NCBI RefSeq assembly: GCF_002067035.1
Contig: NZ_MVQB01000027.1
Span: 124,001-188,000, forward strand
DNA from: Methanoregula sp. PtaB.Bin085
GTDB lineage: Archaea; Halobacteriota; Methanomicrobia; Methanomicrobiales; Methanospirillaceae
Length of the DNA stretch: 64,000 bases
Direction: 5' to 3'
Notes under the pieces: generated by a model
The model's input: the letters and a program-made list of their open reading frames with translations, nothing else
What the model was told of the DNA's origin: nothing
Database searches by the model: none
In this document: in pieces, positions 1 to 64,000 of the stretch
Layout: every line of letters starts with the position of its first letter
How positions within the stretch are numbered: the first letter of the stretch is position 1
Made by a program: the position numbers and the translations under genes

Positions 1-1051
1 AAGGCGTCTGCCCGGTCTGCCCGGCCGGCTGCCCCCCGGTACCGGCCTGGTCGGCCGGGTTCCCGGGAGTGGACGGGGTGGTTGGCTGCGCGGGCTGGGC
101 TGGTGGCGCGGGTGTCTGGGTCCCGCCGCCGGAGAGGGTCTGGACCACGGTCGGGCCGTTGACGGATGTGGACAGGATCGTGGAGAAGCCGCCGGAGATT
201 ACTTCAGCATATCCGCCGGTCCGCAGGCAGTCCTGGGCGTTGAGGACATCCCGGGTGCAGTCATCGGCACGGACAGGCAGGCAGAGGAAATAACAGATGG
301 CGGCTGCGATGATGATGAGAATCCCGTGGGTGGCAGGCACCGGGCGCTGGCCGGAGCCCGGCTGCCCGCCCGTTCCCGCCACGCTGATGACCGGGTTCCG
401 GGTGATGATGTAGGCGCCGAACGTCCCGACGATCATGTTCGTCTGGATCAGGGAATACTGGGTGATATGGAAGATATTGTACAGGATGAAGGCGGTCAGG
501 AACGGGAACGCCATGCCGATCCCGACAAGCAGGAGCTTGTTGACGTCTTTGCGGTACGGCTGGAACCCGAGAAGCGCCACATCGAGGTCTTCCCGGAACC
601 AGATCATGAAGACCGGGATGGCAATCATGAGCACTGGTGTTAAGAAATCAAACCCTTCACGGATCCCCGAGTAGAGCAGCCAGAGGATCGCCGAGGCGAT
701 GCCGCCAAGGATAGAGAGCAGGTCCCACCACTTCTGCGGGCGTTTTGCCAGCGGAACCTCCTTTGACATCTTCTTGAACTCTTCGACCGTCATCAGCCGG
801 GACTGGAACTCGACGAAGCTCTTTGGCGTTCCCGTCTGGAAGCCCGGCGCTGGCGGGGATGCGGGCACCCATGCCGAGCCGTTCCACGCAAGCCAGCCCT
901 GGCCCGCGGGATCCGGCTGCCACCACCGGCCCTGGCTATCCGTGACCCTGAGAGCGTTCACGGCGGCAGCATATGCCTCGCCCGTGATCTGGCCGGCTGC
1001 GTACTGCGACCTGAGCCGTTCCCGTTCTTTCTCAGCCGTTGTGAAGTCCAT
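1..1051 (-). CDS. SHOCT-like/multi-TM membrane protein, 3' end beyond window
   Basis: Open reading frame on the minus strand from an ATG at 1051 (first in-frame start after a TAA at 1072-1070; a GGGG-type ribosome site lies about 10 nt upstream) running off the left edge without a stop. About residues 1-65 are a charged short segment rich in Trp and Gly (SQGRWWQPDPAGQGWL), resembling SHOCT/DUF2510-like membrane-anchored modules. Then come about four hydrophobic segments (near residues 110-125, 137-152, 172-195 and 240-258). The visible C-terminal part is a Pro/Gly/Gln/Thr-rich extracellular-looking linker. Function unknown; probably a membrane protein with a large external region encoded beyond the window. 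The start is inferred; the ORF itself is clear. Confidence 0.7.
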   Translation of the reverse strand, partial: MDFTTAEKERERLRSQYAAGQITGEAYAAAVNALRVTDSQGRWWQPDPAGQGWLAWNGSAWVPASPPAPGFQTGTPKSFVEFQSRLMTVEEFKKMSKEVPLAKRPQKWWDLLSILGGIASAILWLLYSGIREGFDFLTPVLMIAIPVFMIWFREDLDVALLGFQPYRKDVNKLLLVGIGMAFPFLTAFILYNIFHITQYSLIQTNMIVGTFGAYIITRNPVISVAGTGGQPGSGQRPVPATHGILIIIAAAICYFLCLPVRADDCTRDVLNAQDCLRTGGYAEVISGGFSTILSTSVNGPTVVQTLSGGGTQTPAPPAQPAQPTTPSTPGNPADQAGTGGQPAGQTGQTP

Positions 1052-1207
1052 GCGTTCTGCTATCCCCCGTTATCCAACGACCTGACCGGCCCGTACCGTG
1101 CAGGATTATGAACTATTCACGTAATGATTGTATTTGAGCCTGATCCTCATGAGCCGAAACCGGTATTCTCCTGCCGCATGCCGGCCGGGATCCCGGGCCA
1201 GTATGAA

Positions 1208-1226
1208 AAATAAATTCGACCCCCCC
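1208..1226 (+). repeat. C-rich motif copy 1 (inverted pair, left arm)
   Basis: AAATAAATTCGACCCCCC. It matches, with one mismatch over 18 nt, the reverse complement of 1305-1323, making a spaced inverted repeat in the leader of the gene starting at 1051. Confidence 0.6.
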
Positions 1227-1304
1227 TTTGTCCCGGAACCGGAACTGAACTATCCTTCTGTCGTAAAAATGGCTGTTTTCACAGAAAAATCCGGAGGCCC
1301 TGGT

Positions 1305-1323
1305 GGGGGGGTCGGATTTATTT
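1305..1323 (-). repeat. C-rich motif copy 2 (inverted pair, right arm)
   Basis: Reads AAATAAATCCGACCCCCC on the minus strand. It pairs with the copy at 1208-1226. Its A/T-rich part could also act as a TATA box, but it lies about 250 nt from the only downstream start. Confidence 0.6.
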
Positions 1324-1412
1324 AATTTGATTCCCGGAGCAGCTGGCCTTCCGGAATAACTGAAACTGAACGATGTGAATCTTTGCGATACCCCGGATCC
1401 GGCCGGTCCGGG

Positions 1413-1431
1413 AAAAATACATCCAACCCCC
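1413..1431 (+). repeat. C-rich motif copy 3 (weaker)
   Basis: AAAATACATCCAACCCCC, same orientation as the copy at 1208 with several mismatches. Listed because spacing and composition match the other two copies. Confidence 0.35.
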
Positions 1432-1487
1432 TCCCACTGTTGTGCGATCAAGGAAAAATCCGGGAACTTCGGTAACCTGCACCGGAA

Positions 1488-3131
1488 TTAAAATGCAAGG
1501 AGTGGATCGATTGTGGACGACCCCGCCACCTTCCGGTACGCCTCCATATCCCCAAACGGCCTCTTTGCAACAACCGCCGCCACCTTCTTCTTCCCCACGC
1601 CCGGCAGCCAGCGGAGTGCGGTTGCCGGCAGCTCGTTGATCCGGACCGGCACCGGAAGTGCGGTTACCGACCGCATCCCCCAGTCAACAACCACCGCATC
1701 GGTCACGGTTCGCACGGGAAGCCGGAGCGGGATGCCGGCAAGGATCGGGTACGACCCCATCTGCCGGCCGAACGAGAGGTCGCCGGACTCCTCGATGATT
1801 ACATCCTTCAGCACGGTCCCGACAGGGAAGACACGCTGCAGCATCGGGAGGTCGATCCTGCTGCGGACGTACTCCTTGAACTGCTTAAAGCGCCGGTCGT
1901 GCTTTCCGAGCGTGTTGTCCGTGTAGGCCTGCGTTCCCGGAAACGGCATCACCTGCCGGATGTTCACGCGGCGGACGGAAAGCCCCGATTTCAGGACCCG
2001 GTCGAGGAACTGCTCGTTCAGCTCGTACGTCCGTTCTGTCTCGCCGGCAAGCCCGCAGACGAAGTTGAGACCCGGCAGGAGCTCGGGCACGTTGTCACGC
2101 CGCATCCCGCCCTCCTCGTTCACGATCTGCACCGCACGGAACACCTCGTCCGCACCTGCCTTGAGGTTGTTTGCCGTGACAACGGCCGGGTCCGCGGTCT
2201 CCATTCCGAACGCCGCTACGTCGCCGGGCGTGTGGTGCCGGATGATCGCCCGCAGCGCCTCGCGGGCTTTCTCCTCGTGGCGGGCGATGGTGGCCGGATT
2301 TGTGTTGTCAATATGAAGCGTCTTCAGGTCCGGGGCAGCGGTGCGGATAGCGGCAAAGAGCGCGTCGATCTTCTCCGGTTCCGGCGCCGGATACTCGCCG
2401 CTCCCTGCCCCGTAGGCAAGGATGTCCGGCTGCCGGCCCACGCGGAAGTGCCGGGCGCCGTGGGTATGGAGTGCGGCAACCTCATCCGCGATCGCGGGAA
2501 TGCTGCGGTACCGCGGCATGCCATAGAACGGCTCCGTGCAGAACGAGCAGCCGCCGGCCGCCCCGTGGGAGCAGCCCCGGGCGGTCTCGAGCTCGCACAT
2601 CACGTACGGAAAGGACGGGTGCTGGTTAATGATACTGCTTCCCGTAATGCTCCATGGGTCCGTGCGGGCATAATCCAGCAGACCCGACGGTCCGTTCCCC
2701 ATAAGGTAATTGTCGAGGGAAACAGCCGGTTCTCCCTCCAGCAGGGCATCGAACCCGCTGATAACCTGCCGGATGGCCTTCTCACCCCCTTCCCCCGCGT
2801 ACCCGAACCCGATCGGGCCGCCGATCAGTTTCTTCGGGCCATGGACCATGTGCCCGACCTGCTGGATTTCCGTGAGCGTGGCGGGCGTACCGCCGAGGTA
2901 CTTCCCCGGCACCGTGACCCCCGCGATCATCACCAGCAGGCCCGCGTTGTTCAGGTCAGCGGTCTGCAGCGGGTCCTTCCGGAGCTGGTCGATGGTCAGG
3001 TACCGGACCGTGTATCCGTTCGCAAGGAGGGCACCGGCAACGGTCCGTATGTAGGGGGAGATGTACGGCGGCACGCCAAGGCAGGCCGGCTCGTCCACGT
3101 ACCCGTCGAGGATGAACGCCGTGCCGCTCAT
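1488..3131 (-). CDS. Radical SAM protein with N-terminal B12-binding-like region and C-terminal HhH
   Basis: A 547-residue protein. Residues 1-150 resemble the B12-binding-type Rossmann region that precedes many radical SAM domains. A cysteine cluster at C187, C195 and C198 (GCSHGAAGGCSFC) probably binds the 4Fe-4S/SAM cluster; its C-x7-C-x2-C spacing differs from the usual C-x3-C-x2-C. The C-terminus (about residues 500-530, LPGVGKKKVAAVV) is a helix-hairpin-helix. The ATG at 3131 overlaps the stop of the upstream mptE gene, so the two are probably co-transcribed. Such proteins occur widely in methanogens annotated as Fe-S oxidoreductases; substrate unknown. The HhH hints at nucleic acid contact, which is inference. 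Confidence 0.85.
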   Translation of the reverse strand: MSGTAFILDGYVDEPACLGVPPYISPYIRTVAGALLANGYTVRYLTIDQLRKDPLQTADLNNAGLLVMIAGVTVPGKYLGGTPATLTEIQQVGHMVHGPKKLIGGPIGFGYAGEGGEKAIRQVISGFDALLEGEPAVSLDNYLMGNGPSGLLDYARTDPWSITGSSIINQHPSFPYVMCELETARGCSHGAAGGCSFCTEPFYGMPRYRSIPAIADEVAALHTHGARHFRVGRQPDILAYGAGSGEYPAPEPEKIDALFAAIRTAAPDLKTLHIDNTNPATIARHEEKAREALRAIIRHHTPGDVAAFGMETADPAVVTANNLKAGADEVFRAVQIVNEEGGMRRDNVPELLPGLNFVCGLAGETERTYELNEQFLDRVLKSGLSVRRVNIRQVMPFPGTQAYTDNTLGKHDRRFKQFKEYVRSRIDLPMLQRVFPVGTVLKDVIIEESGDLSFGRQMGSYPILAGIPLRLPVRTVTDAVVVDWGMRSVTALPVPVRINELPATALRWLPGVGKKKVAAVVAKRPFGDMEAYRKVAGSSTIDPLLAF

Positions 3132-3748
3132 GCCGTGATCCCGATCAGGGCCAGGAGTTTCCTCGCCCAGAAAAGTTTCCCGCGCTTCATCGGGTCCACA
3201 TTCTTGTCGTCGAGATTGAATCCCGCAAGCGTGATGGAGGACGCCCCGAGTTCGTCCGCGGCGAAGGCTGCCCGGTCCCCGTCCGTGAACCCCCCGAAGT
3301 TGTAGACCCGCGGGAGGGGTGTGGCCTGCGTGGTTCCCACGACGTTTCCTTTGAACCGGGGGACCCAGTGCTTCAGGAGCGGCATGTTGTCCCCGTGGGC
3401 GTGGATGACGATGATGGTCCCTTCGTTGTTCAGCTCGATGAACCGGTCGGTTGCCCCGTCAAGGTCCGTGAAGATCGCGTCCGGGCAGATGCCGTTTTTG
3501 TCAAGCACCTCGGCAGCAGCATCGGCGGCAAAGACAACACCGGTTATCTTCCCGATCTCGTCTTTGAGGCACGGGGCGTTCCCGCAGACCGTTACCGGGT
3601 TGCCGTCGACCAGCGAGGCGAGGGAGAGGAGGTTATCGCGGTCGAGCAGGGTGGAGAGGAGGCGGCCAGCTTCCTCGTCGGCTGCCCGGTCGAACCCGAA
3701 GTACTCGACGATCTCGGAATAGTACGGTTCCCAGTCAGCGAATTTCAT
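3128..3748 (-). CDS. mptE: MptE-like 6-hydroxymethyl-7,8-dihydropterin pyrophosphokinase
   Basis: A protein of about 206 residues of the DUF115/MptE family, which transfers pyrophosphate from ATP to 6-hydroxymethyl-dihydropterin in tetrahydromethanopterin synthesis. Family-like stretches are visible: GNAPCLKDE, then AADAAAEVL, FTDLDGA, IVIHAHGDN and GFTDGDRAAF. The start is set at the ATG at 3748, with GAGGGA 6-7 nt upstream; a longer frame begins at 3766 but has no ribosome site. Its stop overlaps the start of the radical SAM gene. Function is assigned from family recognition. Confidence 0.88.
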   Translation of the reverse strand: MKFADWEPYYSEIVEYFGFDRAADEEAGRLLSTLLDRDNLLSLASLVDGNPVTVCGNAPCLKDEIGKITGVVFAADAAAEVLDKNGICPDAIFTDLDGATDRFIELNNEGTIIVIHAHGDNMPLLKHWVPRFKGNVVGTTQATPLPRVYNFGGFTDGDRAAFAADELGASSITLAGFNLDDKNVDPMKRGKLFWARKLLALIGITA

Positions 3749-3796
3749 GCAGGTCCCTCTGTGCATGAAGATAGCTTTGGGCCGCGGAACTGCCGG

Positions 3797-5266
3797 TTAC
3801 GGACTGCCATTCTTCTTCCCTTCGTTCTCGAGCCCGACAAGATCGCGGAACTTCCTGAGCACCGGCTCGATGACGATCTCCAGCAGCCGGGCCTTGTCCT
3901 CCACCTTCCCGAAGTAGTGGAGCGGGAGGGTGGCTGCCGCCATGTTCGGGTGGCCGCCGGCATCCCCCATCTCCCCGAACGCTTCCGAAAGGGCGTTGCC
4001 GATGTGGAGCCGGACATCGCGGTTCCGGGCCGAGATCACGATGGCGGTGTCGGTGATACCGTACACGAGCGCCGTGTTCACGCCCTCGAGCGTGATGAGG
4101 ATGTCGGCTGCCTGCGGCAGGGCATCGCGGTTCATCACGTACCCCACGTTCGCAAACAGGTACCCGCTCTGGATCCGCCGCTTCGTGATGGCAGTACCGA
4201 TCACGTCCAGCGTCTCCTGCGACATCGACGGGGACATGATCTTGTCCAGGAGGCCGGCATCGGTCAGCGGGAGCAGGAACCCCGCATAGCCGAGATCCTG
4301 CGGCGTAACGTTGCGACGGAACTCCCGCGTGTCCGTCCGGATCCCGTAGAGGAGGGCAGTCGCTACCCGTTTATCCACCGGCACATCGAGCTCCTGCAGG
4401 TACTGGGTCAGGATGCTCGCTGTCGAACCTGCTCCCGGGCGGATATCGGAAAAACTCCCTCCGGCCGCCGGGTGTTTTCCGTCCCGGTGGTGGTCGATGA
4501 CAATGTCGATCCGTGTCTGCGGCGGGACATCGTTGTTCGAGCCGGGGCCCGGGCAGTCAACCATCGCCAGGTGGCTGCACTGTGAGAGAGCCTCGGGCGT
4601 GAGGTGTTCCATCTTGATGTCCAGCAGGTTCACGAACGTCCGGTTCTCCTGGTGGCCGATAGTCCCATCGTAAAAGATCCGGGTGGCAAGCGTTTTCGGG
4701 TTCGCGGCCCGTGCGATCTCCGCAAGCGCCACGGCCGACGCAATCGCGTCCGGGTCGGGGTTGTTATGGGTGATGATCCCCAGCGTTCCCTCCCATCCGG
4801 CAAGCAGCGAGAAGAGGCGCTGGGAGATCCGGCTCGCGTGCTGCTTCTTCACCTGCAGGACAGCCTGCCGTGCCACCACTTCCTGAGGGTAGATGACGGA
4901 ATCGGCGCCGGCCGCGGTCAGTTTCTGGCCGTTTACCGGATCGACGGATCGTGCCACCACCTGCACTGATGGGAGGCGCTTTTTGATCGTAAGGACTGCC
5001 GCAAGGTTCGCGTCTCCATCGCCGGTCATGACGAACGCGATGTCGAACTGCGGGAGGCCGGCAAGCATGTCGGATGAGGTGATGTCGCGCTGGTACGCCT
5101 CGAACTTCTGGTCGCGGAGGTGGCGGACGCGGGTCTCGTCCCGGTCGGCAACGATCACGCGCTCGTGCTCCCTGGCAAGCTCGAGGATGATGTTGTACCC
5201 GTTCGTCCCGCACCCGAAAATCGCATATTTTACCGGTCCCGGTCCGATCGGGGCTTCCTGCGCCAT
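3797..5266 (-). CDS. RCK/TrkA-N domain fused to DHH-DHHA1 phosphoesterase
   Basis: A 489-residue two-part protein. Residues 14-130 form a TrkA-N (RCK) NAD-binding Rossmann fold (glycine-rich GCGTNGYNI, then the acidic strand end VIVADRD). From about residue 160 a DHH phosphoesterase follows: ITHNNPDPDAIAS (motif I), VDCPGPGSNND (motif II) and IDIVIDHHRDG (DHH motif), with a DHHA1-like C-terminus containing GGHPNMAAATL. The architecture is known in archaea and some bacteria; related DHH enzymes hydrolyse nanoRNA or cyclic dinucleotides, but the substrate here is unknown. The RCK part suggests control by a nucleotide ligand or ions (inference). The gene lies just upstream of mptE, with about 48 nt between the coding regions. 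Confidence 0.88.
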   Translation of the reverse strand: MAQEAPIGPGPVKYAIFGCGTNGYNIILELAREHERVIVADRDETRVRHLRDQKFEAYQRDITSSDMLAGLPQFDIAFVMTGDGDANLAAVLTIKKRLPSVQVVARSVDPVNGQKLTAAGADSVIYPQEVVARQAVLQVKKQHASRISQRLFSLLAGWEGTLGIITHNNPDPDAIASAVALAEIARAANPKTLATRIFYDGTIGHQENRTFVNLLDIKMEHLTPEALSQCSHLAMVDCPGPGSNNDVPPQTRIDIVIDHHRDGKHPAAGGSFSDIRPGAGSTASILTQYLQELDVPVDKRVATALLYGIRTDTREFRRNVTPQDLGYAGFLLPLTDAGLLDKIMSPSMSQETLDVIGTAITKRRIQSGYLFANVGYVMNRDALPQAADILITLEGVNTALVYGITDTAIVISARNRDVRLHIGNALSEAFGEMGDAGGHPNMAAATLPLHYFGKVEDKARLLEIVIEPVLRKFRDLVGLENEGKKNGSP

Positions 5267-5433
5267 GTACTGATGATGTTGCCTTCCGGATAATTAAGGA
5301 ATTCCTCCCGGTACTGCACGGGAACTGCCCTCGCGTTTTTCGGATACGGACCCGGGAACCCGGGGGATTTTCGTAGTGTTTTTCCGCAACCTTTATTCGG
5401 CATCATCGACCACACTATAAGGCCTAACACAGC

Positions 5434-5507
5434 GGGTCTGTAGCTTAGTTCGGCATAGCGGCGGACTCTTAATCCGCAGGTCAAGGGTTCAAATCCCTTC
5501 AGGCCCG
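5434..5507 (+). tRNA. tRNA-Lys (anticodon CTT)
   Basis: Acceptor GGGTCTG pairs with CAGGCCC (one T-G wobble). The anticodon stem GCGGA/TCCGC encloses loop CTCTTAA with anticodon CTT. The T arm is AAGGG-TTCAAAT-CCCTT. The discriminator is G at 5507 and CCA is not encoded. No intron. A possible TATA box (TTTATT) lies about 40 nt upstream. Confidence 0.95.
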
Positions 5508-5716
5508 TTTACAGCGATTCGTTTCCTTTTCTGATGTTGCGAATTATCCTGTCGCTCCTGTTGTGCCGGCTTTTCCCCTGCCTGGTTCATGGGACTGGGA
5601 CCATACCGGTGGCGGATGATCATCAGGTTCTCTGATGTCCCGTCCCGGTACTTTATAAATTCCGCATGCAAACACGGTTTTCAGGACAACACTCCCCGTA
5701 ACCCGGACGGTCAGCC

Positions 5717-8596
5717 ATGAAAGTGTCTCTGGTTTCCCTGCTGCGTTCAAATCCCTCTGCAGTACCATTCCTGGTTGCACTGACCCTCGCCATCTCCTTT
5801 GCAGCCAACTTCTGGGGGCTCCTTTACGGGATATCGATCGTGATCCCGCACCTCTTCTATGTTCCGATCATCATTGCGGCATTCTTCTATCCGCGGCGCG
5901 GTACCGTCTTCGCCCTTGTGGTATCCGCCGCCTATTTCCTGATGGTGATCCTCGTCCGGCCCGGGGCGACAGCTGATATTGTGTCGGCAGCGGCACGCTG
6001 TGTCATCTTCGTTTTCATCGCCCTCATCATCTCCTTTCTCTCCGAACGGGTCGCAGCAAGGGAACAGGCGCTGGTCCGGGCACAACAGGAATGGGAGAAC
6101 ACCTTCAACGGGGTTCCCGACCTGATAGCCATCATAGGAACAGACCACCGGATCCTCCGCGTCAACAAGGCCATGGCAGACAGCCTCGGGATGAACCCCG
6201 GGGAGGCTGCCGGCAGGTTGTGCTATGAGACGGTCCATGCCTCAGGAACGATTCCCGGTAACTGCCCCCACGCGCTGCTCCTCAAAGACGGAAAAGAGCA
6301 TGCAGCGGAGATCCATGAAGAAAAACTCGGCGGGGACTTCCTTGTCACCGTCTCGCCCCTGCATGACGAGAACGGGAACCTTATCGGCAGTATCCATGTC
6401 GCACGGGATATCACGGAGCGCAAGCAGGTGGAGATCGAACTCCTCCTGCATTCCGAGATCCTGCAGAACATGGCAGAAGGGGTGGCGCTCATCCGCGCTT
6501 CCGACGGCAGGATCGTTTTTACCAACACGCGGTTCAGCCAGCTCTTCGGCTACCCCGAAGGGGAACTGATCGGGCAGCCGGTATCGGTGCTCAATGCTCC
6601 CGACGGGAGAACTCCGGAAGCGATTGCAGAGGAGATCGAAGAAAAACTTGACAAGTACAGTATCTGGGCCGGGGAGATCAGGAACCGGAAGAAAGACGGG
6701 GAGCTGTTCTATTGCCATGCCATCGTCTCGACATACATTCACCCGGTCTATGGAAAGGTCTGGATCACGGTGCACGAAGATATCACGGAGCAGAAGAGGA
6801 TACAGGCGGCCCTTGCCGGGACCGAGCAGCGCTACCGGCAGCTGTACGAAGGGATGCGCGATGCCTTCGCCAGTGTCGATCTTGACGGCAGGATCACCAA
6901 CTTCAACACGGCATTCGAGAGGCTGATCGGGTATACCCATGACGAGATTTTCAGGCTCTCCTACCAGGACCTGACACCGGAACGGTGGCAGGCTGCCGAA
7001 GCAGAGATCCTCCGGACGCAGGTGATGACAAGGGGATATTCGGATATTTACGAAAAAGAGTACCGGCGCAGGGACGGGACTATCGTTCCCGTGGAGCTCC
7101 GGACGGCCCTCATCACGGGAGACGATAAAAGCCCGCAGGGAATGTGGGCGATCATCCGGGACATCACCCCGAGAAAAGAGGCCGAGCGGGCGCTCCAGGA
7201 GAGCGAAGAGAAGTACCGCACCATTATCAACGAAATCCAGGATATCTTTTACCGGACCGATACGGAAGGCAGGATCACGATGCTTTCCCCGTCAGCGGCA
7301 AAACTTGCGGGATACGATTCGCTGGACCAGCTTATCGGGAAGCCGGTCTCCATGGTGTATGCAAATCCTGCTGACCGGGAAAAGCTGATTGCAGCCCTGC
7401 AGGAGAGCGGCGCGGTCTATGCGTTCCCGCTGGATCTCAGGGTCAGCGACGGCTCGATCCGGCACGTCACCGTGAGCAGTCATTTCTTCCGTGACGCCAA
7501 GGGAACAATCCTTGGCGTCGAAGGAGTGATCCATGACATCACGCCCCTGCGGCAGGCCGAGGACGCCCTGCGCGAGAGCGAGGAGCGGTACCGGACCATC
7601 ATCGAGACGATCGAGGACGTCTATTTCCGTTTCGACGGGGAGAGCCGGCTTGTCATGGTCAGCCCTTCAGCCGGCCCGATGTTCGGGTATGATTCCGCAA
7701 AAGAGATGATCGGGCTGCATGCCGCAGATATCTGGAGCGATCCGGCTGCACGGATACAGATGATCGAAACCATGCGAAAACAGGGCGGTTTTGTCCGGGA
7801 CTGGGAGGCGGAGCTGAAGAAAAAGGACGGGTCCGTTTTCTGGGCATCGATCAGCGGCCACATGCACCATGACAGGGACGGCAGGTATCTCGGGAAGGAA
7901 GGGATCATCAGGGACATTACGGAACGGAAGAAGATGGAGGATGCCCTGAAAACCGCCCTCACCAAGCTGAACATGCTCTCCTCCATCACCCGCCACGATA
8001 TCCTGAACCAGATCATGGGCCTGCGCACGTTCCTTGAACTGTCCCGCGAGGATCTCAAAGGAACGAAATTCGAAGATTATCTCCAGAAGGGCGACCTGGC
8101 TGCCGGGGCTATCCAGCGGCAGATCGAGTTCACGAAATTCTACCAGGATATCGGGGTGAATGCCCCGAAATGGCAGAACGCGGCAGAGGTCATCCGCGAG
8201 GCGGCCGGCCAGCTCAGCATTCCCGCGTCCATCGGCCTGAAGATAGAGGTCGGCGACGTGGAGGTCTTTGCCGATCCCCTGATCGTGAAAGTATTCTTCA
8301 ACCTCATGGAGAATTCCCTCCGGCACGGGGAGCGGGTGACGCAGATGTCCTTTACATCTCGGGCGTCGGCAGAAGGGCTTGTCATCACGTACCGGGACAA
8401 CGGCACCGGGATCTCCGCAGAGGACAAGAAGATGCTCTTCCGGAAAGGGTTCGGCAAGCATACCGGCCTAGGCCTCTTCCTCTCCCGGGAGATCCTCGCG
8501 ATCACCGGCATTACCATCACCGAGAACGGTGAGCCGGGAAAGGGCGTTCAGTTCGAGATGACGGTCCCGCACGGGGCGTTCCGGTCCATCCCGTGA
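5717..8596 (+). CDS. Membrane-anchored sensor histidine kinase, 5 PAS modules
   Basis: A 959-residue kinase. Residues about 10-115 hold several membrane helices. Five PAS/PAC modules follow (about 125-235, 240-365, 366-490, 495-615, 620-740), each ending in a DIT-type PAC signature such as RDITERK. The dimerization/phosphoacceptor helix carries SSITRHDILNQ with His760. The ATPase domain shows the N box NLMENSLRHGE, then DNGTGIS and GKHTGLGLFLSREILAITG. The first PAS module has CY (C169) and NCP (C183), a cysteine pattern also seen in the giant kinase downstream. No receiver domain. It probably autophosphorylates on His760 in response to membrane-proximal or cytoplasmic ligands; signal unknown. 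A tRNA gene and a short promoter region precede it. Confidence 0.93.
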   Translation: MKVSLVSLLRSNPSAVPFLVALTLAISFAANFWGLLYGISIVIPHLFYVPIIIAAFFYPRRGTVFALVVSAAYFLMVILVRPGATADIVSAAARCVIFVFIALIISFLSERVAAREQALVRAQQEWENTFNGVPDLIAIIGTDHRILRVNKAMADSLGMNPGEAAGRLCYETVHASGTIPGNCPHALLLKDGKEHAAEIHEEKLGGDFLVTVSPLHDENGNLIGSIHVARDITERKQVEIELLLHSEILQNMAEGVALIRASDGRIVFTNTRFSQLFGYPEGELIGQPVSVLNAPDGRTPEAIAEEIEEKLDKYSIWAGEIRNRKKDGELFYCHAIVSTYIHPVYGKVWITVHEDITEQKRIQAALAGTEQRYRQLYEGMRDAFASVDLDGRITNFNTAFERLIGYTHDEIFRLSYQDLTPERWQAAEAEILRTQVMTRGYSDIYEKEYRRRDGTIVPVELRTALITGDDKSPQGMWAIIRDITPRKEAERALQESEEKYRTIINEIQDIFYRTDTEGRITMLSPSAAKLAGYDSLDQLIGKPVSMVYANPADREKLIAALQESGAVYAFPLDLRVSDGSIRHVTVSSHFFRDAKGTILGVEGVIHDITPLRQAEDALRESEERYRTIIETIEDVYFRFDGESRLVMVSPSAGPMFGYDSAKEMIGLHAADIWSDPAARIQMIETMRKQGGFVRDWEAELKKKDGSVFWASISGHMHHDRDGRYLGKEGIIRDITERKKMEDALKTALTKLNMLSSITRHDILNQIMGLRTFLELSREDLKGTKFEDYLQKGDLAAGAIQRQIEFTKFYQDIGVNAPKWQNAAEVIREAAGQLSIPASIGLKIEVGDVEVFADPLIVKVFFNLMENSLRHGERVTQMSFTSRASAEGLVITYRDNGTGISAEDKKMLFRKGFGKHTGLGLFLSREILAITGITITENGEPGKGVQFEMTVPHGAFRSIP

Positions 8597-8777
8597 GCCG
8601 GACCCGGAATTTCCGGGGACGCGGCCGGATCCGGTAATTTTGACAATATATTAACCCGGATATTGATAAAAACAACATTTCGCCGTTCTTTTATGAGTTC
8701 GTGTGCGCAAGGTTGATTTATTTCCAAATCAATTGCCACTCATCAGCAGGCGCAGCTGGCCTGCACCAGGGTCCGTT

Positions 8778-11700
8778 ATGTACTCTCTCCTCTACGTTGA
8801 CGATGAACAGGGACTGCTGGACCTTGGCCAGCTTTTTCTGGAAAGTGACGGGGAGTTCAGGGTCACCACAGCCATCTCCGGAAATGAGGGGCTGCGGTTT
8901 CTTGCCGGACAGGAATTCGATGCCGTGGTCTCCGATTACCAGATGCCGGAGATGAACGGCATCGAGCTGCTGAAGAAGGTCCGGAAATCGTACGGGAATA
9001 TCCCGTTCATCCTTTTCACCGGCAGGGGCAGGGAAGAGGTGGTCATCGAGGCCATCAACAACGGCGTTGACTTCTACCTGCAGAAAGGGGGGGATCCCAA
9101 AGCCCAGTTCGCCGAGCTTGCCCACAAGGTACGGCAGGCCGTAACGCGGAGGCGGGCGGAGGCTGCCCTCTCGGAGTCAGAGAAGCGGCTGTCGGATATC
9201 ATCAACTTCCTCCCGGATGCGACCTTTGCCATCGATACCGCCGGTGTTGTCATTGCCTGGAACCGGGCAATGGAACGCATGACGGGTGTCAGGTCGGAGG
9301 ACGTGCTCGGGAAAGGAGATTACGAATACGCGCTGCCGTTCTATCACGAGCGCCGGCCCCTGCTCATCGACCTTGTCCTCAATGACAGCCCCGAAATTGC
9401 GAAGAAATACCCGTTCGTGAAACGCGAGGGGAAGACACTCATCTCCGAGATTACGATCCCGCACTTCAATGACGGGAAGGGCGCGGCACTCTGGTTCACC
9501 GCATCTCCCCTCTATGACCGGAAGGGAACCGTTGCAGGAGCTATCGAGTCGATCCGTGAGATCACCGAGAGGAAGCGGGCAGAGACCGCGCTCAACGAGA
9601 GCGAGCGGCGGTTCCGCGAACTGGCCGACCTGCTCCCACAGGGAATCTACGAGGCGGATAACGACGGACTGATAACCTATGCCAACCGGCTGGCACTGGA
9701 GATGTTCGGGTATACGGCAGAGGAAATCGAAACGGGAGTCTACGCCCTGAACGTCATTGCACCCGTGGACCGGGAACGCGCTGCTGCGGTTTTTTCCCGG
9801 TTGACCGCAACAGGAGACCACGGAGGGGCGGGTCTGGAGTATCTCGCGGTGCGAAAAGACGGCACCCTGTTTCCGGTCTCCATCTTTTCCTCGCCTGTAT
9901 ATCGTGATGGCAGGATTGCCGGCTTACGGGGTGTTATCGAGGATATCACCGAACGGAAAAAGGCAGAGGAGAGGCTGATCTCTGCAAACAGGGAGTATAC
10001 CAGCCTGCTCGACCAGATCCAGGATATTTATTACTTCAGCAACATGGAGGGGCGGCTCGTCAGGGCAAGCCGTTCGCTGGCGACACTCCTCGGATACGAT
10101 GACATCGCCGAATGTATCGGGCGCAGCATCGCGGATGACTTCTACCTGAACCCGTCCGACCGGAAACCGCTCCTTGACGAGATCCGGCGGAACGGCAGGG
10201 TGACCGGCTATGAAATCCGGTTAAGGAAAAAAGACGGGACGCCGGTATTTGTCGAGGTCAGCAGCCACCTTGCCTATGATCATGAAGGAAAGGTAACCGG
10301 TGTTGAAGGAACGTTCCATGACATCACGGCCCGGAAAAAAGCGGAGGAGGAGCTCCGGGCTGCCTACGAGCAGCTGACTGCAAACGAGGAGGAACTGAAA
10401 GAGCAGTACAACGAGCTGGCCGCGAGCGGGCAGCGGATCCGCGAGAGCGAACAGAAGTACCGGACCGTCTTTGAGACTACCGGGACCGCCATGCTGATGA
10501 TTGAGGACGATACAACCATCAGCCTTGTCAACAGCGAATTCTGCCGCCTGAGCGGTTACACGCAGGAAGAGATCGAGAATAAGAAGAAATGGACGGAGTT
10601 CGTTGTTCCGGAAGATCGCGAGCGGATGCTTGCCCGGCACCGCGGGAGACGGACAGATACAGCCGTTGCCCTGAAACAGTACGAGTTCCGGTTTGTCAGC
10701 CGTTCCGGAGAAATCCGGCACATCCTCCTCTCCATCGACATCATCCCCGGCACGAAAAAGAGTGTTGCCTCCCTTCTCGATATCACGGAGAGGAAGAAGG
10801 CTGCCGATGAACTCCAGGCCGCGAACGAACAGCTCGCTGCAACGGGCGAGGAACTCCGGGCGCAGTACGAGGAACTTGCCCTGAGCGAGAAACGGGTCCG
10901 GCTCAGCGAGGCGCGTCTTAAGTACATGCTCGGGTTCTATGAGTTTGCACAGAAGAGCGAGAAGGAACTTATCGCGTATGCCATCGAGGGGGCGGGGATC
11001 GTCACCGGAAGCCCGCTCGGGTACCTGGCCTTCCTGAACGATGATGAGACCGAGCTTTCCATGTATGCATGGTCAAAGAACGCCATGGCCGAATGTTCGA
11101 TGGTGACAAAACCGATCGTCTACCAGGTCGAGAAGACCGGGCTCTGGGGCGAGGCCGTGCGGCAGCGGCGCCCCGTCATCACGAACGATTATGCTGCCCC
11201 GAACCCGGCCAAGAAAGGATATCCCGAAGGGCACCCGCATATCGTCCGGCACATGAATGTCCCGGTCATCGACAACGATCACATCGTGCTCGTGGCAGGA
11301 GTCGCGAACAAGGAGAGCGGGTATACAGAGACTGATGTGAACGAACTGCTCCTTCTTGTGCAGGGGCTCTGGGAGAATCTCAAGCGGAGGCGTGCCGAGG
11401 AGATAAAACAGGAGAGCGAAGCGAAGTTCCGGAACGTCATTGAGAATGCACCGGTCGGCATGCACTTTTACTCGCTCGAAGCGGACGGGTCGCTTATGTT
11501 CCGGGGTGCCAATCCCGGTGCTGACCGGATCCTTGGTGTCGACCATACCCGGTTCATCGGAAAAACCATCGAGACGGCGTTTCCCAGTCTTGTCACAACA
11601 GAGATCCCGGCACATTACCGCAGGATTGCCGCTGAGGGCGGAACCTGGCAGACGGACCAGATCACCTACGACGGCCAGCAGATCCGCGGGGCCTTCGCGG

Positions 11701-14700
11701 TGACCGCTTTCCAGACCAGGCCCGGTGAAATGATTGCCACGTTCGTGGATATCACCGCCCGCAAAAAGACCGAGATGGCGCTCCGGGAAGCATACGAGCA
11801 GCTCACCGCAAGCGAGGAGGAACTCCGAGAGCAGTACGACTCCCTTGCCTCTGCGGAAGCAGAGATCAGCGCCCGCCGCAGGCAGCTCGAGGAGATCGCC
11901 TCCAACGTGCCGGGGGTTGTCTTCCAGTTCTTTGCCCGCCCGGACGGCAGCAGGGGATTGTACTATGCCGGCAGCCATGCACGGGAGATCTTCGGTCTCG
12001 AACCGGATTTGGATAACTTCTTCTCCGCCTTCACTGACGGTGTCCACCCGGATGACCGGGAGCGTTTCCTTGCCTCGATTGATGAAGCGGTCGGGCAGAG
12101 GGCTGACTGGCACTTCGAAGGGCGCTTTATCAGGGCATCGGGGGAGATCATCTGGTTTGAGGGGAGATCCACGCCGGTTTCCCGCGGGGACGAGCTCGTA
12201 TTTTCCGGCGTCCTTTCGGATATCACGGGCAGAAAGAAGATGGAAGCGGCAATCCTTGAGAGCGAGGAGCGCTACCGTTCCCTTGTTGAACTCTCACCGG
12301 TTGCCGTGGTTGTCCACAGCAGGGATAAGATCCTCTTTGCCAACCCGGAGGCTCTCCGTCTTGTCGGGGCAACAACACAGGAGGAGGTTGTGGGCAGGGA
12401 CATTTTACCCTTCATCCACCCTGACGACCGCGCTATGGCGAGGGAAGATTTCCGCCTGCTGTATGAAGAGGGCCGGACAGTACCGCTCAAGGAAGAGCGT
12501 CTCCTCCGGCTCAATGGGGAACCCTTCAATGTCGAGGTGACCGCCTCACCGATCCAGTTCCAGGGGGGATCGGCAGTCCTTGTGGTGTTCCGGGATATCA
12601 CCCGCCGCAGGCAGGCCGAGGCTGCGCTTGCCGAGAGCGAGCGGAAGTACCGGACGGTCTTCGAGACGGCAGAAGAGGGTATCTGGATTGTCGATGCCGG
12701 ATTCAGGACCGTCTCTGCCAACCGGAAAATGCAGGAGTTGTTTGGTTATACCGAAGAGGAGATGAGGGGGCGCCCGGTCTGGGATTTCGTTCCTTCGGAT
12801 GAGGCAGAGTCGGTGAAACTGGAGCTCTCCCGGAGGCCGCAGGGGATTCCCGGCCGTTACGAGCGCGGGTGGGTCAGGAAAGACAGTTCGATCATCTGGT
12901 GCCTGACCTCCGCAACACCGCTCTTTTCCCCGTCGGGAGAGTTCCTCGGATCGTTCGGGATGTTCACCGATATTACCGAACGCAGGCGGGCGGAAGATGC
13001 CCTCCGTGCAAGCGAGAAGAAATACCGCCTGCTCGTCGAGAATATTCCCTTCGGCATCACGCTGATCGATGCAGATCACCGGATCGTTATGTCGAATACC
13101 GCCCAGGGGCAGATGTTCCAGACGGATGAAAGATTATGGCCGGGGCGGTACTGCTACCGGGAGTTCGAGAAGCGCGATACCGTCTGCGCGCATTGTCCCG
13201 GAACGAAGGCCATGGCCACAGGTGTCTGTGAGGTGGTGGAAACCGAAGGAGTACGGGATGACGGAACAAGGTTCCATGCCCGCATCCATGCAATCCCCCT
13301 GCCGGATGATGAGGGAAAGGCAACGAGATTTATCGAAGTCGTCGAGGATATCACCGAACGGAAGAAAGCTGAAGATGCCCTCCGGCAGGATGAGGAGAAA
13401 TACCGTACCCTTATCGAGACTACCGGAACCGGTTACGTCATCATCGACCAGGACGGACACGTGCTTGATGCAAATCCCGAGTACGTGCGCCTGACCGGCC
13501 ATTCGCGCCTTGAAGAGATCACCGGCAGGAACGTGATCGAATGGACAGCGGAACATGAAAAGGAGAGAAATGCAGAAGCGGTCCGGCAGTGCCTGCGCGA
13601 CGGGTTCATCCGGAATTTCGAGATCGATTATGCGGGCAGGGACGGCACAATCATCCCGATCGAGATCAATGCAACGGTTCTCCGTTCAGAAGGGTCTGTC
13701 CACATCCTGACTCTATGCCGGGACATCAGTGACCGGCAGAAAATCCAGGACGCCCTGAAAACAAGTGCCGAAGATTACCAGACCCTCCTGCAGACAGCCA
13801 TGGACGGGTTCTGTATCATCGGCATGGACGGGGCGATCATCGATGTCAACGAGGCTTTCTGCAGATCGCTCGGATACTCCCGCGATGAGGCACTTGCCCT
13901 TTCACTCCGTGACGTGGAAGCCAGGGAGACTGATGAAGATACCTCCCGCCATATGGGGACTATCCTCAGAAAAGGATATGACCGGTTCGAAACACAGTGG
14001 CGGCGGAAGGATGGCAGGATTGTCGATACCGAGGTCAGTGTTCTTTACACCGGCACGCACGGGGGTCGTTTTATCACGTTCAGCCGAGACATCACGGAAC
14101 GCAGGAATGCGGAACATGCGCTGCGTGAGAGCGAAGCCAGGTTCCGGGCAGTCATCGACCAGTCCTTCCAGCTGATCGGCCTGATGACCCCTGACGGTAC
14201 CCTGATCCATGTAAACCGGGCCGCACTTGCACTCATCGGGGCCTCCGAACCCGATGTTGTCAACCGGCCGTTCTGGGAGACTCCGTGGTGGGCGCATTCA
14301 GAAGAACTCCGGGAAAAACTCAAAGATGCCATCAGGCGGGCTGCATCCGGCGAGACCGTGCGGTTCGAGGCAACCCACCCGGCAGCAGACGGGCACCTTG
14401 CGTACATTGATTTCTCGGTAAAACCGGTCGTGGACCCGGATGGCAGGATCCGCTACCTGATTCCCGAAGGCCGGGATATCACGGAGATAAAGCAGACGGA
14501 ACGTGCACTGCAGGCAAGCGAAGAGCAGCACCGGATCCTTGCCGGGCTCCTTGATCTGATACCCGCGTCGGTCACCGTCCATGATGCGGAGGGCAGGTTC
14601 CTGTATGCGAACCAGAAAACCTTTGAATATCACGGATATACGAAGGACGAATTCTACCGGATCAACCTCCATGATCTGGATGTGCCGGAGAGCGAGAGAC

Positions 14701-17700
14701 TGATCAATGACCGTATCCGCGAGCTGCGTGAACGGGGATCGGCATCGTTCGAGACACAGCATTTCCGGAAAGACCGGTCCCAAATCCCTCTCCTCATCAA
14801 TGCCATGATGACAACCTGGGGTGGAGAACCGGTTATCCTCAGCATTGCAACAGACATCACTGAGCACAGGAATATCCGGAATGCCCTGCAGCAGAGCGAG
14901 GAGAAATACCGCACGCTGGTCGAGTCATCGTTTGACGGCATCGCCATCCACCAGGACGGCGCCGTCGTCTATGTCAACCGCACGGGAGCAATGCTTCTCG
15001 GTTCCGAGGACCCGGAGGTTTTTATCGGAAAACCTGCCATCAGCATCATCGCCCCGGCATTCAGAGAAACGATCGCGAAGCGGATACAGGAATCTGCCGA
15101 AAAACCCCTCGGTCTTCTCCGCGAACAGTTCCTGAAGCTCGACGGGACACCCATCGATGTCGACGTCATGACATCCCCCACGACATGGAACGGGCGACCG
15201 GCTTCGTATGTCACCTTCCGTGACATCACTGCACAAGTGAAAGCCGAGGAAAGTCTTCGCGAGAGCGAGGAGAAATTCCGTACGCTGGTGGAAGTCAACC
15301 GCGATATTATCTATTCGCTGGGCACCGACGGAACGATCCTGTATATCAGCCCCCAGACGGAGACGCAACTCGGGTACCGGCCCGATGAGATGATCGGGCA
15401 GAACTTTGCCAATTACATCCATCCTGACGATCTCGGGACACTTCTGAGCCACATACGGGAGCATGCCGGAACCGGCACGGACATCCAGGCAGACCGGTTC
15501 CGTGTACGCAGGAACGATGGCGCATACCGTTGGTACGAGGACAAGTCAATATATATATCGGATCACCGCGGCAGCCGGATTGTCGCGGGGACGATCCGGG
15601 ACATCACCGATGAAAAGGCTGCACAGGATGCGCTGCGCGAGAGCGAGGAGAAGTTCCGGACACTGGTCGAGACCACCAGCGATTTCATCTGGGAGGTTGA
15701 TACCACAGGAAAATACACGTATGTCAGCCCCCAGGTCAGCCGGATTCTCGGGTACGAACCCGGTGAACTTATCGGGAAGACTCCCTTTGAACTCATGCCT
15801 CCCGACGAGGCTGAACGGATCTCTGCCGAGTTCAATCTGCTTGTCCGGAGCGGTCTCCCGATAGCGGGGCTGGTGAACAGGGCCCTGAGAAAAGATGGTT
15901 CGGTTGTCATCCTTGAGACAAGCGGTACAGTCCGGACAGCCGATGACGGCCGTTTCCAGGGATACCGCGGGATCGACCGGGATATCACGGAGCGGACGAA
16001 GACCGAGGAGGCCCTGCGCGAGAAGACCGAGGAGCTCAACCGGTTCTTCTCGGCGAGCCTCGACCTGTTCTGTATCGCGGATACCGACGGGCATTTCCGC
16101 CGCCTGAACCCGGAATGGGAGAAGACGCTGGGGTACACCCTTGGCGAACTGGAAGGCCACCGGTTCCTCGACTTCGTCCACCCGGATGACCTTCCTACCA
16201 CCCTGTCAGCAGTAGCGGATCTCAGAGGACAGAAGAATGTCCTCAATTTTACGAACCGGTTCCGTCATAAGGACGGGACCTACCGGTGGATCGAGTGGCG
16301 ATCCCTGCCGATGGGCAGCCTGATCTTCGCAGCAGCCCGGGATATCACCGCCCGCCATGACGCTGCCGAACGGACCGCCCGCATCAGCGCGCTCAAGCAG
16401 GATTTGCTCCGGACCGCACCCCCTGAGGAAAAACTGAAAAGAATCACGGATGCATTCGTTGATATTTTCGGTGCCGACTTTGCACGGATCTGGATCTCGG
16501 GGCCCGGGGATCTGTGCAGCCGGGGATGCATCCATGCGGACGTGACAAAAGGGCCTCATATCTGCAGGGACCGCACGAAATGCCTTCACCTCATCGTGAG
16601 CTCCGGGAGGTACACCCATACTGACGGGGATCATCGCAGGGTGCCGTTCGGGGCGTACAAGATCGGGAGGATTGCCACGGGGCAGGAATCACAGTTCATC
16701 ACCAACGATGTCACCCGCGATCCCCGTGTCCATAATCATCCCTGGGCAGCTTCCCTCGGGCTTGTTTCCTTTGCCGGTTTCCGGCTGGTCTCAGCGGATG
16801 GAAAGCCGATCGGCGTCCTTGCCTTCTTCAGCAGGTTGCCGGTACTGCCGGAGATAATGGATGATCTCGCCGATATGGCCACTACAGCATCGCAGGTTAT
16901 CCAGACCGGCATGGCCGAACAGGCACTCCGGGAGAGCGAGAGCCGCCTCAGTTCAATCCTGCATGGTTCACCGGTCCTCCAGTTCGTCATCGACCGTGGC
17001 CACCGGGTCATTTCATGGAACCGTGCGCTCGAAGAGTACAGCGGCATCCGGGCAGATGACATTATCGGAACGGACATGCAGTGGCGTGCGTTCTATGCGG
17101 AAAAACGCCCGGTTCTTGCAGACCTGCTGGTCGACCAGGATATCGAAAAAATCGATACATGGTATGCGGGGAAGTTCGCAAAGTCACGATATGTTGAGGG
17201 TGCCTATACCGCAACTGATTTCTTCCCGCACATGGGTACTTCCGGTAAATGGCTCTCGTTCACTGCTGCCCCGGTACGGGACGAGATGGGGACAATCATC
17301 GGCGCAGTGGAAACTCTCGAGGATATCACCGAGCGCATCAATGCCGAGAACGCGCTCCGCCAGAGCGAGGAATGGGCCCGCACGATCCTGGATACCGCCC
17401 AGACCGGCATCATTATCGTTGATGCGGATACTCACCGCATCCTCGAAGCCAACAAAAAGGCACTTGACCTCCTCGCTCTTCCCGCTGAATCGGTGACCGG
17501 TTCGGTCTGTCACCGGTTCATCTGCCCTGCTGATGAGGGAAAATGCCCGGTTACTGACTGTAAACAAACGGTGGATACATCGGAACGGATCCTGATAACG
17601 GCGGACGGAACGAGATTGCCGGTCCTGAAGACTGTCGTGCAGGTAACCATGGGTAACAGGGACGTTCTTGTCGAATCGTTCGTCGATATCTCCGAGCATA

Positions 17701-18353
17701 AGCGGTCGGAGTCCGCTATCCGGGAGGCCAACCGGAAGCTCAACCTGCTCTCCAGCATCACCCGGCACGATGTCGCCAACCAGCTCACGGTCGTGCACGG
17801 CTATACGCAGCTGGCGGCAATGAAAGAACCTGACCCGGTTGTGAAGGATTTCCTTGCCAAGATCGAGGCTGCGGTGGTGACGATCCAGCGCCAGATCGAG
17901 TTCACGAAGCAGTACCAGGAACTGGGGGTTCACGCACCGGCATGGTTCAATCTCGGCGACGTGATACGCAAAGCACGGCCCGGGAACGTCCGGCTCCGGT
18001 GCTCCTGCGATACCTATGAAGTATTTGCCGACCCGATGATCGGCCGGGTCTTTTACAATCTGTTCGACAACGCGATGAAGTATGGTGAGCATGTCACTCT
18101 GATCACAGCCGGGTGTAAACAGCAGGGGGATGAACTGCTTGTCACGTTTGCCGACAACGGAGTCGGGATCCCGCTTGACGAGAAAAGGAAGATCTTCGAG
18201 AAAGGATACGGGAAGAACACGGGGTTCGGCCTCTTCCTTGCCCGGGAGATCCTGGCAATCACCGGCATCACGATCCACGAATCCGGGAAGGAAGGCAAGG
18301 GGGCCCGGTTCGAGATCGTTGTGCCAAAGGGGGCGTTCAGGAAGAGATCCTGA
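8778..18353 (+). CDS. Giant hybrid sensor kinase: REC, 19 PAS, 2 GAF, histidine kinase
   Basis: About 3191 residues from the ATG at 8778, chosen because MYSLLYVDDE matches the start of the paralogue at 19282; the frame is open to 8703. Domains: receiver 1-118 (acidic DDE, D53, DYQMPEMNG); PAS1-3 (137-523); coiled coil; PAS4 (560-674); coiled coil; GAF1 (713-875); PAS5-6 (882-1155) with a coil between; PAS7-17 (1165-2531); Cys-rich GAF2 (2536-2713); PAS18-19 (2723-2978); phosphoacceptor helix with SSITRHDVANQ (His2997); ATPase with NLFDNAMKYGE, DNGVGIP and GFGLFLAREILAITG. No membrane segment, so cytoplasmic. PAS modules end in DITERK-like repeats. Modules 9 and 19 and GAF2 carry clustered cysteines. 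No output domain or separate regulator is adjacent. The frame is uninterrupted across 9.6 kb. Signals are unknown. Confidence 0.93.
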   Translation: MYSLLYVDDEQGLLDLGQLFLESDGEFRVTTAISGNEGLRFLAGQEFDAVVSDYQMPEMNGIELLKKVRKSYGNIPFILFTGRGREEVVIEAINNGVDFYLQKGGDPKAQFAELAHKVRQAVTRRRAEAALSESEKRLSDIINFLPDATFAIDTAGVVIAWNRAMERMTGVRSEDVLGKGDYEYALPFYHERRPLLIDLVLNDSPEIAKKYPFVKREGKTLISEITIPHFNDGKGAALWFTASPLYDRKGTVAGAIESIREITERKRAETALNESERRFRELADLLPQGIYEADNDGLITYANRLALEMFGYTAEEIETGVYALNVIAPVDRERAAAVFSRLTATGDHGGAGLEYLAVRKDGTLFPVSIFSSPVYRDGRIAGLRGVIEDITERKKAEERLISANREYTSLLDQIQDIYYFSNMEGRLVRASRSLATLLGYDDIAECIGRSIADDFYLNPSDRKPLLDEIRRNGRVTGYEIRLRKKDGTPVFVEVSSHLAYDHEGKVTGVEGTFHDITARKKAEEELRAAYEQLTANEEELKEQYNELAASGQRIRESEQKYRTVFETTGTAMLMIEDDTTISLVNSEFCRLSGYTQEEIENKKKWTEFVVPEDRERMLARHRGRRTDTAVALKQYEFRFVSRSGEIRHILLSIDIIPGTKKSVASLLDITERKKAADELQAANEQLAATGEELRAQYEELALSEKRVRLSEARLKYMLGFYEFAQKSEKELIAYAIEGAGIVTGSPLGYLAFLNDDETELSMYAWSKNAMAECSMVTKPIVYQVEKTGLWGEAVRQRRPVITNDYAAPNPAKKGYPEGHPHIVRHMNVPVIDNDHIVLVAGVANKESGYTETDVNELLLLVQGLWENLKRRRAEEIKQESEAKFRNVIENAPVGMHFYSLEADGSLMFRGANPGADRILGVDHTRFIGKTIETAFPSLVTTEIPAHYRRIAAEGGTWQTDQITYDGQQIRGAFAVTAFQTRPGEMIATFVDITARKKTEMALREAYEQLTASEEELREQYDSLASAEAEISARRRQLEEIASNVPGVVFQFFARPDGSRGLYYAGSHAREIFGLEPDLDNFFSAFTDGVHPDDRERFLASIDEAVGQRADWHFEGRFIRASGEIIWFEGRSTPVSRGDELVFSGVLSDITGRKKMEAAILESEERYRSLVELSPVAVVVHSRDKILFANPEALRLVGATTQEEVVGRDILPFIHPDDRAMAREDFRLLYEEGRTVPLKEERLLRLNGEPFNVEVTASPIQFQGGSAVLVVFRDITRRRQAEAALAESERKYRTVFETAEEGIWIVDAGFRTVSANRKMQELFGYTEEEMRGRPVWDFVPSDEAESVKLELSRRPQGIPGRYERGWVRKDSSIIWCLTSATPLFSPSGEFLGSFGMFTDITERRRAEDALRASEKKYRLLVENIPFGITLIDADHRIVMSNTAQGQMFQTDERLWPGRYCYREFEKRDTVCAHCPGTKAMATGVCEVVETEGVRDDGTRFHARIHAIPLPDDEGKATRFIEVVEDITERKKAEDALRQDEEKYRTLIETTGTGYVIIDQDGHVLDANPEYVRLTGHSRLEEITGRNVIEWTAEHEKERNAEAVRQCLRDGFIRNFEIDYAGRDGTIIPIEINATVLRSEGSVHILTLCRDISDRQKIQDALKTSAEDYQTLLQTAMDGFCIIGMDGAIIDVNEAFCRSLGYSRDEALALSLRDVEARETDEDTSRHMGTILRKGYDRFETQWRRKDGRIVDTEVSVLYTGTHGGRFITFSRDITERRNAEHALRESEARFRAVIDQSFQLIGLMTPDGTLIHVNRAALALIGASEPDVVNRPFWETPWWAHSEELREKLKDAIRRAASGETVRFEATHPAADGHLAYIDFSVKPVVDPDGRIRYLIPEGRDITEIKQTERALQASEEQHRILAGLLDLIPASVTVHDAEGRFLYANQKTFEYHGYTKDEFYRINLHDLDVPESERLINDRIRELRERGSASFETQHFRKDRSQIPLLINAMMTTWGGEPVILSIATDITEHRNIRNALQQSEEKYRTLVESSFDGIAIHQDGAVVYVNRTGAMLLGSEDPEVFIGKPAISIIAPAFRETIAKRIQESAEKPLGLLREQFLKLDGTPIDVDVMTSPTTWNGRPASYVTFRDITAQVKAEESLRESEEKFRTLVEVNRDIIYSLGTDGTILYISPQTETQLGYRPDEMIGQNFANYIHPDDLGTLLSHIREHAGTGTDIQADRFRVRRNDGAYRWYEDKSIYISDHRGSRIVAGTIRDITDEKAAQDALRESEEKFRTLVETTSDFIWEVDTTGKYTYVSPQVSRILGYEPGELIGKTPFELMPPDEAERISAEFNLLVRSGLPIAGLVNRALRKDGSVVILETSGTVRTADDGRFQGYRGIDRDITERTKTEEALREKTEELNRFFSASLDLFCIADTDGHFRRLNPEWEKTLGYTLGELEGHRFLDFVHPDDLPTTLSAVADLRGQKNVLNFTNRFRHKDGTYRWIEWRSLPMGSLIFAAARDITARHDAAERTARISALKQDLLRTAPPEEKLKRITDAFVDIFGADFARIWISGPGDLCSRGCIHADVTKGPHICRDRTKCLHLIVSSGRYTHTDGDHRRVPFGAYKIGRIATGQESQFITNDVTRDPRVHNHPWAASLGLVSFAGFRLVSADGKPIGVLAFFSRLPVLPEIMDDLADMATTASQVIQTGMAEQALRESESRLSSILHGSPVLQFVIDRGHRVISWNRALEEYSGIRADDIIGTDMQWRAFYAEKRPVLADLLVDQDIEKIDTWYAGKFAKSRYVEGAYTATDFFPHMGTSGKWLSFTAAPVRDEMGTIIGAVETLEDITERINAENALRQSEEWARTILDTAQTGIIIVDADTHRILEANKKALDLLALPAESVTGSVCHRFICPADEGKCPVTDCKQTVDTSERILITADGTRLPVLKTVVQVTMGNRDVLVESFVDISEHKRSESAIREANRKLNLLSSITRHDVANQLTVVHGYTQLAAMKEPDPVVKDFLAKIEAAVVTIQRQIEFTKQYQELGVHAPAWFNLGDVIRKARPGNVRLRCSCDTYEVFADPMIGRVFYNLFDNAMKYGEHVTLITAGCKQQGDELLVTFADNGVGIPLDEKRKIFEKGYGKNTGFGLFLAREILAITGITIHESGKEGKGARFEIVVPKGAFRKRS

Positions 18354-18408
18354 ACCGCCGCACGCGTGAAGTTCCCTGATCCCCCCGGGGTATCTGCCAT
18401 ATCCCGAT

Positions 18409-18428
18409 CGCTGGGTATATACCCAGCG
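18409..18428. promoter_or_regulatory. Perfect 20-bp palindrome in rubrerythrin promoter
   Basis: CGCTGGGTATATACCCAGCG equals its own reverse complement. Its centre, GTATATAC, can serve as TATA box, and it ends 33 nt before the rubrerythrin start, so a protein bound here could block TBP/TFB. Regulator unknown. Confidence 0.7.
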
Positions 18429-18461
18429 GCAGGAAAGGATCTCTGCAGAGGTTATTGTTCC

Positions 18462-19034
18462 ATGAAATTTTCAGGAAGCAAGACCGAAAAGAACCTGCTC
18501 GCGGCGTTTGCCGGCGAGTCGCAGGCACGGAACCGTTACAGTTTCTTTGCCAGCATTGCACGGAAGGAAGGGTACGAGCAGATCGCCGCGGTATTCGAGG
18601 ACACGGCGCAGAACGAGCGGGAGCATGCCAAGCTCTTTTTTTCGCAGCTGAAGGGCGGCGACGTTGAGATCACTGCCGCTTACCCGGCAGGTGTTATCGG
18701 GACGACAAAAGAAAACCTCAAAGCTGCGTACGAAGGGGAGAAGATGGAATGGGGCACGCTGTACCCTGCCTTTGCAAAGACCGCGGAGAAGGAGGGGTTC
18801 CTCGAGATCGGGCGTCTCTTCTCCCGCATCGGGAAAGTCGAGGCCAGCCACGAGGCGAGGTATAAGAAACTCTACCAGAACCTGGTGAAGGGGACCGTCT
18901 TCAGGTCTGCAAACGAGACAAAATGGCACTGCCGGAACTGTGGCTATGTTCACGAAGGGAAAGCTGCCCCGGCAAAATGCCCGGTCTGCGACCACCCGCA
19001 GGCATACTTCGAGCTGAACGCAGAAAACTATTAA
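18462..19034 (+). CDS. rbr: Rubrerythrin
   Basis: A 190-residue protein. Residues 1-145 form the ferritin-like diiron domain with Glu ligands in AGESQARNRY, QNEREHAK, EGEKMEWG and VEASHEARY. The C-terminus is a rubredoxin-like FeS4 site with CRNCGYVHEG and CPVCDHPQAYF. It reduces peroxide and is a typical oxidative stress protein of anaerobes. The start is the ATG at 18462 with AGAGGT about 10 nt upstream and homology from MKFSGSKTE; the frame continues upstream without evidence. It has its own promoter with a palindromic operator candidate and a T-run after the stop, so it is probably monocistronic although it lies between two sensor kinase genes. Confidence 0.96.
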   Translation: MKFSGSKTEKNLLAAFAGESQARNRYSFFASIARKEGYEQIAAVFEDTAQNEREHAKLFFSQLKGGDVEITAAYPAGVIGTTKENLKAAYEGEKMEWGTLYPAFAKTAEKEGFLEIGRLFSRIGKVEASHEARYKKLYQNLVKGTVFRSANETKWHCRNCGYVHEGKAAPAKCPVCDHPQAYFELNAENY

Positions 19035-19037
19035 CCC

Positions 19038-19043
19038 TTTTTT
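19038..19043 (+). terminator. T-run after rubrerythrin
   Basis: Six T residues directly after the stop codon, in the form of archaeal oligo-T termination. No strong hairpin precedes it. Confidence 0.4.
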
Positions 19044-19281
19044 ACTGTTTTGGGGAGATGGTTCCACACGGTGACAAAACCCGGCAGGCTTTCCGATCCG
19101 GAGATCCTTGTCTGTCAGTCCGATCGATATTCATCGAGGTCGGGTAAGGAAACGTGCGGTCATGTCTTCCGCTGCCATCAGGCTCCTGGAATATCTTCAG
19201 TATTCATCATAACATTCAATACCATTGTTGCCGATTCTGACATACTGAATATCCCGGCCCGGAATGTACCGGTTTCTTCGG

Positions 19282-22200
19282 ATGTTTTCCATACTCTATG
19301 TTGACGATGAGCCCGGCCTGCTCGAAATTGGTAAACTGTTCCTCGAGCAAAGCGGGCAGTTTACCGTAGAAACGCTCACCTCTGCAACGGAGGCCCTCGA
19401 GATCCTCCGGAAAAAACGGTACGATGCCATCATCTCCGATTACCAGATGCCCGTTATGGACGGCATCGGCTTTTTAAAAAACGTCAGGGCTTCGGACAAG
19501 AATGTTCCGTTCATCATCTTCACCGGCCGCGGCCGCGAGGAGATTGTCATCCAGGCATTCAATGAAGGGGCGGATTTCTACCTCCAGAAAGGGGGAGAGC
19601 CGCTTTCGCAGTTTGCCGAGCTCGGGCACAAGATAACGAAGGCTATCCTCCAGAGGAGGGCCGAGGCAAGTATCCGGGACCATGAACGCCGCGAGGCAGA
19701 CATCATCAACTTTCTTCCCGACGCAACCTTTGCCATCGATACCCGGGGAGTCCTTATCGCATGGAACCGGGCCATGGAGAAGATGACCGGTGTCAGTGCG
19801 GACAGTGTGCTCGGGAAGGGAAATTATGAATACGCGCTCCCGTTCTACCACGAGCGCCGGCCCCTGCTGATCAATCTTGTCCTTGACGATGACCCGGCCA
19901 TTGCGGAAAAGTATCCCTTTGTAAAAAGGGAAGGAAAGACGCTCTTCTCAGAGATCACGATCCCGCACTTCAACGAGGGCAGGGGAGCGGCGCTCTGGTT
20001 CACGGCATCTCCCCTGTACGACAAGGACGGTGCGATTGTCGGGGCCATCGAATCGATCCGCGAGATCTCGGACTGGAAACGGGCAGAGCAGGCACTGAAC
20101 GAGAGCGAACGGAGGTTCCGCGATCTTGCGGACATGCTGCCGCTTGCCATCTACGAGACAGACGAAAAAGCAAACCTGACCTATGCAAACAGGATGGCTT
20201 TCGAGCTCTTCGGGTATACCCCGGAGATCCTCAGAACGGGGATGAACGTGATGGCCATGCTCGCACCGGAAGACCGCGATCGGGCACGGGCGCGGCTCGG
20301 CCGGATGATCAGCGACGGAAAAGTCCGGGAAGACAATATCGAATACCGTGCGCTCCGGAGGGACGGCAGCACGTTTCCCGTCTCCATCTACTCGTCTCCT
20401 GTCCTCCGGGACGGGAAAACTGCCGGTGTGCGGGGCATCATCATCGATATCACGGAGCGCAGGACCGCGACAGACAATCTCCATGCCAGCGAGGAGAAGT
20501 ACCGCACGGTCTTCGAAACAACAGGTACTGCGACGGTCCTTATCGAAGACGACGGTACAATCAGCCTCGCAAATTCCGAATTCGCGCGGCTGAGCGGATA
20601 CCCGAAGGGCGAGATCGAGAACCGGAAGAAATGGACAGAGTTTGTCGTAGAAGAAGATCTTGAACGGATGCTTGCCCAGCACCGGCTGAGACGGATAGAC
20701 CGGAAACACGCCCTTACGCATTACGAGTTCCGCTTCAGGTCGCGATCCGGTGAGATCCGGGACATCTACCTGACCATCGATGTCATTCCCGGCACGACGA
20801 AAAGTGTTGCATCGCTCCTGGACATCACGGAGCGGAAAAATGCTGAACGCAGCCTCGTTGCAGCAGACCAGGAGTACAAAAACCTGCTCGACCAGATCCA
20901 GGATGTCTATTACCGGAGCGACGCCGAAGGACGGCTGGTGAAGGTAAGCCGGTCCTGGGCAACCCTGCTCGGGTACGACGATGTCGGGGAATGTATCGGG
21001 AGGCGCATTGCGGAAGACTTCTATTTCACCCCCGGGGACCGCAAAGCATTCCTCGATGAGATCTACCGGAACGGGAAGGTCACCAGTTATGAAGTCATGC
21101 TCAAAAAGAAGGACGGAACCCCGGTCCTGGTAGCAACCAGCAGCCATCTGTATCGCGATGCTGCCGGGAACGTTGCCGGTGTTGAAGGTACGTTCAGGGA
21201 CATCACCAAACAGAAGCAGCAGGAGAACATCCTCCGTATCCAGCGTGATCTTGGCATGCGGCTCCAGGAGCTCAGGGACAGGGATGAGCTCCTGGATGCA
21301 TGCCTTGACGCGGCAATACGGATCTCGGAGATGGACGCGGGCGGTATCTATCTTGTTGACGAGGCAACCGGTTCCGTGGACCTTGCCCTCTCAAAAAATC
21401 TCGGGAAAGACTTTGTTGAATCCGTGTCCCGTTACGCACCAGGTTCAGCGAATGCTCAGATCGTTTTTTCCGGAAAGCCCCTGTACACAACGAACGCGCC
21501 GGAGGGTGTTCCTCATTCGGAAGTTCAGGATCAAGAGGGGCTCCGGGCCCTTGCTGTTGTCCCTGTCTTCTCCCGGGGCCGGATTGTCGGGTACCTGAAT
21601 ACCGCATCGCATACGCGTGACGATATCCCGCATGAATCGCGGATCGCCCTCGAGATGATCGCCACCCAGATCGGTTCAGCCATCGGCCGTGCAAAGGCCG
21701 ATGAAGCCCTGATCGCCAGCGAACAGCGGTACCGGAACATTGTTGAGGACCAGACAGAATTCATCTGTCGTTTCCGGCCGGACGGGACGCATGTCTTTGT
21801 CAACGATGCGTACTGCAGGTACTTCGGCCTTTCGCGGGAGGAGATCATCGGGCACCGCTTCCGGCCGGATATCCCGCCGGCAGACCGGCCTGCCGTCCGG
21901 CAGTTTTTTATGTCCCTGACACCCGAACACCCGGTCGATATCATCGTTCACCGGATCGCGATGCCGGATGGCAGTATCCGCTGGCAGCGCTGGAGCGACC
22001 GGGCCATATTCGATGATACCGGAAAACCGGTTGAGTACCAGTCGGTGGGCCGGGATATCACCGAGACAAAAGAGGCCGAGGCGGCTATGCTCGAGAGCGA
22101 GGCCCGGTACCGGAGCCTTTCGGAAGCATCGCAGGACCTGATCTTCGTTATCGACCGGAACGATCGTATCGTGTACGTAAACGGGAGTGCTGCAAACATG

Positions 22201-23517
22201 TTCGGCTGTACCGTGGATAAGATCCTTGGCAGAGAACGAAACACCCTGTTCCCGCCGGATGTTTCTGCCGGACAAAAGAAAGCAATCGACCGCGTCCTTG
22301 CAACCGGCAAAGGATTCCGCAGCATGGGGAAACTGAGCTTCAGGGGGCAGGAACGATGGTTCGACCATTCGCTGATGCCGATCTGTGATGCGTCGGGAGT
22401 GCCATTTCAGGTCGTTGGCATATCCCGCGATATCACGGAACTGAAAAATATCGAGGAAGCACTCCGCCAGAAGAGCGAGGATCTCGATTCCCGAAACCGG
22501 CTCATCAGCACGCTTCTCGATACGGTCCCGATCGGGATCTTCATGGTCGAGGCCCCGACGGGCAAACCGATCATTGCCAATTGCGAGGCCACACGGCTCC
22601 TCGGGCGCGGGATCCTGCCGGATGCAACTGAGCAGAACCTTGCCGAAGTGTACGAGGCTTACCGGGAGGGGACGTCGCAACGCTACCCGATGCATGAGAT
22701 GCCGATCGTCCGCGGCATGTATGGCGAAAACCGCCATATCGACGATATGATTGTAGTCCGTCCCGATGGTACGACCGTCCAGCTGGAGGTATTCGGAACA
22801 CCGCTCACCGACACCCGGGGCCAGGTCACGGCAAGTCTTGTCAGTTTCCTTGATATCACGGACCGGAAACGGGCAGAAAAGGTCATCCGGGAGGCCAACC
22901 GGAAGATCAACCTCCTGACCAGCATTACGCGGCACGACGTGGCAAACCAGATCACGGTCCTGCGGGGATATGCAAGGATAGCAATGATGAAAAAGCCCTC
23001 CCCCGAGATCACCGAAATCCTGCAGAAGATCGACGAGGCCATCTCTGCGATCGCGCACCAGATCGCGTTCACGAAGGCGTACCAGGAGCTTGGCGTGCAG
23101 GCCCCGGGCTGGCAGAGCATCCGCGACATCATTGCGAGGCAGAAATCCGACGGCATATCCCTCACGTGCACCTGCGATGCCGAGATCTATGCAGATCCCA
23201 TGCTCGAGCGGGTCTTCTTCAACCTCATCGACAACGCGGCCCGGCACGGCGGAAATGTGACAGCGATCACCGTCAGCTGCCGGCCTGCTTCCGACACCCT
23301 TACCATCATTGTCTCCGACAACGGGGTCGGAGTCCCCTCCGACCAGAAGGAGAGAATCTTTGACAAGGGATTCGGGAAGCACACGGGATACGGTCTCTTC
23401 CTTGCCCGCGAGATCCTCGCGATCACCGGTATCACCATTCACGAAACCGGTACACCGGGAAGGGGTGCGGTCTTCGAGATTACCGTTCCGAAGGGTACCT
23501 ACCGGCTGAAAGCATGA
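19282..23517 (+). CDS. Hybrid sensor kinase: REC, 7 PAS, GAF, histidine kinase
   Basis: About 1411 residues from the ATG at 19282 (MFSILYVDDE, matching the giant kinase); an in-frame ATG at 19264 is the alternative. Order: receiver 1-115 with D53 (SDYQMPVMDG); PAS1 (about 135-270), nearly identical in key stretches to PAS1 of the giant kinase; PAS2; PAS3; PAS4; GAF (about 650-810, with GGIYLVDEATG); PAS5-7 (about 815-1205); phosphoacceptor helix SSITRHD-like TSITRHDVANQ (His1218); ATPase with NLIDNAARHGG, DNGVGVP and GYGLFLAREILAITG. Soluble. PAS3 and PAS4 correspond to PAS4 and PAS3 of the giant kinase, in swapped order. Signals and partner unknown. The ribosome site is weak. Confidence 0.93.
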   Translation: MFSILYVDDEPGLLEIGKLFLEQSGQFTVETLTSATEALEILRKKRYDAIISDYQMPVMDGIGFLKNVRASDKNVPFIIFTGRGREEIVIQAFNEGADFYLQKGGEPLSQFAELGHKITKAILQRRAEASIRDHERREADIINFLPDATFAIDTRGVLIAWNRAMEKMTGVSADSVLGKGNYEYALPFYHERRPLLINLVLDDDPAIAEKYPFVKREGKTLFSEITIPHFNEGRGAALWFTASPLYDKDGAIVGAIESIREISDWKRAEQALNESERRFRDLADMLPLAIYETDEKANLTYANRMAFELFGYTPEILRTGMNVMAMLAPEDRDRARARLGRMISDGKVREDNIEYRALRRDGSTFPVSIYSSPVLRDGKTAGVRGIIIDITERRTATDNLHASEEKYRTVFETTGTATVLIEDDGTISLANSEFARLSGYPKGEIENRKKWTEFVVEEDLERMLAQHRLRRIDRKHALTHYEFRFRSRSGEIRDIYLTIDVIPGTTKSVASLLDITERKNAERSLVAADQEYKNLLDQIQDVYYRSDAEGRLVKVSRSWATLLGYDDVGECIGRRIAEDFYFTPGDRKAFLDEIYRNGKVTSYEVMLKKKDGTPVLVATSSHLYRDAAGNVAGVEGTFRDITKQKQQENILRIQRDLGMRLQELRDRDELLDACLDAAIRISEMDAGGIYLVDEATGSVDLALSKNLGKDFVESVSRYAPGSANAQIVFSGKPLYTTNAPEGVPHSEVQDQEGLRALAVVPVFSRGRIVGYLNTASHTRDDIPHESRIALEMIATQIGSAIGRAKADEALIASEQRYRNIVEDQTEFICRFRPDGTHVFVNDAYCRYFGLSREEIIGHRFRPDIPPADRPAVRQFFMSLTPEHPVDIIVHRIAMPDGSIRWQRWSDRAIFDDTGKPVEYQSVGRDITETKEAEAAMLESEARYRSLSEASQDLIFVIDRNDRIVYVNGSAANMFGCTVDKILGRERNTLFPPDVSAGQKKAIDRVLATGKGFRSMGKLSFRGQERWFDHSLMPICDASGVPFQVVGISRDITELKNIEEALRQKSEDLDSRNRLISTLLDTVPIGIFMVEAPTGKPIIANCEATRLLGRGILPDATEQNLAEVYEAYREGTSQRYPMHEMPIVRGMYGENRHIDDMIVVRPDGTTVQLEVFGTPLTDTRGQVTASLVSFLDITDRKRAEKVIREANRKINLLTSITRHDVANQITVLRGYARIAMMKKPSPEITEILQKIDEAISAIAHQIAFTKAYQELGVQAPGWQSIRDIIARQKSDGISLTCTCDAEIYADPMLERVFFNLIDNAARHGGNVTAITVSCRPASDTLTIIVSDNGVGVPSDQKERIFDKGFGKHTGYGLFLAREILAITGITIHETGTPGRGAVFEITVPKGTYRLKA

Positions 23518-23587
23518 TCCGTCAGGGTATCCAGGTGACGATTCCTGAGAGAGAGGGTAGTACAGACACTGGTTCCCGCCCTGTTCA

Positions 23588-24253
23588 TCATATCCAGCCC
23601 AGCCGGACCCACCGTTTGTAATCGTCGGTCCGGAGGTCCTGGTTTTCTGCAACAATTTCCCGGAAAAAATCGCGGTTTCCCCGGATCTCCTCTTCCTGCT
23701 GAGGGTCAGAAAAACCGTGCGTGATCGCGTCGGCAAGCTTCCGGCCGAGCGCACGGGCCCGGGGTTCCTCTGCATCAACAGCCGCCGCCTCCCCTCCCGT
23801 GGCAACGCTGATCCCGCCCACGGAAACAACGGCAAGATAATTGAGTACGTGATTCTGGTACGCCACCACCTCATCGCCGCCGGACATGTGCGTTGTCGCA
23901 ACCGAACAGCCGTATTTGCCGGCAAGCAGCTGGTAGTGGATCGCGTCTGCGAGCCGATCGAAAAAGACCTTCATCTGGCCGGAGACATTGTCGATGTACA
24001 CGGGTGATGCAAACACGATTCCGTCAGCAGTCTTCATGCGATCGACAAGTCCCGCAACATCGTCGTCGTTGATACAGATGCCGTTCAGCGAACAGGCATC
24101 GCAGGCAGTGCAGGGAACCACCCGGAGATCGCAGAGATCGATGATCTCGGTCTCAGCCCCGGCTTCCGCTGCCCCGTCAAGGACATACTGAACGAGCCTT
24201 CGCGTGGTGCTCTGCACTGTCCGGGGGCTCCCGTGGATTGCAAGAATTTTCAT
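23588..24253 (-). CDS. Iron-sulfur flavoprotein (Isf-like), NADPH-dependent FMN reductase fold
   Basis: A 221-residue flavodoxin-like protein: MKILAIHGSPR is the FMN phosphate loop and FASPVYIDNVSGQMK the second FMN contact. Between them lies C48-x2-C51-x2-C54-x5-C60, the compact cysteine motif of Isf proteins, which bind a 4Fe-4S cluster. Isf proteins in methanogens take electrons from ferredoxin and help reduce O2 or H2O2. It is convergent with the kinase gene upstream and may complement rubrerythrin (inference). Confidence 0.9.
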   Translation of the reverse strand: MKILAIHGSPRTVQSTTRRLVQYVLDGAAEAGAETEIIDLCDLRVVPCTACDACSLNGICINDDDVAGLVDRMKTADGIVFASPVYIDNVSGQMKVFFDRLADAIHYQLLAGKYGCSVATTHMSGGDEVVAYQNHVLNYLAVVSVGGISVATGGEAAAVDAEEPRARALGRKLADAITHGFSDPQQEEEIRGNRDFFREIVAENQDLRTDDYKRWVRLGWI

Positions 24254-24359
24254 GGCATCTGTCGCTCCTGCTCAGAACATGGGTCGGCGGAGGATATTAT
24301 GATGCGCGGAAAGAGGGGGCCTCATGAGAGAGAAAGGGGCTGGCAGCGCAAAAAACCGA

Positions 24360-24641
24360 TTATCTGCCTGCCATAACTTCAAGCTTGTCGCCGATGAATG
24401 AGCCGATGATGAAGATGACGAGGAAAAGGAAGATCTCGATGAAGATCCCGGGTATCCCCAGGATGCTGAAGTCAAAACTGATCCCCCCGGGATAGAGATA
24501 GTCCGCTGCCAGAACGAAGATAATCCCGAGGCCCAGGCCGACCACGACCCCGTTTTTCAGGAGCAGGTAGTAGTCTTCCTTTCCCTTGTGCAGAAAGCCA
24601 AAAACAATGCCCAGTACCAGGTTCAGAAGTTCAAGGATCAT
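24360..24641 (-). CDS. Small membrane protein, two or three TM segments
   Basis: A 93-residue hydrophobic protein beginning MILELLNLVLGIVFGFLHKGKEDYY. Hydrophobic segments span about residues 4-16, 27-45 and 60-83, with a short polar tail ending MAGR. The start at 24641 is preferred over one 14 codons upstream because GGAAGA lies just upstream and the N-terminus then starts in the first helix. Family not recognised; similar small membrane proteins are common in Methanomicrobiales. Confidence 0.65.
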   Translation of the reverse strand: MILELLNLVLGIVFGFLHKGKEDYYLLLKNGVVVGLGLGIIFVLAADYLYPGGISFDFSILGIPGIFIEIFLFLVIFIIGSFIGDKLEVMAGR

Positions 24642-25033
24642 GGCAGTTCTTCCGGTTACGGCAGTATTGCCTCGGTTCTGCAAAAAGGTTTATGGAAAAA
24701 ACTTCCCGCATTCGCAAGTGAAGATAGTGCCGGAAATGATATTCATCCCGTCAGAACAACCGGCAGGGCTTCTGCCGGTTTCATCAGAGGGGTCTGCGAT
24801 TACAGGTGTCTTCGCATCAGAATCGGATAGCACTGTCCGGATGAACGCAGGTTCACAGAACCCCAAGGGCCGGCCCTGATCAGGTCGCGCTCTGCACGAC
24901 CGGATCGTAACGGGAGGGTTTTTTCTGTAAGGTTTAGCGCAGTTTTCGGGATCGGTAAAGCGTATGATTGGTTTGTTTTCTCTGGGGACAACGTCTGCGG
25001 GGTAATCCATAACCAGAAAAAAGGGCCGTCACA
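24642..25033. other. Noncoding stretch with one hairpin
   Basis: About 390 nt without a convincing gene between a small membrane protein and a pilin-like gene, both on the minus strand. ORFs of up to 106 codons here lack ribosome sites and family features. It contains a strong stem-loop at 24758-24780. Confidence 0.5.
24758..24780. terminator. Perfect 9-bp stem-loop
   Basis: AACCGGCAG and CTGCCGGTT flank a five-base loop. It lies downstream of the pilin-like gene (minus strand) and could end or stabilise its transcript. No T-run follows on the minus strand, so terminator function is uncertain. Confidence 0.35.
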
Positions 25034-25819
25034 TCAGCACCAGCTCCTGGAACGTGCGTAGTCATCGCACGGGCAATGACCGCTGACATATTGTCCACGC
25101 GGTGCCCCCGGCGTACATGTTGGAACGGCCGTCACCGAGGTCGTTGTGGTCGTTACAGTAGCTGACGTTATGGTTGTCGTTGCTGTTGTCGAGGAGGTAG
25201 GGGTTGTTGATGTCGTTGATGCTGTTGATGTGGTAATGGTTGTCGACGCTGTTGACGTCGTCGTGGGAGAGGTTGTTGCCGTTGTTGTTGCTCTTGTAGT
25301 TGCCGTCGGCGTTGGCGTTACAGTCGCTGTCAAGGACCCTGTCCCTGCCACGACATCCTCCTTTGCAATCAGCACACCCGATTTTGTATCGATGAACCTG
25401 ACCGTGATCTTTCCCGGAGGCAGGGAAGAGAAGGATGCACCGGAGAGATTGGGAGTAACCATGAACCCGGATCCCGTGTAATAGAGAACGATCCAGTCAC
25501 CCGGCCTGAATGCCGTGAGTGCTGGGGCAGGAACCGCTTTGAATGACCCGGCCTGCGTATCGACCTGCAGCTCGGCCGTATATTCGCCCGATGGTGCAGC
25601 GTTGAAATATACCGGGTCCCCGGCGCGGTGAAAGATCGCGATGACCGGCTTATCCGATGCATTCACGATATTGAACTGGGGTACGAGATATGCCGACTTT
25701 GGGGTGAGGGGAATGACACCGGTTACCAGCATCACGGTGATGACCGCAAGCACGATGCCAAGAGCAATAATCAACGTTTCATCCACCACTTCACTGGCCC
25801 CGCTTTCATTCCCCTTCAT
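25034..25819 (-). CDS. Archaeal pilin-like surface protein with Thr-rich stalk
   Basis: A 261-residue protein. The N-terminus (GASEVVDETLIIALGIVLAVITVMLVTGV, split here by residues 8-36) is a short polar leader followed by one long helix, as in archaeal type IV pilins and DUF1628 proteins. Residues about 45-165 form a beta-rich globular part. Residues about 167-235 are almost only Thr, Ser, Ala and Pro, a likely glycosylated stalk. The last 27 residues carry four cysteines, including CPCDDY. Probably exported and membrane- or pilus-attached. An AGGGTG site precedes the ATG. No pilus assembly genes are nearby. Confidence 0.8.
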   Translation of the reverse strand: MKGNESGASEVVDETLIIALGIVLAVITVMLVTGVIPLTPKSAYLVPQFNIVNASDKPVIAIFHRAGDPVYFNAAPSGEYTAELQVDTQAGSFKAVPAPALTAFRPGDWIVLYYTGSGFMVTPNLSGASFSSLPPGKITVRFIDTKSGVLIAKEDVVAGTGSLTATVTPTPTATTRATTTATTSPTTTSTASTTITTSTASTTSTTPTSSTTATTTITSATVTTTTTSVTAVPTCTPGAPRGQYVSGHCPCDDYARSRSWC

Positions 25820-25919
25820 CCGAACACCCTGATGATGCTTCCGCGGTAGTCAGATAAAAAGGTTGAGGGTCGTCCCGACCCGCGGTCAGTCCCTGCGGGA
25901 AGCGCAGTCCGGGCCGGTA

Positions 25920-26270
25920 TTACGGCAGCGTGACAAAGAGCTGTCGCCAGACCTTCTTCCCGAGCACCCGGGTCCGGTGGCCCTGCCCGGTCAGGTCTTC
26001 GGCCAGCAGGACATCGCCTTTTTTAAAGGTCCGCTTCTCCCCGCTCCCTGCCTCGATCTCGGCTTCACCATCGATAACCACCACATATTCCCGGCAGACA
26101 ACGGTATGCCACGGGTAAACGTATCCCGGCGGGTTTTCCCGGAAGAATACGGCCTTGGCCGGTTCGGGAATGGTGAAGAAACCGAATGCCTCGCGGGGCT
26201 CGAACGGTATCTCGATGTCCTCGAAATGGGAGCGGTCGTCCGATCCGGTGAAGAGCCGGGTAATCTTCAT
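25920..26270 (-). CDS. Cupin-domain protein
   Basis: A 116-residue single-domain cupin. A beta-barrel pattern is visible with PWHTVVCREYVVVIDGEAEIEAG and a second motif GDVLLAEDLTGQGHRTRV. Only some of the usual metal-binding His/Glu residues are apparent (H55-like, E, H in GQGH), so it may or may not bind metal. GGAGAAA lies 4-10 nt before the ATG. Substrate unknown; it lies between a pilin-like gene and a C39-type peptidase gene on the same strand. Confidence 0.8.
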   Translation of the reverse strand: MKITRLFTGSDDRSHFEDIEIPFEPREAFGFFTIPEPAKAVFFRENPPGYVYPWHTVVCREYVVVIDGEAEIEAGSGEKRTFKKGDVLLAEDLTGQGHRTRVLGKKVWRQLFVTLP

Positions 26271-26323
26271 GCGTTTCTCCTGATCCGATCATCCGCTCCG
26301 GAAAGGAAAAACAGTTGCATTGC

Positions 26324-27079
26324 TCAGCCCGGCAGGCCCGGGCTTTCCGGCGCTGCCACAACCCACACCCGGTCCCTCATGCCCTCCGGGAAGTAGTGCG
26401 CATCGAACCACATCGCATCGAACCTCCCGTAGTTGAAGGAGGTGATGCCATCCACACGGTCGTCGTGGCAGTCCACGGAATCAGCAAAGATGATCACATC
26501 GTCCCAGACCGTTTCCGTCCCCCGGGTATCATAACCGGTCACAACAACCCAGTGGCCGCCCCAGTCCATCCATTCCACCATGGTGGGAATGCCGTTTTTC
26601 AGATTTTTGAGGAGCATCGCACGGGTACCACCTGTGCCCCACGTGGCATTCATGCCCTGCCTTTTAAGCCACGCTGCAATCTGTTCCGGGTTGAGGCCGG
26701 TCTTTTCCGAAACACCGGGATATATTTCACGGGCGATCCGGATCTCATCGGCATCTGTATTGTTCACCGGCATGTCGTAATACGACATCACGGTCATTGC
26801 TGCCACAGCCCCGCAGGAGTAGTTCGTGACCTGCTGCCGGAGGCTTTTCAGCGGGATGACGGTGAGATTGTCATCGGATTTCAGGCTGGAAACATTGATG
26901 CCGGTATAATACCGGGGCGGGGGGAGAGGCGGAGGATCGAGTGCGTACTTCACGCTGCCAGCCTCAGTGCCGGAACTGACGGTTGTAACAAATGCCGGGC
27001 TTGTGAAAAGGATGGCCGCGGCAAGGACAATGAGTATACCGAATATCGCAACGATGATGAAGAGGTAGAGCGCTCGCAT
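26324..27079 (-). CDS. Membrane-anchored C39-like cysteine peptidase
   Basis: A 251-residue protein with an N-terminal signal anchor (about residues 4-27) and a short Pro-rich linker, then a papain-like C39_2 domain. The catalytic Cys is C89 in QQVTNYSCGAVAAMTV (Gln83 or Gln82 as oxyanion residue), and His176 lies in WGGHWVVVTGYD, with a following Asp. The domain faces outside. C39 peptidases can process double-glycine leaders, but no ABC transporter or leader peptide is adjacent, so a surface role is only inferred. Confidence 0.82.
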   Translation of the reverse strand: MRALYLFIIVAIFGILIVLAAAILFTSPAFVTTVSSGTEAGSVKYALDPPPLPPPRYYTGINVSSLKSDDNLTVIPLKSLRQQVTNYSCGAVAAMTVMSYYDMPVNNTDADEIRIAREIYPGVSEKTGLNPEQIAAWLKRQGMNATWGTGGTRAMLLKNLKNGIPTMVEWMDWGGHWVVVTGYDTRGTETVWDDVIIFADSVDCHDDRVDGITSFNYGRFDAMWFDAHYFPEGMRDRVWVVAAPESPGLPG

Positions 27080-27158
27080 GGACAGCCGCCTTTATCTGCA
27101 TGTTGGTTTTTTCGGGTATTCAAGTACTGCCGCATATCCGGAGAAAGAAGATGAAAAA

Positions 27159-27488
27159 TCACATCCGGTACCCGCTCAGGGCAAGCCAGGCAAGCCCCAG
27201 CAGGATGATGACAGCAGCTGCGATCATGATCTTCAGGTACGGGAAGCCTTCCTCCGTCCGTTTCTCCGCCCGTTTCCGGGTCACGGGGGCAGTCCCGCCG
27301 GTTGGCGTAATCCCGCCACCTTTACTATAGCTCATCCCGGCTGCAGGCCGGGGTTTGGCATTCCAGCGTGCGAGGCCCGCACACTCGTGGTTGGGGGGGA
27401 GCCGGCAGCCGGCGCAGTATTTCCCCCCGCAGTACTGGCAGGTGAACGGGAGCAGAACCTCGCTTTTGCACTTGTCACAGTGTGCCAT
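27159..27488 (-). CDS. AN1-type zinc finger protein with C-terminal TM anchor
   Basis: A 109-residue protein from the ATG at 27488. Residues 4-36 carry C4, C7, C17, C20, C25, C28, H34 and C36, the spacing of an AN1-type zinc finger. A basic linker follows and a single hydrophobic helix at about residues 87-105, placing the finger at the cytoplasmic membrane face. Similar small proteins are common in methanogens; role unknown. It is divergent from the MazF-like gene with 86 nt between. Confidence 0.8.
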   Translation of the reverse strand: MAHCDKCKSEVLLPFTCQYCGGKYCAGCRLPPNHECAGLARWNAKPRPAAGMSYSKGGGITPTGGTAPVTRKRAEKRTEEGFPYLKIMIAAAVIILLGLAWLALSGYRM

Positions 27489-27540
27489 CGTACGTGCTTT
27501 GACCGGGCTGCAGATAATAATACAGTGCCGGACAACCATA

Positions 27541-27550
27541 CATATTATCC
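27541..27550 (+). promoter_or_regulatory. TATA-like box upstream of MazF-like gene
   Basis: CATATTATCC centred about 28 nt upstream of the GTG at 27575. With archaeal spacing, transcription would start near the GTG, which fits the absence of a ribosome site and suggests a leaderless mRNA. Confidence 0.45.
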
Positions 27551-27574
27551 CGAATCATACCTGATCTGTACATC

Positions 27575-27955
27575 GTGGAACAGTACAGCAGGGGTGATGT
27601 CCTCCTCGCATCGGTTGCGCTTGACGACCGGGCACCTCCCAAGGTCCGGCCGGTCGTGGTAATCGGGACAGATGTGCCGGGTCGGATCCTCATCTGCCCG
27701 GTCAGCAGCAGGCCTCCCTTCGATGCGCCCTGCCTGCCGCTGGCCCTTGACGACTTTGCAGCCGGAGGTCTGGAAATGTTCGGCGAGAGCTATGTCATGA
27801 CGTCACGGGTTCTCACCATCAGGAATGCGGCCGTGGCAGGAAAGAAAGGCCGGCTTTCTCCTGAATCGCTCGCTGAGATTTCTGCACATGTGCCGGTTGT
27901 TTCCCCGGCAGGTTCGCAGCCGGGGCAGAAAAGGCCCGGCCGGCAGACCCGCTGA
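27575..27955 (+). CDS. MazF/PemK-like protein
   Basis: A 126-residue protein starting with GTG. Residues 5-60 match the MazF/PemK fold: YSRGDVLLASV, then KVRPVVVIGTD and ILICPVSSRP. MazF-family toxins are sequence-specific endoribonucleases, usually beside an antitoxin gene. No short antitoxin-like ORF directly precedes or follows it here; the neighbours are an AN1 finger gene (divergent) and the mptG fusion. It may therefore be an orphan, or a non-toxic relative of the type often seen in methanogens. The C-terminus is Pro/Gly/Arg-rich. Confidence 0.75.
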   Translation: MEQYSRGDVLLASVALDDRAPPKVRPVVVIGTDVPGRILICPVSSRPPFDAPCLPLALDDFAAGGLEMFGESYVMTSRVLTIRNAAVAGKKGRLSPESLAEISAHVPVVSPAGSQPGQKRPGRQTR

Positions 27956-28035
27956 TCGTCTTCCTTTCCCTCCTTCCGGAGCATGGTGATCCCTGCATCA
28001 GCAGCCTTATCGTCCGGCACGATAACGATGACTGG

Positions 28036-29568
28036 ATGGATATCGCACGGGCGATTGCCGAAATGGAGATGCAGGTCGGCCGGATCTCTCCGGTCCAGAA
28101 GTTCCTGCTCGGCACCGACGGATCGGTGACGCAGATCCTGGAATCGATTACCGGGAAAAAGGTGATTATCCGGACACTGGTCCAGAATGTCATCCCCGCC
28201 GATACAGAGGCGGCAGGTATCCTGAATGTTTCCGTGGGCGATCCCGTCAACTACCGGGTGGTGGAGATCCGCACAGAAGAGAACAACGAGGTACTCATCT
28301 ACGCGATCTCGCATACCCCCGTCAACCGGTTGTCTCCTGAGTTCCGGGACGACCTGATGAAGGCCGATATCCCCATCGGCAGGATCATCAGCAGGCACCA
28401 TATCGAAGCCCGGCGGGAGATCCTGTCAGCCCGCGTCACGCCGGCCTCGGAAGAGATGGGCCGGATTTTCGGGATCTGCAAAAACGAGCCGCTTCTTTCC
28501 CGGCAGTACCAGATCATCCATGCAGAAAAACCGCTCATGTTCATCGAGGAACAGTTCCCGTACAACCGTTTCCTCGATTCGCGGCGGGTCATCGTCCGGA
28601 CGCCCTCCCGCATCCATGTCACGCTCATCGACCTGCACGGCGGATCCGGGCGGGTGGACGGAGGGATCGGCATCACGCTCGACGAGCCCGGCGTCCTCCT
28701 CGAGGCAGAACTCGCACCCGCGCTCTCTGTCAGCGGGGGAGACCCGGCTGTCCAGGACCGGGTCCGCGGGATCGTTATGGATGTGCTGCGGAAGCTCGGC
28801 GCAGGCGGGAACGTAGCGATCACGATCCGGAGCTTCTACCCCTCGCACGTCGGTCTCGGGAGCGGTTCGCAGCTTGCCCTTGCCGTTGCCCGGGCAATTG
28901 CCGAACTCCACGGCCGGCACCTGCCGGTGAAAGAGCTTGCAAAGATCGTGGGCCGTGGCGGGACGAGCGGTATCGGGACGGCCGCGTTCGAGTATGGCGG
29001 GTTCATCGTGGACGGCGGCCACCGGTTCGGGGCTGGCGGGGAGAAGACCGATTTCCGCCCGTCCGCCGCATCGCGGGGCGTCAGCCCGCCACCCGTGATC
29101 GCCCGGCACGATTTCCCCGCGGACTGGCGCATCCTGCTTGCAATCCCCAACGTGCCGGCAGGAGCAAGCGGTGGCAGGGAAGTGGATATCTTCCGTGATA
29201 ACTGCCCGGTCCCGCTCGACGAGGTCCGCCAGTTGTCCCACGAAATCCTGATGAGGATGCTCCCCGGGATCGCTTCACGGGATCTCGACCTGTTCGGTTC
29301 GTCGATCAATGCCGTCCAGGCCCTCGGGTTCAAGAGGGTGGAGATCGCCCACCAGCCCCCGCAGGTGACCGGCCTTCCTGATATCCTGCGGAACGCCGGG
29401 GCTGCCGGTGCCGGCCTCTCCTCGTTCGGCCCGGCAGTGTATGCAGTCGGGGACACCGGCATGACGGCGATTGAACAGGCGGCACAATCGTTCATGAATG
29501 AGCACAGCGGGGGCACGACACTCATCACCACTGCGCGGAACAGCGGGGCGGTTGTGAGGGTGGCGTGA
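28036..29568 (+). CDS. mptG: Chorismate lyase-like (DUF98) fused to beta-RFAP synthase
   Basis: A 510-residue fusion. Residues about 10-178 are a DUF98/chorismate pyruvate-lyase-like domain: GTDGSVTQILE, VNYRVVEIRT, YAISHTPVNRL, DIPIGRII and FIEEQFP. From about residue 188, the GHMP-superfamily beta-ribofuranosylaminobenzene 5'-phosphate synthase follows: TPSRIHVTLIDLHGGSGRVDG, VGLGSGSQLALAVARAIAELHG and GTAAFEYGGFIVDGG. The second part attaches PRPP to a benzoate precursor in methanopterin synthesis. DUF98 enzymes make 4-hydroxybenzoate, a substrate of the second half, so two consecutive steps appear joined. The ATG at 28036 has no clear ribosome site. Confidence 0.9.
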   Translation: MDIARAIAEMEMQVGRISPVQKFLLGTDGSVTQILESITGKKVIIRTLVQNVIPADTEAAGILNVSVGDPVNYRVVEIRTEENNEVLIYAISHTPVNRLSPEFRDDLMKADIPIGRIISRHHIEARREILSARVTPASEEMGRIFGICKNEPLLSRQYQIIHAEKPLMFIEEQFPYNRFLDSRRVIVRTPSRIHVTLIDLHGGSGRVDGGIGITLDEPGVLLEAELAPALSVSGGDPAVQDRVRGIVMDVLRKLGAGGNVAITIRSFYPSHVGLGSGSQLALAVARAIAELHGRHLPVKELAKIVGRGGTSGIGTAAFEYGGFIVDGGHRFGAGGEKTDFRPSAASRGVSPPPVIARHDFPADWRILLAIPNVPAGASGGREVDIFRDNCPVPLDEVRQLSHEILMRMLPGIASRDLDLFGSSINAVQALGFKRVEIAHQPPQVTGLPDILRNAGAAGAGLSSFGPAVYAVGDTGMTAIEQAAQSFMNEHSGGTTLITTARNSGAVVRVA

Positions 29569-29779
29569 CCGTTCCGGTTTTTTCTCCGGGAAATGCAATC
29601 CCTCCCCCTTGCTGATACTCTCAGGCTCAGAATTCCTGCCACGGGCATACCGACAAAACCGGCGTAACGGAAGCAGCACACTCGCGGGTTTGAAAATATC
29701 CGTCGCCCGATTCCCTGCAGGAAAAACATCTTCTGGATCAAATACACAGATCACACATCAGCAGCCGGACGTTCTCCCG

Positions 29780-30400
29780 ATGATGTTCTTTGCCCACATG
29801 GTCATCGGCCTTATCGCTGGATTCATTCTCTATGAAGTATACCATGACCAGAACGTTATCATCTTCTGCGCCATAGGAAGCGTACTCCCTGATATCGTGG
29901 ACAAACCGCTGGGCTTGATCGTACTGAAGTCTGTTCTGGATGCCAGCCGGATCTATTTTCACAGCCTCGTTATCCTGTTCCTCTTCCTGCTGACCGGTCT
30001 CTTTGTCTGGAGGTATTACCATTCGAACTCCTTTTTATGCGTTGCACTCGGGATTTTCCTTCACCAGATCCTCGATTTCATGTGGAACAGCCCGGACCGC
30101 TGGTTCTACCCCTTTCTCGGTCCCTACCAGGTTGAAGAACATGATAATTACTTTTTCAGGGTGCTGGTATCAGAGCTGAGCTCGCCAACCGAATGGGTTT
30201 TCCTGCTTGCCATTCTCGTAATACTTCTCGGTGCGGGGATCAGCTGGTATCAGAAACGTCCGGTGATTGTGCCCGACCCCTTGCGCGAGCGGCAGCAACA
30301 CAGGCTCTATTCAGGGTTACTGGGCGTGGCAATCTTCGTACTTTTCCTGTCGCTTGCAATCATCTTCCTGTGGCAGCCCTATCAGACAGTCCTGATCTGA
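29780..30400 (+). CDS. Polytopic membrane protein, YdjM/DUF457-like metal-dependent hydrolase family
   Basis: A protein of about 206 residues from the ATG ATG at 29780/29783; the frame is open further upstream but that part is not hydrophobic or conserved. Histidine and aspartate residues sit at membrane ends (FFAHMVIGL, GSVLPDIVDKP, HSLVILF, HQILDFMWN), as in the YdjM/DUF457 family of proposed membrane metal hydrolases. About five to six TM helices. Activity and substrate unproven. It follows the mptG fusion after 211 nt on the same strand. Confidence 0.75.
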   Translation: MMFFAHMVIGLIAGFILYEVYHDQNVIIFCAIGSVLPDIVDKPLGLIVLKSVLDASRIYFHSLVILFLFLLTGLFVWRYYHSNSFLCVALGIFLHQILDFMWNSPDRWFYPFLGPYQVEEHDNYFFRVLVSELSSPTEWVFLLAILVILLGAGISWYQKRPVIVPDPLRERQQHRLYSGLLGVAIFVLFLSLAIIFLWQPYQTVLI

Positions 30401-30649
30401 ACGGGGGTCCCCTTGCACCACGGGTGCCCGGGATACCTCTGGAGATCCTGTCCCGATATATTTCGTACGAGGGTATTCGATAGCGGTGCGATATGGGATC
30501 TGGTGGTTCTCACCATGAGGGGCATGAGAGCATGAAAAATGCCTCCGGGCATTCCCGATACCACTCCAGCTTGGAGCCGGGCAGCAGGGAATTTTTCCCT
30601 GTCGATCGGACTTAAAAAAAATCCTGCAACAGGGGGAAAAAATGCCGGT

Positions 30650-31141
30650 TCACTCTACAGCCCGCTGCATCCAGACCACATCGAACGGCTCCCCGAATTT
30701 TTCCCCCACGCTGGTCAGGTGCCCGGCATCAGTAAACCCGTGCCGCGTGTGGAAGCGGACACTTGCATCGTTCTTTGACGACATGTTGGCAACCAGCATC
30801 GTCAGCCCCTTCTCGCGGGCATCCGCCATGAGCCGATCCAGCAGCCGGCTGCCAAGCCCTTTCCCCACGCACTCCGGTGCCAGGAAGTACGTGAGCATGC
30901 CGGTCTTACGGAACACGGGGAACGGGAGGAACGGCTTCAGGAGGCCGAACCCCGCGATGTTCCCGTCATGCTCCGCGACAATGGCAGAGACAGCGCCCTC
31001 CCGGAGCGGGCCGAAGAACTGCGGTGGCAGCGGACCTTCGGGATAGGCTGCGAAGCTGGTGGCAGCGTAATGGTTGAATATCCGCATGACCGCATCGCGG
31101 TCGCTCTCCTGCATCTCCCTGATTCTCAAATCATCTGCCAT
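30650..31141 (-). CDS. GNAT-family N-acetyltransferase
   Basis: A protein of about 163 residues from MADDLRIREM. Acetyl-CoA binding motif A is seen as YFLAPECVGKGLGSRLLDRL, with the R/Q-x-x-G-x-G/A type loop GKGLGS. Upstream segments (RIREMQESDRDAVMRIFNHY and GNIAGFGLL) fit the phosphinothricin-acetyltransferase-like subgroup. Substrate unknown. An in-frame ATG four codons upstream is an alternative start. Transcribed alone, 180 nt from the ABC ATPase gene on the same strand. Confidence 0.9.
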   Translation of the reverse strand: MADDLRIREMQESDRDAVMRIFNHYAATSFAAYPEGPLPPQFFGPLREGAVSAIVAEHDGNIAGFGLLKPFLPFPVFRKTGMLTYFLAPECVGKGLGSRLLDRLMADAREKGLTMLVANMSSKNDASVRFHTRHGFTDAGHLTSVGEKFGEPFDVVWMQRAVE

Positions 31142-31321
31142 GGTTGTATGCACCCCGAGATCCCCGACCGATTACCGTGGTGGGTAAGGGTCCGGTTCCT
31201 GTTATTCAGTAGGATGCGGAATAAAAAAAGTGCTCTGCAGAAATCCATTATCGATTTTAATACCAATTCACGGCAATGCTCCATACCCGGCATCTTCGGA
31301 ATTCTGAGAAAGGGACCGCCC

Positions 31322-32212
31322 TTACTTCCCGATCTTGACGAGCATCTCCTCGAGCGACGGGTACCGGCTCTCGATCTTCTCGACTTTTCCCCCCGCCTCC
31401 GTGATAATGCCGGTGCACTCATTGAGTTCCTTCATATCCTCCGCTTCGCAGACAAAGAACCCCTCCTCCTGCCGGTAGGTCCGGGAGTGTCCCAGGAGTT
31501 TTTCGGGGTCGGCAATGGAGAAGAAGATCGTGTAGGTGAGCGACCCGAACTGGTCGCGGAGCTCCTTCATGGTGCCGAAGGCCACCATCTTCCCCCGTTT
31601 CAGGATCATCACCTTGTCGCAGATCGCCTCGACCTGGTACAGGTTGTGGGCCGAGAGCACGATCGTTTTCCCGTCAGACCGGAGACGGCGGAGATAGTCC
31701 GCGATGAACCGCGAGGTCATGGGATCGAGCCCGCTCGTGGCCTCGTCGTACACGAGGAACTTCGGGTCGTGAATCAGGGATCGTGCGATTGCGGTCTTCC
31801 GTTTCATGCCCTTCGAAAACTCCCCGATCTTCTTGCCGTTCGGCTCCAGCGAGAGCGCCGCGAAGAGCTGGGTCGAGCGGACCCGGATCTCCTGCGGCGA
31901 GAGCCCGTAGATCTCGCCGAAGAACGCAAGGTAGTTCTCCGGCGTCATCGTCTCGTAGAGCCGGGACTCCTCGGGCAAATAGCCGAGGTTCTCCTTGAGG
32001 GCCATCGGGTCTTTGATGACATCGATATCGTTGATGAAAAGTTCCCCCGACGTCGGGGCAATCAGGCCGGAGATAATTTTCAGGAGCGTGGTCTTCCCGG
32101 CACCGTTGTGCCCGATGATCCCGAAGATCTCGCCGTCCTCGAACGAGAAACTGACACCGTCGAGTGCCATGAAGCCGTCAAAGTCCTTTACCAGGTTGCG
32201 GGCCGTGATCAT
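31322..32212 (-). CDS. ABC-2 type export ATPase
   Basis: A 296-residue NatA-like ATPase. Walker A is GHNGAGKTT (34-42), the signature FSKGM (132-136) and Walker B FLVYDEATSGLD with D156 and E157; the H-loop is LSAHNLYQVE. The C-terminal 80 residues are a regulatory extension. It is divergent from the two permease genes starting at 32389, with 176 nt between, and most likely powers them. Substrate unknown. Confidence 0.93.
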   Translation of the reverse strand: MITARNLVKDFDGFMALDGVSFSFEDGEIFGIIGHNGAGKTTLLKIISGLIAPTSGELFINDIDVIKDPMALKENLGYLPEESRLYETMTPENYLAFFGEIYGLSPQEIRVRSTQLFAALSLEPNGKKIGEFSKGMKRKTAIARSLIHDPKFLVYDEATSGLDPMTSRFIADYLRRLRSDGKTIVLSAHNLYQVEAICDKVMILKRGKMVAFGTMKELRDQFGSLTYTIFFSIADPEKLLGHSRTYRQEEGFFVCEAEDMKELNECTGIITEAGGKVEKIESRYPSLEEMLVKIGK

Positions 32213-32388
32213 GAATGATGCCTGTGTTTCCGGATATTATTTGGTGGTGCTGATATAGGTTGGGATGGTGTCAGCACCGGGTACTTTTTGAAGCAGTGCG
32301 GAACTATTCTGTATACCCATATCCGGGACTGTGCCATGGGATTAATAGATAAAGGCTGGCAACGGTGGATTAAGTACCGGGGGACACC

Positions 32389-34194
32389 ATGGGCGATCTG
32401 AAAGATATTGCTACCATCGCGCGATGGGAAGTGAAGAAGTCGTTCTCCGTGATGGGAAGAAACGTCCTGCCGCTCGCCATCGTCCTCTTCGTCCTGCTCG
32501 TCCTCGTCACCGGCTTCACCACCCAGAGCGGGCTGCACCTGCAGGACGGCATGTACGAGGTCGGGGTGAACGATCCCGCCCTTGCAGGGCTCATTGCCGG
32601 CGACCCCCGGTTCAGCGTGTACCAGATCTCCGCAGCCAGCCCGGACTGGCGGGGCAATTCCTTCGACCTCATCGTCATCAACGGCGAGGTCTTTTACCGG
32701 GGCACCGAGAAAAGCAAATCCGCCCTCAAGACGCTGGAGCGCAATTACGGGAAGTACGTGAACAGCGTGTATAACGCCGAGGAGGATCTCTTCGCCGCGT
32801 ACCCGCTCTGGATCGATGTCCAGCCCCAGAAGAGCGAACTCGATTTCCTTGCAACCCAGAGCGGGCAGTCGATCACTGCAGCCCCGGGCAGGCAGGCTCC
32901 CGTCCCGGAAGGCCCGGTTGCCGAGATCCCGACGCCATCGCCAACCCTCGCGTTCACCCGGGACGAGCTCCGGCAGGAACTGACGAAGACGAGCTCCGCA
33001 AACCCGCAGATCTCGCGGTACACGGAGATCCTGACGACAGACAACGCGATGGGCAATTTCAAGACCCCGTCCCAGATGTCGCCCCCCCTGCCGTTCGATT
33101 CCATCATCCTGATCTTCGTCTTCATCTTCCCGCTCTACTTCACCTCCCAGTTCTTCATGATGAGCATCATGAACGAGCGGATCGAGCGCAAGGGCGAGAT
33201 CCTCCTCTCCATGCCGGTAAAAACCGGCTCCATCATCCTTGGCAAGATGCTCCCGTACTTCCTCGGGATGCTTGCCATCTGCACGGGGCTCACGGTCTGG
33301 ATCGGCGCCCCGTTCATCATCCTCCTCCCGCTTGTCCCGGTCATCTTCTTCTTCCTTGCCAACGCGCTCATCATCGGCATGCTCTCGCGGAGCTTCAAGG
33401 AGCTCTCCTTCATATCCATCTTCTTCTCGACGGTCGCAACTTCGTATCTCTTCTTCCCGAGCATCTTTGCCAATGTCCACGTCATCAGTTTCATCTCGCC
33501 CCTGACGCTGATTGTCCTCTCCCTGCAGGGAACCGCGTGGACGGCGACTGACTATCTCTATTCCACCTCGCTCTTCTGGCTCACGAGCGCTGTGATATTC
33601 TTTGTCGCGGCACGGAACTTCAAAGAGGAGCGCCTCTTCTCGGAGAAGAACCTCGTGACCCGGATGCGGGAGTTCCTCTCCGAGGTCCTGTCGCGGAAAC
33701 GCCCGTTCCTCTCGCTCTTCCTCCTGACCGGGTTCTCGATACCGTTCATCTTCATGGTGCAGATGATGTGCCTCGTGCTCTTCTTCAACCTGCCCATGCC
33801 CTACTCGCTCGTGCTCCTCCTCCTCTTTGCGGCACTCATCGAGGAGATCGCCAAAGGGATCGGGATCTACACGATCTATGCCCGCGACGCTGCGTTCTTC
33901 ACATGGAAGAACGTCGTGTATGCCTGCGCTGCGACCGCTATCGGGTTCCTCGTCGGGGAGAAACTCCTGCTGTTCGTCACCCTCGCCCAGATCACGGAAT
34001 CGGTCTTCGGCAGCATCCTCTTCCTCTCCCTCGGGGTCCTCTGGATGCCGCTCCTCCTGCATTTCGCCGGGGTGCTCATCGTGACTGCGTGCCTGAAGCT
34101 GGGCGGCCGGGGCTGGTTTGCACCGGGGCTCGCGCTCGCCATGGTCGTGCACTGCCTGTATAACCTCTACTTCATCCTGGGGTGGCTCTCATGA
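32389..34194 (+). CDS. ABC-2 permease fused to PrsW-like intramembrane metalloprotease domain
   Basis: A 601-residue membrane protein. Residues 1-410 are a NatB-like ABC-2 permease: one N-terminal helix (about 20-42), a 190-residue external domain, then about six helices. From about 440, a second membrane domain shows PrsW-type motifs in order: E485-E486-x2-K489, F520-x3-E524 (GFLVGEKLLLF), H558 (LLLHFAG) and H588 (VVHCLYN). These are the catalytic motifs of PrsW/type II CAAX-related proteases. The start ATG at 32389 is 9 codons before TIARWEVKKSF. The stop overlaps the next permease gene by the ATGA arrangement. Protease activity is inferred from motifs. Confidence 0.85.
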   Translation: MGDLKDIATIARWEVKKSFSVMGRNVLPLAIVLFVLLVLVTGFTTQSGLHLQDGMYEVGVNDPALAGLIAGDPRFSVYQISAASPDWRGNSFDLIVINGEVFYRGTEKSKSALKTLERNYGKYVNSVYNAEEDLFAAYPLWIDVQPQKSELDFLATQSGQSITAAPGRQAPVPEGPVAEIPTPSPTLAFTRDELRQELTKTSSANPQISRYTEILTTDNAMGNFKTPSQMSPPLPFDSIILIFVFIFPLYFTSQFFMMSIMNERIERKGEILLSMPVKTGSIILGKMLPYFLGMLAICTGLTVWIGAPFIILLPLVPVIFFFLANALIIGMLSRSFKELSFISIFFSTVATSYLFFPSIFANVHVISFISPLTLIVLSLQGTAWTATDYLYSTSLFWLTSAVIFFVAARNFKEERLFSEKNLVTRMREFLSEVLSRKRPFLSLFLLTGFSIPFIFMVQMMCLVLFFNLPMPYSLVLLLLFAALIEEIAKGIGIYTIYARDAAFFTWKNVVYACAATAIGFLVGEKLLLFVTLAQITESVFGSILFLSLGVLWMPLLLHFAGVLIVTACLKLGGRGWFAPGLALAMVVHCLYNLYFILGWLS

Positions 34195-35270
34195 AGGCGC
34201 GGCACCTCTCCATTATTGCAAGGAAGGAGTTCCGTGGTCTGTTCAGCGAGCGGACGATTCTGCTTGCCATCCTGCTCCAGCTCTTCATCGCCCTCTTCTC
34301 CTCGTTCCTGATGGTCGGGCTCACCTCGATGTACGACCCGTCATCGCTCTCGAAGTATTCCCGGTTCCGGTATAACGTGGCCTATGCCGGCAATGACTCG
34401 CCGGTGCTTGACTACCTCACGACGAGCCGGGACTTCCGGGTGTACCCGATGAACCTCTCGGATGGTGTTGCGGCGTTAAAAGAGCGCAAGCTCTCCGCCG
34501 TGATCTGGGTCCCGGACACCCCGCCGGATGCACAGGAACCGGTCAAGATCACCCTGTATACCCTGCAGAATGATCTCCAGAGCGCCATCGTCGACGTTAA
34601 GCTCAAGGACATCTTCCTGAAGTACGAGACCGGCCTGCGGGAGATCCGGGCGGGACGGCTGCATGACGAACCGGTCCCGCTTGCCATCCCGAAGGCTCAA
34701 GGCGGCGGGGACTTCTACGAGTTCGTGTACGGGCTCCTGATCCCGCTCCTCGTCTTCATGCCGGCGATCATCGCCTCGGCGCTCGTCATCGACCTGCTGA
34801 CCGAGGAATACCAGCACGAGACCCTCGAGACCCTCATCTCGACGCCGGTCACCTTCACCGAGATAGTCTGGGGCAAGGTGCTGGCCTGCGAGCTGATGGT
34901 GCCGGTCCAGGCTTGTGCATGGATCCTCCTCCTCATGATCAACGGCATCGCGATCGAGAATGCCGTTCTCATTCTGGTCCAGGTGTCGGTCACATCATTC
35001 ATCCTGGTCCTGCTCGGCACCCTCACGGCGCTCCATTACCGAGAACGGACTGCTGCCCAGTTCATCTTCTCGACCGCACTGGTCATTGTCATGCTGCTGG
35101 GGCTTGCCCTGCCGGACAACCCGTTCAACCTCCTGACCCGGCTGGCGATCGGGACTGCAGGGATGGAGCAGTGGTTCGTGCTCGGGGGAACCAGCCTCAT
35201 CATCCTCATCCTCGGGTGTGCGACACACCTGTACGCGGACCGGATAGGGAAATCCCGTCACAGCGGGTAA
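34191..35270 (+). CDS. ABC-2 type permease
   Basis: A 359-residue permease. The ATG at 34191 overlaps the TGA of the preceding permease-protease gene, so they are translationally coupled. One helix near residues 20-42, an external domain of about 125 residues, then about five helices from residue 180, with LVIDLLTEEYQHETLETLISTPV typical for ABC-2 permeases. Together with the fusion protein and the divergent ATPase it forms a two-permease exporter; similar pairs in archaea are annotated as Na+ or drug exporters, but the substrate is unknown. Confidence 0.9.
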   Translation: MKARHLSIIARKEFRGLFSERTILLAILLQLFIALFSSFLMVGLTSMYDPSSLSKYSRFRYNVAYAGNDSPVLDYLTTSRDFRVYPMNLSDGVAALKERKLSAVIWVPDTPPDAQEPVKITLYTLQNDLQSAIVDVKLKDIFLKYETGLREIRAGRLHDEPVPLAIPKAQGGGDFYEFVYGLLIPLLVFMPAIIASALVIDLLTEEYQHETLETLISTPVTFTEIVWGKVLACELMVPVQACAWILLLMINGIAIENAVLILVQVSVTSFILVLLGTLTALHYRERTAAQFIFSTALVIVMLLGLALPDNPFNLLTRLAIGTAGMEQWFVLGGTSLIILILGCATHLYADRIGKSRHSG

Positions 35271-35285
35271 AAAAGGGGGTGGTTT

Positions 35286-35780
35286 TTACAGGTATGACAG
35301 CACCAGCGATTCTTCCCGGATCTTGTAGGTCTTGCCGGCGCTGGTGATGTAGACCTGTACAAAGTCGGTCCCCCGTGTGCCATCGATTACAAGTTCATCG
35401 CCCCGTCGGGGTTTCCGGTCGCCGTTGTTCATGTACTGCTGAACGACCTGTCCGTTGCTGAGGGTGGCCTTCATCATGATGTTCTGGACAAAAATCTCAC
35501 CCTTCCCGCCGTTGTAGAGGAGGTGGATCGACGAATCAGGGCGCTGCTTGGACAGGACCAGTGCCACGTCCTGCTCGGGGGGCAGGGTCTCGACAGGAAC
35601 CGGCGTGGGGATCACGGTGGCCTCTGAGGTCGGGGGCGCTGGCGGGGGCGTGGAGACCGTTGTCGGTGCCCGGGTAGTCCCGGTCCCGGTCGGGCTTGTG
35701 CATCCTGAAAAGAGCGCACACAGTACGAGGAGGGAGCATGCGAGTGCAACAGCGGTTTTCTGCATGTAAATTGCTTTCAT
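35286..35780 (-). CDS. Lipoprotein, function unknown
   Basis: A protein of about 164 residues. Signal peptide KTAVALACSLLVLCALFSGC with a lipobox-like LFSGC, then a Thr/Pro-rich linker of about 40 residues and a beta-rich domain of about 100 residues (VALVLSKQRPDSSIHLLYNGGKG, split by strands). Exported and probably lipid-anchored. ATGs at 35780 and 35765 both fit; neither has a clear ribosome site. Convergent with the ABC permease gene, so a shared role is not supported by strand. Confidence 0.75.
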   Translation of the reverse strand: MKAIYMQKTAVALACSLLVLCALFSGCTSPTGTGTTRAPTTVSTPPPAPPTSEATVIPTPVPVETLPPEQDVALVLSKQRPDSSIHLLYNGGKGEIFVQNIMMKATLSNGQVVQQYMNNGDRKPRRGDELVIDGTRGTDFVQVYITSAGKTYKIREESLVLSYL

Positions 35781-35958
35781 CTGTGGGTATTTCTGATTTG
35801 TGCTCGAATATAGCGGGGAAAAGAATACAATTCCCGTTTCTTCTGGTTTATTTCCCCCGGCCTCAGTTCCGGGCACAATAACCGGGTAAAACCGCGGGAA
35901 CGAACAGTTAAATTAAAAAGGGCTCCCGGATTAACTTTACGTATCAGGAGCCTAAGGA

Positions 35959-36576
35959 ATGTTCTGTCCTAAATGCGGAAAAGAGACTGATGCCTCCGGA
36001 AAATTCTGCCAGTGGTGCGGTGCCGATATCGGCTCTGTCCCGCTGCCGGCAGCCCCCTCCCCCATCACTCCCGAAGAGGAGGAGGGCCCGGATATCGGGG
36101 TCTACGCGGGCCTTGGCAGGAGGTTTGTCGCATTCATTGTCGATTTCATCATCATTGTACTCTTTGACCTGGTGGCGATGACCATGCTCGGCCTCACCCG
36201 GGGCGTGCAGAACTCGTACTTCTATTTCGTCCAGAAGATCCCCGTGGAAACCCTCACCACCGAAGGGACCATGGGCGCCCTGCTCGGATCCATCATCGCC
36301 GCGTACGGCATGCTGCTGATCGTGATCCCGTGGCTCTACTTCGCCGGCTTCGAATCATCCCGGAGCCAGGCCACTCCAGGAAAGCTGCTGATGCATATCG
36401 TTGTCACCGACATGATCGGCAACAAGCCGACCTTCGCCCGCGTCACGCTCCGGCATTTCGCCAAGTTCGTCTCCGCCATCCCCGTCTTCCTCGGTTTCCT
36501 TGCGATCGGCCTCACGCAGAGACGCCAGGGGCTCCACGATCTCATCGCAGGCTGCCTTGTACTCCTCCAGGACTGA
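35959..36576 (+). CDS. Zinc-ribbon/RDD-family membrane protein
   Basis: A 205-residue protein. Residues 3-20 are a zinc ribbon (C3, C6, C17, C20: FCPKCGKE and FCQWCGAD). An acidic Pro-rich linker follows, then an RDD domain with three membrane segments: GLGRRFVAFIVDFIIIVLFD (Arg and two Asp of the RDD pattern), about 110-130, and a C-terminal part with GKLLMHIVVTD and RRQGLHDLIAGCLVL. Role unknown. AGGAG lies about 10 nt before the ATG. Confidence 0.88.
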   Translation: MFCPKCGKETDASGKFCQWCGADIGSVPLPAAPSPITPEEEEGPDIGVYAGLGRRFVAFIVDFIIIVLFDLVAMTMLGLTRGVQNSYFYFVQKIPVETLTTEGTMGALLGSIIAAYGMLLIVIPWLYFAGFESSRSQATPGKLLMHIVVTDMIGNKPTFARVTLRHFAKFVSAIPVFLGFLAIGLTQRRQGLHDLIAGCLVLLQD

Positions 36577-36638
36577 AAACATCGCATCTTTTTTCCATAA
36601 TAGCGGATATCACGTAATTCCGGGCGGAAGGCACAGGA

Positions 36639-38087
36639 ATGGTTCAGCGTGACAAGGGTCAGAGAAAGAGAGCCGGCAAAGGCACTGCCGGTCCTTCGCA
36701 GGCAGAATCCATCACCGGTGTTCTTCTTCGCTATGAGACACTACTCCTGTTTGTATTCCTGTTCTTCGCGTACAACACCGTTTCCATCGTCACCGTCAGC
36801 GGCGATACGGTGCCGGCCCAGCTTCTTCCTGCAGCCATCCTGTACGATCACAGCATCTTCTTCGACGGCCCGTTCATCACGAGTGTCTTCCAGGGTCTGA
36901 TACAGACGCCTGATATCGCATACGCTTTCCCCGAAGTGAATGGCCGGATCGTCTCCTTCTTTCCCATTGTCACACCGGTTCTCGTTACTCCCCTCTATGC
37001 ATGCTCCTTCCTTCTCTCATCGCTCCTCCATGCTCCTGTAACGCCGGAACTAATCGCAGCGATTGCAAAAACCTCTGCAGCGTGCATCGCTGCTCTTTCC
37101 GGCGTCCTTCTTTACCTTTCGGCAAAAGAGCTCTTCTCGCAGAGGACTGCACTGGCAACGACCCTGGTGTATGCCTTTGCCACGAGCACCTGGTCGGTCA
37201 GCAGCCAGGCGCTCTGGCAGCATGGTATGGTCGAGCTCCTGCTCATTTCCCTCATATATGGTAGTATCCTCAACGACCGGCAGCCATCATACCTGACCGT
37301 TGCTATCATGGGGATCATATCCGGCCTGTTTGTCTTCAACCGGCCACCCGATGCCGTCCTCCTCATCCCGGTTTTTGTCTACATTGCAAAGGAGTGCCGG
37401 AACCAGATCGGTTATTACGCTGCCGGCTGCCTTGCGGGCGGCGCCCCGTTCTTCCTCTACAATATGCTGATTTTCGGCAATATCTTCGGCGGGTATATCA
37501 AAAACGCGGCAATCTTTTCGTTTGGCCCCGACGCGGTTGTCGGATTCGTCAGCCTTCTTGTTGCACCGAACCTTGGGCTCCTGGTCTTCTCCCCCGTCCT
37601 GCTCTTTTCCGTGTACGGGTATTTGAGACTGAGTACCCTGACACGACCGAAGATCCGCAACCTGCTTGCCTGGTTCGGGCCGGTCATCCTGCTCCAGATC
37701 CTTGTGTACAGCTTTTTCAGCCTGTGGATGTCATCGACTGCATTTTCCTACGGGCAGCGTTTCCTGACCGGGTTCATTCCCGTCCTTGCTTTATACATCG
37801 GAGTTGTAATCAGCGAATTCCTTGAAGGCGACCGTACTGACATAACTGCCCGTTGTGGAAAAGCATGCTTTATCATACTCGTCGCTGTCTCGTTGATCAT
37901 CCAGGCCATCGGGGTATTTTATTATCCGTTCAACCCGGTTAAAACCATGGACCGCCCGATGATCTGGGATACCGATCACATGATCATTGTGGAAAGTTAC
38001 ACCATCGGGGTCAGGACTATCAGTCAGGTCGTCATGTGGAACGTTCCGCCGCTTCCGCCGGTGTTCATTCTCCCTATGCATCATTAA
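36639..38087 (+). CDS. GT-C-like polytopic membrane protein
   Basis: A 482-residue protein with a basic N-terminal tail of 25 residues and about 10-12 TM helices. An acidic residue pair after the first helix (VTVSGDTVPAQLLPAAILYD) and the overall layout resemble GT-C (dolichyl-phosphate-sugar-dependent) glycosyltransferases such as the PMT/GT39 group. If so it would act at the external membrane face on surface proteins. Family assignment is by general pattern only. It follows the RDD gene by 62 nt. Confidence 0.65.
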   Translation: MVQRDKGQRKRAGKGTAGPSQAESITGVLLRYETLLLFVFLFFAYNTVSIVTVSGDTVPAQLLPAAILYDHSIFFDGPFITSVFQGLIQTPDIAYAFPEVNGRIVSFFPIVTPVLVTPLYACSFLLSSLLHAPVTPELIAAIAKTSAACIAALSGVLLYLSAKELFSQRTALATTLVYAFATSTWSVSSQALWQHGMVELLLISLIYGSILNDRQPSYLTVAIMGIISGLFVFNRPPDAVLLIPVFVYIAKECRNQIGYYAAGCLAGGAPFFLYNMLIFGNIFGGYIKNAAIFSFGPDAVVGFVSLLVAPNLGLLVFSPVLLFSVYGYLRLSTLTRPKIRNLLAWFGPVILLQILVYSFFSLWMSSTAFSYGQRFLTGFIPVLALYIGVVISEFLEGDRTDITARCGKACFIILVAVSLIIQAIGVFYYPFNPVKTMDRPMIWDTDHMIIVESYTIGVRTISQVVMWNVPPLPPVFILPMHH

Positions 38088-38218
38088 CCGACAGATCAAC
38101 CCGCTTTTTCTGCACCCATGATGCCGTTCCGGCCTGCAGGGCGGGATAATGACTGCAGCCCGCCGGTTCATGTGCCGCAGGGAGCAATATCCGCAGTATC
38201 CTCCCGTTGCACGCGCGG

Positions 38219-38485
38219 TTAACGGAACGGGTCGCGGTTCCTGACCTTCAGGCCGAGCAGGATGAGGATCAGGACAAACGTGATGACATTTGCCAGGATG
38301 ATCGGCATCGAGCCGGTCCAGATACCATAGGAGGTCCAGAGCAGGATCCCGAGGGCAAAGAGGAGGAGCATGGCGAGCGAGAGATCGCGTGTCTCCCCCA
38401 GCTTCCATGCACGGAGAACCTGCGGGACGAACGATATGGTTGTAAGGGCCCCTGCGATATAGCCGACAAGAACAATGGTGTCCAT
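38219..38485 (-). CDS. SemiSWEET-type PQ-loop transporter
   Basis: An 88-residue protein of three TM helices: about 5-24, 38-57 and 62-80. The PQ motif is in TISFVPQVLRAWK and the second helix shows LSLAMLLLFALGILLWTSYGI. SemiSWEETs form dimers that pass sugars across the membrane. In methanogens the substrate is unknown. It neighbours two SnoaL-like genes on the same strand, separated by 66 nt. Confidence 0.9.
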   Translation of the reverse strand: MDTIVLVGYIAGALTTISFVPQVLRAWKLGETRDLSLAMLLLFALGILLWTSYGIWTGSMPIILANVITFVLILILLGLKVRNRDPFR

Positions 38486-38551
38486 GAGGTCACTTTCAGG
38501 TATTTATCCTGCAATGATTTGAATCCGGCAGCCGTCCTTTCCCTGTACCGG

Positions 38552-38968
38552 TCAGCCGGTCGCTCCCTGCGGTGGTTCCGGTGAGAACTGGTCGGCGGCA
38601 ACCAGCCATTTCCGGCCTTCCTTCACCAGGAAGTACATGTCCCGGCCCTGCATGGTCTGCTTCACCGGCCCCATGCCAAAGGTGATCGTGAAAAAATTCG
38701 TTACAACGGCACATTTCCCGCCGGCATAGATCTGGACCTTGTGCCCGGTCTCCTTCCATTCGTGGACAACGGTTGCCTGCGCGAACTCCCGCCACCCGGC
38801 GACATATGCCTCCCTTCCTTCAAGCCGCCCGGGGGTTGTCGGCACAATGGCCACGGCCTCCGGGTGGATGTACTGCCGGAATTCTTCCTCGTGCCACCCT
38901 TCGGTCCAGCACCGGTTCATCGCATGAAGCATATCGATGATTTCCCTGCGTATCTTCTCAGAATCCAT
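38552..38968 (-). CDS. SnoaL/NTF2-like protein (copy A)
   Basis: A 138-residue NTF2-fold protein from the ATG at 38968 with AGGAGG 7 nt upstream. Pattern: MLHAMNRCWTEGWHEEEFRQYIHPEAVAIVPTTPGRLEGREAYVAGW is split over helix 1 to strand 2; the C-terminal strands show GRDMYFLVKEGRKWLVAADQFSPEP. No catalytic residues can be assigned. It is a tandem duplicate of the gene at 39029 (about 55 percent identical by eye). Confidence 0.88.
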   Translation of the reverse strand: MDSEKIRREIIDMLHAMNRCWTEGWHEEEFRQYIHPEAVAIVPTTPGRLEGREAYVAGWREFAQATVVHEWKETGHKVQIYAGGKCAVVTNFFTITFGMGPVKQTMQGRDMYFLVKEGRKWLVAADQFSPEPPQGATG

Positions 38969-39028
38969 ATTTATCCTCCTGTTGTATCTGACATTCCGTA
39001 AATTCACCTGCTGCGGGCGGCAGAGTAT

Positions 39029-39445
39029 TCATATTGATACAACATCCTCAGGTTCTGCCGAGAACTGCTGGGCGGCAACCAGCCATTTCCGACCCTCCCG
39101 GACGAGGAAGAACATGTCGCGGCCCAGCATGGTCTGTTCCCGGCCGTCCATGACAAAGGTGACCGAAAAGAGGTACGTAACAACTGATGCTTTCCCGCCG
39201 GAAAAGATGCTGACCCGGTGAGCGGTCTCCTGGCGCCGGATGACGACCGCCGTGCTGCAAAAATCCCGCCATTCAGCAACATATGCTTCTTTTCCCTCAA
39301 TCCTGCCGGGCGAATCCGGGAAGACTGCAACGATATCCGGGTGGATATACCGGCGGAATTCTTCTTCATGCCAGCCGTCCGTATAACTCCGGTTTACAGC
39401 GTTTATGGTTTTCAGAATATCCCTTGTAATGGTATTCAGGTCCAT
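39029..39445 (-). CDS. SnoaL/NTF2-like protein (copy B)
   Basis: A 138-residue paralogue of the downstream gene: AVNRSYTDGWHEEEFRRYIHP, GRIEGKEAYVAEWRDF and GRDMFFLVREGRKWLVAAQQF align without gaps. Both genes lie on the minus strand, 60 nt apart (39029 to 38968). Function unknown; small-molecule binding is typical of the fold. Confidence 0.88.
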   Translation of the reverse strand: MDLNTITRDILKTINAVNRSYTDGWHEEEFRRYIHPDIVAVFPDSPGRIEGKEAYVAEWRDFCSTAVVIRRQETAHRVSIFSGGKASVVTYLFSVTFVMDGREQTMLGRDMFFLVREGRKWLVAAQQFSAEPEDVVSI

Positions 39446-39520
39446 GAAAACACTCCATCTCCCCCTGAGAGCCGGGCAGATAAAAGGCGCGGGTATGCAG
39501 GGTGCGAAAGTAAAAAAAGT

Positions 39521-39952
39521 TCAGAATTTCACGCGGGGCGCCTCGCTCTCCCGCATGTTGTCTGCCATGGTCCAGAAATATGCCTCGCCATGGGCAATAC
39601 GGAAGATGGCAAGTTTCCCTCCCTCCGGTGCTGCGGCAAGCAGCCCCTTCACCCACGGGCGGTCGCGGAAGAGCCGTTCCCCGAGCGCCGAGTCGTTCAG
39701 GAACTCGGCCTTGCCTGTAACCCGCATCATGGTCCCCGCACCCTCGCCGGGCTTGTAGAAGCAGAGCTCCACCTTCGGGTTCTTCTTCAGCTGGCCGTAG
39801 ATCCTCTTCGGGGTTCCCGTGTGATAATAGAATCCCGTTGCATCACAGAACCACATCGCGAATGCCCGGACCCGGGGCTGGTCTCCCTCTGCTGTCGCAA
39901 TATATGTAACCGGGTTCTCGGTTGCAAACTTCGTGCATTCGGAAAAATCCAT
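39521..39952 (-). CDS. Pyridoxamine 5'-phosphate oxidase-like split-barrel flavin protein
   Basis: A 143-residue protein of the PNPOx-like split barrel: ENPVTYIATAEGDQPRVRAFAM (strands 1-2), FYYHTGTPKRIYGQLKKNPKVELCFYKPG and MMRVTGKAEFL. Members bind FMN, F420 or heme. A single-domain enzyme of this size in methanogens is usually listed as a general stress or flavin-binding protein. Start at MDFSECTKF. Confidence 0.88.
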   Translation of the reverse strand: MDFSECTKFATENPVTYIATAEGDQPRVRAFAMWFCDATGFYYHTGTPKRIYGQLKKNPKVELCFYKPGEGAGTMMRVTGKAEFLNDSALGERLFRDRPWVKGLLAAAPEGGKLAIFRIAHGEAYFWTMADNMRESEAPRVKF

Positions 39953-40092
39953 TCGATCGCCTCAGGAGACTATGGATGGGCGGGGGCGAAAAAGGTTCGG
40001 GAGATCGGATGGCAGCGGGCGGGCACCACTGTTCCGGAGGTTCTGTGACGGGAACAGGTGTGTCCGGCCGGAACCCCCGATCCGGCATTCCC

Positions 40093-40113
40093 ATTTATCC
40101 CCAATGACCCCCC
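40093..40113 (+). repeat. TTTATCCCC...GACCCCCC motif copy 1
   Basis: ATTTATCCCCAATGACCCCC plus one C. One mismatch to the copy at 40353. Confidence 0.7.
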
Positions 40114-40203
40114 GGGCATTCCGGGCACCATTGCCTGTCACAGACATACACAATTTCGTCGTGTACGTTCCATTATGCCATACAATACCGGGAGGCTGCT
40201 TAT

Positions 40204-40225
40204 GGGGGTCAGTGGGGATAAAAAT
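40204..40225 (-). repeat. TTTATCCCC...GACCCCC motif copy 2
   Basis: On the minus strand reads TTTTATCCCCACTGACCCCC. Identical to copy 3 over the TTATCCCCACTGACCCCC core. Confidence 0.7.
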
Positions 40226-40352
40226 CCCTGACCGGCCCGGCCGCGGGCCTTTCAGCCGGGTCATCTGCGGCAAAACAGCAACAGAATTCCGACGGAATAT
40301 TCCCTCCGGATCCCGGGAATCCCTTTTGACCTAGCCGGCAGGATCCTGTAAA

Positions 40353-40373
40353 ATTTATCCCCACTGACCCCCC
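40353..40373 (+). repeat. TTTATCCCC...GACCCCCC motif copy 3
   Basis: ATTTATCCCCACTGACCCCC plus one C, 140 nt before the start of the gene at 40513. The TTTAT portion may double as a promoter element. Confidence 0.7.
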
Positions 40374-40512
40374 TGCACGACCACCAAGGATTTCTCCCTT
40401 GCGCCATTTCTATAGATAATACAATCCGGCGGCCGTCCACGCAACGCCGATCCGGCGGAACCATTTTCCTGCCGGCGATGCGTGCGGGACGGCGGCATGC
40501 AGGAGGAAGACC

Positions 40513-41019
40513 ATGAGACAATTCACGCCAAAGGCCGGGACAAAGAGCGCCACCTGCACCCTGGACCGGCCGTTTCCAGATATCGGGTCATTCAATGCTG
40601 TTGTGCAGGATCTCATCGTGAGAAACCCGCTCGGCTGCACATCGTACCGGACGCCGGGGAAGCACCATCCGCCGGTTGTGAAGGTCCGCGAGCGCTACAC
40701 CGCGAAGTTCGTGTACGAGGACGGGGACAGGAAGCAGATCGGCAGTTCGTCCGAGGTGTACAACTCGGTCGAAGGGTACGAGGACGGGATCCACGCGGTC
40801 ATGGCGAACGTGGCGAATATCGCTGCTCACCGCGGGAGGGCCCGGCACGTCCCGGAAGCCGACCGCTACACCGTGATCCTGAAGTGTCACGACGAGAGTG
40901 GGGAGCTGTTCTTCCTGAGCCTGGCGCGGGACCGGATCACGGTAGCATCCTATACCGACGATGCGATCCGGAAGAATGTTGCACGGTGGACGGATCGAAT
41001 GCTGGCAGCGACCGGATGA
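40513..41019 (+). CDS. Conserved-looking protein of unknown function
   Basis: A 168-residue soluble protein preceded by an excellent ribosome site (AGGAGG 7-8 nt before the ATG). It is mixed alpha/beta with strands such as ERYTAKFVYEDGDRK and DRYTVILKCHDESGELFFLSL, and a C-terminal helix RKNVARWTDRMLAATG. No recognised motif. Codon and base use match neighbours. Not similar to adjacent genes. Confidence 0.75.
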   Translation: MRQFTPKAGTKSATCTLDRPFPDIGSFNAVVQDLIVRNPLGCTSYRTPGKHHPPVVKVRERYTAKFVYEDGDRKQIGSSSEVYNSVEGYEDGIHAVMANVANIAAHRGRARHVPEADRYTVILKCHDESGELFFLSLARDRITVASYTDDAIRKNVARWTDRMLAATG

Positions 41020-41076
41020 TTGCCCGTCCACGGGAGACTGCCCCGCTGTCCCGGTCTTTCAGCCCGATCGTATGGT

Positions 41077-41673
41077 TCAGGTCCGTGGGAACAGTTCCCG
41101 GCTCATCTCCCGCACCTCGTCAAGCCACGCTCTCCGCTGTTCCTCCGTGCTCGTGACGATAACGCCGAACATCCGGCGCCGGAAGACCGGTACGCTGCAG
41201 AACGAGAAGATGCAGTCCTTCCAGAGACGTTCGAGGGGGTCCCCGAAAGCCTCCTGCTCGCGGGCCGCAGGGGTATTGGAGGTATTGAAGACAAGCGCCG
41301 CCTTTGCCATCAGCAGCCCCTCGGGGATACCCTCTCCCGAATCCGTTTCCGCGAAACGGTATGCAACACCCGGCCGGAGAACCCGGTCGATCCAGCCTTT
41401 GAGGATCGCCGGTGGCATCCCCCACCAGTCCGGGTGAACGATCACGATCCCGTCCGCACGGGCGATCTCGTGACAGTGCAGGGCGATGTGCGGCGGGAGA
41501 GGGGCATCGCGGGCGATCTCGGAGAACGGGAGCACCGGATCGAACCGTTCCTGATACAGGTCGTGGAATGCAACGCGATGCCCTGCACTGCGGAGCGCTG
41601 CAGCTGCAGCATCGGCAATCGCGTGGTTGAAGGAGCCGGGACGGGGATGGGCAAGGATCACGGATATCTTCAT
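41077..41673 (-). CDS. NAD(P)H:quinone oxidoreductase-like flavoprotein (KefF/MdaB family)
   Basis: A 198-residue flavodoxin-fold protein: MKISVILAHPRPGSFNHAIAD is the FMN/FAD phosphate loop (given in part), ADGIVIVHPDWWGMPPAILKGWIDRVL the family hallmark WWxxPAxxKGWxDR. It likely reduces quinone-like or aromatic substrates by two electrons. The ATG at 41673 overlaps the TGA of the upstream methyltransferase gene, so the pair is coupled. Confidence 0.9.
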   Translation of the reverse strand: MKISVILAHPRPGSFNHAIADAAAAALRSAGHRVAFHDLYQERFDPVLPFSEIARDAPLPPHIALHCHEIARADGIVIVHPDWWGMPPAILKGWIDRVLRPGVAYRFAETDSGEGIPEGLLMAKAALVFNTSNTPAAREQEAFGDPLERLWKDCIFSFCSVPVFRRRMFGVIVTSTEEQRRAWLDEVREMSRELFPRT

Positions 41674-42488
41674 GGTTCCCCGTGTTTCCGCCCGGTCGCC
41701 TTGAAGAATGTGTAGCAGAAGACGCCGTCGTCTCCCGCAGTCCGGTACAGGGCGGCGATCCCCTGGTCCCATGCTTCTTTTGTCATCAGCCCGGCCTCAA
41801 CGGCTTCCTTCCCTACTCCTTCGACCATGGCGGTGAACGTCAGTTCCGTGAACCCTTTCACGAGTGCCGGGCGGGAGGAGTCGACATAGACCATCCGCGG
41901 TGAGACACTGACATCGCAAAATCCCGCGGCGGTCATGAGCGGGTAGAGCTGCCGGCCGATGAGCGCGTTGCCGCCGCCGCGGCGCTGGAGTTCCACAAGG
42001 CATTCAATGGCCCGGCGGGCATCATCGTTGTCCGGGTGGAAGTACGCAGACCCGTGGTCCCCCTCGATCACGGTAATCGTCCCGCCGTCTTTCAGGAGGG
42101 GACGGAGGTGCGCCAGAGCACGTTCGGGCTCGGCGAGATGTTCCAGGACGAAGCAGACAAAGATATGATCGAAGCTTGCCCTGCCGAACGGGAGGCTGAA
42201 GATATCTGCCTGACGGAAGGTCACGTTGGTACAACCCTGATTCCTGACGTTCTCCTCCGCCTTTTTGAGGGAGTCGGGGGAGATATCGATTGAGGTGATC
42301 TGTGCCTGCGGGCTGTTCTTTGCGAGGATGACGGTCTGGGCGCCGATGCCGCATCCGGCCTCGAGCACGCGGGAGCCGGCCGGGTAGCGGGTGTCGTGGT
42401 GGAGGAGATCCGTCAGCGTCTGGGCCTGGTCGGCGAGCCGCTCCGATTCGCGGGCGGAATAACCGTGGACGTACCTGTTCGTTGCCAT
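41670..42488 (-). CDS. SAM-dependent methyltransferase (class I)
   Basis: A protein of about 272 residues from MATNRYVHGYSARES. SAM motif I is VLEAGCGIGAQTVIL; the acidic strand is ITSIDISPDS; motif II is FDHIFVCFVLEHLAEPERAL. The C-terminal 90 residues are longer than a minimal Methyltransf_11/25 domain and may hold the substrate. The first-listed frame begins 24 codons upstream but its residues look noncoding. Partner of the flavoprotein gene by ATGA overlap. Substrate unknown. Confidence 0.9.
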   Translation of the reverse strand: MATNRYVHGYSARESERLADQAQTLTDLLHHDTRYPAGSRVLEAGCGIGAQTVILAKNSPQAQITSIDISPDSLKKAEENVRNQGCTNVTFRQADIFSLPFGRASFDHIFVCFVLEHLAEPERALAHLRPLLKDGGTITVIEGDHGSAYFHPDNDDARRAIECLVELQRRGGGNALIGRQLYPLMTAAGFCDVSVSPRMVYVDSSRPALVKGFTELTFTAMVEGVGKEAVEAGLMTKEAWDQGIAALYRTAGDDGVFCYTFFKATGRKHGEP

Positions 42489-42543
42489 AGGATCTTCAGT
42501 GCTCCCGTATGCCGGACAGGGATCGGGCCCTCCCGGCAGGTTG

Positions 42544-42588
42544 CTGTACAAAGTTGGCAATCAATGCACAAAAATGTACTGTGTACAG
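42544..42588. promoter_or_regulatory. TGTACA inverted sites between methyltransferase and CARDB-like gene
   Basis: CTGTACA at 42544-42550 and TGTACAG at 42582-42588 form a spaced dyad, with a further TGTAC at 42575. It lies between divergent genes, 56 nt from the methyltransferase start, and could be an operator. Confidence 0.4.
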
Positions 42589-42700
42589 AGTGTTCCCCAA
42601 TCCGTATAAGATACCTGCCGGTTCCCCGAACCATCAGGCAGATCGGTGAGCAGTATCACAAATTGTATAAAGAGCGGAGAAAGAGAGTGGTTGAATAACC

Positions 42701-43936
42701 ATGAGCTGGAATGCGAAATGGGGGATTCCTGCGATCGTCGCGATCATGCTGCTTTGTATACTGCCGGCGGTCGCTGAGCCGACCGTCACCGTCAGCGATT
42801 ACACGGTTACACCGCAGGTGCTCATGCCGGGGGACCTGGGAACCGTAACGGTGACGCTCAGGAATACCGCATCGAGCGCCTCCTACACGGAACGGACCGG
42901 GGCGATGTCCGACGAGAATGCCGCAACGGTGACTGTCACCGACATCAATGTCTATATCGAGAAGGCGACACTCGAGGGCAACGGTATCGTGGTCGTTGGC
43001 GAGAGTTACCAGCGTATCGGCGATCTCGGCCCGGGCCAGACTATCCCGATCACGTTCCTGATCCGCGCCCCGGCAACGAGCGGGATGTACTTCCCCGAGG
43101 TCTGGATCGATACGCGGGGAGGCAGGAGCACCCGCTATCCCGTGCCGGTCAACGTGAACACCCCCATCGCGGTTGCCCGGCTTGCCGTGATCGGGACGGC
43201 GATAACAACGCCTGCGGCAGTGAAACCCGGCGACCAGGCACAGGTCCGGCTCGATCTCTTCAACAGCGGGGCGAGCGCGGCCGACCAGGTCATCGTGCGG
43301 ATCGGCAATGCCAGCACCTCGGTCAGGCCGCGTGATTCGGAACTGTTCCACGTGCGCAGCATCCCGGCCGGGCAGCATGAACCGATCGATATCACCTTCA
43401 TTACCGACCGGAAAGCCGATCCCGGCATCGCCACGATCCCGGTGACCGTCACCTACTATGTAACCGATGGTTCGGAACGCACGGAGCATGCAACCATCAA
43501 CCTGCTGCTGCGGGGGGATGTCGAAGTGGGCATTGCTTCGATCGAAACAAGCCCGGAACGGATCGTTGCCGGCCAGCCGTTCAACCTGATCATCCGCATC
43601 GAGAACACGGGAACGGGGGACGCCAAATCCGTAACCGCGACAGTCGACCTCCCGCTCTCCGGCAGCCGCGAAGCCTTCCTTGGCAAGATCAAGCCGGGCA
43701 ACGACGCCCCGGCCCTCTTCCGTCTGGGAGGCGCTCCGCCGGGAGAGCATGCATACAACGTCACCATCCGGTATACCGACGACTGGGGAAACCACGAGGT
43801 CACGCACCCGCTCTCGCTCTCCGTAGTGCCCGCTGATTACAGCGGCATCGTCGTGGCGGTCGTTATCCTGCTGCTCCTCGCCGCCGGGGCATGGTGGGTG
43901 TTCATCAGGAAGAAACCGGTCAGGAACCATGAATGA
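42701..43936 (+). CDS. Exported CARDB/S-layer-like protein with C-terminal anchor
   Basis: A 411-residue protein with a signal peptide (residues about 8-25, ending VAEP), three beta-sandwich repeats of the COG1361/CARDB type (start points VSDYTVTPQVLMPGD, TAITTPAAVKPGDQAQ and ASIETSPERIVAGQPFN), and a C-terminal TM helix (about 378-397) followed by basic residues. External adhesion or periplasm-like adaptor role. It overlaps the MacB-type permease gene by 8 nt, giving a three-gene operon. TTGTATAAAG about 35 nt upstream may be its TATA box. Confidence 0.88.
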   Translation: MSWNAKWGIPAIVAIMLLCILPAVAEPTVTVSDYTVTPQVLMPGDLGTVTVTLRNTASSASYTERTGAMSDENAATVTVTDINVYIEKATLEGNGIVVVGESYQRIGDLGPGQTIPITFLIRAPATSGMYFPEVWIDTRGGRSTRYPVPVNVNTPIAVARLAVIGTAITTPAAVKPGDQAQVRLDLFNSGASAADQVIVRIGNASTSVRPRDSELFHVRSIPAGQHEPIDITFITDRKADPGIATIPVTVTYYVTDGSERTEHATINLLLRGDVEVGIASIETSPERIVAGQPFNLIIRIENTGTGDAKSVTATVDLPLSGSREAFLGKIKPGNDAPALFRLGGAPPGEHAYNVTIRYTDDWGNHEVTHPLSLSVVPADYSGIVVAVVILLLLAAGAWWVFIRKKPVRNHE

Positions 43937-45143
43937 AACGGTCATCCGGCTGAAGCTCTCCTTTTTTTTAGGCCTGCGGTCCCTTAGGCGCGGCAGTATC
44001 GGCAGCCTTGTCATGACGGTCGTCATCATCGGAATGGTCTTCACCAACATGATCTTTTTACCCTCCGTCATCACCGGGGCGATCAACCTCTTCGTGGAAC
44101 AGACCATCGAGTACCAGTCAGGTGATGTCCTCATCCAGCCCAAGGAGGATGTGGAGGTCATCTCTGACCTCGAGGATCTCCTTGCCCGGGTGAACCGGGC
44201 ACCGGGCGTCCTCCGGGCAGCGCCCCACAACAACATTGGCGGGGTGATGAAGTTCAAGGGCAGCCGCCTTGCCGGGAGTGTCATCGCTATCCGCCCGCGC
44301 GACGAGGTTCTGGTGACCGGCGTATCCGGAAAGATACGGGACGGAGAGTACCTTGGTGAGGGCGACACCGGGGTCATCATCATCGGTAACTACGTGGCAG
44401 GTCACAAGGACAAATCCGAAGACCTGATGCCCTCCCTCGGAGGGGTCAGGGCCGGGGATTCCATTGACGTCGAATTCACCAACGGCGTGGTCCGGACCTA
44501 CCGCGTGAAAGGCGTCTTTGAGACAAAATCATATATGGCGGACCAGTCGGTCTTCATTACGTGGGAGGAGCTCGAGAGCATCCGGGGGCAGAAGGTCGAC
44601 GAAGCCACGGAAGTCCTGGTCCGGACCGTCCCGGGAGAGGACGCGGAGGAGGTCAAGCTGAGCCTGACCGGCATGGGCATCCAGGAACAGATCAAGACGT
44701 GGCACGATTTGCTGGGGAAGGCGTTTGCGCAGGTGGTCCAGAGCTACGGGGTTATCAACAGCATCTCGACGATCGTCAGCATCGTGATCGCTATCGTGGT
44801 CATCTTCATCGTCATCATGATCAAGACCCTCAACAACCGGCGCCAGATCGGGATCCTGAAAGCGATCGGGATCCACCGGACGACCATCACGTACAGTTAT
44901 GTCTTCCAGGTAATCCTCCTCGCTATCATGGGGATCTTCTTCGGCATGCTCATCCTGTTCGCCATGGATCGCTACTTTGCCGTGTACCCGATACGGTTTC
45001 CCGACGGGGATATCCGGCCCGCGTTCACCCTCGCGGATATCGTGACGAACGCCATCCTCCTGTTCGTCTCTTCTGCCATTGCCGGTTTCATCCCGGCATG
45101 GCTGATCGCCCGCGAGGAGATCCTCACCGCGATGAGGGGGTAG
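43929..45143 (+). CDS. MacB/FtsX-type ABC permease
   Basis: A 404-residue protein with an N-terminal helix (about 21-45), an external MacB-PCD-like domain of about 230 residues, and three C-terminal helices with NNRRQIGILKAIGIHRTTI, the cytoplasmic loop typical of FtsX-type permeases. Works with the ATPase encoded 2 nt downstream. Such systems act as mechanotransmitters or lipoprotein/peptide exporters; substrate unknown. Confidence 0.92.
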   Translation: MNETVIRLKLSFFLGLRSLRRGSIGSLVMTVVIIGMVFTNMIFLPSVITGAINLFVEQTIEYQSGDVLIQPKEDVEVISDLEDLLARVNRAPGVLRAAPHNNIGGVMKFKGSRLAGSVIAIRPRDEVLVTGVSGKIRDGEYLGEGDTGVIIIGNYVAGHKDKSEDLMPSLGGVRAGDSIDVEFTNGVVRTYRVKGVFETKSYMADQSVFITWEELESIRGQKVDEATEVLVRTVPGEDAEEVKLSLTGMGIQEQIKTWHDLLGKAFAQVVQSYGVINSISTIVSIVIAIVVIFIVIMIKTLNNRRQIGILKAIGIHRTTITYSYVFQVILLAIMGIFFGMLILFAMDRYFAVYPIRFPDGDIRPAFTLADIVTNAILLFVSSAIAGFIPAWLIAREEILTAMRG

Positions 45144-45144
45144 C

Positions 45145-45831
45145 ATGATCCGGACAACGAACCTGACCAAAACCTACTATCCCGGCGTCGTCGAAGTTCC
45201 GGCGCTCAGGGGCATCAGCTTTGAGGTTCGCCGCGGCGATTTCCTCGGGCTGATGGGCCCGAGCGGCAGCGGGAAATCGACCCTGCTCCACCTGCTCGGC
45301 CTTCTCGATTTCCCGACATCGGGCACGATCGAGATCAATAGTCACGACGTGGCAGATATGGACGACGACGAGCGGACCGATTACCGGCTCCGGAAGATGG
45401 GATATATCTTCCAGGATTATGCTCTCGTGGCGGAACTGACCGTGCTCGAGAACGTGATGCTCACGGTGATGGCGCAGGGAAAGACCGAGGACGAGTGCCG
45501 GGAGGCCAGCAGGGAAGTGCTCTCGACCGTCGGCCTCTCCCACCGGCTCGGCCACCTGCCAAGGGAGCTGTCGGGAGGCGAGCAGCAGCGGGTGGCAATC
45601 GCCCGCAGCATGGTCAACCGCCCCATCATCCTCTTCGCCGACGAGCCCTGCGCCAACCTCGATACGGTGAACTCGAAGGCGGTCCTCGACCAGTTCCATA
45701 CCCTGAACGAGGAGTTCGGCCAGACCATCGTCATGGTTTCGCACGAGGAGTGGCACAAGGACTATTTCCACCGGATCGTGTACCTTAAGGACGGTCAGAT
45801 CGACCGCGACGAGGACCGCCGCGGGCACTAG
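45145..45831 (+). CDS. LolD/MacB-type ABC ATPase
   Basis: A 228-residue ATPase with Walker A GPSGSGKST (38-46), signature LSGGEQQ (142-148), Walker B ILFADEPCANLD (D166, E167) and the switch His in MVSHEEWHK. The ATG follows one base after the permease TAG. It ends in acidic and basic residues with no extra domain. Confidence 0.95.
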   Translation: MIRTTNLTKTYYPGVVEVPALRGISFEVRRGDFLGLMGPSGSGKSTLLHLLGLLDFPTSGTIEINSHDVADMDDDERTDYRLRKMGYIFQDYALVAELTVLENVMLTVMAQGKTEDECREASREVLSTVGLSHRLGHLPRELSGGEQQRVAIARSMVNRPIILFADEPCANLDTVNSKAVLDQFHTLNEEFGQTIVMVSHEEWHKDYFHRIVYLKDGQIDRDEDRRGH

Positions 45832-45852
45832 CCGGGATCCTGTGAAACCGTA

Positions 45853-46557
45853 ATGATAACGACCGTCTTCTTCGATCTCGATGATACGCTGTTCGACCAC
45901 CAGTACAGCCGCAGGTGCGGTTTTTCTGTCCTCAAAGAGATGCTCCCTGCGCTGTCATCGGCAGATATCCACGAGATGGAATTGTTCCACGAGCAGCTCA
46001 TATGGGCGAACTTCGAGAAGGTTCTCACTGGGGAATTACCCCTTGCCGATGCCATAACCGAAAGGATATGCAGGGTCTGTGCCCGGTTCGGTCAATCCCT
46101 TGCACCGGAAGATATCCCGGAGACCGTGCGGCGTTACGATGCCGGGTACCAGAAGAACCGGAGAATCATACCGGGGGGAAGGGAACTGCTGGAGAGGTTA
46201 CACGATGAAGTGCAGGTCGGGATTATCACGAATGGTTTTGGCAGTATCCAGAGAGAGAAGATCACGTGCCTGGAAATTTCCACGCTCATCGATATTGTCG
46301 TAATCTCCGAAGAGACGGGTTACCGGAAGCCGGACAAACGCATTTTTAAAAAGGCGCTTGCACTGGCCGGCTCCGGAGCAGCCGAGACGATATACGTCGG
46401 GGATTCCTGGAATATCGATATCGTTCCCGCTTCCGTATACGGCATGAACGCCGTCTGGCTGAACCGGTATGCTCTGCCATGCCCCGATCCTTCAGTTGCT
46501 CGGGAGATCACGTCGTACGAGGGGCTTGACGTACGGGAACTGCTGGATGACTACTGA
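45853..46557 (+). CDS. HAD-superfamily hydrolase
   Basis: A 234-residue haloacid dehalogenase-like enzyme. Motif I FFDLDDTLFD gives the nucleophile Asp; motif II is IITNGF; motif III RKPDKRIF; motif IV YVGDSWNIDIV. A helical cap of about 85 residues follows motif I, as in the YjjG/5'-nucleotidase-like subgroup. Substrate unknown. It follows the ABC operon by 21 nt and may be read through from it. Confidence 0.92.
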   Translation: MITTVFFDLDDTLFDHQYSRRCGFSVLKEMLPALSSADIHEMELFHEQLIWANFEKVLTGELPLADAITERICRVCARFGQSLAPEDIPETVRRYDAGYQKNRRIIPGGRELLERLHDEVQVGIITNGFGSIQREKITCLEISTLIDIVVISEETGYRKPDKRIFKKALALAGSGAAETIYVGDSWNIDIVPASVYGMNAVWLNRYALPCPDPSVAREITSYEGLDVRELLDDY

Positions 46558-46576
46558 CAAATGCAATGGAAGAAAA

Positions 46577-46649
46577 GGCCAGGGCCGAGACTCGAACCCG
46601 GGTCGGGGGATCCACAGTCCCCTAGGATGACCAACTACCCCACCCTGGC
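46577..46649 (-). tRNA. tRNA-His (anticodon GTG)
   Basis: Acceptor GCCAGGG pairs with CCCTGGC. Anticodon stem GGGGA/TCCCC holds loop CTGTGGA with anticodon GTG. T arm CCGGG-TTCGAGT-CTCGG. The discriminator is C, as required for histidine tRNA. Base -1 is T, so G-1 would be added after transcription. No intron, no CCA. Confidence 0.95.
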
Positions 46650-46982
46650 AGGTTTTTGGTTTTCCATCGCCAGACTGCTGGCAGATGTCCCTTTTACATT
46701 GGAAGTGGTCGCACTTTAAAGTATCCGTTTCAGTAATCAGGAGGGATGAGAAAAAAAACACCGCCTGCCGGTCTTCTGGTCCTGATACGTCTGCGATCCC
46801 TTTTGCTCTCCGGCCTTCGCAGGATGCGAGAGTGAGAATTAATAGGGTCAGACATCCATTACATATCAGGTGGCTCTGAACATTATTCCCCGATGATAAG
46901 GCGCGGCAGGGCATTCGCCGCTGCACCGGGATCCGGGAGTATCCGGTATTGTAGTTCAGAGCAGGGATACAGGGGGCAACAT
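46650..46982. other. Intergenic stretch upstream of tRNA-His and infB
   Basis: About 330 nt with promoters for the divergent tRNA-His and aIF5B genes. Possible TATA elements are AATGTAAAAG (minus strand, 46689-46697) for the tRNA, and ATTAATAG near 46836 for aIF5B. No gene is supported. Confidence 0.4.
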
Positions 46983-48761
46983 ATGGCGGATAACCCGAAG
47001 ATCAGGACGCCGATCGTCTGCGTCATGGGGCACGTGGACCACGGGAAGACCTCCCTGCTGGACCGCATCCGCGGCTCTTCGGTTGTCAGTTCGGAGGTCG
47101 GGGCGATCACCCAGCATATCGGCGCGACCATCGTCCCCATCGATGCCATCCGGAGCATGAGCGGCACGATGGGAAAGGCCCCCATCAACATCCCCGGCCT
47201 CCTGTTTATCGATACCCCCGGTCACCATGCGTTCACGACCCTTCGGGCGAGGGGGGGGGCGCTTGCCGACATGGCCATCCTTGTCGTCGATATCAGCCAG
47301 GGATTCCAGCCCCAGACTATCGAGGCCCTCCAGATCCTGCGGAACTGCAAGACACCGTTTGTCATTGCTGCCACCAAGATCGACCGGATCCACGGCTGGC
47401 GGGTCAACGAGAACGAGACGTTCGTCTCTTCGTTTACAAAGCAGAACGAGCGGGTGAAAGGCGATGTCGAGAACAAGACCTACGAGATTGTCGGCAAACT
47501 CGCCGAGCTCGGATTCTCGGCGGACCGTTTCGACCGCGTCGCGGACTTCCAGCGGAACCTCGCCATCGTGCCGGTCAGCGCCCATACCGGCGAGGGGATA
47601 GCCGACCTGCTGCTTGTTATGATCGGGCTCGCCCAGCGGTATATGAGCGATGAGCTGAAACTTTCAGTCGAAGGCCCGGGTGCCGGGACCGTGCTCGAGG
47701 TCAAGGAGGAGCGCGGACTCGGTACAACCCTTGACGTGATCCTGTACGATGGCACCCTTGCCGTCGGCGACGAGATTGCCGTCGCCACGCAGAAAGATGT
47801 CCTTGTCACAAAGGTGAGGTCGCTGTTAAAGCCCCGGCCGATGAAGGAGATTTTAGTCGAAGACCGGTTCGAGCGGGTGAAATCGGTGGCTGCTGCTGCA
47901 GGAATCAAGGTCACCGCCCCTGACCTCGAAGGGGTCATAGCAGGTTCTCCGTTCTTCGTCATCCGGAACAACCGGGAGGAAGTAGAAGCCCGGATCAAAA
48001 AAGAGATGACCGAGATCCACGTCAACCTCTCCGAGGAGGGGATCTCCATCAAGGCCGATACCATCGGGGCCCTCGAAGCACTCTGCAAGGAGCTCGAGGG
48101 CAAGGAGATCGGTGTCATGCGGGCTGAGGTCGGGCCGGTCAGCCGGCTCAACCTGATCGAGACCGAGACGGTCAAGAACCCGATGTTCCGGGTCCTGCTG
48201 TCGTTCAACACCCCCATCCTTCCCGATGCCGCCGAGATGCTGAAAAATCCGCTGTATACCCAGGTGAAGGTATTCGAGGGACGTGTCATCTACCAGCTGA
48301 TCGACCAGTACGTGGAGTGGCGCGACGAACAGAAACGCCTGCAGGAGAAACAGCGGTTCGAGCATGTCGTGATGCCGGCAAAGATACGGCTCCTGCCGGA
48401 CTGCGTCTTCCGGCAGAGCAATCCGGCGGTTGTCGGCGTGCGGGTCCTGGGGGGAAAACTCAGGAGCGACGTGGACCTGATCAAGCCTGACGGGAAGAAA
48501 GTCGGGCACCTCAAGACCATGCAGCTCCGGCAGGAATCGATCCGGGAGGCCGATGCCGGTCTCGAGGTGGCAATTTCCATTGAAGGGGCAACCGTGGGGC
48601 GGCAGGTGAGCGTGGGAGACGATCTGCTTGTCGATGTTCCCGAACGTCATATCAAGGTGCTCGAGAAAGAGATGATCAAGACCCTCAATACCAGCACGCA
48701 GGAGATCCTTTCCGAGTTCACCACCATGAAACGGAAAGCCGATCCCTTCTGGGGAAGGTAA
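46983..48761 (+). CDS. infB: Translation initiation factor aIF5B
   Basis: A 592-residue GTPase. G1 GHVDHGKTS (16-24), G3 DTPGHH (77-82) and G4 TKID (131-134, in place of NKID, as in many archaeal copies). Domains II-IV follow, with a C-terminal helix region. It promotes subunit joining. The ATG at 46983 follows a GGGGG site; the frame is open 30 codons upstream. No intein is present. The rps6e gene follows, the usual archaeal order. Confidence 0.96.
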   Translation: MADNPKIRTPIVCVMGHVDHGKTSLLDRIRGSSVVSSEVGAITQHIGATIVPIDAIRSMSGTMGKAPINIPGLLFIDTPGHHAFTTLRARGGALADMAILVVDISQGFQPQTIEALQILRNCKTPFVIAATKIDRIHGWRVNENETFVSSFTKQNERVKGDVENKTYEIVGKLAELGFSADRFDRVADFQRNLAIVPVSAHTGEGIADLLLVMIGLAQRYMSDELKLSVEGPGAGTVLEVKEERGLGTTLDVILYDGTLAVGDEIAVATQKDVLVTKVRSLLKPRPMKEILVEDRFERVKSVAAAAGIKVTAPDLEGVIAGSPFFVIRNNREEVEARIKKEMTEIHVNLSEEGISIKADTIGALEALCKELEGKEIGVMRAEVGPVSRLNLIETETVKNPMFRVLLSFNTPILPDAAEMLKNPLYTQVKVFEGRVIYQLIDQYVEWRDEQKRLQEKQRFEHVVMPAKIRLLPDCVFRQSNPAVVGVRVLGGKLRSDVDLIKPDGKKVGHLKTMQLRQESIREADAGLEVAISIEGATVGRQVSVGDDLLVDVPERHIKVLEKEMIKTLNTSTQEILSEFTTMKRKADPFWGR

Positions 48762-48938
48762 GCATTTTCTCGTTTCCTTTTTCTTCCGGATGATGTTTTG
48801 GGGACGCGAGGGTTTAATAGCGTACTGGTATAATTAAATGGGTACTTCTCATGTGCAGGCGGCTGTGCCCGCCATCCGGAGACGTGAAAACCCGGGTTTC
48901 AGGGTTCATAAGAGATTTCCTGTAAGGAGCAGAGACGA

Positions 48939-49364
48939 ATGGTCGAGTTCAAAGTCGTTGTATCAGACCCGAAGAATGGTCGCGCGTATAATGTGGACGC
49001 CAGTGGCGGCGCAGCAGGCGCTATCGTCGGGAAGCGTATCGGAGACGAGATCGATGCCGGGGCCCTCGGGCTTGCAGGATATAAACTCCGGATTACCGGT
49101 GCATCCGACCGGACCGGGATTGCCGCAAAGAAAGGCATCCCCGGTGCGGGCCGCAGGAACCTCCTGCTTGCCGGCGGTATCGGTTTTCACCCGGTGATGG
49201 ACGGGGAGCGGCGGAGAAAGACCATCCGCTCAAGCGAGATCACCCAGGACTTCGTCCAGATCAATGCCCTCGTGACCGCATACGGGGAGAAGAAGCTCGA
49301 TGAGCTCTTCCCCAAGGTCGAGGGAGAGAAGAAGGAAGAGAAGAAGAAAAAGGTCCGGAAATAA
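48939..49364 (+). CDS. rps6e: 30S ribosomal protein S6e
   Basis: A 141-residue protein beginning MVEFKVVVSDPKNGRAY, with GKRIGDEIDAGALGLAGYKL, then GFHPVMDGERRRKTIRS, all S6e signatures. The C-terminus is a Lys/Glu tail. GGAG lies 10 nt upstream of the ATG. A 7-T run follows the stop. Confidence 0.97.
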   Translation: MVEFKVVVSDPKNGRAYNVDASGGAAGAIVGKRIGDEIDAGALGLAGYKLRITGASDRTGIAAKKGIPGAGRRNLLLAGGIGFHPVMDGERRRKTIRSSEITQDFVQINALVTAYGEKKLDELFPKVEGEKKEEKKKKVRK

Positions 49365-49369
49365 CATAC

Positions 49370-49376
49370 TTTTTTT
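49370..49376 (+). terminator. T-run after rps6e
   Basis: Seven T residues 5 nt after the stop codon, in the style of archaeal oligo-T termination. Confidence 0.5.
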
Positions 49377-49594
49377 ACGTTCCCCCCTGCTTTCGCAGCC
49401 GGAGGGATATCCTGCCGTTGTGCAGGGAAGATCTAAACGTACCGGTTCCCTGACGGCGCTGGCATTCCGCGGGATGCTGAAAACACCCGTAAAGAAGGTC
49501 AGGGCGGGCATCTTCAGCCGTCAGGAATTTCAGGATTCCCGGGATTGATTATCATCCGGTGCAGGACGGTACCCGAATGAGCGGGGAAAAAAGA

Positions 49595-50083
49595 TTACAC
49601 GGCAGCGGTAACGCTCGCTTCACCGTACGATGAGGTGTTGCCCGCTGACTGAAGGGACTGGCCGTTCCTGTAAATCTCGACGGTAATTTCATGCCGTGAT
49701 GAATCTTCCTTGTGGAACGTTGCGCTTACTGTCCCGGTTGCATTCTCGACTTCGAAGAACCGGTCACCGGAGTTCCGGGTGGCCGTCATATTTCCTTCCA
49801 TGCCGTACTCACCGGCAAAGCCGCCGATATAATTTACCCTCACGAAGACGCCCTGGGTCGGGACGGTGACCGGCACCTGGGTCCTGATCACGGACGGGGC
49901 AACACCAACCACGGCGCTCTGCCCGGACGATCCCGGGGTTGCAGATTGCTGGCCGGGAGAAGCCTGTCCCGGGTTGCTGTCGCCCATAAAAAAGATCAGA
50001 GCGACAACAATGACTGCAATGACACCAACAACCGCTGCAATAATAACCCATGGCTTTTCAAACGGATCCTTTCGTCTTCTCAT
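49595..50083 (-). CDS. Membrane-anchored protein of unknown function
   Basis: A 162-residue protein with a basic N-terminus, one TM helix (about 12-33), a Ser/Gln/Pro-rich linker and a beta-rich external domain of about 90 residues (VFVRVNYIGGFAGEYG, FEVENATGTVSATFHK, EITVEIYRNGQSL). Resembles small archaeal surface proteins; no specific family. Independent unit on the minus strand. Confidence 0.75.
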   Translation of the reverse strand: MRRRKDPFEKPWVIIAAVVGVIAVIVVALIFFMGDSNPGQASPGQQSATPGSSGQSAVVGVAPSVIRTQVPVTVPTQGVFVRVNYIGGFAGEYGMEGNMTATRNSGDRFFEVENATGTVSATFHKEDSSRHEITVEIYRNGQSLQSAGNTSSYGEASVTAAV

Positions 50084-50205
50084 AATGCTCCCAGATTCTG
50101 ATGTCTGAAGAAATGTAAAAAAAGAATCAGCAAAAAACTTTCTTATTTGGAATAGGGCAAATTCCCGGAATACACTGTTCGTTCAGGTGTAAGCACGCGG
50201 GAACT

Positions 50206-50664
50206 CTACTTCTTTGCCGTACCCTTGAGCGCATCCAGGAGATCTTCACATGGTATCCCGTAACTCTTTGCCAGCACGACCAGTGCAGCAGGGGGGAGGA
50301 GATGTGCGTCAAATTTTTCACGGATAATCCGGTTCATCTCAGCGACAACTTCCGTCTCGTCAAGGGATCGCGCCCGGGCAATCCGCCCGATCAGGTCCTG
50401 GACAGGATCATGACGTTCGAAAATGCCGGAGGTGGGCCTGAACCCGACCGGTATTGTCAGCCCGGAGATATCGAACCGCGGCGTATAGAGACCGTCCTCA
50501 AGACCGAGAAGCCCCTCCTCCTCCGCACGTCTGAGCAGGAGGTTGGCCTGTTCGGTACTCATCCACTTCCTGTCGAGCGCATAATAATAGACGAGCTCGT
50601 TTTTTCGCATCCCGGCCTTCCGCGTATGCCGGAACGGGGCGGCAATAGTCAGCCGGAGGGTCAC
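50206..50664 (-). CDS. DUF2240-family protein
   Basis: A 152-residue archaeal protein: LTIAAPFRHTRKAGMRKNELV, LDRKWMSTEQANLLLRRAEEEGLL and PRFDISGLTIPVGFRPTSG fit DUF2240, a helix-rich family of unknown role with winged-helix character in its first half. Its start overlaps the stop of the upstream gene by 4 nt, so the two are coupled. Confidence 0.8.
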   Translation of the reverse strand: MTLRLTIAAPFRHTRKAGMRKNELVYYYALDRKWMSTEQANLLLRRAEEEGLLGLEDGLYTPRFDISGLTIPVGFRPTSGIFERHDPVQDLIGRIARARSLDETEVVAEMNRIIREKFDAHLLPPAALVVLAKSYGIPCEDLLDALKGTAKK

Positions 50665-51083
50665 TTCCTGGCACCCAGGAGGATATTTTTCATATCAAGG
50701 GCATCGAGTCCTTCCCCGTGACCTTCCTTAGCGATATCGATGTCCGTCCGCGACACCTGGTCCGTGAGGCGGAGATAGAAGACATCGTTTGCTATAGGCA
50801 CTCTGCTGCCCCCGCGCAGGGCGAGAGCCAGTACGGATGCCTGGAAATCTGCAGCTTCGGTTATGGCTCCCAGCCGGAGTACATCGGGCGTGATATCCCC
50901 GAACGTTGCCCGGTCTACGGCAATCCGGATTTTCAGCCTGACTTTTACGAGTTCCTTTCCGGTGGTCTTGGTCGATTCCTCGCCATCCAGGCCGGCGATA
51001 TAGTTCAGGGTCTCGTTGAAGGGCATCCCCATGGCAAACGAGAGATCCACCCGCTGGGGGAAACGATAATAGATCCTCCGCAT
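50661..51083 (-). CDS. Archaeal protein of unknown function, coupled to DUF2240 gene
   Basis: A 140-residue soluble protein. Visible: KVRLKIRIAVDRATFGDITPDVLRLGAITEAADFQASVL (in parts) and a C-terminal MKNILLGARK. No family recognised. It overlaps the DUF2240 gene by 4 nt, suggesting a functional pair. Confidence 0.75.
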   Translation of the reverse strand: MRRIYYRFPQRVDLSFAMGMPFNETLNYIAGLDGEESTKTTGKELVKVRLKIRIAVDRATFGDITPDVLRLGAITEAADFQASVLALALRGGSRVPIANDVFYLRLTDQVSRTDIDIAKEGHGEGLDALDMKNILLGARK

Positions 51084-51191
51084 AGCTAGACAGTTTGCGG
51101 GGCCGAAAGAAAAAAGATTGCTGGTACGGTTCCACTGTCGGTTCTAAAACCGGTAAAAGCCCGAACCGGGAAAAAGGGATGATATGGATGT

Positions 51192-51569
51192 TTATTCGAG
51201 TAACAGTGCGTTGATGACGCCGTTCTGGCCGGGGCGGCTGGTGATGCGGGCGCTGCCAAGCTCGGTCTTGATGACTGCACCCTTGGTGAGCAGGTTCCGG
51301 CGGACGTAGTTGGGGTTTGCCGTGTTCTGTTCCACGGTCTCGATCTTTACCTTCTTCGTCACGCCATCCTTGGGATTGGTCACGTTGGCGTAGCCGGCAC
51401 GGAGGGCGATGACGAGGTTGTTGCCGCCAAAGGTCCGGATGATTCTCCTCCGGTCCTCGCCGATGTGGGTGTCTGCCGGTGCACGACCGATCTCTGCTCT
51501 GCGTTTCTTCTGTGCCGGGCGGCGCCTGCCCCCGGTTACCTTCCGTACGGATTCTCCCTGCCACTGCAT
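51192..51569 (-). CDS. rps8e: 30S ribosomal protein S8e
   Basis: A 125-residue protein: MQWQGESVRKVTGGRRRPAQKK is the S8e start, with EIGRAPADTHIGEDRRRIIRTFGGN and the C-terminal GSARITSRPGQNGVINALLLE split over strands. Monocistronic on the minus strand between two unrelated units. A TATA-like TATTTATAG lies about 70 nt upstream of the ATG. Confidence 0.97.
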   Translation of the reverse strand: MQWQGESVRKVTGGRRRPAQKKRRAEIGRAPADTHIGEDRRRIIRTFGGNNLVIALRAGYANVTNPKDGVTKKVKIETVEQNTANPNYVRRNLLTKGAVIKTELGSARITSRPGQNGVINALLLE

Positions 51570-51679
51570 GATGTTACTCCTGTTGTGTCTTCTGCGGAAT
51601 CCCGTTCCACAGGTGGTGCTCTATATATTGACCGCTGGTTTATTTATAGTACTACTTCGTCCTCCGCACCACGCCGGGG

Positions 51680-52327
51680 TTACTTCAGGATCTCATCGAG
51701 GAGTTCCTGTACCCCGTCGCCCGTCTTCAGGTTCGTCCGGAATACCGGCATCTTCGGGTTGTACCGGGCAATGTCTTTCTGCATCCGGTCGAGGTTGGCC
51801 CCTACGAGCGGCGCGAGATCGACCTTGTTGATGACGCCGATCGTGCAGTCCCGGAACATCATCGGGTGCTTATTCACGACATCGTCCCCTTCCGTGGAGC
51901 TCACAACAACGATCCTCTTCTCGGCGCCGAGACGGAAATCGGTGGGGCAGACCATGTTGCCGACATTCTCGATAAAGAGGATGTCGATGGTATCGAGCGG
52001 GAGGTGGTCGATTGCATGCTCCACAAGGTGGGCATCGAGATGGCATTCCTTGCCGGTATTGGCATTATACGCGGGAATCCCCAGCGCAACGATTCGTCTG
52101 AAGTCGTCATCCCCGTACACGTCACCTGCGATCGCCCCTGCACGGAGCCCTTTCTTCTCGAGGTGCGGGACGAGACGTTCGATCAGGGCGGTCTTGCCGG
52201 ATCCGATAGCTCCCAGGAGGTCGAACGCCCTGACATTATGGGATTTCAGGTGCCGGGCATTCCTGTCTGCAAGCGCGTTGTTGGTCTCGTAGACATCCTT
52301 CTCGAGCCGGACGTCGATATGGTGCAT
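51680..52327 (-). CDS. hypB: Hydrogenase nickel incorporation GTPase HypB
   Basis: A 215-residue protein. P-loop GAIGSGKTAL (39-48), then CHLDAHLVEHA with the Cys and His of the metal site at the GTPase interface, ENVGNMVCP and NKVDLAP. It lacks an N-terminal His-rich stretch. It inserts nickel into hydrogenase large subunits with HypA. The start region is divergent from SRP19 with 55 nt between, so promoters overlap. Confidence 0.96.
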   Translation of the reverse strand: MHHIDVRLEKDVYETNNALADRNARHLKSHNVRAFDLLGAIGSGKTALIERLVPHLEKKGLRAGAIAGDVYGDDDFRRIVALGIPAYNANTGKECHLDAHLVEHAIDHLPLDTIDILFIENVGNMVCPTDFRLGAEKRIVVVSSTEGDDVVNKHPMMFRDCTIGVINKVDLAPLVGANLDRMQKDIARYNPKMPVFRTNLKTGDGVQELLDEILK

Positions 52328-52382
52328 GTCCTAAGATTTCGAGCGTACACTGTTTATACCTTGACCCACAAACTCTCCTGCA

Positions 52383-52664
52383 ATGGCAAAGGTCCAGGGC
52401 GAGTGCATCCTCTATCCCTGCTATTTCAATGCAGGATATACGCGCATGGAAGGGCGGCGCGTTGTAAAAAAACAGGGCGTCAAGGCCCCGGTGATCACCG
52501 ATCTTGAGCGCGCACTGAAACGTGCCGGGATAAAATACCGGGTGGAAGACCGCCACCACCCCGCACACTGGTCCCGGAAGGAGGGGAGGATCGTGGCTGA
52601 GTGGACAAAGGGAAAGGAGGCGCTGATAAAGAAGGTTGCAGAGAAGCTCGAGGTGCGCAAATGA
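52383..52664 (+). CDS. srp19: Signal recognition particle 19 kDa protein
   Basis: A 93-residue protein: ILYPCYFNAGYTRMEGRRV, RALKRAGIKYRVEDRHHPAHW and GRIVAEWTKGKEAL fit SRP19, which binds the tips of SRP RNA. Its stop overlaps the PHP gene start (ATGA). Confidence 0.95.
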   Translation: MAKVQGECILYPCYFNAGYTRMEGRRVVKKQGVKAPVITDLERALKRAGIKYRVEDRHHPAHWSRKEGRIVAEWTKGKEALIKKVAEKLEVRK

Positions 52665-53314
52665 CCGGCATGTATGACCTGCATACCCATTCGATCCTTT
52701 CTGACGGTGAGATGCTGCCCATCGAACTGATCCGCAGGATGTCGGTCCTCGGGTATTCTACCGTTGCAATCACCGACCATGTCGATACCTCAAACGCCGT
52801 ACCGGTAGTTGAAACGCTTGAACAGGTCCGCACCTCAGCCCGGCTCTTTGGCGTCAGGCTTCTCTGCGGCGTGGAGATAACCCACGTACCCCCGGCCCAG
52901 ATCGCCGGCCTTGCCCGGAAGGCAAAAAAGGCCGGGGCGGATATCGTTGTGGTCCACGGGGAAACTCCCGTAGAGCCGGTCGCCCCCGGAACAAACCGTG
53001 CAGCCTGCAGCTGCAGGGACGTGGATGTCCTTGCCCACCCGGGGCTTATCACCATCGATGATGCGCGGCTTGCAGCGAAAAACGGCATCGCTCTCGAGCT
53101 CACGTCAAGGGGCGGCCACAACCGGACAAACGGCCATGTAGCCCGGATCGCAGGCGGAGCAGGATGCCAGCTGGTCATCGACTCGGATGCTCATGCACCG
53201 GGCGATCTTCTGGACAGGCGCGCGAAAATTATCGTTGCCAGAGGGGCCGGACTGACCGAAAAGGAATGCAGGAAGGTTATATCTTTAAATATCGACCAAT
53301 TTCTCATTTCCTGA
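52661..53314 (+). CDS. PHP-domain phosphoesterase (YcdX/PolX-like)
   Basis: A 217-residue protein from the ATG at 52661, overlapping srp19. Metal-binding PHP motifs: DLHTHSILSDGE (motif 1), ITDHVD (motif 2), CGVEITHVPP (motif 3), DVLAHPG (motif 4) and DSDAHAPGD (motif 5). A histidinol phosphatase or YcdX-like role is possible. In archaea this gene commonly follows srp19. Substrate unproven. Confidence 0.92.
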   Translation: MTGMYDLHTHSILSDGEMLPIELIRRMSVLGYSTVAITDHVDTSNAVPVVETLEQVRTSARLFGVRLLCGVEITHVPPAQIAGLARKAKKAGADIVVVHGETPVEPVAPGTNRAACSCRDVDVLAHPGLITIDDARLAAKNGIALELTSRGGHNRTNGHVARIAGGAGCQLVIDSDAHAPGDLLDRRAKIIVARGAGLTEKECRKVISLNIDQFLIS

Positions 53315-53325
53315 ATTTTCTATAT

Positions 53326-53376
53326 ATACTTTCACGCAAGTTTTAAATACTGTTGTGTCTCACATATATAGATTAC
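53326..53376 (+). promoter_or_regulatory. AT-rich promoter region of gar1-tfb
   Basis: Two TATA-like runs, CTATATATACT near 53329 and CACATATATAGAT near 53362, lie 40-90 nt before the gar1 GTG. The nearest one is about 50 nt upstream. Confidence 0.5.
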
Positions 53377-53416
53377 TAAATTAATTCAGCATTGATCGTA
53401 GTTCCGAGGTTGTTGC

Positions 53417-53641
53417 GTGAAGGTTGTTGGCCGGGCGATGAGCATCATTGGTGACCGGATGCTCATCATCCAGTGTGATGCCGCCCAGCTCCCGCCGTTA
53501 TACAGCGAAGTGACCGATCGGAGGATGAAACCTGTCGGGAAGATTCTTGATCTTTTCGGCAACGTGAAAGCACCCTATGCGGCAGTCCTCTGCCGCGAAA
53601 AATGCTCCATCCGGCCCGATGAGAAACTCTTCGCACGATAA
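53417..53641 (+). CDS. gar1: Gar1-like H/ACA RNP protein
   Basis: A 74-residue protein starting with GTG: VGKILDLFGNVKAPYAAVL is the Gar1 hallmark. It helps H/ACA RNPs make pseudouridine. Followed by tfb after 57 nt, a conserved archaeal pairing. Confidence 0.92.
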   Translation: MKVVGRAMSIIGDRMLIIQCDAAQLPPLYSEVTDRRMKPVGKILDLFGNVKAPYAAVLCREKCSIRPDEKLFAR

Positions 53642-53697
53642 GCGCCAATACCGGAGTGCACCGTCCCAAAGAACACAGTACCCTTCAAGTCTGGTGA

Positions 53698-54708
53698 ATG
53701 TGGATGCAGGAAGTAGAAAAATTAAAAGTCCTCCAGTCCGAGCGCGAGGCGCTCAAGACCCGAATCAAACAGAAAGAGCAGGAGAAAAAAGCCGAGAACC
53801 ACACCGAAACTGTCTGCCCGGAATGCGGCAGCAGGCAGCTCGTGCACGACTACGAGCGTGCGGAACTGGTGTGCCAGAGCTGCGGGCTTGTCATCGATGA
53901 CGATTTCATTGATCGCGGCCCCGAATGGCGTGCCTTCGACCATGACCAGCGGATGAAGCGGTCACGCGTCGGGGCACCGATGACCTTTACCATCCACGAC
54001 AAGGGCCTTTCGACCATGATCGACTGGCGGAACCGGGATTCGTACGGCAGGGCGATATCGTCAAAGAACCGCGCCCAGCTCTACCGTCTCCGCAAGTGGC
54101 AGCGCCGTATCCGCGTCAGCAACGCAACCGAGCGGAACCTTGCCTTCGCACTCTCGGAACTCGACCGTATGGCCTCGGCACTCGGCCTCCCGCGGAACGT
54201 GCGGGAAACCGCTGCGGTCGTGTACCGTGACGCTGTCGACAAGAACCTCATCCGCGGCCGGAGCATCGAGGGCGTTGCCGCAGCAGCGCTCTATGCAGCC
54301 TGCCGGCAGTGCAGCGTCCCGCGTACGCTTGACGAGATTGCAGAAGTGTCCCGTGTTTCAAGGAAGGAGATCGGCAGGACCTACCGGTTCATCTCCCGCG
54401 AACTGGGTCTCAAGCTCCTCCCGACCTCGCCGATTGATTACGTGCCCAGGTTCTGCTCGGGGCTCACCCTCAAGGGAGAGGTCCAGAGCCGTGCCGTGGA
54501 GATCCTCCGGCAGGCCGGCGAACGCGAGCTGACGAGCGGCAGGGGCCCGACCGGTGTTGCCGCTGCAGCCATCTACATCTCCTCCATCCTCGGGGGCGAG
54601 CGCCGGACCCAGCGCGAGGTTGCAGAAGTGGCTGGCGTCACCGAAGTAACCATCCGGAACCGGTACAAGGAACTTGCAGAGAAACTCGATATCGAGATCA
54701 TCCTCTGA
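53698..54708 (+). CDS. tfb: Transcription initiation factor TFB
   Basis: A 336-residue protein; ATG at 53698 or 53704. A Lys/Glu coiled lead (1-35), zinc ribbon with C40, C43, C59 and C62 (CPECGS and CQSCG), B-reader/finger region [21 protein letters not shown] (in parts), then two cyclin-like repeats (about 135-230 and 235-325). Recruits RNA polymerase to TBP-TATA. A T-run follows the stop. Confidence 0.96.
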
Positions 54709-54710
54709 TC

Positions 54711-54716
54711 TTTTTT
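54711..54716 (+). terminator. T-run after tfb
   Basis: Six T residues just after the stop codon; archaeal oligo-T termination is likely. Confidence 0.45.
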
Positions 54717-54776
54717 CCGGTGCCTGACACCAACAACTATATTCCACCGGCACAGAATCTATTAACCACATCACGC

Positions 54777-54848
54777 GGGCTCGTAGATCAGGGGTAGATC
54801 GTTACGTTCGCAACGTAAAGGCCGCGGGTTCAAATCCCGCCGGGTCCA
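54777..54848 (+). tRNA. tRNA-Ala (anticodon CGC)
   Basis: Acceptor GGGCTCG with CGGGTCC (some wobbles), anticodon stem TTACG/CGTAA with loop TTCGCAA (anticodon CGC), T arm GCGGG-TTCAAAT-CCCGC. Discriminator A, no CCA, no intron. Confidence 0.95.
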
Positions 54849-55062
54849 TGTTCCTTTTCTGAACCATCCGTCCAGGACAGAAATCGTGCCATGTTCGAAA
54901 GGTTCATCGGAGTCCCCGTCAGGAAATCTCGCAATGTGACCGGCCGGAATGCCGGGAACCGAACAGAAGATGCGTGTATGCAGCGATACAGTAATTATCC
55001 AACTCATATACGGAACCGGATTATCCATCGGGCCAAAACGGATTTATCCCATATCACAACAA

Positions 55063-55076
55063 TGTAAATATTTACA
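55063..55076. promoter_or_regulatory. 14-bp palindrome TGTAAATATTTACA
   Basis: A perfect palindrome, 38 nt before the start of the PEGA gene. The centre AAATATTT may be its TATA box and the outer bases an operator. Confidence 0.55.
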
Positions 55077-55082
55077 AGATAC

Positions 55083-55100
55083 CAGCTGGGTTCCCAGCTG
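55083..55100. promoter_or_regulatory. Perfect inverted repeat before PEGA gene ribosome site
   Basis: CAGCTGGG-TT-CCCAGCTG. It ends 3 nt before GGGGAG, so it lies in or at the start of the leader and may act as operator or leader hairpin. Confidence 0.5.
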
Positions 55101-55114
55101 CCGGGGAGTAATTC

Positions 55115-56326
55115 ATGTCACGAGGACGGGGATCATCTGTCATACCAGTTGCACTAGTGTTTGCATTATTCATCATCGCACTACCGGTCAGTGGCTATAA
55201 CGTCGCGATATACGGTGCAAATTCCGGTTTTGATCCTGCGCTTCATACGGATTCCGTCAACGTTGTCCGCTCCATACCGGGAGGAACCGGGGCCGACCTT
55301 GACAGCAACATCGATCTTTTCACCAGGCCTGACGTCGATGTGATTATCCTCGGGGGGGAAGCGACATTTTCCCCCGCCACTGCTGCCAAGATAGAAGCTG
55401 CCGTTGCCGGGGGGAAGATCCTGCTCGTGACGTACCCAAGCAACCGCATGTTCAGTTCAAGTCTCCCCGCGTCGAATGGCGGAACCACAGCCGGCGGGCA
55501 GTATCTTGAAGTATCGGACCCGGACTCGGTTGTCACCAGGGCGGTTTTCAGCCAGCTGCCCATCAGATTCGACCTGATGGGCACACCCCCCGAGAAGGAA
55601 CAGGCCATTGCCAATGCCGGCACTATCACAGTCCTGAACTATGATACCGGGATGCCCGCACTGCTCTACGGGAAATACGGCAAGGGATACGTGATCGAGT
55701 GGACAACCGTTCCTTCCCCGTCTTACATGACCCAGGCAGAAGCTGACACCATCAACCACCGCATGATCATGGGACTGCTTCCGGAACCGGCTGCCACAAA
55801 GTCAACCCCCACACCGAAAAAGACAATCGTTACGCCAAGAATAACAACACCCGTTGCCACCCAGCCGGTCATCACCGGGACAGGGACTTCCACGGCCACG
55901 GGAACAACGGGGGAGGTCATGGTTTATTCATCCCCGACCGGTGCGAGTATCCTGATTGACGGGGTCTACTGCGGGACAACACCCGGTAAGGTTGCAGACA
56001 TCCCGGCAGGGAACCACATCCTCCGCCTTACCATGAGCGGGTACCATGACTACGAGGGTTCGATCTATGTCGTAGCCGGACAGACCACCCAGGGCTATGG
56101 TACGCTCCAGCCCATAGGACAGATCACGGCTGCACCGACTGCGGTACCAACAGCCATTATCACGATACTGGTCCCGGTGACGGTCACCCCGGCCGCTACA
56201 CCGGAAAAGAAGGAGGATATCCTGCAGAATTCCAGTGTAATCGTGGCCCTCATCGGGGTAGTCACCGCGCTGATAGCCGCCGGTGCCTCGATCTTTACCC
56301 ATGTCAAACCGCCAAAGAAAGAGTGA
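55115..56326 (+). CDS. Exported PEGA-domain protein with C-terminal anchor
   Basis: A 403-residue protein with signal peptide (residues about 8-27, ending VSGY), a Rossmann-like domain (30-225; DVIILGGEATFSPATAAKIE, GKGYVIEWTTV), a Thr/Pro linker, a PEGA repeat (about 267-330; GASILIDGVYCGTTPGKVADIPAGNH in parts), a second Pro/Thr linker, and a TM helix (about 372-393). A surface protein of methanogens. GGGGAG stands 6 nt before the ATG. The first domain resembles DUF4350/GATase-like folds; no catalytic residue can be named. Confidence 0.85.
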   Translation: MSRGRGSSVIPVALVFALFIIALPVSGYNVAIYGANSGFDPALHTDSVNVVRSIPGGTGADLDSNIDLFTRPDVDVIILGGEATFSPATAAKIEAAVAGGKILLVTYPSNRMFSSSLPASNGGTTAGGQYLEVSDPDSVVTRAVFSQLPIRFDLMGTPPEKEQAIANAGTITVLNYDTGMPALLYGKYGKGYVIEWTTVPSPSYMTQAEADTINHRMIMGLLPEPAATKSTPTPKKTIVTPRITTPVATQPVITGTGTSTATGTTGEVMVYSSPTGASILIDGVYCGTTPGKVADIPAGNHILRLTMSGYHDYEGSIYVVAGQTTQGYGTLQPIGQITAAPTAVPTAIITILVPVTVTPAATPEKKEDILQNSSVIVALIGVVTALIAAGASIFTHVKPPKKE

Positions 56327-56434
56327 GGGGTCGTTTTCCCCTGGTTCTTTTTTCATCCGGACAGAGTGTGTAAAACCCGTCCTGCTCGACAGGATTCTGT
56401 CGCGTGGCCGTGGAAAATCCGGATTGGGAAAAAA

Positions 56435-56620
56435 TTACTTCTTCTGCTGCATCAGCTCGACTTCACTTAAAAGGGTGGACTTCAGTTTATCCATGGCTTC
56501 GTCGATATTGTTTGTGGTTGTTATCATGAACGAGTTGTCGCTCCTGGGATCGTGGTAGTTCACAATAAATTCGATCTGCCCGTCCCTGGTCTTTTTGGGT
56601 TCGATGATCAGTTTCGGCAT
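56435..56620 (-). CDS. Small protein of unknown function (61 residues)
   Basis: A short charged protein MPKLIIEPKKTRDGQIEFIVNY with a C-terminal helix (DEAMDKLKSTLLSEVELMQ). Acid/basic pattern and codon use look coding. The ribosome site is weak. No family. Convergent with the PEGA gene. Confidence 0.6.
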   Translation of the reverse strand: MPKLIIEPKKTRDGQIEFIVNYHDPRSDNSFMITTTNNIDEAMDKLKSTLLSEVELMQQKK

Positions 56621-56731
56621 GATGGTTCAGGGAATATTTCCGTTTCAATCCACATCTGCTTTACGGCGACCCGATCAGTAACAACTATATGGAATCCGCA
56701 GAAAAACAGTATACCGCAAACGGTATCGCGG

Positions 56732-56803
56732 GGGCTCGTAGATCAGGGGTAGATCGTCACGTTTGCAACGTGAAGGCCACGGGTTCAAATCCCGTCGAGT
56801 CCA
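56732..56803 (+). tRNA. tRNA-Ala (anticodon TGC)
   Basis: Acceptor GGGCTCG with CGAGTCC, anticodon stem TCACG/CGTGA with loop TTTGCAA (anticodon TGC), T arm ACGGG-TTCAAAT-CCCGT. Discriminator A, no CCA. Close relative of the tRNA at 54777. Confidence 0.95.
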
Positions 56804-56975
56804 TATCTTTTCTCACGACCCATTCCGCAACCAATGGTGTTCCCTGAGCGCCGCCGGGCCCCTGCGGTTTGACTGCCCGGATAACCGCAGGCGATGGAGG
56901 ACGACCGGGTCTTTCCTGGTTCCACGTTTTTCATGATCGCAGGTTATCCGGGCCTGAACCACTGCTACGGTCTGT

Positions 56976-57428
56976 TCAGTCAACCCAGTCGAGGAGATGG
57001 CGGGGCTTGTCCTGCCCTTCCCGCGCGATAATCTTCCGCTTGATCTTTTTTACCGCTTCATCTGCCGGTGATGGCTGGCGTTCGAACTGGCCGTAATCCA
57101 TATAGTCGCTGGTCATATGGTCATGGGAACCTCCCCCGATCTCATGGAACGATGCAGGTGCGGGTTCATCAGAAAAGACCGGAGCAGCAGTATTATCAGC
57201 AGGCATCGGATCCTGATGCCCTGCGGGGTGCGCCGGGATTCCGTGGACAGCAGGGTCTGAAAGGGAGAGGGGCGGCGGGGCAGCGCTCACGGGCGGGGGC
57301 GGGCTGCCGGATAGCCCGGGTAATGCGGGCACCTGCCCTGAACGCGAAAGCAGGAAATCTACGAAATCCTCAGCTTCCCTGCGCTGCTCCGGAGATAACC
57401 GGTCCAGCTTGCTCTCGAGCGATTCCAT
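56976..57428 (-). CDS. Pro-rich protein with DUF2281-like N-terminus
   Basis: A 150-residue protein from the ATG at 57428 (the frame runs on upstream but into thiL). Residues 1-27 (MESLESKLDRLSPEQRREA and EDFVDFLL) match the helix motif of DUF2281/VapB-like antitoxins. A long Pro/Ala/Ser/His linker follows, and a basic C-terminus with VKKIKRKIIAREGQDKPRHLL. Last gene of the rio2-COG2433-thiL cluster, 68 nt downstream of thiL. No toxin partner is adjacent. Confidence 0.72.
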   Translation of the reverse strand: MESLESKLDRLSPEQRREAEDFVDFLLSRSGQVPALPGLSGSPPPPVSAAPPPLSLSDPAVHGIPAHPAGHQDPMPADNTAAPVFSDEPAPASFHEIGGGSHDHMTSDYMDYGQFERQPSPADEAVKKIKRKIIAREGQDKPRHLLDWVD

Positions 57429-57495
57429 ACGATTACCGTTTTTACCTGTATAAAAATATCCCTTTTTTGCTATAACAGGCTTCAGGTGGAGCCGG

Positions 57496-58359
57496 TTACT
57501 CCCACCGGTGCTGATATCCCCGCCGTTCCAGCGGGACTCCGTCAAGAGTAACTCGCTTCTCCGGGATAACCGTTCCGATGACGGTTGCCGATACACCCGG
57601 TACCGGGAACCTGTCGGGTGCAACCGTAAAGATCAGCTCGTAGTCCCCGCCCCCGTACAGTGCCAGCTCGCGTGCCTGTTGTTCCGGGATCCCGGCCGGC
57701 AAGGGCAGCTTTGCCGCTTCAAGGGAGAAGCCAAGCTCGTTCACGCTCATCAGGTCGTAGAGCGAGAGCGCGATCCCGTCGCTGTCATCCATCATCGCAC
57801 TCACCCCGGCCTTCCCGAGAAGCTGCCCCTCCTGAACCCGGGGCTGGGGTTCGAAGAGCTTTTTCTCAAACTGGTGATACCCTTCGAGCCATGCCTGCGC
57901 CTGCCCTGGCGTCCCGGTGATGCAGACCAGATCTCCCGGCCAGGCACCGGTCCTCCTGATAATATCCCTCCTGCTCACGAGACCAAGACCGGTAGTGACG
58001 ACCGTGAGCTCGGTATGCCGGTCGATATCCCCGCCGATAATCTCCGCCCCGAATTTCGTGCAGCAGTCCTTTGCACCCTTCATCACTCCCTCAAGGCACT
58101 TCCAGTCATCCAGCCCGACCGCGATGAGCAGGTATTTGGGTGCTGCTCCCATGCTCGCGATGTCCGAGAGCGTGACCGCTGCGCTCATCCAGCCGGCCTG
58201 CCAGTCGGTCATCCCGGGAACGAAATCGGTTGTGCGGTGCAGCATATCGGTCGTTGCCACCATCACAAGCTCCCCGAACGGGATCTCGGCGCAGTCGTCA
58301 AGGCACCGGTCTTTTCCCACAATCCCCATTACAACCTTCAGAAGCTCCCGGTCATCCAC
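57496..58359 (-). CDS. thiL: Thiamine-monophosphate kinase
   Basis: A 287-residue enzyme: DDCAEIPFGELVMVATTDMLHR (in parts) with the early Asp cluster, SDIASMGAAPKYLLIAVGL, IGGDIDRHTELTV, MDDSDGIALSLYDL and GGGDYELIFTV are ThiL signatures. It phosphorylates TMP to thiamine diphosphate with ATP. It overlaps the COG2433 gene by 8 nt, hence co-transcribed. Confidence 0.94.
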   Translation of the reverse strand: MDDRELLKVVMGIVGKDRCLDDCAEIPFGELVMVATTDMLHRTTDFVPGMTDWQAGWMSAAVTLSDIASMGAAPKYLLIAVGLDDWKCLEGVMKGAKDCCTKFGAEIIGGDIDRHTELTVVTTGLGLVSRRDIIRRTGAWPGDLVCITGTPGQAQAWLEGYHQFEKKLFEPQPRVQEGQLLGKAGVSAMMDDSDGIALSLYDLMSVNELGFSLEAAKLPLPAGIPEQQARELALYGGGDYELIFTVAPDRFPVPGVSATVIGTVIPEKRVTLDGVPLERRGYQHRWE

Positions 58360-60331
58360 TTTTGCGCACCTCCTTACCCCGTTCGCTCTTGTACTCCTTG
58401 AAGATGTTCTCGATCATCTCGGTCTTCTTCTCCCGCTCGTGTTTCTCCTGCTCGCCTTTCCATGCCATAAGGGCGGCATCGAGGGTTTCCTTTGCGGCAA
58501 GCCCCTGCTTTCCACGGACCTGGACACCGGCCTGTTTGTCGGAGAGGAGGGCAACACCCGCCTCCCGGAACAGCCGCATCATCTGGGGATCTCCGGAAGC
58601 GAGCGCGTCTGATGAGGCAACCACTGCCCTTACCCGCATATCCGCAAGATCCCTGACAATGTTGCGTCCCCAGCCGTCAGTACGGCTGACGAAGACGATA
58701 TCGCCCTCCTCGATACCGCTGTCCTCTACAAGCCTCCTGAGACCATCGCGGGTCAGGGCTTCCATTACTTTGACCGGGACGACTTCCCCCTCCATGGACA
58801 GTTCGGCAAACTTCTTGATCCGGGTCAGGCGCTTCGAGAGGTTCCGGTTATGCCGCTCTTCCTTGTGCAGCTGCTTTTTCAGGCTCTGGATGACGGCATC
58901 CCGTTTCACAATCTCCGCGTTCTTCGCAAGCTCGGCGTCCCGGCTCGTATGGATATTGCGGATTCTTGCCTGCAGGCGGCGGATCTCGTAATCCTTTGCC
59001 TTGATCTCCTCCTGCAGCTCGGCGACAAACGTCCGGAGGCGTTTGACCATCCCGTCCAGCACCCGTACCCGTTCGTCATGTTTTCCGCTGTCAGCGGGTA
59101 CCGTGACGGCTTCAGCCGGTTCCGCGACTTCCGTCTCCCGTACCGGGACTTTCATCTCGCCGAGCACGGAGTCCAGTGACTGTCCCCGTATAACCCGCGC
59201 CCGCACCTCGTCAAGATCGTGCCCCGGGGGGATCCGTTTCAGGAGGTTCTGGAACTTGTGCCGGTACTGGCGGTATGCGTCCAGTGCCGCCGAGAGCGCG
59301 TCCCGCTCGTGGTCGTTGGCATACGGGAAGGGAGCCGTCAGCTCCATCTTGGTATCCACGCTCACGTCCTGTTTTGGCACGAACGCGATGGCGGAGAATG
59401 CACGGCGGATCTTCTCGACCGAATAGGGCATCTCCTGCACATCGGTTGCGATGATGAGGGGTTTCCCCACTTTATAGAGGGCCTCCACAATATTGGCCAT
59501 GTTCATCTGCCGGGAGCTCTCGAGGTGGAGCAGGTTGCCGTCAAGGTCGAGCGCGGCAAACGCTGTTGTCGTCCCGGGATCGATCCCGACGATGAGGTAC
59601 CGGGGCCTGACCGAGAGTGGCCGGAAGCGGATACGATCGAGCCTTTTACCCTGGATACGCACCTGCACGTCGGCACCACGGTAGGTTGAGACCGGAACCT
59701 GATCGCGGGTTGCAAAGACCCGGAATGCCACCCTGCTGCACCCGCCGAATGCCTTCGTCTCCTTCTTCTCGTACCGGAGGCCGGCTGCAACGAGTGCCAT
59801 CTCGATCTCGCGGCCTTTCAGCTGTACGGCGCCGTGCATCTTCCGCACGTACCGGTTCTGGCTCCACCCGCCCTTGCCGGGAGAGCGGTGACGGCTCACC
59901 ACGATCTCGCTCTCGTTCTCGAATGCGATGACCTCGGCGCCGGCACCGAACGATGCAACCTGTGCCGTGGTGCGGGCCTCAGCAAACGGGTCGAAGCGGT
60001 TGAAACTGATATTGTACCGGGCTGCGACCTTGCCGAGGGTCTCCTTGCGTTCACCCCCGGTCACCTGCACGAGCCGGGTCCGGGGGGGCAGGCCCTGGAG
60101 GAAAAAGAAGAGCTCGTGCTGGTCGGTCGCAATCTCCTGGAGGCTGTCGACTGCAAGGATATCCGGCTGCTCGTCTGAAAGCATCCGGAAGAGGCGGAAC
60201 ATCGATACCTCGGTCTCGCTTTCGATGATCCCGCCGTCCATCCGCACAAGGGCGTACATCGGCCGGCGGGAGCGCGACCGCACTGAGCCCCTGATGATAT
60301 CGATGCCGAAGACCTTCAGCCGGTCACGCAT
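58352..60331 (-). CDS. COG2433/DUF460 RNase H-like protein with coiled coil
   Basis: A 659-residue archaeal protein. Residues 1-215 hold the N-terminal DUF460 half. Residues about 243-345 form a RuvC/RNase H-like fold (LIVGIDPGTTTAFAALDLDG; acidic DVQEMPYS; ERDALSAALDAYRQY). About residues 425-510 form a Lys/Glu coiled coil, followed by a C-terminal domain to residue 659. Known in most euryarchaea; proposed nuclease, unproven. It overlaps thiL and rio2 at its ends. Confidence 0.9.
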   Translation of the reverse strand: MRDRLKVFGIDIIRGSVRSRSRRPMYALVRMDGGIIESETEVSMFRLFRMLSDEQPDILAVDSLQEIATDQHELFFFLQGLPPRTRLVQVTGGERKETLGKVAARYNISFNRFDPFAEARTTAQVASFGAGAEVIAFENESEIVVSRHRSPGKGGWSQNRYVRKMHGAVQLKGREIEMALVAAGLRYEKKETKAFGGCSRVAFRVFATRDQVPVSTYRGADVQVRIQGKRLDRIRFRPLSVRPRYLIVGIDPGTTTAFAALDLDGNLLHLESSRQMNMANIVEALYKVGKPLIIATDVQEMPYSVEKIRRAFSAIAFVPKQDVSVDTKMELTAPFPYANDHERDALSAALDAYRQYRHKFQNLLKRIPPGHDLDEVRARVIRGQSLDSVLGEMKVPVRETEVAEPAEAVTVPADSGKHDERVRVLDGMVKRLRTFVAELQEEIKAKDYEIRRLQARIRNIHTSRDAELAKNAEIVKRDAVIQSLKKQLHKEERHNRNLSKRLTRIKKFAELSMEGEVVPVKVMEALTRDGLRRLVEDSGIEEGDIVFVSRTDGWGRNIVRDLADMRVRAVVASSDALASGDPQMMRLFREAGVALLSDKQAGVQVRGKQGLAAKETLDAALMAWKGEQEKHEREKKTEMIENIFKEYKSERGKEVRKSG

Positions 60332-61173
60332 CGGATCGCATCCTCCCGGTTACGAACAAGCCGGTATTTTCTCTCGAAATAGGCAAGGATGTTGTCGATG
60401 TCCCGTTCAAGGATAGCCCGGGCATTCCGGTGGCTGGTCTCTATCCACTGCGGCCAGTCGATGATGACGCACCGCGTGTCTTCCATGAGGATATTGTATT
60501 CAGAGAGGTCGGCGTGTATGATACCTGCCCGGTATGCCTTCCGGATATTGTCCAGGATCTCGTCAAGCACCTCCTCCGGAGCAGCGAGCCGGCACCGGTT
60601 CAGGTTCTGGCCGCTGACAAGCGACATGACGACGGTATGCCGGTTCTGGGCGATCGGCAGCGGCACGCTGACTGCGGGGTGCAGGGTCACCAGGGCAAGG
60701 TATTCCCGCTCCGCGGACTTCTTCGACGCAATCAGCCACGGGCAGTGCCCTTCCTCGGGCATGTACTCGCGGTTGAGCCGCGCGGAGGAGAACGAGCGCT
60801 GGCCCACGCGGTGGAACTTGATAGCGACGGGCCCAAGCCCGAGCGCATCGTACACCACCGACTCCTTTCCCTCGCCAATCAGGGTCCCAAGCGCCGAGAT
60901 GGTGCCCTTGCGGGTCAGGGTAGAGAGAGCAAGGGTATCGTACCCGCCGAAGACCAGCGCGTAGCCGTCATAGGGAACGGGATTGAACCGGACCATCCCC
61001 CATTCAATGAGGCGGGAGAGCCGGTACCTGATCTCGGATTCGGAGAGTTTTGTCGCTGCCTTCAGGTGCTCCAGCGGCACCCAAGAGTACCGTTTCATCC
61101 CGCGCTCGAGCGCAAGCAGGATGGTTTTCTCGTACTTGTTCAGCGACCGGATCCGGTCAGCAGCGACGACCAT
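60316..61173 (-). CDS. rio2: Rio2 atypical serine/threonine kinase
   Basis: A 285-residue protein from MVVAADRIRSLNKYEK, with GGTGA before the ATG. N-terminal winged helix (about 1-85), ATP loop GEGKESVVYDA, lysine of VAIKFHRVG, flexible loop, catalytic IIHADLSEYNIL and metal-binding IIDWPQWI. Rio2 acts in 30S ribosome maturation. It overlaps COG2433 by 16 nt at its 3' end. Confidence 0.95.
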   Translation of the reverse strand: MVVAADRIRSLNKYEKTILLALERGMKRYSWVPLEHLKAATKLSESEIRYRLSRLIEWGMVRFNPVPYDGYALVFGGYDTLALSTLTRKGTISALGTLIGEGKESVVYDALGLGPVAIKFHRVGQRSFSSARLNREYMPEEGHCPWLIASKKSAEREYLALVTLHPAVSVPLPIAQNRHTVVMSLVSGQNLNRCRLAAPEEVLDEILDNIRKAYRAGIIHADLSEYNILMEDTRCVIIDWPQWIETSHRNARAILERDIDNILAYFERKYRLVRNREDAIRCVTG

Positions 61174-61286
61174 GCTCACCAGAGTGGTTATGTGGCAGAC
61201 TATAAAATCACATCTTTGGATACAGCGACGGGAATCCGGCACAAGATTGAACATCTCCGTTCCGCTACTGTACCTGAGGAAAATCC

Positions 61287-62036
61287 ATGCAGTGCGGCAG
61301 GTGCGGGAGCGGGGCTGTGTTTTTCCAGGCAAGTTCAGGCAGGTATCTGTGCAGCCGGCACCTGGTCATGGATGTCGAGGCCCGGGCAAAACGAGCCATC
61401 CGGTCCCGCCGCTGGATGCACCCCGGTGACCATATCGCCGTTCTCCTGGCAGGAGACCGGCAAAGCGCTGCACTTCTCAATTTTCTCCATAAACTGACCG
61501 TGGATCGCAGGGATATCCGGCTGAGCGCGGTCGTTTTTGAACACGCCCGCGGGGGAGAGGACCGATTTCAGGATGACCGGCGTGTGGCAGAATCACTCGG
61601 TATTCCGTGTGTTGAGATCCCCTCTCCCGGCAGGACAGCGTCCGCTTCAGGCGAAACGGTCACGAAGGTGGCGATCGCCATTTCCCTTGACGACGTCGCA
61701 CAAACCATGACAGGCCGGTTCCTTCTCGGTGATGCGGACCAGCTTCTGGATCCCCCTCCTGAACAATGGTTTGGGATTCCGGTGATCTGCCCGTTCATCA
61801 CCATCCCGTCGGAGGAACTTGGCCTGTACGGGGAGATCGAAGGCCAGAAAGCCGGGATCCCGGGCCTTCTGCCGGCCCGCGATACCCTTCCGCAGGATAT
61901 TGCAGACCTTCTCAGGGAATACTACTGCAATCATCCCGGGACACAGTACGCTCTCCTGCACCTTGCGGAACAGCTCAGTGGCGGGAGGGTTGCTGGAACC
62001 GTCATCCCTAGATTCACGGGAAAGGTGAAGCAGTGA
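61287..62036 (+). CDS. TtuA/Ncs6-like PP-loop protein with degenerate ATP loop
   Basis: A 249-residue protein. Residues 3-25 are a zinc-finger lead (C3, C6, C22, H25: CGRCG...LCSRH), as in TtuA-type tRNA 2-thiolation enzymes. The PP-loop position reads IAVLLAGDRQSAALLNFL instead of SGGKDS, and the usual catalytic cysteine pair and second zinc finger are not evident. Later parts (VTKVAIAISLDDVAQTMTGRFLLGD) match the family's helix with DDxxxT. Probably a diverged, possibly inactive paralogue. Divergent from rio2 with 113 nt between. Confidence 0.8.
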   Translation: MQCGRCGSGAVFFQASSGRYLCSRHLVMDVEARAKRAIRSRRWMHPGDHIAVLLAGDRQSAALLNFLHKLTVDRRDIRLSAVVFEHARGGEDRFQDDRRVAESLGIPCVEIPSPGRTASASGETVTKVAIAISLDDVAQTMTGRFLLGDADQLLDPPPEQWFGIPVICPFITIPSEELGLYGEIEGQKAGIPGLLPARDTLPQDIADLLREYYCNHPGTQYALLHLAEQLSGGRVAGTVIPRFTGKVKQ

Positions 62037-62105
62037 AATGACGGTCGTTCTGGCAATAGTGAAAGACCGAACAGTTGAAAAACCCAGTTTGTCCATTATA
62101 ACGGG

Positions 62106-62891
62106 ATGAAGTGCTCGACCGGGGATCTCGGGTGCAGGATGGGGCAGGTGGAGCAGATGATCCGCTACACCTGCTGGAACAGCGGCTGCGGGCAGATCGT
62201 CATCGGGGTAAGCGGGGGGGTGGACTCGGCGGTGGCTGCTGCCTTCTGCTGCCGCGCTGTCGGGCCGGGCAATGTGCTTGGCCTTTCCCTGCCTTCCGCC
62301 ATCAGCAATAAACAGGACTGCGAGGATGCAGTGACACTCTGCTCCATGCTCGGAATGGAACACCGGATCATCAGCATCGAACCGGTTCTTGCCGGGTTCC
62401 GGCAGCTCCCGGGATTCACTGCAACCCCGTACGAGATGGGTAACCTGATGGCCCGCGTGAGGATGGCTGTCCTGTACTACCATGCAAACCGGGACCACCG
62501 GCTTGTCTGCGGGACCTCGAACCGGAGCGAGTATATGCTGGGCTACTGCACGAAGTTCGGTGATAATGCTGCCGACATCCAGCCCATTCTCCATCTCTAC
62601 AAGTCGGATGTCTATGTCATGGCAAAGGAACTCGGGATTCCGGACGCGATCATAAAGAAGGTTCCATCTGCCGGGTTATGGGAAGGCCAGAGCGACGAGA
62701 AGGAGATAGGGCTCACCTATGACCAGATCGACGCGTCTCTCCGGGCACTCGAGGAAAATACCTGGAAGCCGCAGAACCCTGTCGAGGAGACGGTGCTCAC
62801 CCTGGTGAAGAAGAGCGGGCACAAGCGGATGGCAGCGCCTAACCTTTTAGGATCGCCTCAAAGACCGGCAGATATTTCTCCGGGAAATTGA
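62106..62891 (+). CDS. nadE: NH3-dependent NAD+ synthetase
   Basis: A 261-residue enzyme with P-loop IGVSGGVDSAVAAAF, then LVCGTSNRSEYMLGYCTKFGDNAADIQPI (in parts), SDVYVMAKELGIP and PSAGLWEGQSDEKEIGLTYDQID, all NadE motifs. Its C-terminus ends GHKRMAAPNLLGSPQRP. The last 53 nt overlap the pgiA gene tail to tail. Confidence 0.95.
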   Translation: MKCSTGDLGCRMGQVEQMIRYTCWNSGCGQIVIGVSGGVDSAVAAAFCCRAVGPGNVLGLSLPSAISNKQDCEDAVTLCSMLGMEHRIISIEPVLAGFRQLPGFTATPYEMGNLMARVRMAVLYYHANRDHRLVCGTSNRSEYMLGYCTKFGDNAADIQPILHLYKSDVYVMAKELGIPDAIIKKVPSAGLWEGQSDEKEIGLTYDQIDASLRALEENTWKPQNPVEETVLTLVKKSGHKRMAAPNLLGSPQRPADISPGN

Positions 62892-63546
62892 GGAACGCAA
62901 GGGCATCCCCGTTCCCGACAAGGTCGTACAGCGGCCCCCTGCAGATCCGCTGGGTTCCCCGCCGGCAGCTGGGTCCCCTCCTGAAGACAGGCGGAACTTT
63001 TTCATATGCCGGGTTCTTCCGGAGAGATCCATCCGATAATTCGTAATAGGCGGCACCGTGCCGGGCCTCGTACTCCCCGTACTCGCTCTCGAACGCCGTA
63101 GAGACGATATTTGCCATGGACAGGGTCTCGTCAGGAGACGGGTTGATCGTGACATGCCCGTATTCCGGGGGGATAATCACCAGATCGCCGGCATCGGCCG
63201 TGATTAAGACAACATTGTCAAGGGAGCGGGACTGGAGGAGGTAATGCGCCGACCCCTCCAGGACCTCGTAGATCTCCGGGAAACCCACCCCGGCACCATT
63301 CTTCGGGTGGTAATGCCCCTTGGTCTTGACACGTTCGCCACACAGATCACGGGGAGGGATAACCGTGAGGTCGTACCGGAGATTATGGTCATGAAGCCAC
63401 TGCCAGTCGCTCTCAGACCTTGACAGGTCGCGGTACATAAAATAGAGGGGCTCCCTGCACTGGCACCGGGGATCGAGAAGGACCGCACGCATATCGTCAG
63501 CGGTCCGCCCTGAAGGCTCCGGAAGTTCCCCTTCCCACCCGAACAT
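62839..63546 (-). CDS. pgiA: Cupin-type glucose-6-phosphate isomerase
   Basis: A 235-residue archaeal-type enzyme: VKTKGHYHPKNGAGVGFPEIYEVLEG (in parts) is the metal-binding cupin motif, with IPPEYGHVTINP later giving the third His. Converts glucose-6-phosphate and fructose-6-phosphate. A GTG sits one codon before the ATG at 63546; either may be used. It is convergent and overlapping with nadE. Confidence 0.94.
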   Translation of the reverse strand: MFGWEGELPEPSGRTADDMRAVLLDPRCQCREPLYFMYRDLSRSESDWQWLHDHNLRYDLTVIPPRDLCGERVKTKGHYHPKNGAGVGFPEIYEVLEGSAHYLLQSRSLDNVVLITADAGDLVIIPPEYGHVTINPSPDETLSMANIVSTAFESEYGEYEARHGAAYYELSDGSLRKNPAYEKVPPVFRRGPSCRRGTQRICRGPLYDLVGNGDALAFLNFPEKYLPVFEAILKG

Positions 63547-63701
63547 CACTTCATGGTTTCCCCTGCAAGTAAATAATACCCGGCGCTGGGGGTGAGTGGG
63601 CCAGAGAGGCCGTCACTCCGGCTTTCGGAAACAATCCGCGCCGGCGCGCGAAAACCATCCTCATGCTTGCCGTTCCAACCGCTGTGGGAGGTGTCGCGGG
63701 A

Positions 63702-64000
63702 TCAGAACGAGCGGATCTCTTCCATCTCCCTGAGGTCCATAAGGCCTTTCATGGCCTGGATCTGCACCCACCGGCCGCTCTCGCGGATTGCGGCCATCGG
63801 GTTGGTGCCGCCAACCGCCGCGATTGCTACATACTGCGGGCTGACCGGGACCCCGAGAAGGGGGAGATTCGGCATCCCGACTTCGAGGATTCCGGTATAA
63901 TGGCTGTCGGCAAGTTCGTCGAGCACGATGCCGACCAGCGGTTCTGCTTCCATGTGGAACTCGCGGATGTTGGCAAGCATGTTCCCGCTCCCCTTCCGCA
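63702..64000 (-). CDS. nrpR: NrpR-like regulator, C-terminal part only
   Basis: The frame is open from the stop at 63702 to the right edge. GMPNLPLLGVPVSPQYVAIAAVGGTNPMAA (in parts), then the final AMKGLMDLREMEEIRSF fit the C-terminus of NrpR (DUF128), the 2-oxoglutarate-responsive repressor of nitrogen genes in methanogens. The N-terminal helix-turn-helix lies beyond the window, so an HTH-free relative cannot be ruled out. Confidence 0.8.
   Translation of the reverse strand, partial: RKGSGNMLANIREFHMEAEPLVGIVLDELADSHYTGILEVGMPNLPLLGVPVSPQYVAIAAVGGTNPMAAIRESGRWVQIQAMKGLMDLREMEEIRSF

Follow-up and report, generated by a model that had tools for sequence, protein, structure and literature searches.

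Archaeal histidine kinases of the REC-HisK class have the order REC-(PAS/GAF)n-HisKA-HATPase, with an N-terminal receiver (REC) carrying a conserved aspartate and C-terminal DHp and HATPase domains, and a cytoplasmic location is common in the class, though not universal. No member had been experimentally characterised as of the survey of Galperin et al. 2018 (PMC5847659), and its description of the class does not cover how large the arrays are, how they arose or whether their linkers keep phase. Among methanogen kinases, MsmS and RdmS of Methanosarcina acetivorans contain several PAS or GAF modules (PMC6944256, PMC11784639), and heme- or thiol-based redox sensing was proposed for them (PMC6944256) and later revised with respect to RdmS autophosphorylation (PMC11784639); these kinases (MA_type 2) have no H-box. 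In the engineered kinases YF1 and YHF the heptad phase of the linker controls signalling, and YHF integrates two sensors (PMC6798134), while in LvrB, a Rec-controlled histidine kinase, the N-terminal REC controls the DHp domain by way of a signalling helix (PMC13269768).

The kinase described here is encoded at 8778-18353 (forward strand) of a window of 64,000 nucleotides, the whole stretch of Methanoregula sp. PtaB.Bin085 DNA that was analysed, and comprises 3191 amino acids (360 kDa). It shares with the REC-HisK class the domain order, the N-terminal phosphorylatable REC, the PAS/GAF array and the C-terminal DHp/HATPase core, and no transmembrane segment is found in it (maximum 19-residue hydropathy 1.44); it differs in having 19 PAS and two GAF modules, whereas its orthologues at the same chromosomal position have 2-8 PAS. 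Like the redox-sensing MsmS and RdmS it has conserved cysteines in sensor modules, and unlike them it has an intact H-box with an invariant histidine, which places it outside MA_type 2; its N-terminal REC and its much larger number of modules also set it apart from them. Nor is it a hybrid histidine kinase of the bacterial type, as its sole REC lies at residues 5-108 and not at the C-terminus. YF1 and YHF are engineered proteins with one or two sensors, whereas the phase rule described here holds at natural junctions between the PAS domains of long arrays; LvrB shares the N-terminal REC, but its mechanism as described operates without a PAS array between REC and DHp. The class is known and the giant is an extreme member of it, and yet its mode of construction can be demonstrated and is unusual: new are the mosaic origin of the array, the syntenic slot with 2-8-PAS orthologues, and the heptad phase of linkers in which the breakpoints fall.

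Anatomy and rank of the kinase

The frame runs uninterrupted from ATG to stop over 3,191 codons. A GTG lies 75 nt 5' of the ATG in the same frame, yet homology starts at the ATG, and the N-terminus (MYSLLYVDDE) corresponds to that of the orthologue in genome G033 (MLSLLYVDDE). Three routes agree on the number of PAS domains: an HMM derived from this protein detects 19 full domains, NCBIfam TIGR00229 ('sensory_box') matches 19 stretches, and all 19 segments, each scanned alone, score above the curated Pfam threshold for one or more PAS models. Pfam also places the single REC at residues 5-108, the GAFs at 726-868 and 2549-2705, and HATPase_c, part of the single C-terminal kinase core, at 3088-3184. 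With E-values down to 1e-207 the domain matches are beyond chance, and the initial annotation, which had described a single 9.6-kb frame with a receiver, 19 PAS, two GAFs and a full kinase core, is borne out by Pfam, NCBIfam and our own HMM.

The following features are all on the forward strand. The receiver (8778-9113; PF00072, E=3.7e-19) retains D8, D9, the phosphoacceptor D53, T81 and K103. It is followed by a first block of PAS domains (9147-10790), consisting of PAS1 (9147-9569), PAS2 (9567-9953), PAS3 (9951-10331) and PAS4 (10422-10790), then by the Pfam-matched GAF1 (10953-11381) with a conserved Cys773, and by PAS5 (11382-11759) and PAS6 (11850-12227), a block (11382-12227) that belongs to the skeleton common to the slot orthologues. 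The next block (12231-14099) holds PAS7 (12231-12602), PAS8 (12606-12980), PAS9 (12978-13358), PAS10 (13356-13733) and PAS11 (13734-14099); within it PAS9 carries Cys1459, Cys1470 and Cys1473, which are kept in remote homologues. PAS12 (14097-14486), common to the slot orthologues of G033, G030 and G061, precedes a block (14484-16352) of PAS13 (14484-14864), PAS14 (14862-15233), PAS15 (15234-15611), PAS16 (15612-15992) and PAS17 (15990-16352). GAF2 (16422-16892) has cysteines 2580, 2584, 2596 and 2602, invariant in all homologues found, and in the last block (16914-17696), formed by PAS18 (16914-17333) and PAS19 (17331-17696), Cys2911, Cys2916 and Cys2923 of PAS19 are conserved in most homologues. 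The DHp helices (17691-17927) include the phosphoacceptor His2997 (codon 17766-17768), and the HATPase_c (CA) domain (18039-18329) has the DNGVGI and GFGL boxes.

The Pfam HisKA model does not match the giant, the DHp region giving only a weak match to SPOB_a. The H-box is nevertheless present (SITRHDVANQL), its His2997 (RHD) is invariant in 29 relatives, and in 74 of 74 kinases the DIT motif and this histidine are spaced 27 residues apart. ZraS aligns to the core over both DHp and CA. An AlphaFold model of PAS19-DHp-CA shows a DHp hairpin and a CA domain, with YF1 (PDB 4gcz) as the best structural match; the global TM-scores of the model against PDB entries are low, as is expected if the domains are hinged differently.

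In 39 congeneric (Methanoregula) genomes, where 2-9 PAS are usual, this is the longest kinase frame seen. The next longest have 3,066 aa with 18 PAS (genome G005) and 2,800 aa with 16 PAS (L037, placed by the order search in another genus of the same family), followed by kinases of 2,391 aa with 15 PAS (cut at a contig end), 2,420 and 2,340 aa with 14 PAS each, and 2,215 and 2,197 aa with 13 PAS each. The earlier statement that the PAS number is far above the usual therefore holds for the genus, but the kinase is the extreme of a tail and not an isolated oddity, having relatives with 18, 16, 15 and 14 PAS. An order-wide search with PAS8-PAS17 found no other genome that shares the combination, which, with two candidates scored per genome, is weak evidence for uniqueness; in the papers searched we came across no protein with as many PAS domains, which does not disprove that one exists. 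In the genome itself, which is 2.9 Mb in size and 98% complete, matches number at least 150 for PAS, about 62 for HATPase and about 50 for REC. On a 37-kb contig of the same genome, large multi-PAS kinases of 1814, 1516 and 1153 aa are clustered.

A mosaic array in a conserved chromosomal slot

The gene order around the giant is conserved in Methanoregula: Radical SAM, MptE-like, the DHH phosphoesterase TrkA_N-DHH-DHHA1, tRNA-Lys(CTT), kinases, rubrerythrin and FMN reductase. The tRNA-Lys(CTT) (5433-5508, forward strand), found at the same position in 13 of 13 syntenic loci checked, forms the left edge of the slot. It is followed on the same strand by a membrane kinase of 959 aa with five PAS and a HATPase but no REC (5717-8596), a relative of which occupies this position in other genomes, then by the giant and by the syntenic rubrerythrin (18462-19034, 190 aa; NCBIfam NF045767, E=1.4e-82). 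A paralogous REC-7PAS-GAF-HK kinase of 1417 aa (19264-23517, forward strand) lies downstream of rubrerythrin.

The slot kinases that precede rubrerythrin have 634 aa and 2 PAS in G029, 1225 and 5 in G024, 1484 and 7 in G033, 1503 and 7 in G030, and 1650 and 8 in G061, compared with 3191 and 19 in the giant. In the kinase-core tree these six form one clade (support 99/96; 97/94 without G029), and as they also share their position, the same kinase ranges from 2 to 19 PAS; in several genomes the slot contains no kinase. The 18-PAS kinase of G005 occupies the same slot, yet its core falls in the downstream paralogue's clade, indicating that the two giants are convergent. One-to-one orthology between them was rejected, as just 8 PAS have a counterpart of at least 50% identity, their order is partly different and the core clades differ. 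By parsimony on 58 kinase cores, arrays of at least 13 PAS require 7 separate origins. At the G005 locus (L111, 17210-17815) the order DHH-tRNA-kinase-FMN reductase is kept, and no rubrerythrin match was found at the locus or in the rest of the 91%-complete genome. In two further genomes (G006 and G004; loci L174 and L170) the kinases adjoining rubrerythrin appear split over several overlapping frames (REC, PAS, HK), which suggests decay or sequencing errors.

Within the giant no two PAS domains exceed 40% identity, whereas each of the 19 has a relative of 54-78% identity in another kinase; at 50% single linkage they fall into 19 families, every one with members in other proteins, and the modules of the other giants show much the same family pattern. 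The array was therefore assembled by shuffling from a shared pool of modules and not by tandem duplication, which we rejected since neighbouring repeats are not each other's closest relatives. The repeats are thus 19 different imported modules and did not arise by internal expansion. The sources can in part be traced. PAS1-4 match the downstream paralogue at 57-77%, in the order 1, 2, 4, 3; GAF1, PAS5, PAS6 and PAS12 match slot orthologues; and for PAS7-PAS11 most nearest relatives are in the other giants L037 and L111, some modules matching other giants as adjacent pairs (PAS9-10 with modules 10-11 of L037).

The two ends of the protein also have different histories. In a tree of REC-PAS1 the giant groups with the clade of the downstream paralogue (100/99), and its union with the slot orthologues is rejected (AU p=0.00015), while in the kinase-core tree it groups with the slot orthologues (97/94 with G029 left out) and the opposite grouping is rejected (p=0.004). 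By these trees the gene is chimeric, its REC and PAS1 deriving from one kinase lineage and its core from another, and the lineage of the downstream paralogue is the probable source of the N-terminal block. The modules have dN/dS values of 0.08-0.29 in the 16 pairs with measurable dS, only a rough sign of constraint as dS is near saturation (saturated in 3 pairs) and the ratios partly reflect time before recruitment; in triplet comparisons the giant's copies show no consistent excess divergence. The absence of frameshifts had been taken to mean that the length is under selection, an argument that does not survive the comparison with slot orthologues of 2-8 PAS, which shows that length is not conserved. 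It is the modules and the linker phase that are constrained, and not the length of the array.

Linker phase and exchange points

The spacing from the DIT motif to the next PAS was measured at 596 non-redundant PAS-PAS junctions from all loci. The modal spacing is found at 459 of them, and 101 of the 137 others deviate from it in multiples of 7 residues, while the majority of the remainder are off by -4 or 7n+4, shifts corresponding to stutters or stammers, which coiled coils tolerate. When similar sequences were collapsed, 24 of 44 classes were multiples of 7 (p=5e-10), compared with 47 of 773 (6%) among length changes of the PAS core that served as a control. Each of the giant's 16 direct junctions has either the modal spacing (+0) or +28. 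The PAS3-PAS4 linker (10320-10463, forward strand) has the modal length plus 28 residues, i.e., four heptads, and is predicted as a continuous helix of 51 residues, and a second +28-residue linker joins PAS5 and PAS6 (11748-11891, forward strand). The linkers are helical, in support of the coiled coils proposed in the initial annotation, and the phase rule is the expected signature of signalling helices. The sequence of the +28-residue linker (AAYEQLTA-EEELR-QYDEL) recurs in different proteins at about 50 junctions, in the manner of a mobile coiled-coil cassette.

Linker identity was compared between kinases on a scale from background to fully homologous linkers, the pairs not being independent of one another. 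In pairs in which the downstream PAS alone is homologous it is 0.02 (background) in the first third of the linker and 0.55 in the last, and in pairs whose homology is confined to the upstream PAS it has a value of 0.27 in the first third and falls to background over the rest. These gradients indicate that the exchange points of modules tend to fall inside the linkers, where the DNA repeats of the giant gene are also concentrated. We infer that the linker may serve as both a mechanical and a recombination joint.

Signalling, rival readings and output

Based on our data we consider it probable that the protein is a soluble, very large multi-input REC-(PAS/GAF)n-HisKA-HATPase kinase that signals through in-phase helices and was built by cassette exchange. 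It would most likely form a long parallel dimer. The N-terminal receiver would be phosphorylated by another kinase, the 21 PAS/GAF modules would bind small ligands or cofactors or react via conserved cysteines, and receiver and modules together could bias the twist of coiled-coil signalling helices, which would run through successive modules to the DHp helix without a change of heptad phase. The C-terminal core would then autophosphorylate on His2997 and the phosphate would pass to a separate, probably REC-only, regulator. Distal PAS modules may have little effect on the kinase. As to its origin, the starting point may have been a smaller REC-(2-8 PAS)-kinase in the conserved slot adjoining rubrerythrin, into which PAS cassettes would have been exchanged in frame between kinases, with breakpoints inside linker helices.

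That the array is an artefact, produced by repeat expansion in the assembly or by several genes or internal starts taken for one frame, is scarcely credible. The genome is a draft of 63 contigs and the protein is repetitive, but the longest exact repeat inside the gene is 22 nt and the PAS units share little DNA identity, so that short reads are enough to assemble the gene and the collapse or expansion which the initial annotation had named as its refuter is very unlikely. No stop occurs within the 3191 codons, the domains are at most 40% identical to one another, the sole REC is N-terminal and the sole kinase core C-terminal, and kinases with 18 and 16 PAS are found in other public assemblies. 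A fusion of two whole kinases was likewise rejected, as there is no internal REC or HATPase remnant.

Two biological alternatives deserve more weight, although we regard both as unlikely. Linker recombination might add cassettes faster than selection removes them, so that the kinase-proximal modules alone matter and the giant is transient. Array length does vary from 2 to 19 among orthologues, giants arise repeatedly and are not inherited, and the combination is unshared by the other genomes searched (two candidates scored in each); under such neutral accretion, however, one would not expect 9.6 kb to stay open with 19 of 19 modules above Pfam cut-offs, module pairs to keep dN/dS well below 1 with no consistent acceleration of the giant's copies, or the linker phase to be kept at every direct junction. 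Rather improbable, too, is that most modules are non-sensing, dimerising spacers, making the array a scaffold or ruler that separates the receiver from the kinase or recruits partners. PAS domains often act as dimerisation units, and regular 20-residue linkers and extended helices suit a rod. Yet a spacer has no need of diversity, whereas the giant has 19 different, individually constrained families; the slot orthologues manage without 11-17 of the modules, and the conserved cysteine sets of PAS9, PAS19 and GAF2 suggest chemistry. Nineteen mutually different, constrained modules, as read from their sequences, would be easier to reconcile with inputs than with a uniform spacer.

A wider proposal, which we rate as almost as likely as not, is that Methanoregula kinases constitute a natural combinatorial cassette system in which conserved, heptad-phased linker helices act as recombination joints, dozens of kinases exchange PAS domains while keeping both reading frame and coiled-coil phase, kinases of 13-19 inputs are built repeatedly, and one locus went from 2 to 19 inputs with its output core kept. 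In the slot, positional orthologues on related cores form a natural series of 2, 5, 7, 7, 8 and 19 PAS, so that real proteins are at hand for testing how array length affects control of the kinase, a matter that bears on signal passage through more than two or three tandem PAS domains. The linker rule, with length changes in multiples of 7 and exchange points located within the helix, is a concrete design principle for multi-input kinases.

Next to the giant gene we found no response regulator that carries an output domain, and since REC-only proteins are abundant in archaea (PMC5847659, PMC11784639), its output probably goes through separate REC proteins. The neighbouring rubrerythrin, together with the conserved cysteine sets, hints at redox or oxidative-stress sensing, which is our leading but weak guess and agrees with what was proposed for other multi-PAS kinases of methanogens (PMC6944256). 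In 18 of 31 genomes rubrerythrin has a PAS kinase within about one gene; the arrangement occurs in two orientations, and the kinases belong to different clades. In the other 13 rubrerythrin was seen with no nearby kinase; a naive p-value of 2.6e-22 for this adjacency was set aside because the genomes are related and an intervening gene is possible. Rubrerythrin starts at the ATG at 18462, leaving a gap of 108 nt after the giant gene, and in G033 and G061 a C39-like peptidase gene intervenes, and so we do not claim an operon. Given the gap, this peptidase, the abundance of kinase genes in this genome and the 13 genomes with no nearby kinase, the functional link between rubrerythrin and the kinase is weak. 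The peptidase C39-like gene (239 aa) is on the opposite strand between slot kinase and rubrerythrin (L129 5535-6254 and L131 10495-11214), and gaps of the same size separate the two in G030 and G024. Elsewhere in the window, a 510-aa frame (28036-29568) combines chorismate pyruvate-lyase-like and GHMP kinase domains and has homologues in L031 (74%) and L033 (61%); this fusion could presumably link two steps of methanopterin synthesis.

Follow-up and report, generated by a model that had tools for sequence, protein, structure and literature searches.

A chorismate lyase-beta-RFAP synthase fusion, a probable bifunctional methanopterin enzyme, and its repeated absence among Methanomicrobiales

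The natural benzoate acceptor of beta-RFAP synthase is disputed, the candidates being pABA and 4-hydroxybenzoate, and work by White from 2011 reportedly favors the latter. Within a stretch of 64,000 nucleotides from Methanoregula sp. PtaB.Bin085, referred to here as the window, a single gene joins a DUF98 chorismate lyase-like domain to a beta-RFAP synthase, and this raises the question whether one polypeptide carries out two consecutive steps of methanopterin biosynthesis and what such a link implies for the acceptor. A description of a lyase-synthase fusion was not found in the literature searched, while subscription papers and database annotations, which lay outside the scope of this search, may mention it. 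In the available part of PMC6787355, pABA is treated as the substrate and neither chorismate nor the strings "hydroxybenzo" or "fus" occur; the fusion is likewise unmentioned in the available parts of PMC3087415, PMC8305020, PMC9982363 and PMC9012536.

Architecture and signature residues of the fused gene

An uninterrupted single frame of 510 codons spans positions 28036-29568 of the plus strand of the window, and its predicted start is supported by congeners, the proteins of which begin with MDIA or MDIR at the equivalent position. The preliminary description had read this frame as a fusion and had named both families, and in both respects it was borne out by Pfam and NCBIfam domains that exceed their cut-offs within the one ORF. 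Residues 25-176 match the Rv2949c-like chorismate pyruvate-lyase family PF01947 with 95.9 bits (gathering cut-off 22), the GHMP N and C domains lie C-terminal to it, and residues 186-506 match NF040726, the beta-RFAP synthase equivalog, with 387.5 bits (cut-off 328). The solved structure closest in sequence is AF1396 (2NWI, Pfam DUF98) in the case of the N-terminal half and ForT in that of the C-terminal half. At an E-value threshold of 0.1, a second match to PF01947 was not found in the window genome, and a scan for promoters and terminators around the fused gene yielded nothing reliable. The features of the gene are as follows:

28036..29568, plus strand: predicted bifunctional ORF, DUF98 chorismate lyase fused to beta-RFAP synthase, 510 aa plus stop
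28078..28572, plus strand: DUF98/Rv2949c-like chorismate pyruvate-lyase domain, about residues 15-179 (PF01947 and 2NWI fold match)
28255..28257, plus strand: Arg74, invariant lyase residue (90/90 fused and 26/26 stand-alone rows)
28549..28551, plus strand: Glu172, lyase residue (90/90 fused and 25/26 stand-alone rows, the exception being the relic in genome G328 described below)
28573..28587, plus strand: interdomain linker, residues 180-184 (5 residues in 86/90 fused rows)
28588..29565, plus strand: beta-RFAP synthase domain of GHMP fold, about residues 185-510 (NF040726; ForT match)
28630..28632, plus strand: Asp199, counterpart of D19 of MTH0830 (fused rows: D 86/90, E 4/90; stand-alone rows: D 28/28)
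28651..28653, plus strand: Arg206, counterpart of R26 of MTH0830, the benzoate-binding Arg (90/90 fused and 28/28 stand-alone rows)
28846..28866, plus strand: phosphate-binding loop H-V-G-L-G-S-G, residues 271-277, from the alignment

In the neighborhood, an ORF named by eye as PemK/MazF-like lies just upstream of the fused gene (window 27575-27955, plus strand). Further downstream, an ORF of 601 aa (window 32389-34194, plus strand) appears by eye to join an ABC-2 type permease to a PrsW/CPBP-like membrane protease half, and homologs of it sit near the fused gene in congeners.

An AlphaFold2 model of the whole chain reached a mean pLDDT of 93.3 and a pTM of 0.91, on the basis of which we predict one well-ordered two-domain protein with the two domains in a fixed relative position. 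In structure comparison of the model, the N-terminal half agreed with 2NWI at a TM-score of 0.95 by target length and an rmsd of 1.4 (Z 23.9, 159 residues, 48% identity) and the C-terminal half with ForT at Z 39.2 over 323 residues (30% identity); the best 50 rows of this comparison were filled by GHMP folds and did not include UbiC.

With regard to known relatives, the protein shares its whole C-terminal half, including the D19 and R26 counterparts and the phosphate loop, with the MptG beta-RFAP synthases (MTH0830, MJ1427, AF2089; NF040726/TIGR00144), which are stand-alone enzymes of about 310-370 aa, whereas the window protein adds a lyase domain at the N terminus. The whole N-terminal half is shared, in fold as well as in signature residues, with PF01947 lyases such as AF1396 (2NWI), which elsewhere in the phylum stand alone with about 160-220 aa. 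The formycin C-riboside synthase ForT (6YQQ, 8AOZ, 8AP0), a bacterial antibiotic enzyme acting on another acceptor, has the fold of the C-terminal half and belongs to the same PRPP-binding family but lacks a lyase domain. UbiC-type chorismate lyases (PF04345), which catalyze the same chorismate lyase reaction with an Arg and a Glu in the active site, constitute a Pfam family distinct from that of the window lyase.

We aligned 144 proteins, i.e., 90 fused, 28 synthase-only and 26 lyase-only rows. Missing catalytic residues in DUF98, named in the preliminary description as the observation that would speak against its reading, were not encountered: all 90 fusions agree at 32 lyase positions, which include R74, E124, R126, R127, R156 and E172, and 27 of these 32 are also at least 90% conserved across the 26 stand-alone lyases, each of the six named residues being present in 25-26 of the 26 rows. 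By analogy with UbiC, we take R74 to be the probable Arg that binds the substrate carboxylate and E172 to be the probable counterpart of the active-site Glu. A decayed lyase half can be rejected on the basis of these invariant residues, and to judge from the alignment the lyase half of the fusions is under the same constraint as the stand-alone lyases. For the synthase half, the phosphate-binding motif and the roles of D19 and R26 have been described for MTH0830, where R26 governs the binding of benzoate according to mutagenesis, its exchange for Lys increasing the KM for pABA about tenfold (PMC6787355).

Sequence and structural model thus characterized, the ORF very probably encodes a bifunctional methanopterin enzyme that would convert chorismate and PRPP to 4-(beta-D-ribofuranosyl)phenol 5'-phosphate via 4-hydroxybenzoate. 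The N-terminal DUF98 domain would cleave chorismate to 4-hydroxybenzoate and pyruvate, and the C-terminal RFAP synthase domain would use 4-hydroxybenzoate and PRPP to form 4-(beta-D-ribofuranosyl)phenol 5'-phosphate, CO2 and PPi, such that 4-hydroxybenzoate rather than pABA would be the physiological acceptor. Proximity of the domains may be of benefit by holding back or re-binding the intermediate, and channeling by the fused protein is possible.

Distribution of fused and split genes

Fusion is the usual form of the two genes in Methanomicrobiales and Methanotrichaceae. A search with the fused alignment retrieved 80 named loci in other genomes, each of which matches most of both halves, and their titles refer to Methanoregula, Methanoculleus, Methanogenium, Methanocalculus, Methanolinea, Methanothrix/Methanosaeta and unclassified kin. 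A survey of 392 genomes of the phylum detected PF01947 in 208 genomes and NF040726 in 349 (E 1e-40 or better), with scores over the cut-off in 252, and found fusions (open frames of about 500 aa or more) in families f1-f6, which make up the order of the window organism, in f22, which corresponds to Methanotrichaceae by its placement among named rows in the tree, and in f12. The survey of the order comprised 120 Methanomicrobiales genomes, 98 of them near-complete. Both domains are present in 80 of the 120, encoded in one open frame (about 500 aa or more) in 77 cases and spread over two contigs in the other three. Chance or an assembly artefact in one genome was rejected as an explanation, since the fusion occurs in named genomes of two lineages and, in one frame, in 77/80 genomes of the order that hold both domains. 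Viral carriage was considered as well; 59 pattern matches were obtained in viral contigs, none of which is a relative.

Where the genes are split, the check suggested in the preliminary description, whether a separate DUF98 gene lies beside mptG, is positive for one family and negative elsewhere. In family f7, 6/6 loci (L011, L013, L014, L019, L027, L031) have a DUF98 gene immediately after the synthase gene, the two being adjacent, on the same strand and in reversed order compared to the fusion. On the other hand, the genes are far apart in all seven other split genomes that are readable on one contig (G388, G117, G034, G024, G022, G075, G289).

The canonical synthase, termed A in the following, was found in 89 and DUF98 in 82 of the 120 genomes of the order. 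A occurs without a DUF98 match in nine genomes, one of which is fragmentary while eight belong to a single genus (f3/g21) that we infer to be a Methanocorpusculum-type group. Several further families of the phylum likewise have synthases without DUF98, so RFAP synthase is not universally accompanied by DUF98. The reverse situation, DUF98 without A, is restricted to two of the 82 genomes, namely G416, where the gene is cut by a contig end, and G328, which carries a degenerate relic. In addition, two to three RFAP synthase matches per genome were noted in family f14 and in some genomes of f8 (G009, G019, G029, G039; G157, G231).

In a quick tree of RFAP synthases, the fused synthase domains of Methanomicrobiales and Methanotrichaceae formed one clade (support 98) and the f12 fusions fell apart from the other fusions. 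As neither a single clade of all fusions (p-AU 0.374) nor a grouping of the unfused Methanocorpusculum-type genes with the Methanomicrobiales fusions (p-AU 0.314) was rejected, we claim neither independent fusions nor a foreign origin. The stand-alone synthases of the Methanocorpusculum-type genus, which lack DUF98 (four loci, L068-L071, from G136, G334, G340 and G217), were placed apart from the fusions of the order in the same tree.

Loss of the fused gene and a possible role of paralog B

No match to A was obtained in 25 of the 98 near-complete genomes. In G096 and G416, fragments of the gene are present at contig ends, and of the 23 genomes that remain, 22 are also devoid of DUF98. In Methanomicrobiales, the fused gene behaves as a self-contained, optional one-gene cassette, the loss of which removes both steps together. 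Its frequent absence shows that a methanogen of the order can do without it, and this dispensability is new.

Where loci were inspected, the losses look real. The near-twins G384 and G305 have almost identical B proteins (see below) and share the flanking DNA, with about 30-60 bases at the empty site in G384 vs. about 1.8 kb including the fused gene in G305. In G328, a congener of the window organism assembled in one contig, the equivalent site holds the lyase half only:

L065:5540-6076 = G328:C1:817539-818075, minus strand: relic of the fused gene, lyase half only

This relic ends at the domain junction, has Lys at the position of Glu172 and nests inside the Methanoregula fusions in the tree (support 99); the gene upstream of it is a homolog of the PemK/MazF-like ORF of the window (56% over 105 aa). 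The synthase half was not detected elsewhere in G328 by tblastn, which matched B only. A decayed lyase is seen only in the absence of the synthase half, which would be expected if the lyase product feeds its partner. Masked sequence as the cause of missing genes was rejected for the stretches read, no N being present in 97 loci (including that of G328) or in the empty-site loci of G384. When presence and absence of A were mapped on the tree of B proteins, which is not a species tree and does not separate gain by transfer from loss, 14 changes were counted, at least 10 of which are forced by well-supported branches.

The second protein, paralog B, is encoded outside the window in the same genome:

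G000:C14:54274-55350 (L003:1363-2439): paralog B, about 360 aa

Where measured, B shares roughly 25-30% identity with the synthase half, and hhalign indicated homology over the full length (probability 99.7%, E 1.2e-26, 305 columns). It occurs in 115/120 genomes of the order, including 96 of the 98 near-complete ones, the two near-complete misses being G096 and G416, i.e., those that hold pieces of A. All 23 near-complete genomes without A keep B. The pattern is reversed in Methanotrichaceae, where A is present in 9/9 and B in 5/9 of the genomes examined. B retains the D19-type Asp and the phosphate loop and has a highly conserved N-terminal motif, RGGDLD. At the position of R26, on the other hand, 60 B sequences vary between R, H, M, T and Q in the hhalign alignment, and with 99.8 bits B stays far below the NF040726 cut-off of 328 and also below the cut-offs of the other NCBIfam RFAP models. 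Because of this unconserved position and the low score, the sequence of B does not justify calling it an RFAP synthase. Identification by fold was rejected, too, as ForT is the top match of B with other GHMP enzymes scoring close behind. By eye, B is located downstream of flavin oxidoreductase-, family-2 glycosyltransferase- and DUF2148-like genes in two genomes, in one of which a thioesterase-like gene is also nearby.

As a hypothesis resting on the pattern of A and B, B may work as an RFAP synthase and is a candidate for a second aryl-riboside synthase. We tentatively propose, as a scenario that is possible rather than probable, that Methanomicrobiales have two routes to the aryl-riboside of methanopterin, one via the fused cassette and one via B without DUF98 and with a benzoate from another source, that B as a backup would allow repeated loss of the cassette, and that some methanogens of the order (23/98) would rely on B only. 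Another interpretation assigns methanopterin's riboside to B alone in every member of the order and leaves the fused enzyme of Methanomicrobiales with an accessory role in forming a different aryl-riboside. The near-universal occurrence of B, the patchiness of A (73/98 near-complete genomes) and the 23 genomes that have B without A would fit, but the characterized RFAP synthases are of the A type (PMC6787355), all Methanotrichaceae examined possess A and four of the nine do so without B, such that A alone suffices there, and both the score of B against NF040726 and its unconserved counterpart of R206 argue in the same direction; we therefore regard this interpretation as unlikely.

The benzoate acceptor and implications for methanogens

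The preliminary description had taken the fusion as joining two consecutive steps and as support for 4-hydroxybenzoate as the natural acceptor. This part stands with respect to the conserved residues, the pairing of the genes in f7 and the absence of PabB over its curated cut-off from all 120 genomes of the order, while a strict pairing of lyase and synthase does not, given the nine genomes that have A without DUF98 and the many relatives without a fused gene. UbiC (PF04345) was tried as a replacement lyase in genomes lacking DUF98 and was not found over the cut-off in any of the 120 genomes. With neither PabB nor UbiC over the cut-off, DUF98 is the only recognized source of benzoate in the order. 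PabB was rejected as a marker of a pABA route, as its uniform absence does not separate genomes with the cassette from those without it. In a separate observation, a TrpE/PabB-like match at E 1e-30 is absent from 28/120 genomes of the order, 18 of them near-complete and one (G252) a single contig; these organisms are possibly tryptophan auxotrophs.

In these archaea 4-hydroxybenzoate is not known to serve any further purpose, and this weighs against the idea that the synthase half uses pABA while the fused lyase meets another need for 4-hydroxybenzoate, the fusion serving regulation instead of consecutive steps. Such a division is in line with the description of pABA as substrate (PMC6787355) and with the existence of genomes that have the synthase without DUF98; it gains nothing in this order, where PabB is missing, and both the fusion itself and the gene pairs in f7 point to consecutive steps, which renders it quite improbable. 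The KM of a characterized RFAP synthase for pABA is poor (3.9 mM; PMC6787355), which fits another natural acceptor. A match to UTRA (PF07702, residues 40-179) just above its cut-off (26.8 vs. 23.8 bits) would speak for the DUF98 half being a non-catalytic UTRA-like sensor or a structural lid that modulates the synthase half on binding of 4-hydroxybenzoate or chorismate. This is highly improbable, as the UTRA match overlaps the far stronger one to PF01947, the signature residues shared with stand-alone lyases are invariant in the fusions with Glu172 changed only in the truncated relic, and Pfam detects no DNA-binding domain in the ORF.

A link within one polypeptide that two methanogen lineages maintain together with all signature residues constitutes strong comparative evidence for 4-hydroxybenzoate as acceptor, and a single purified protein could allow both steps as well as channeling to be tested in one assay. 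Beyond what the preliminary description had noticed, the fusion is ordinary in two lineages, its loss removes both steps, and methanogens without it exist. RFAP synthase has been proposed as an inhibitor target for cutting methane emission (PMC6787355), and the near-complete methanogen genomes that have no detectable A and only a divergent paralog bear on this idea. The same organisms leave a hole in a cofactor pathway at a step that was thought to be mapped. If the route via B proved true, the choice between pABA and 4-hydroxybenzoate as acceptor would be a lineage-specific and directly testable trait.
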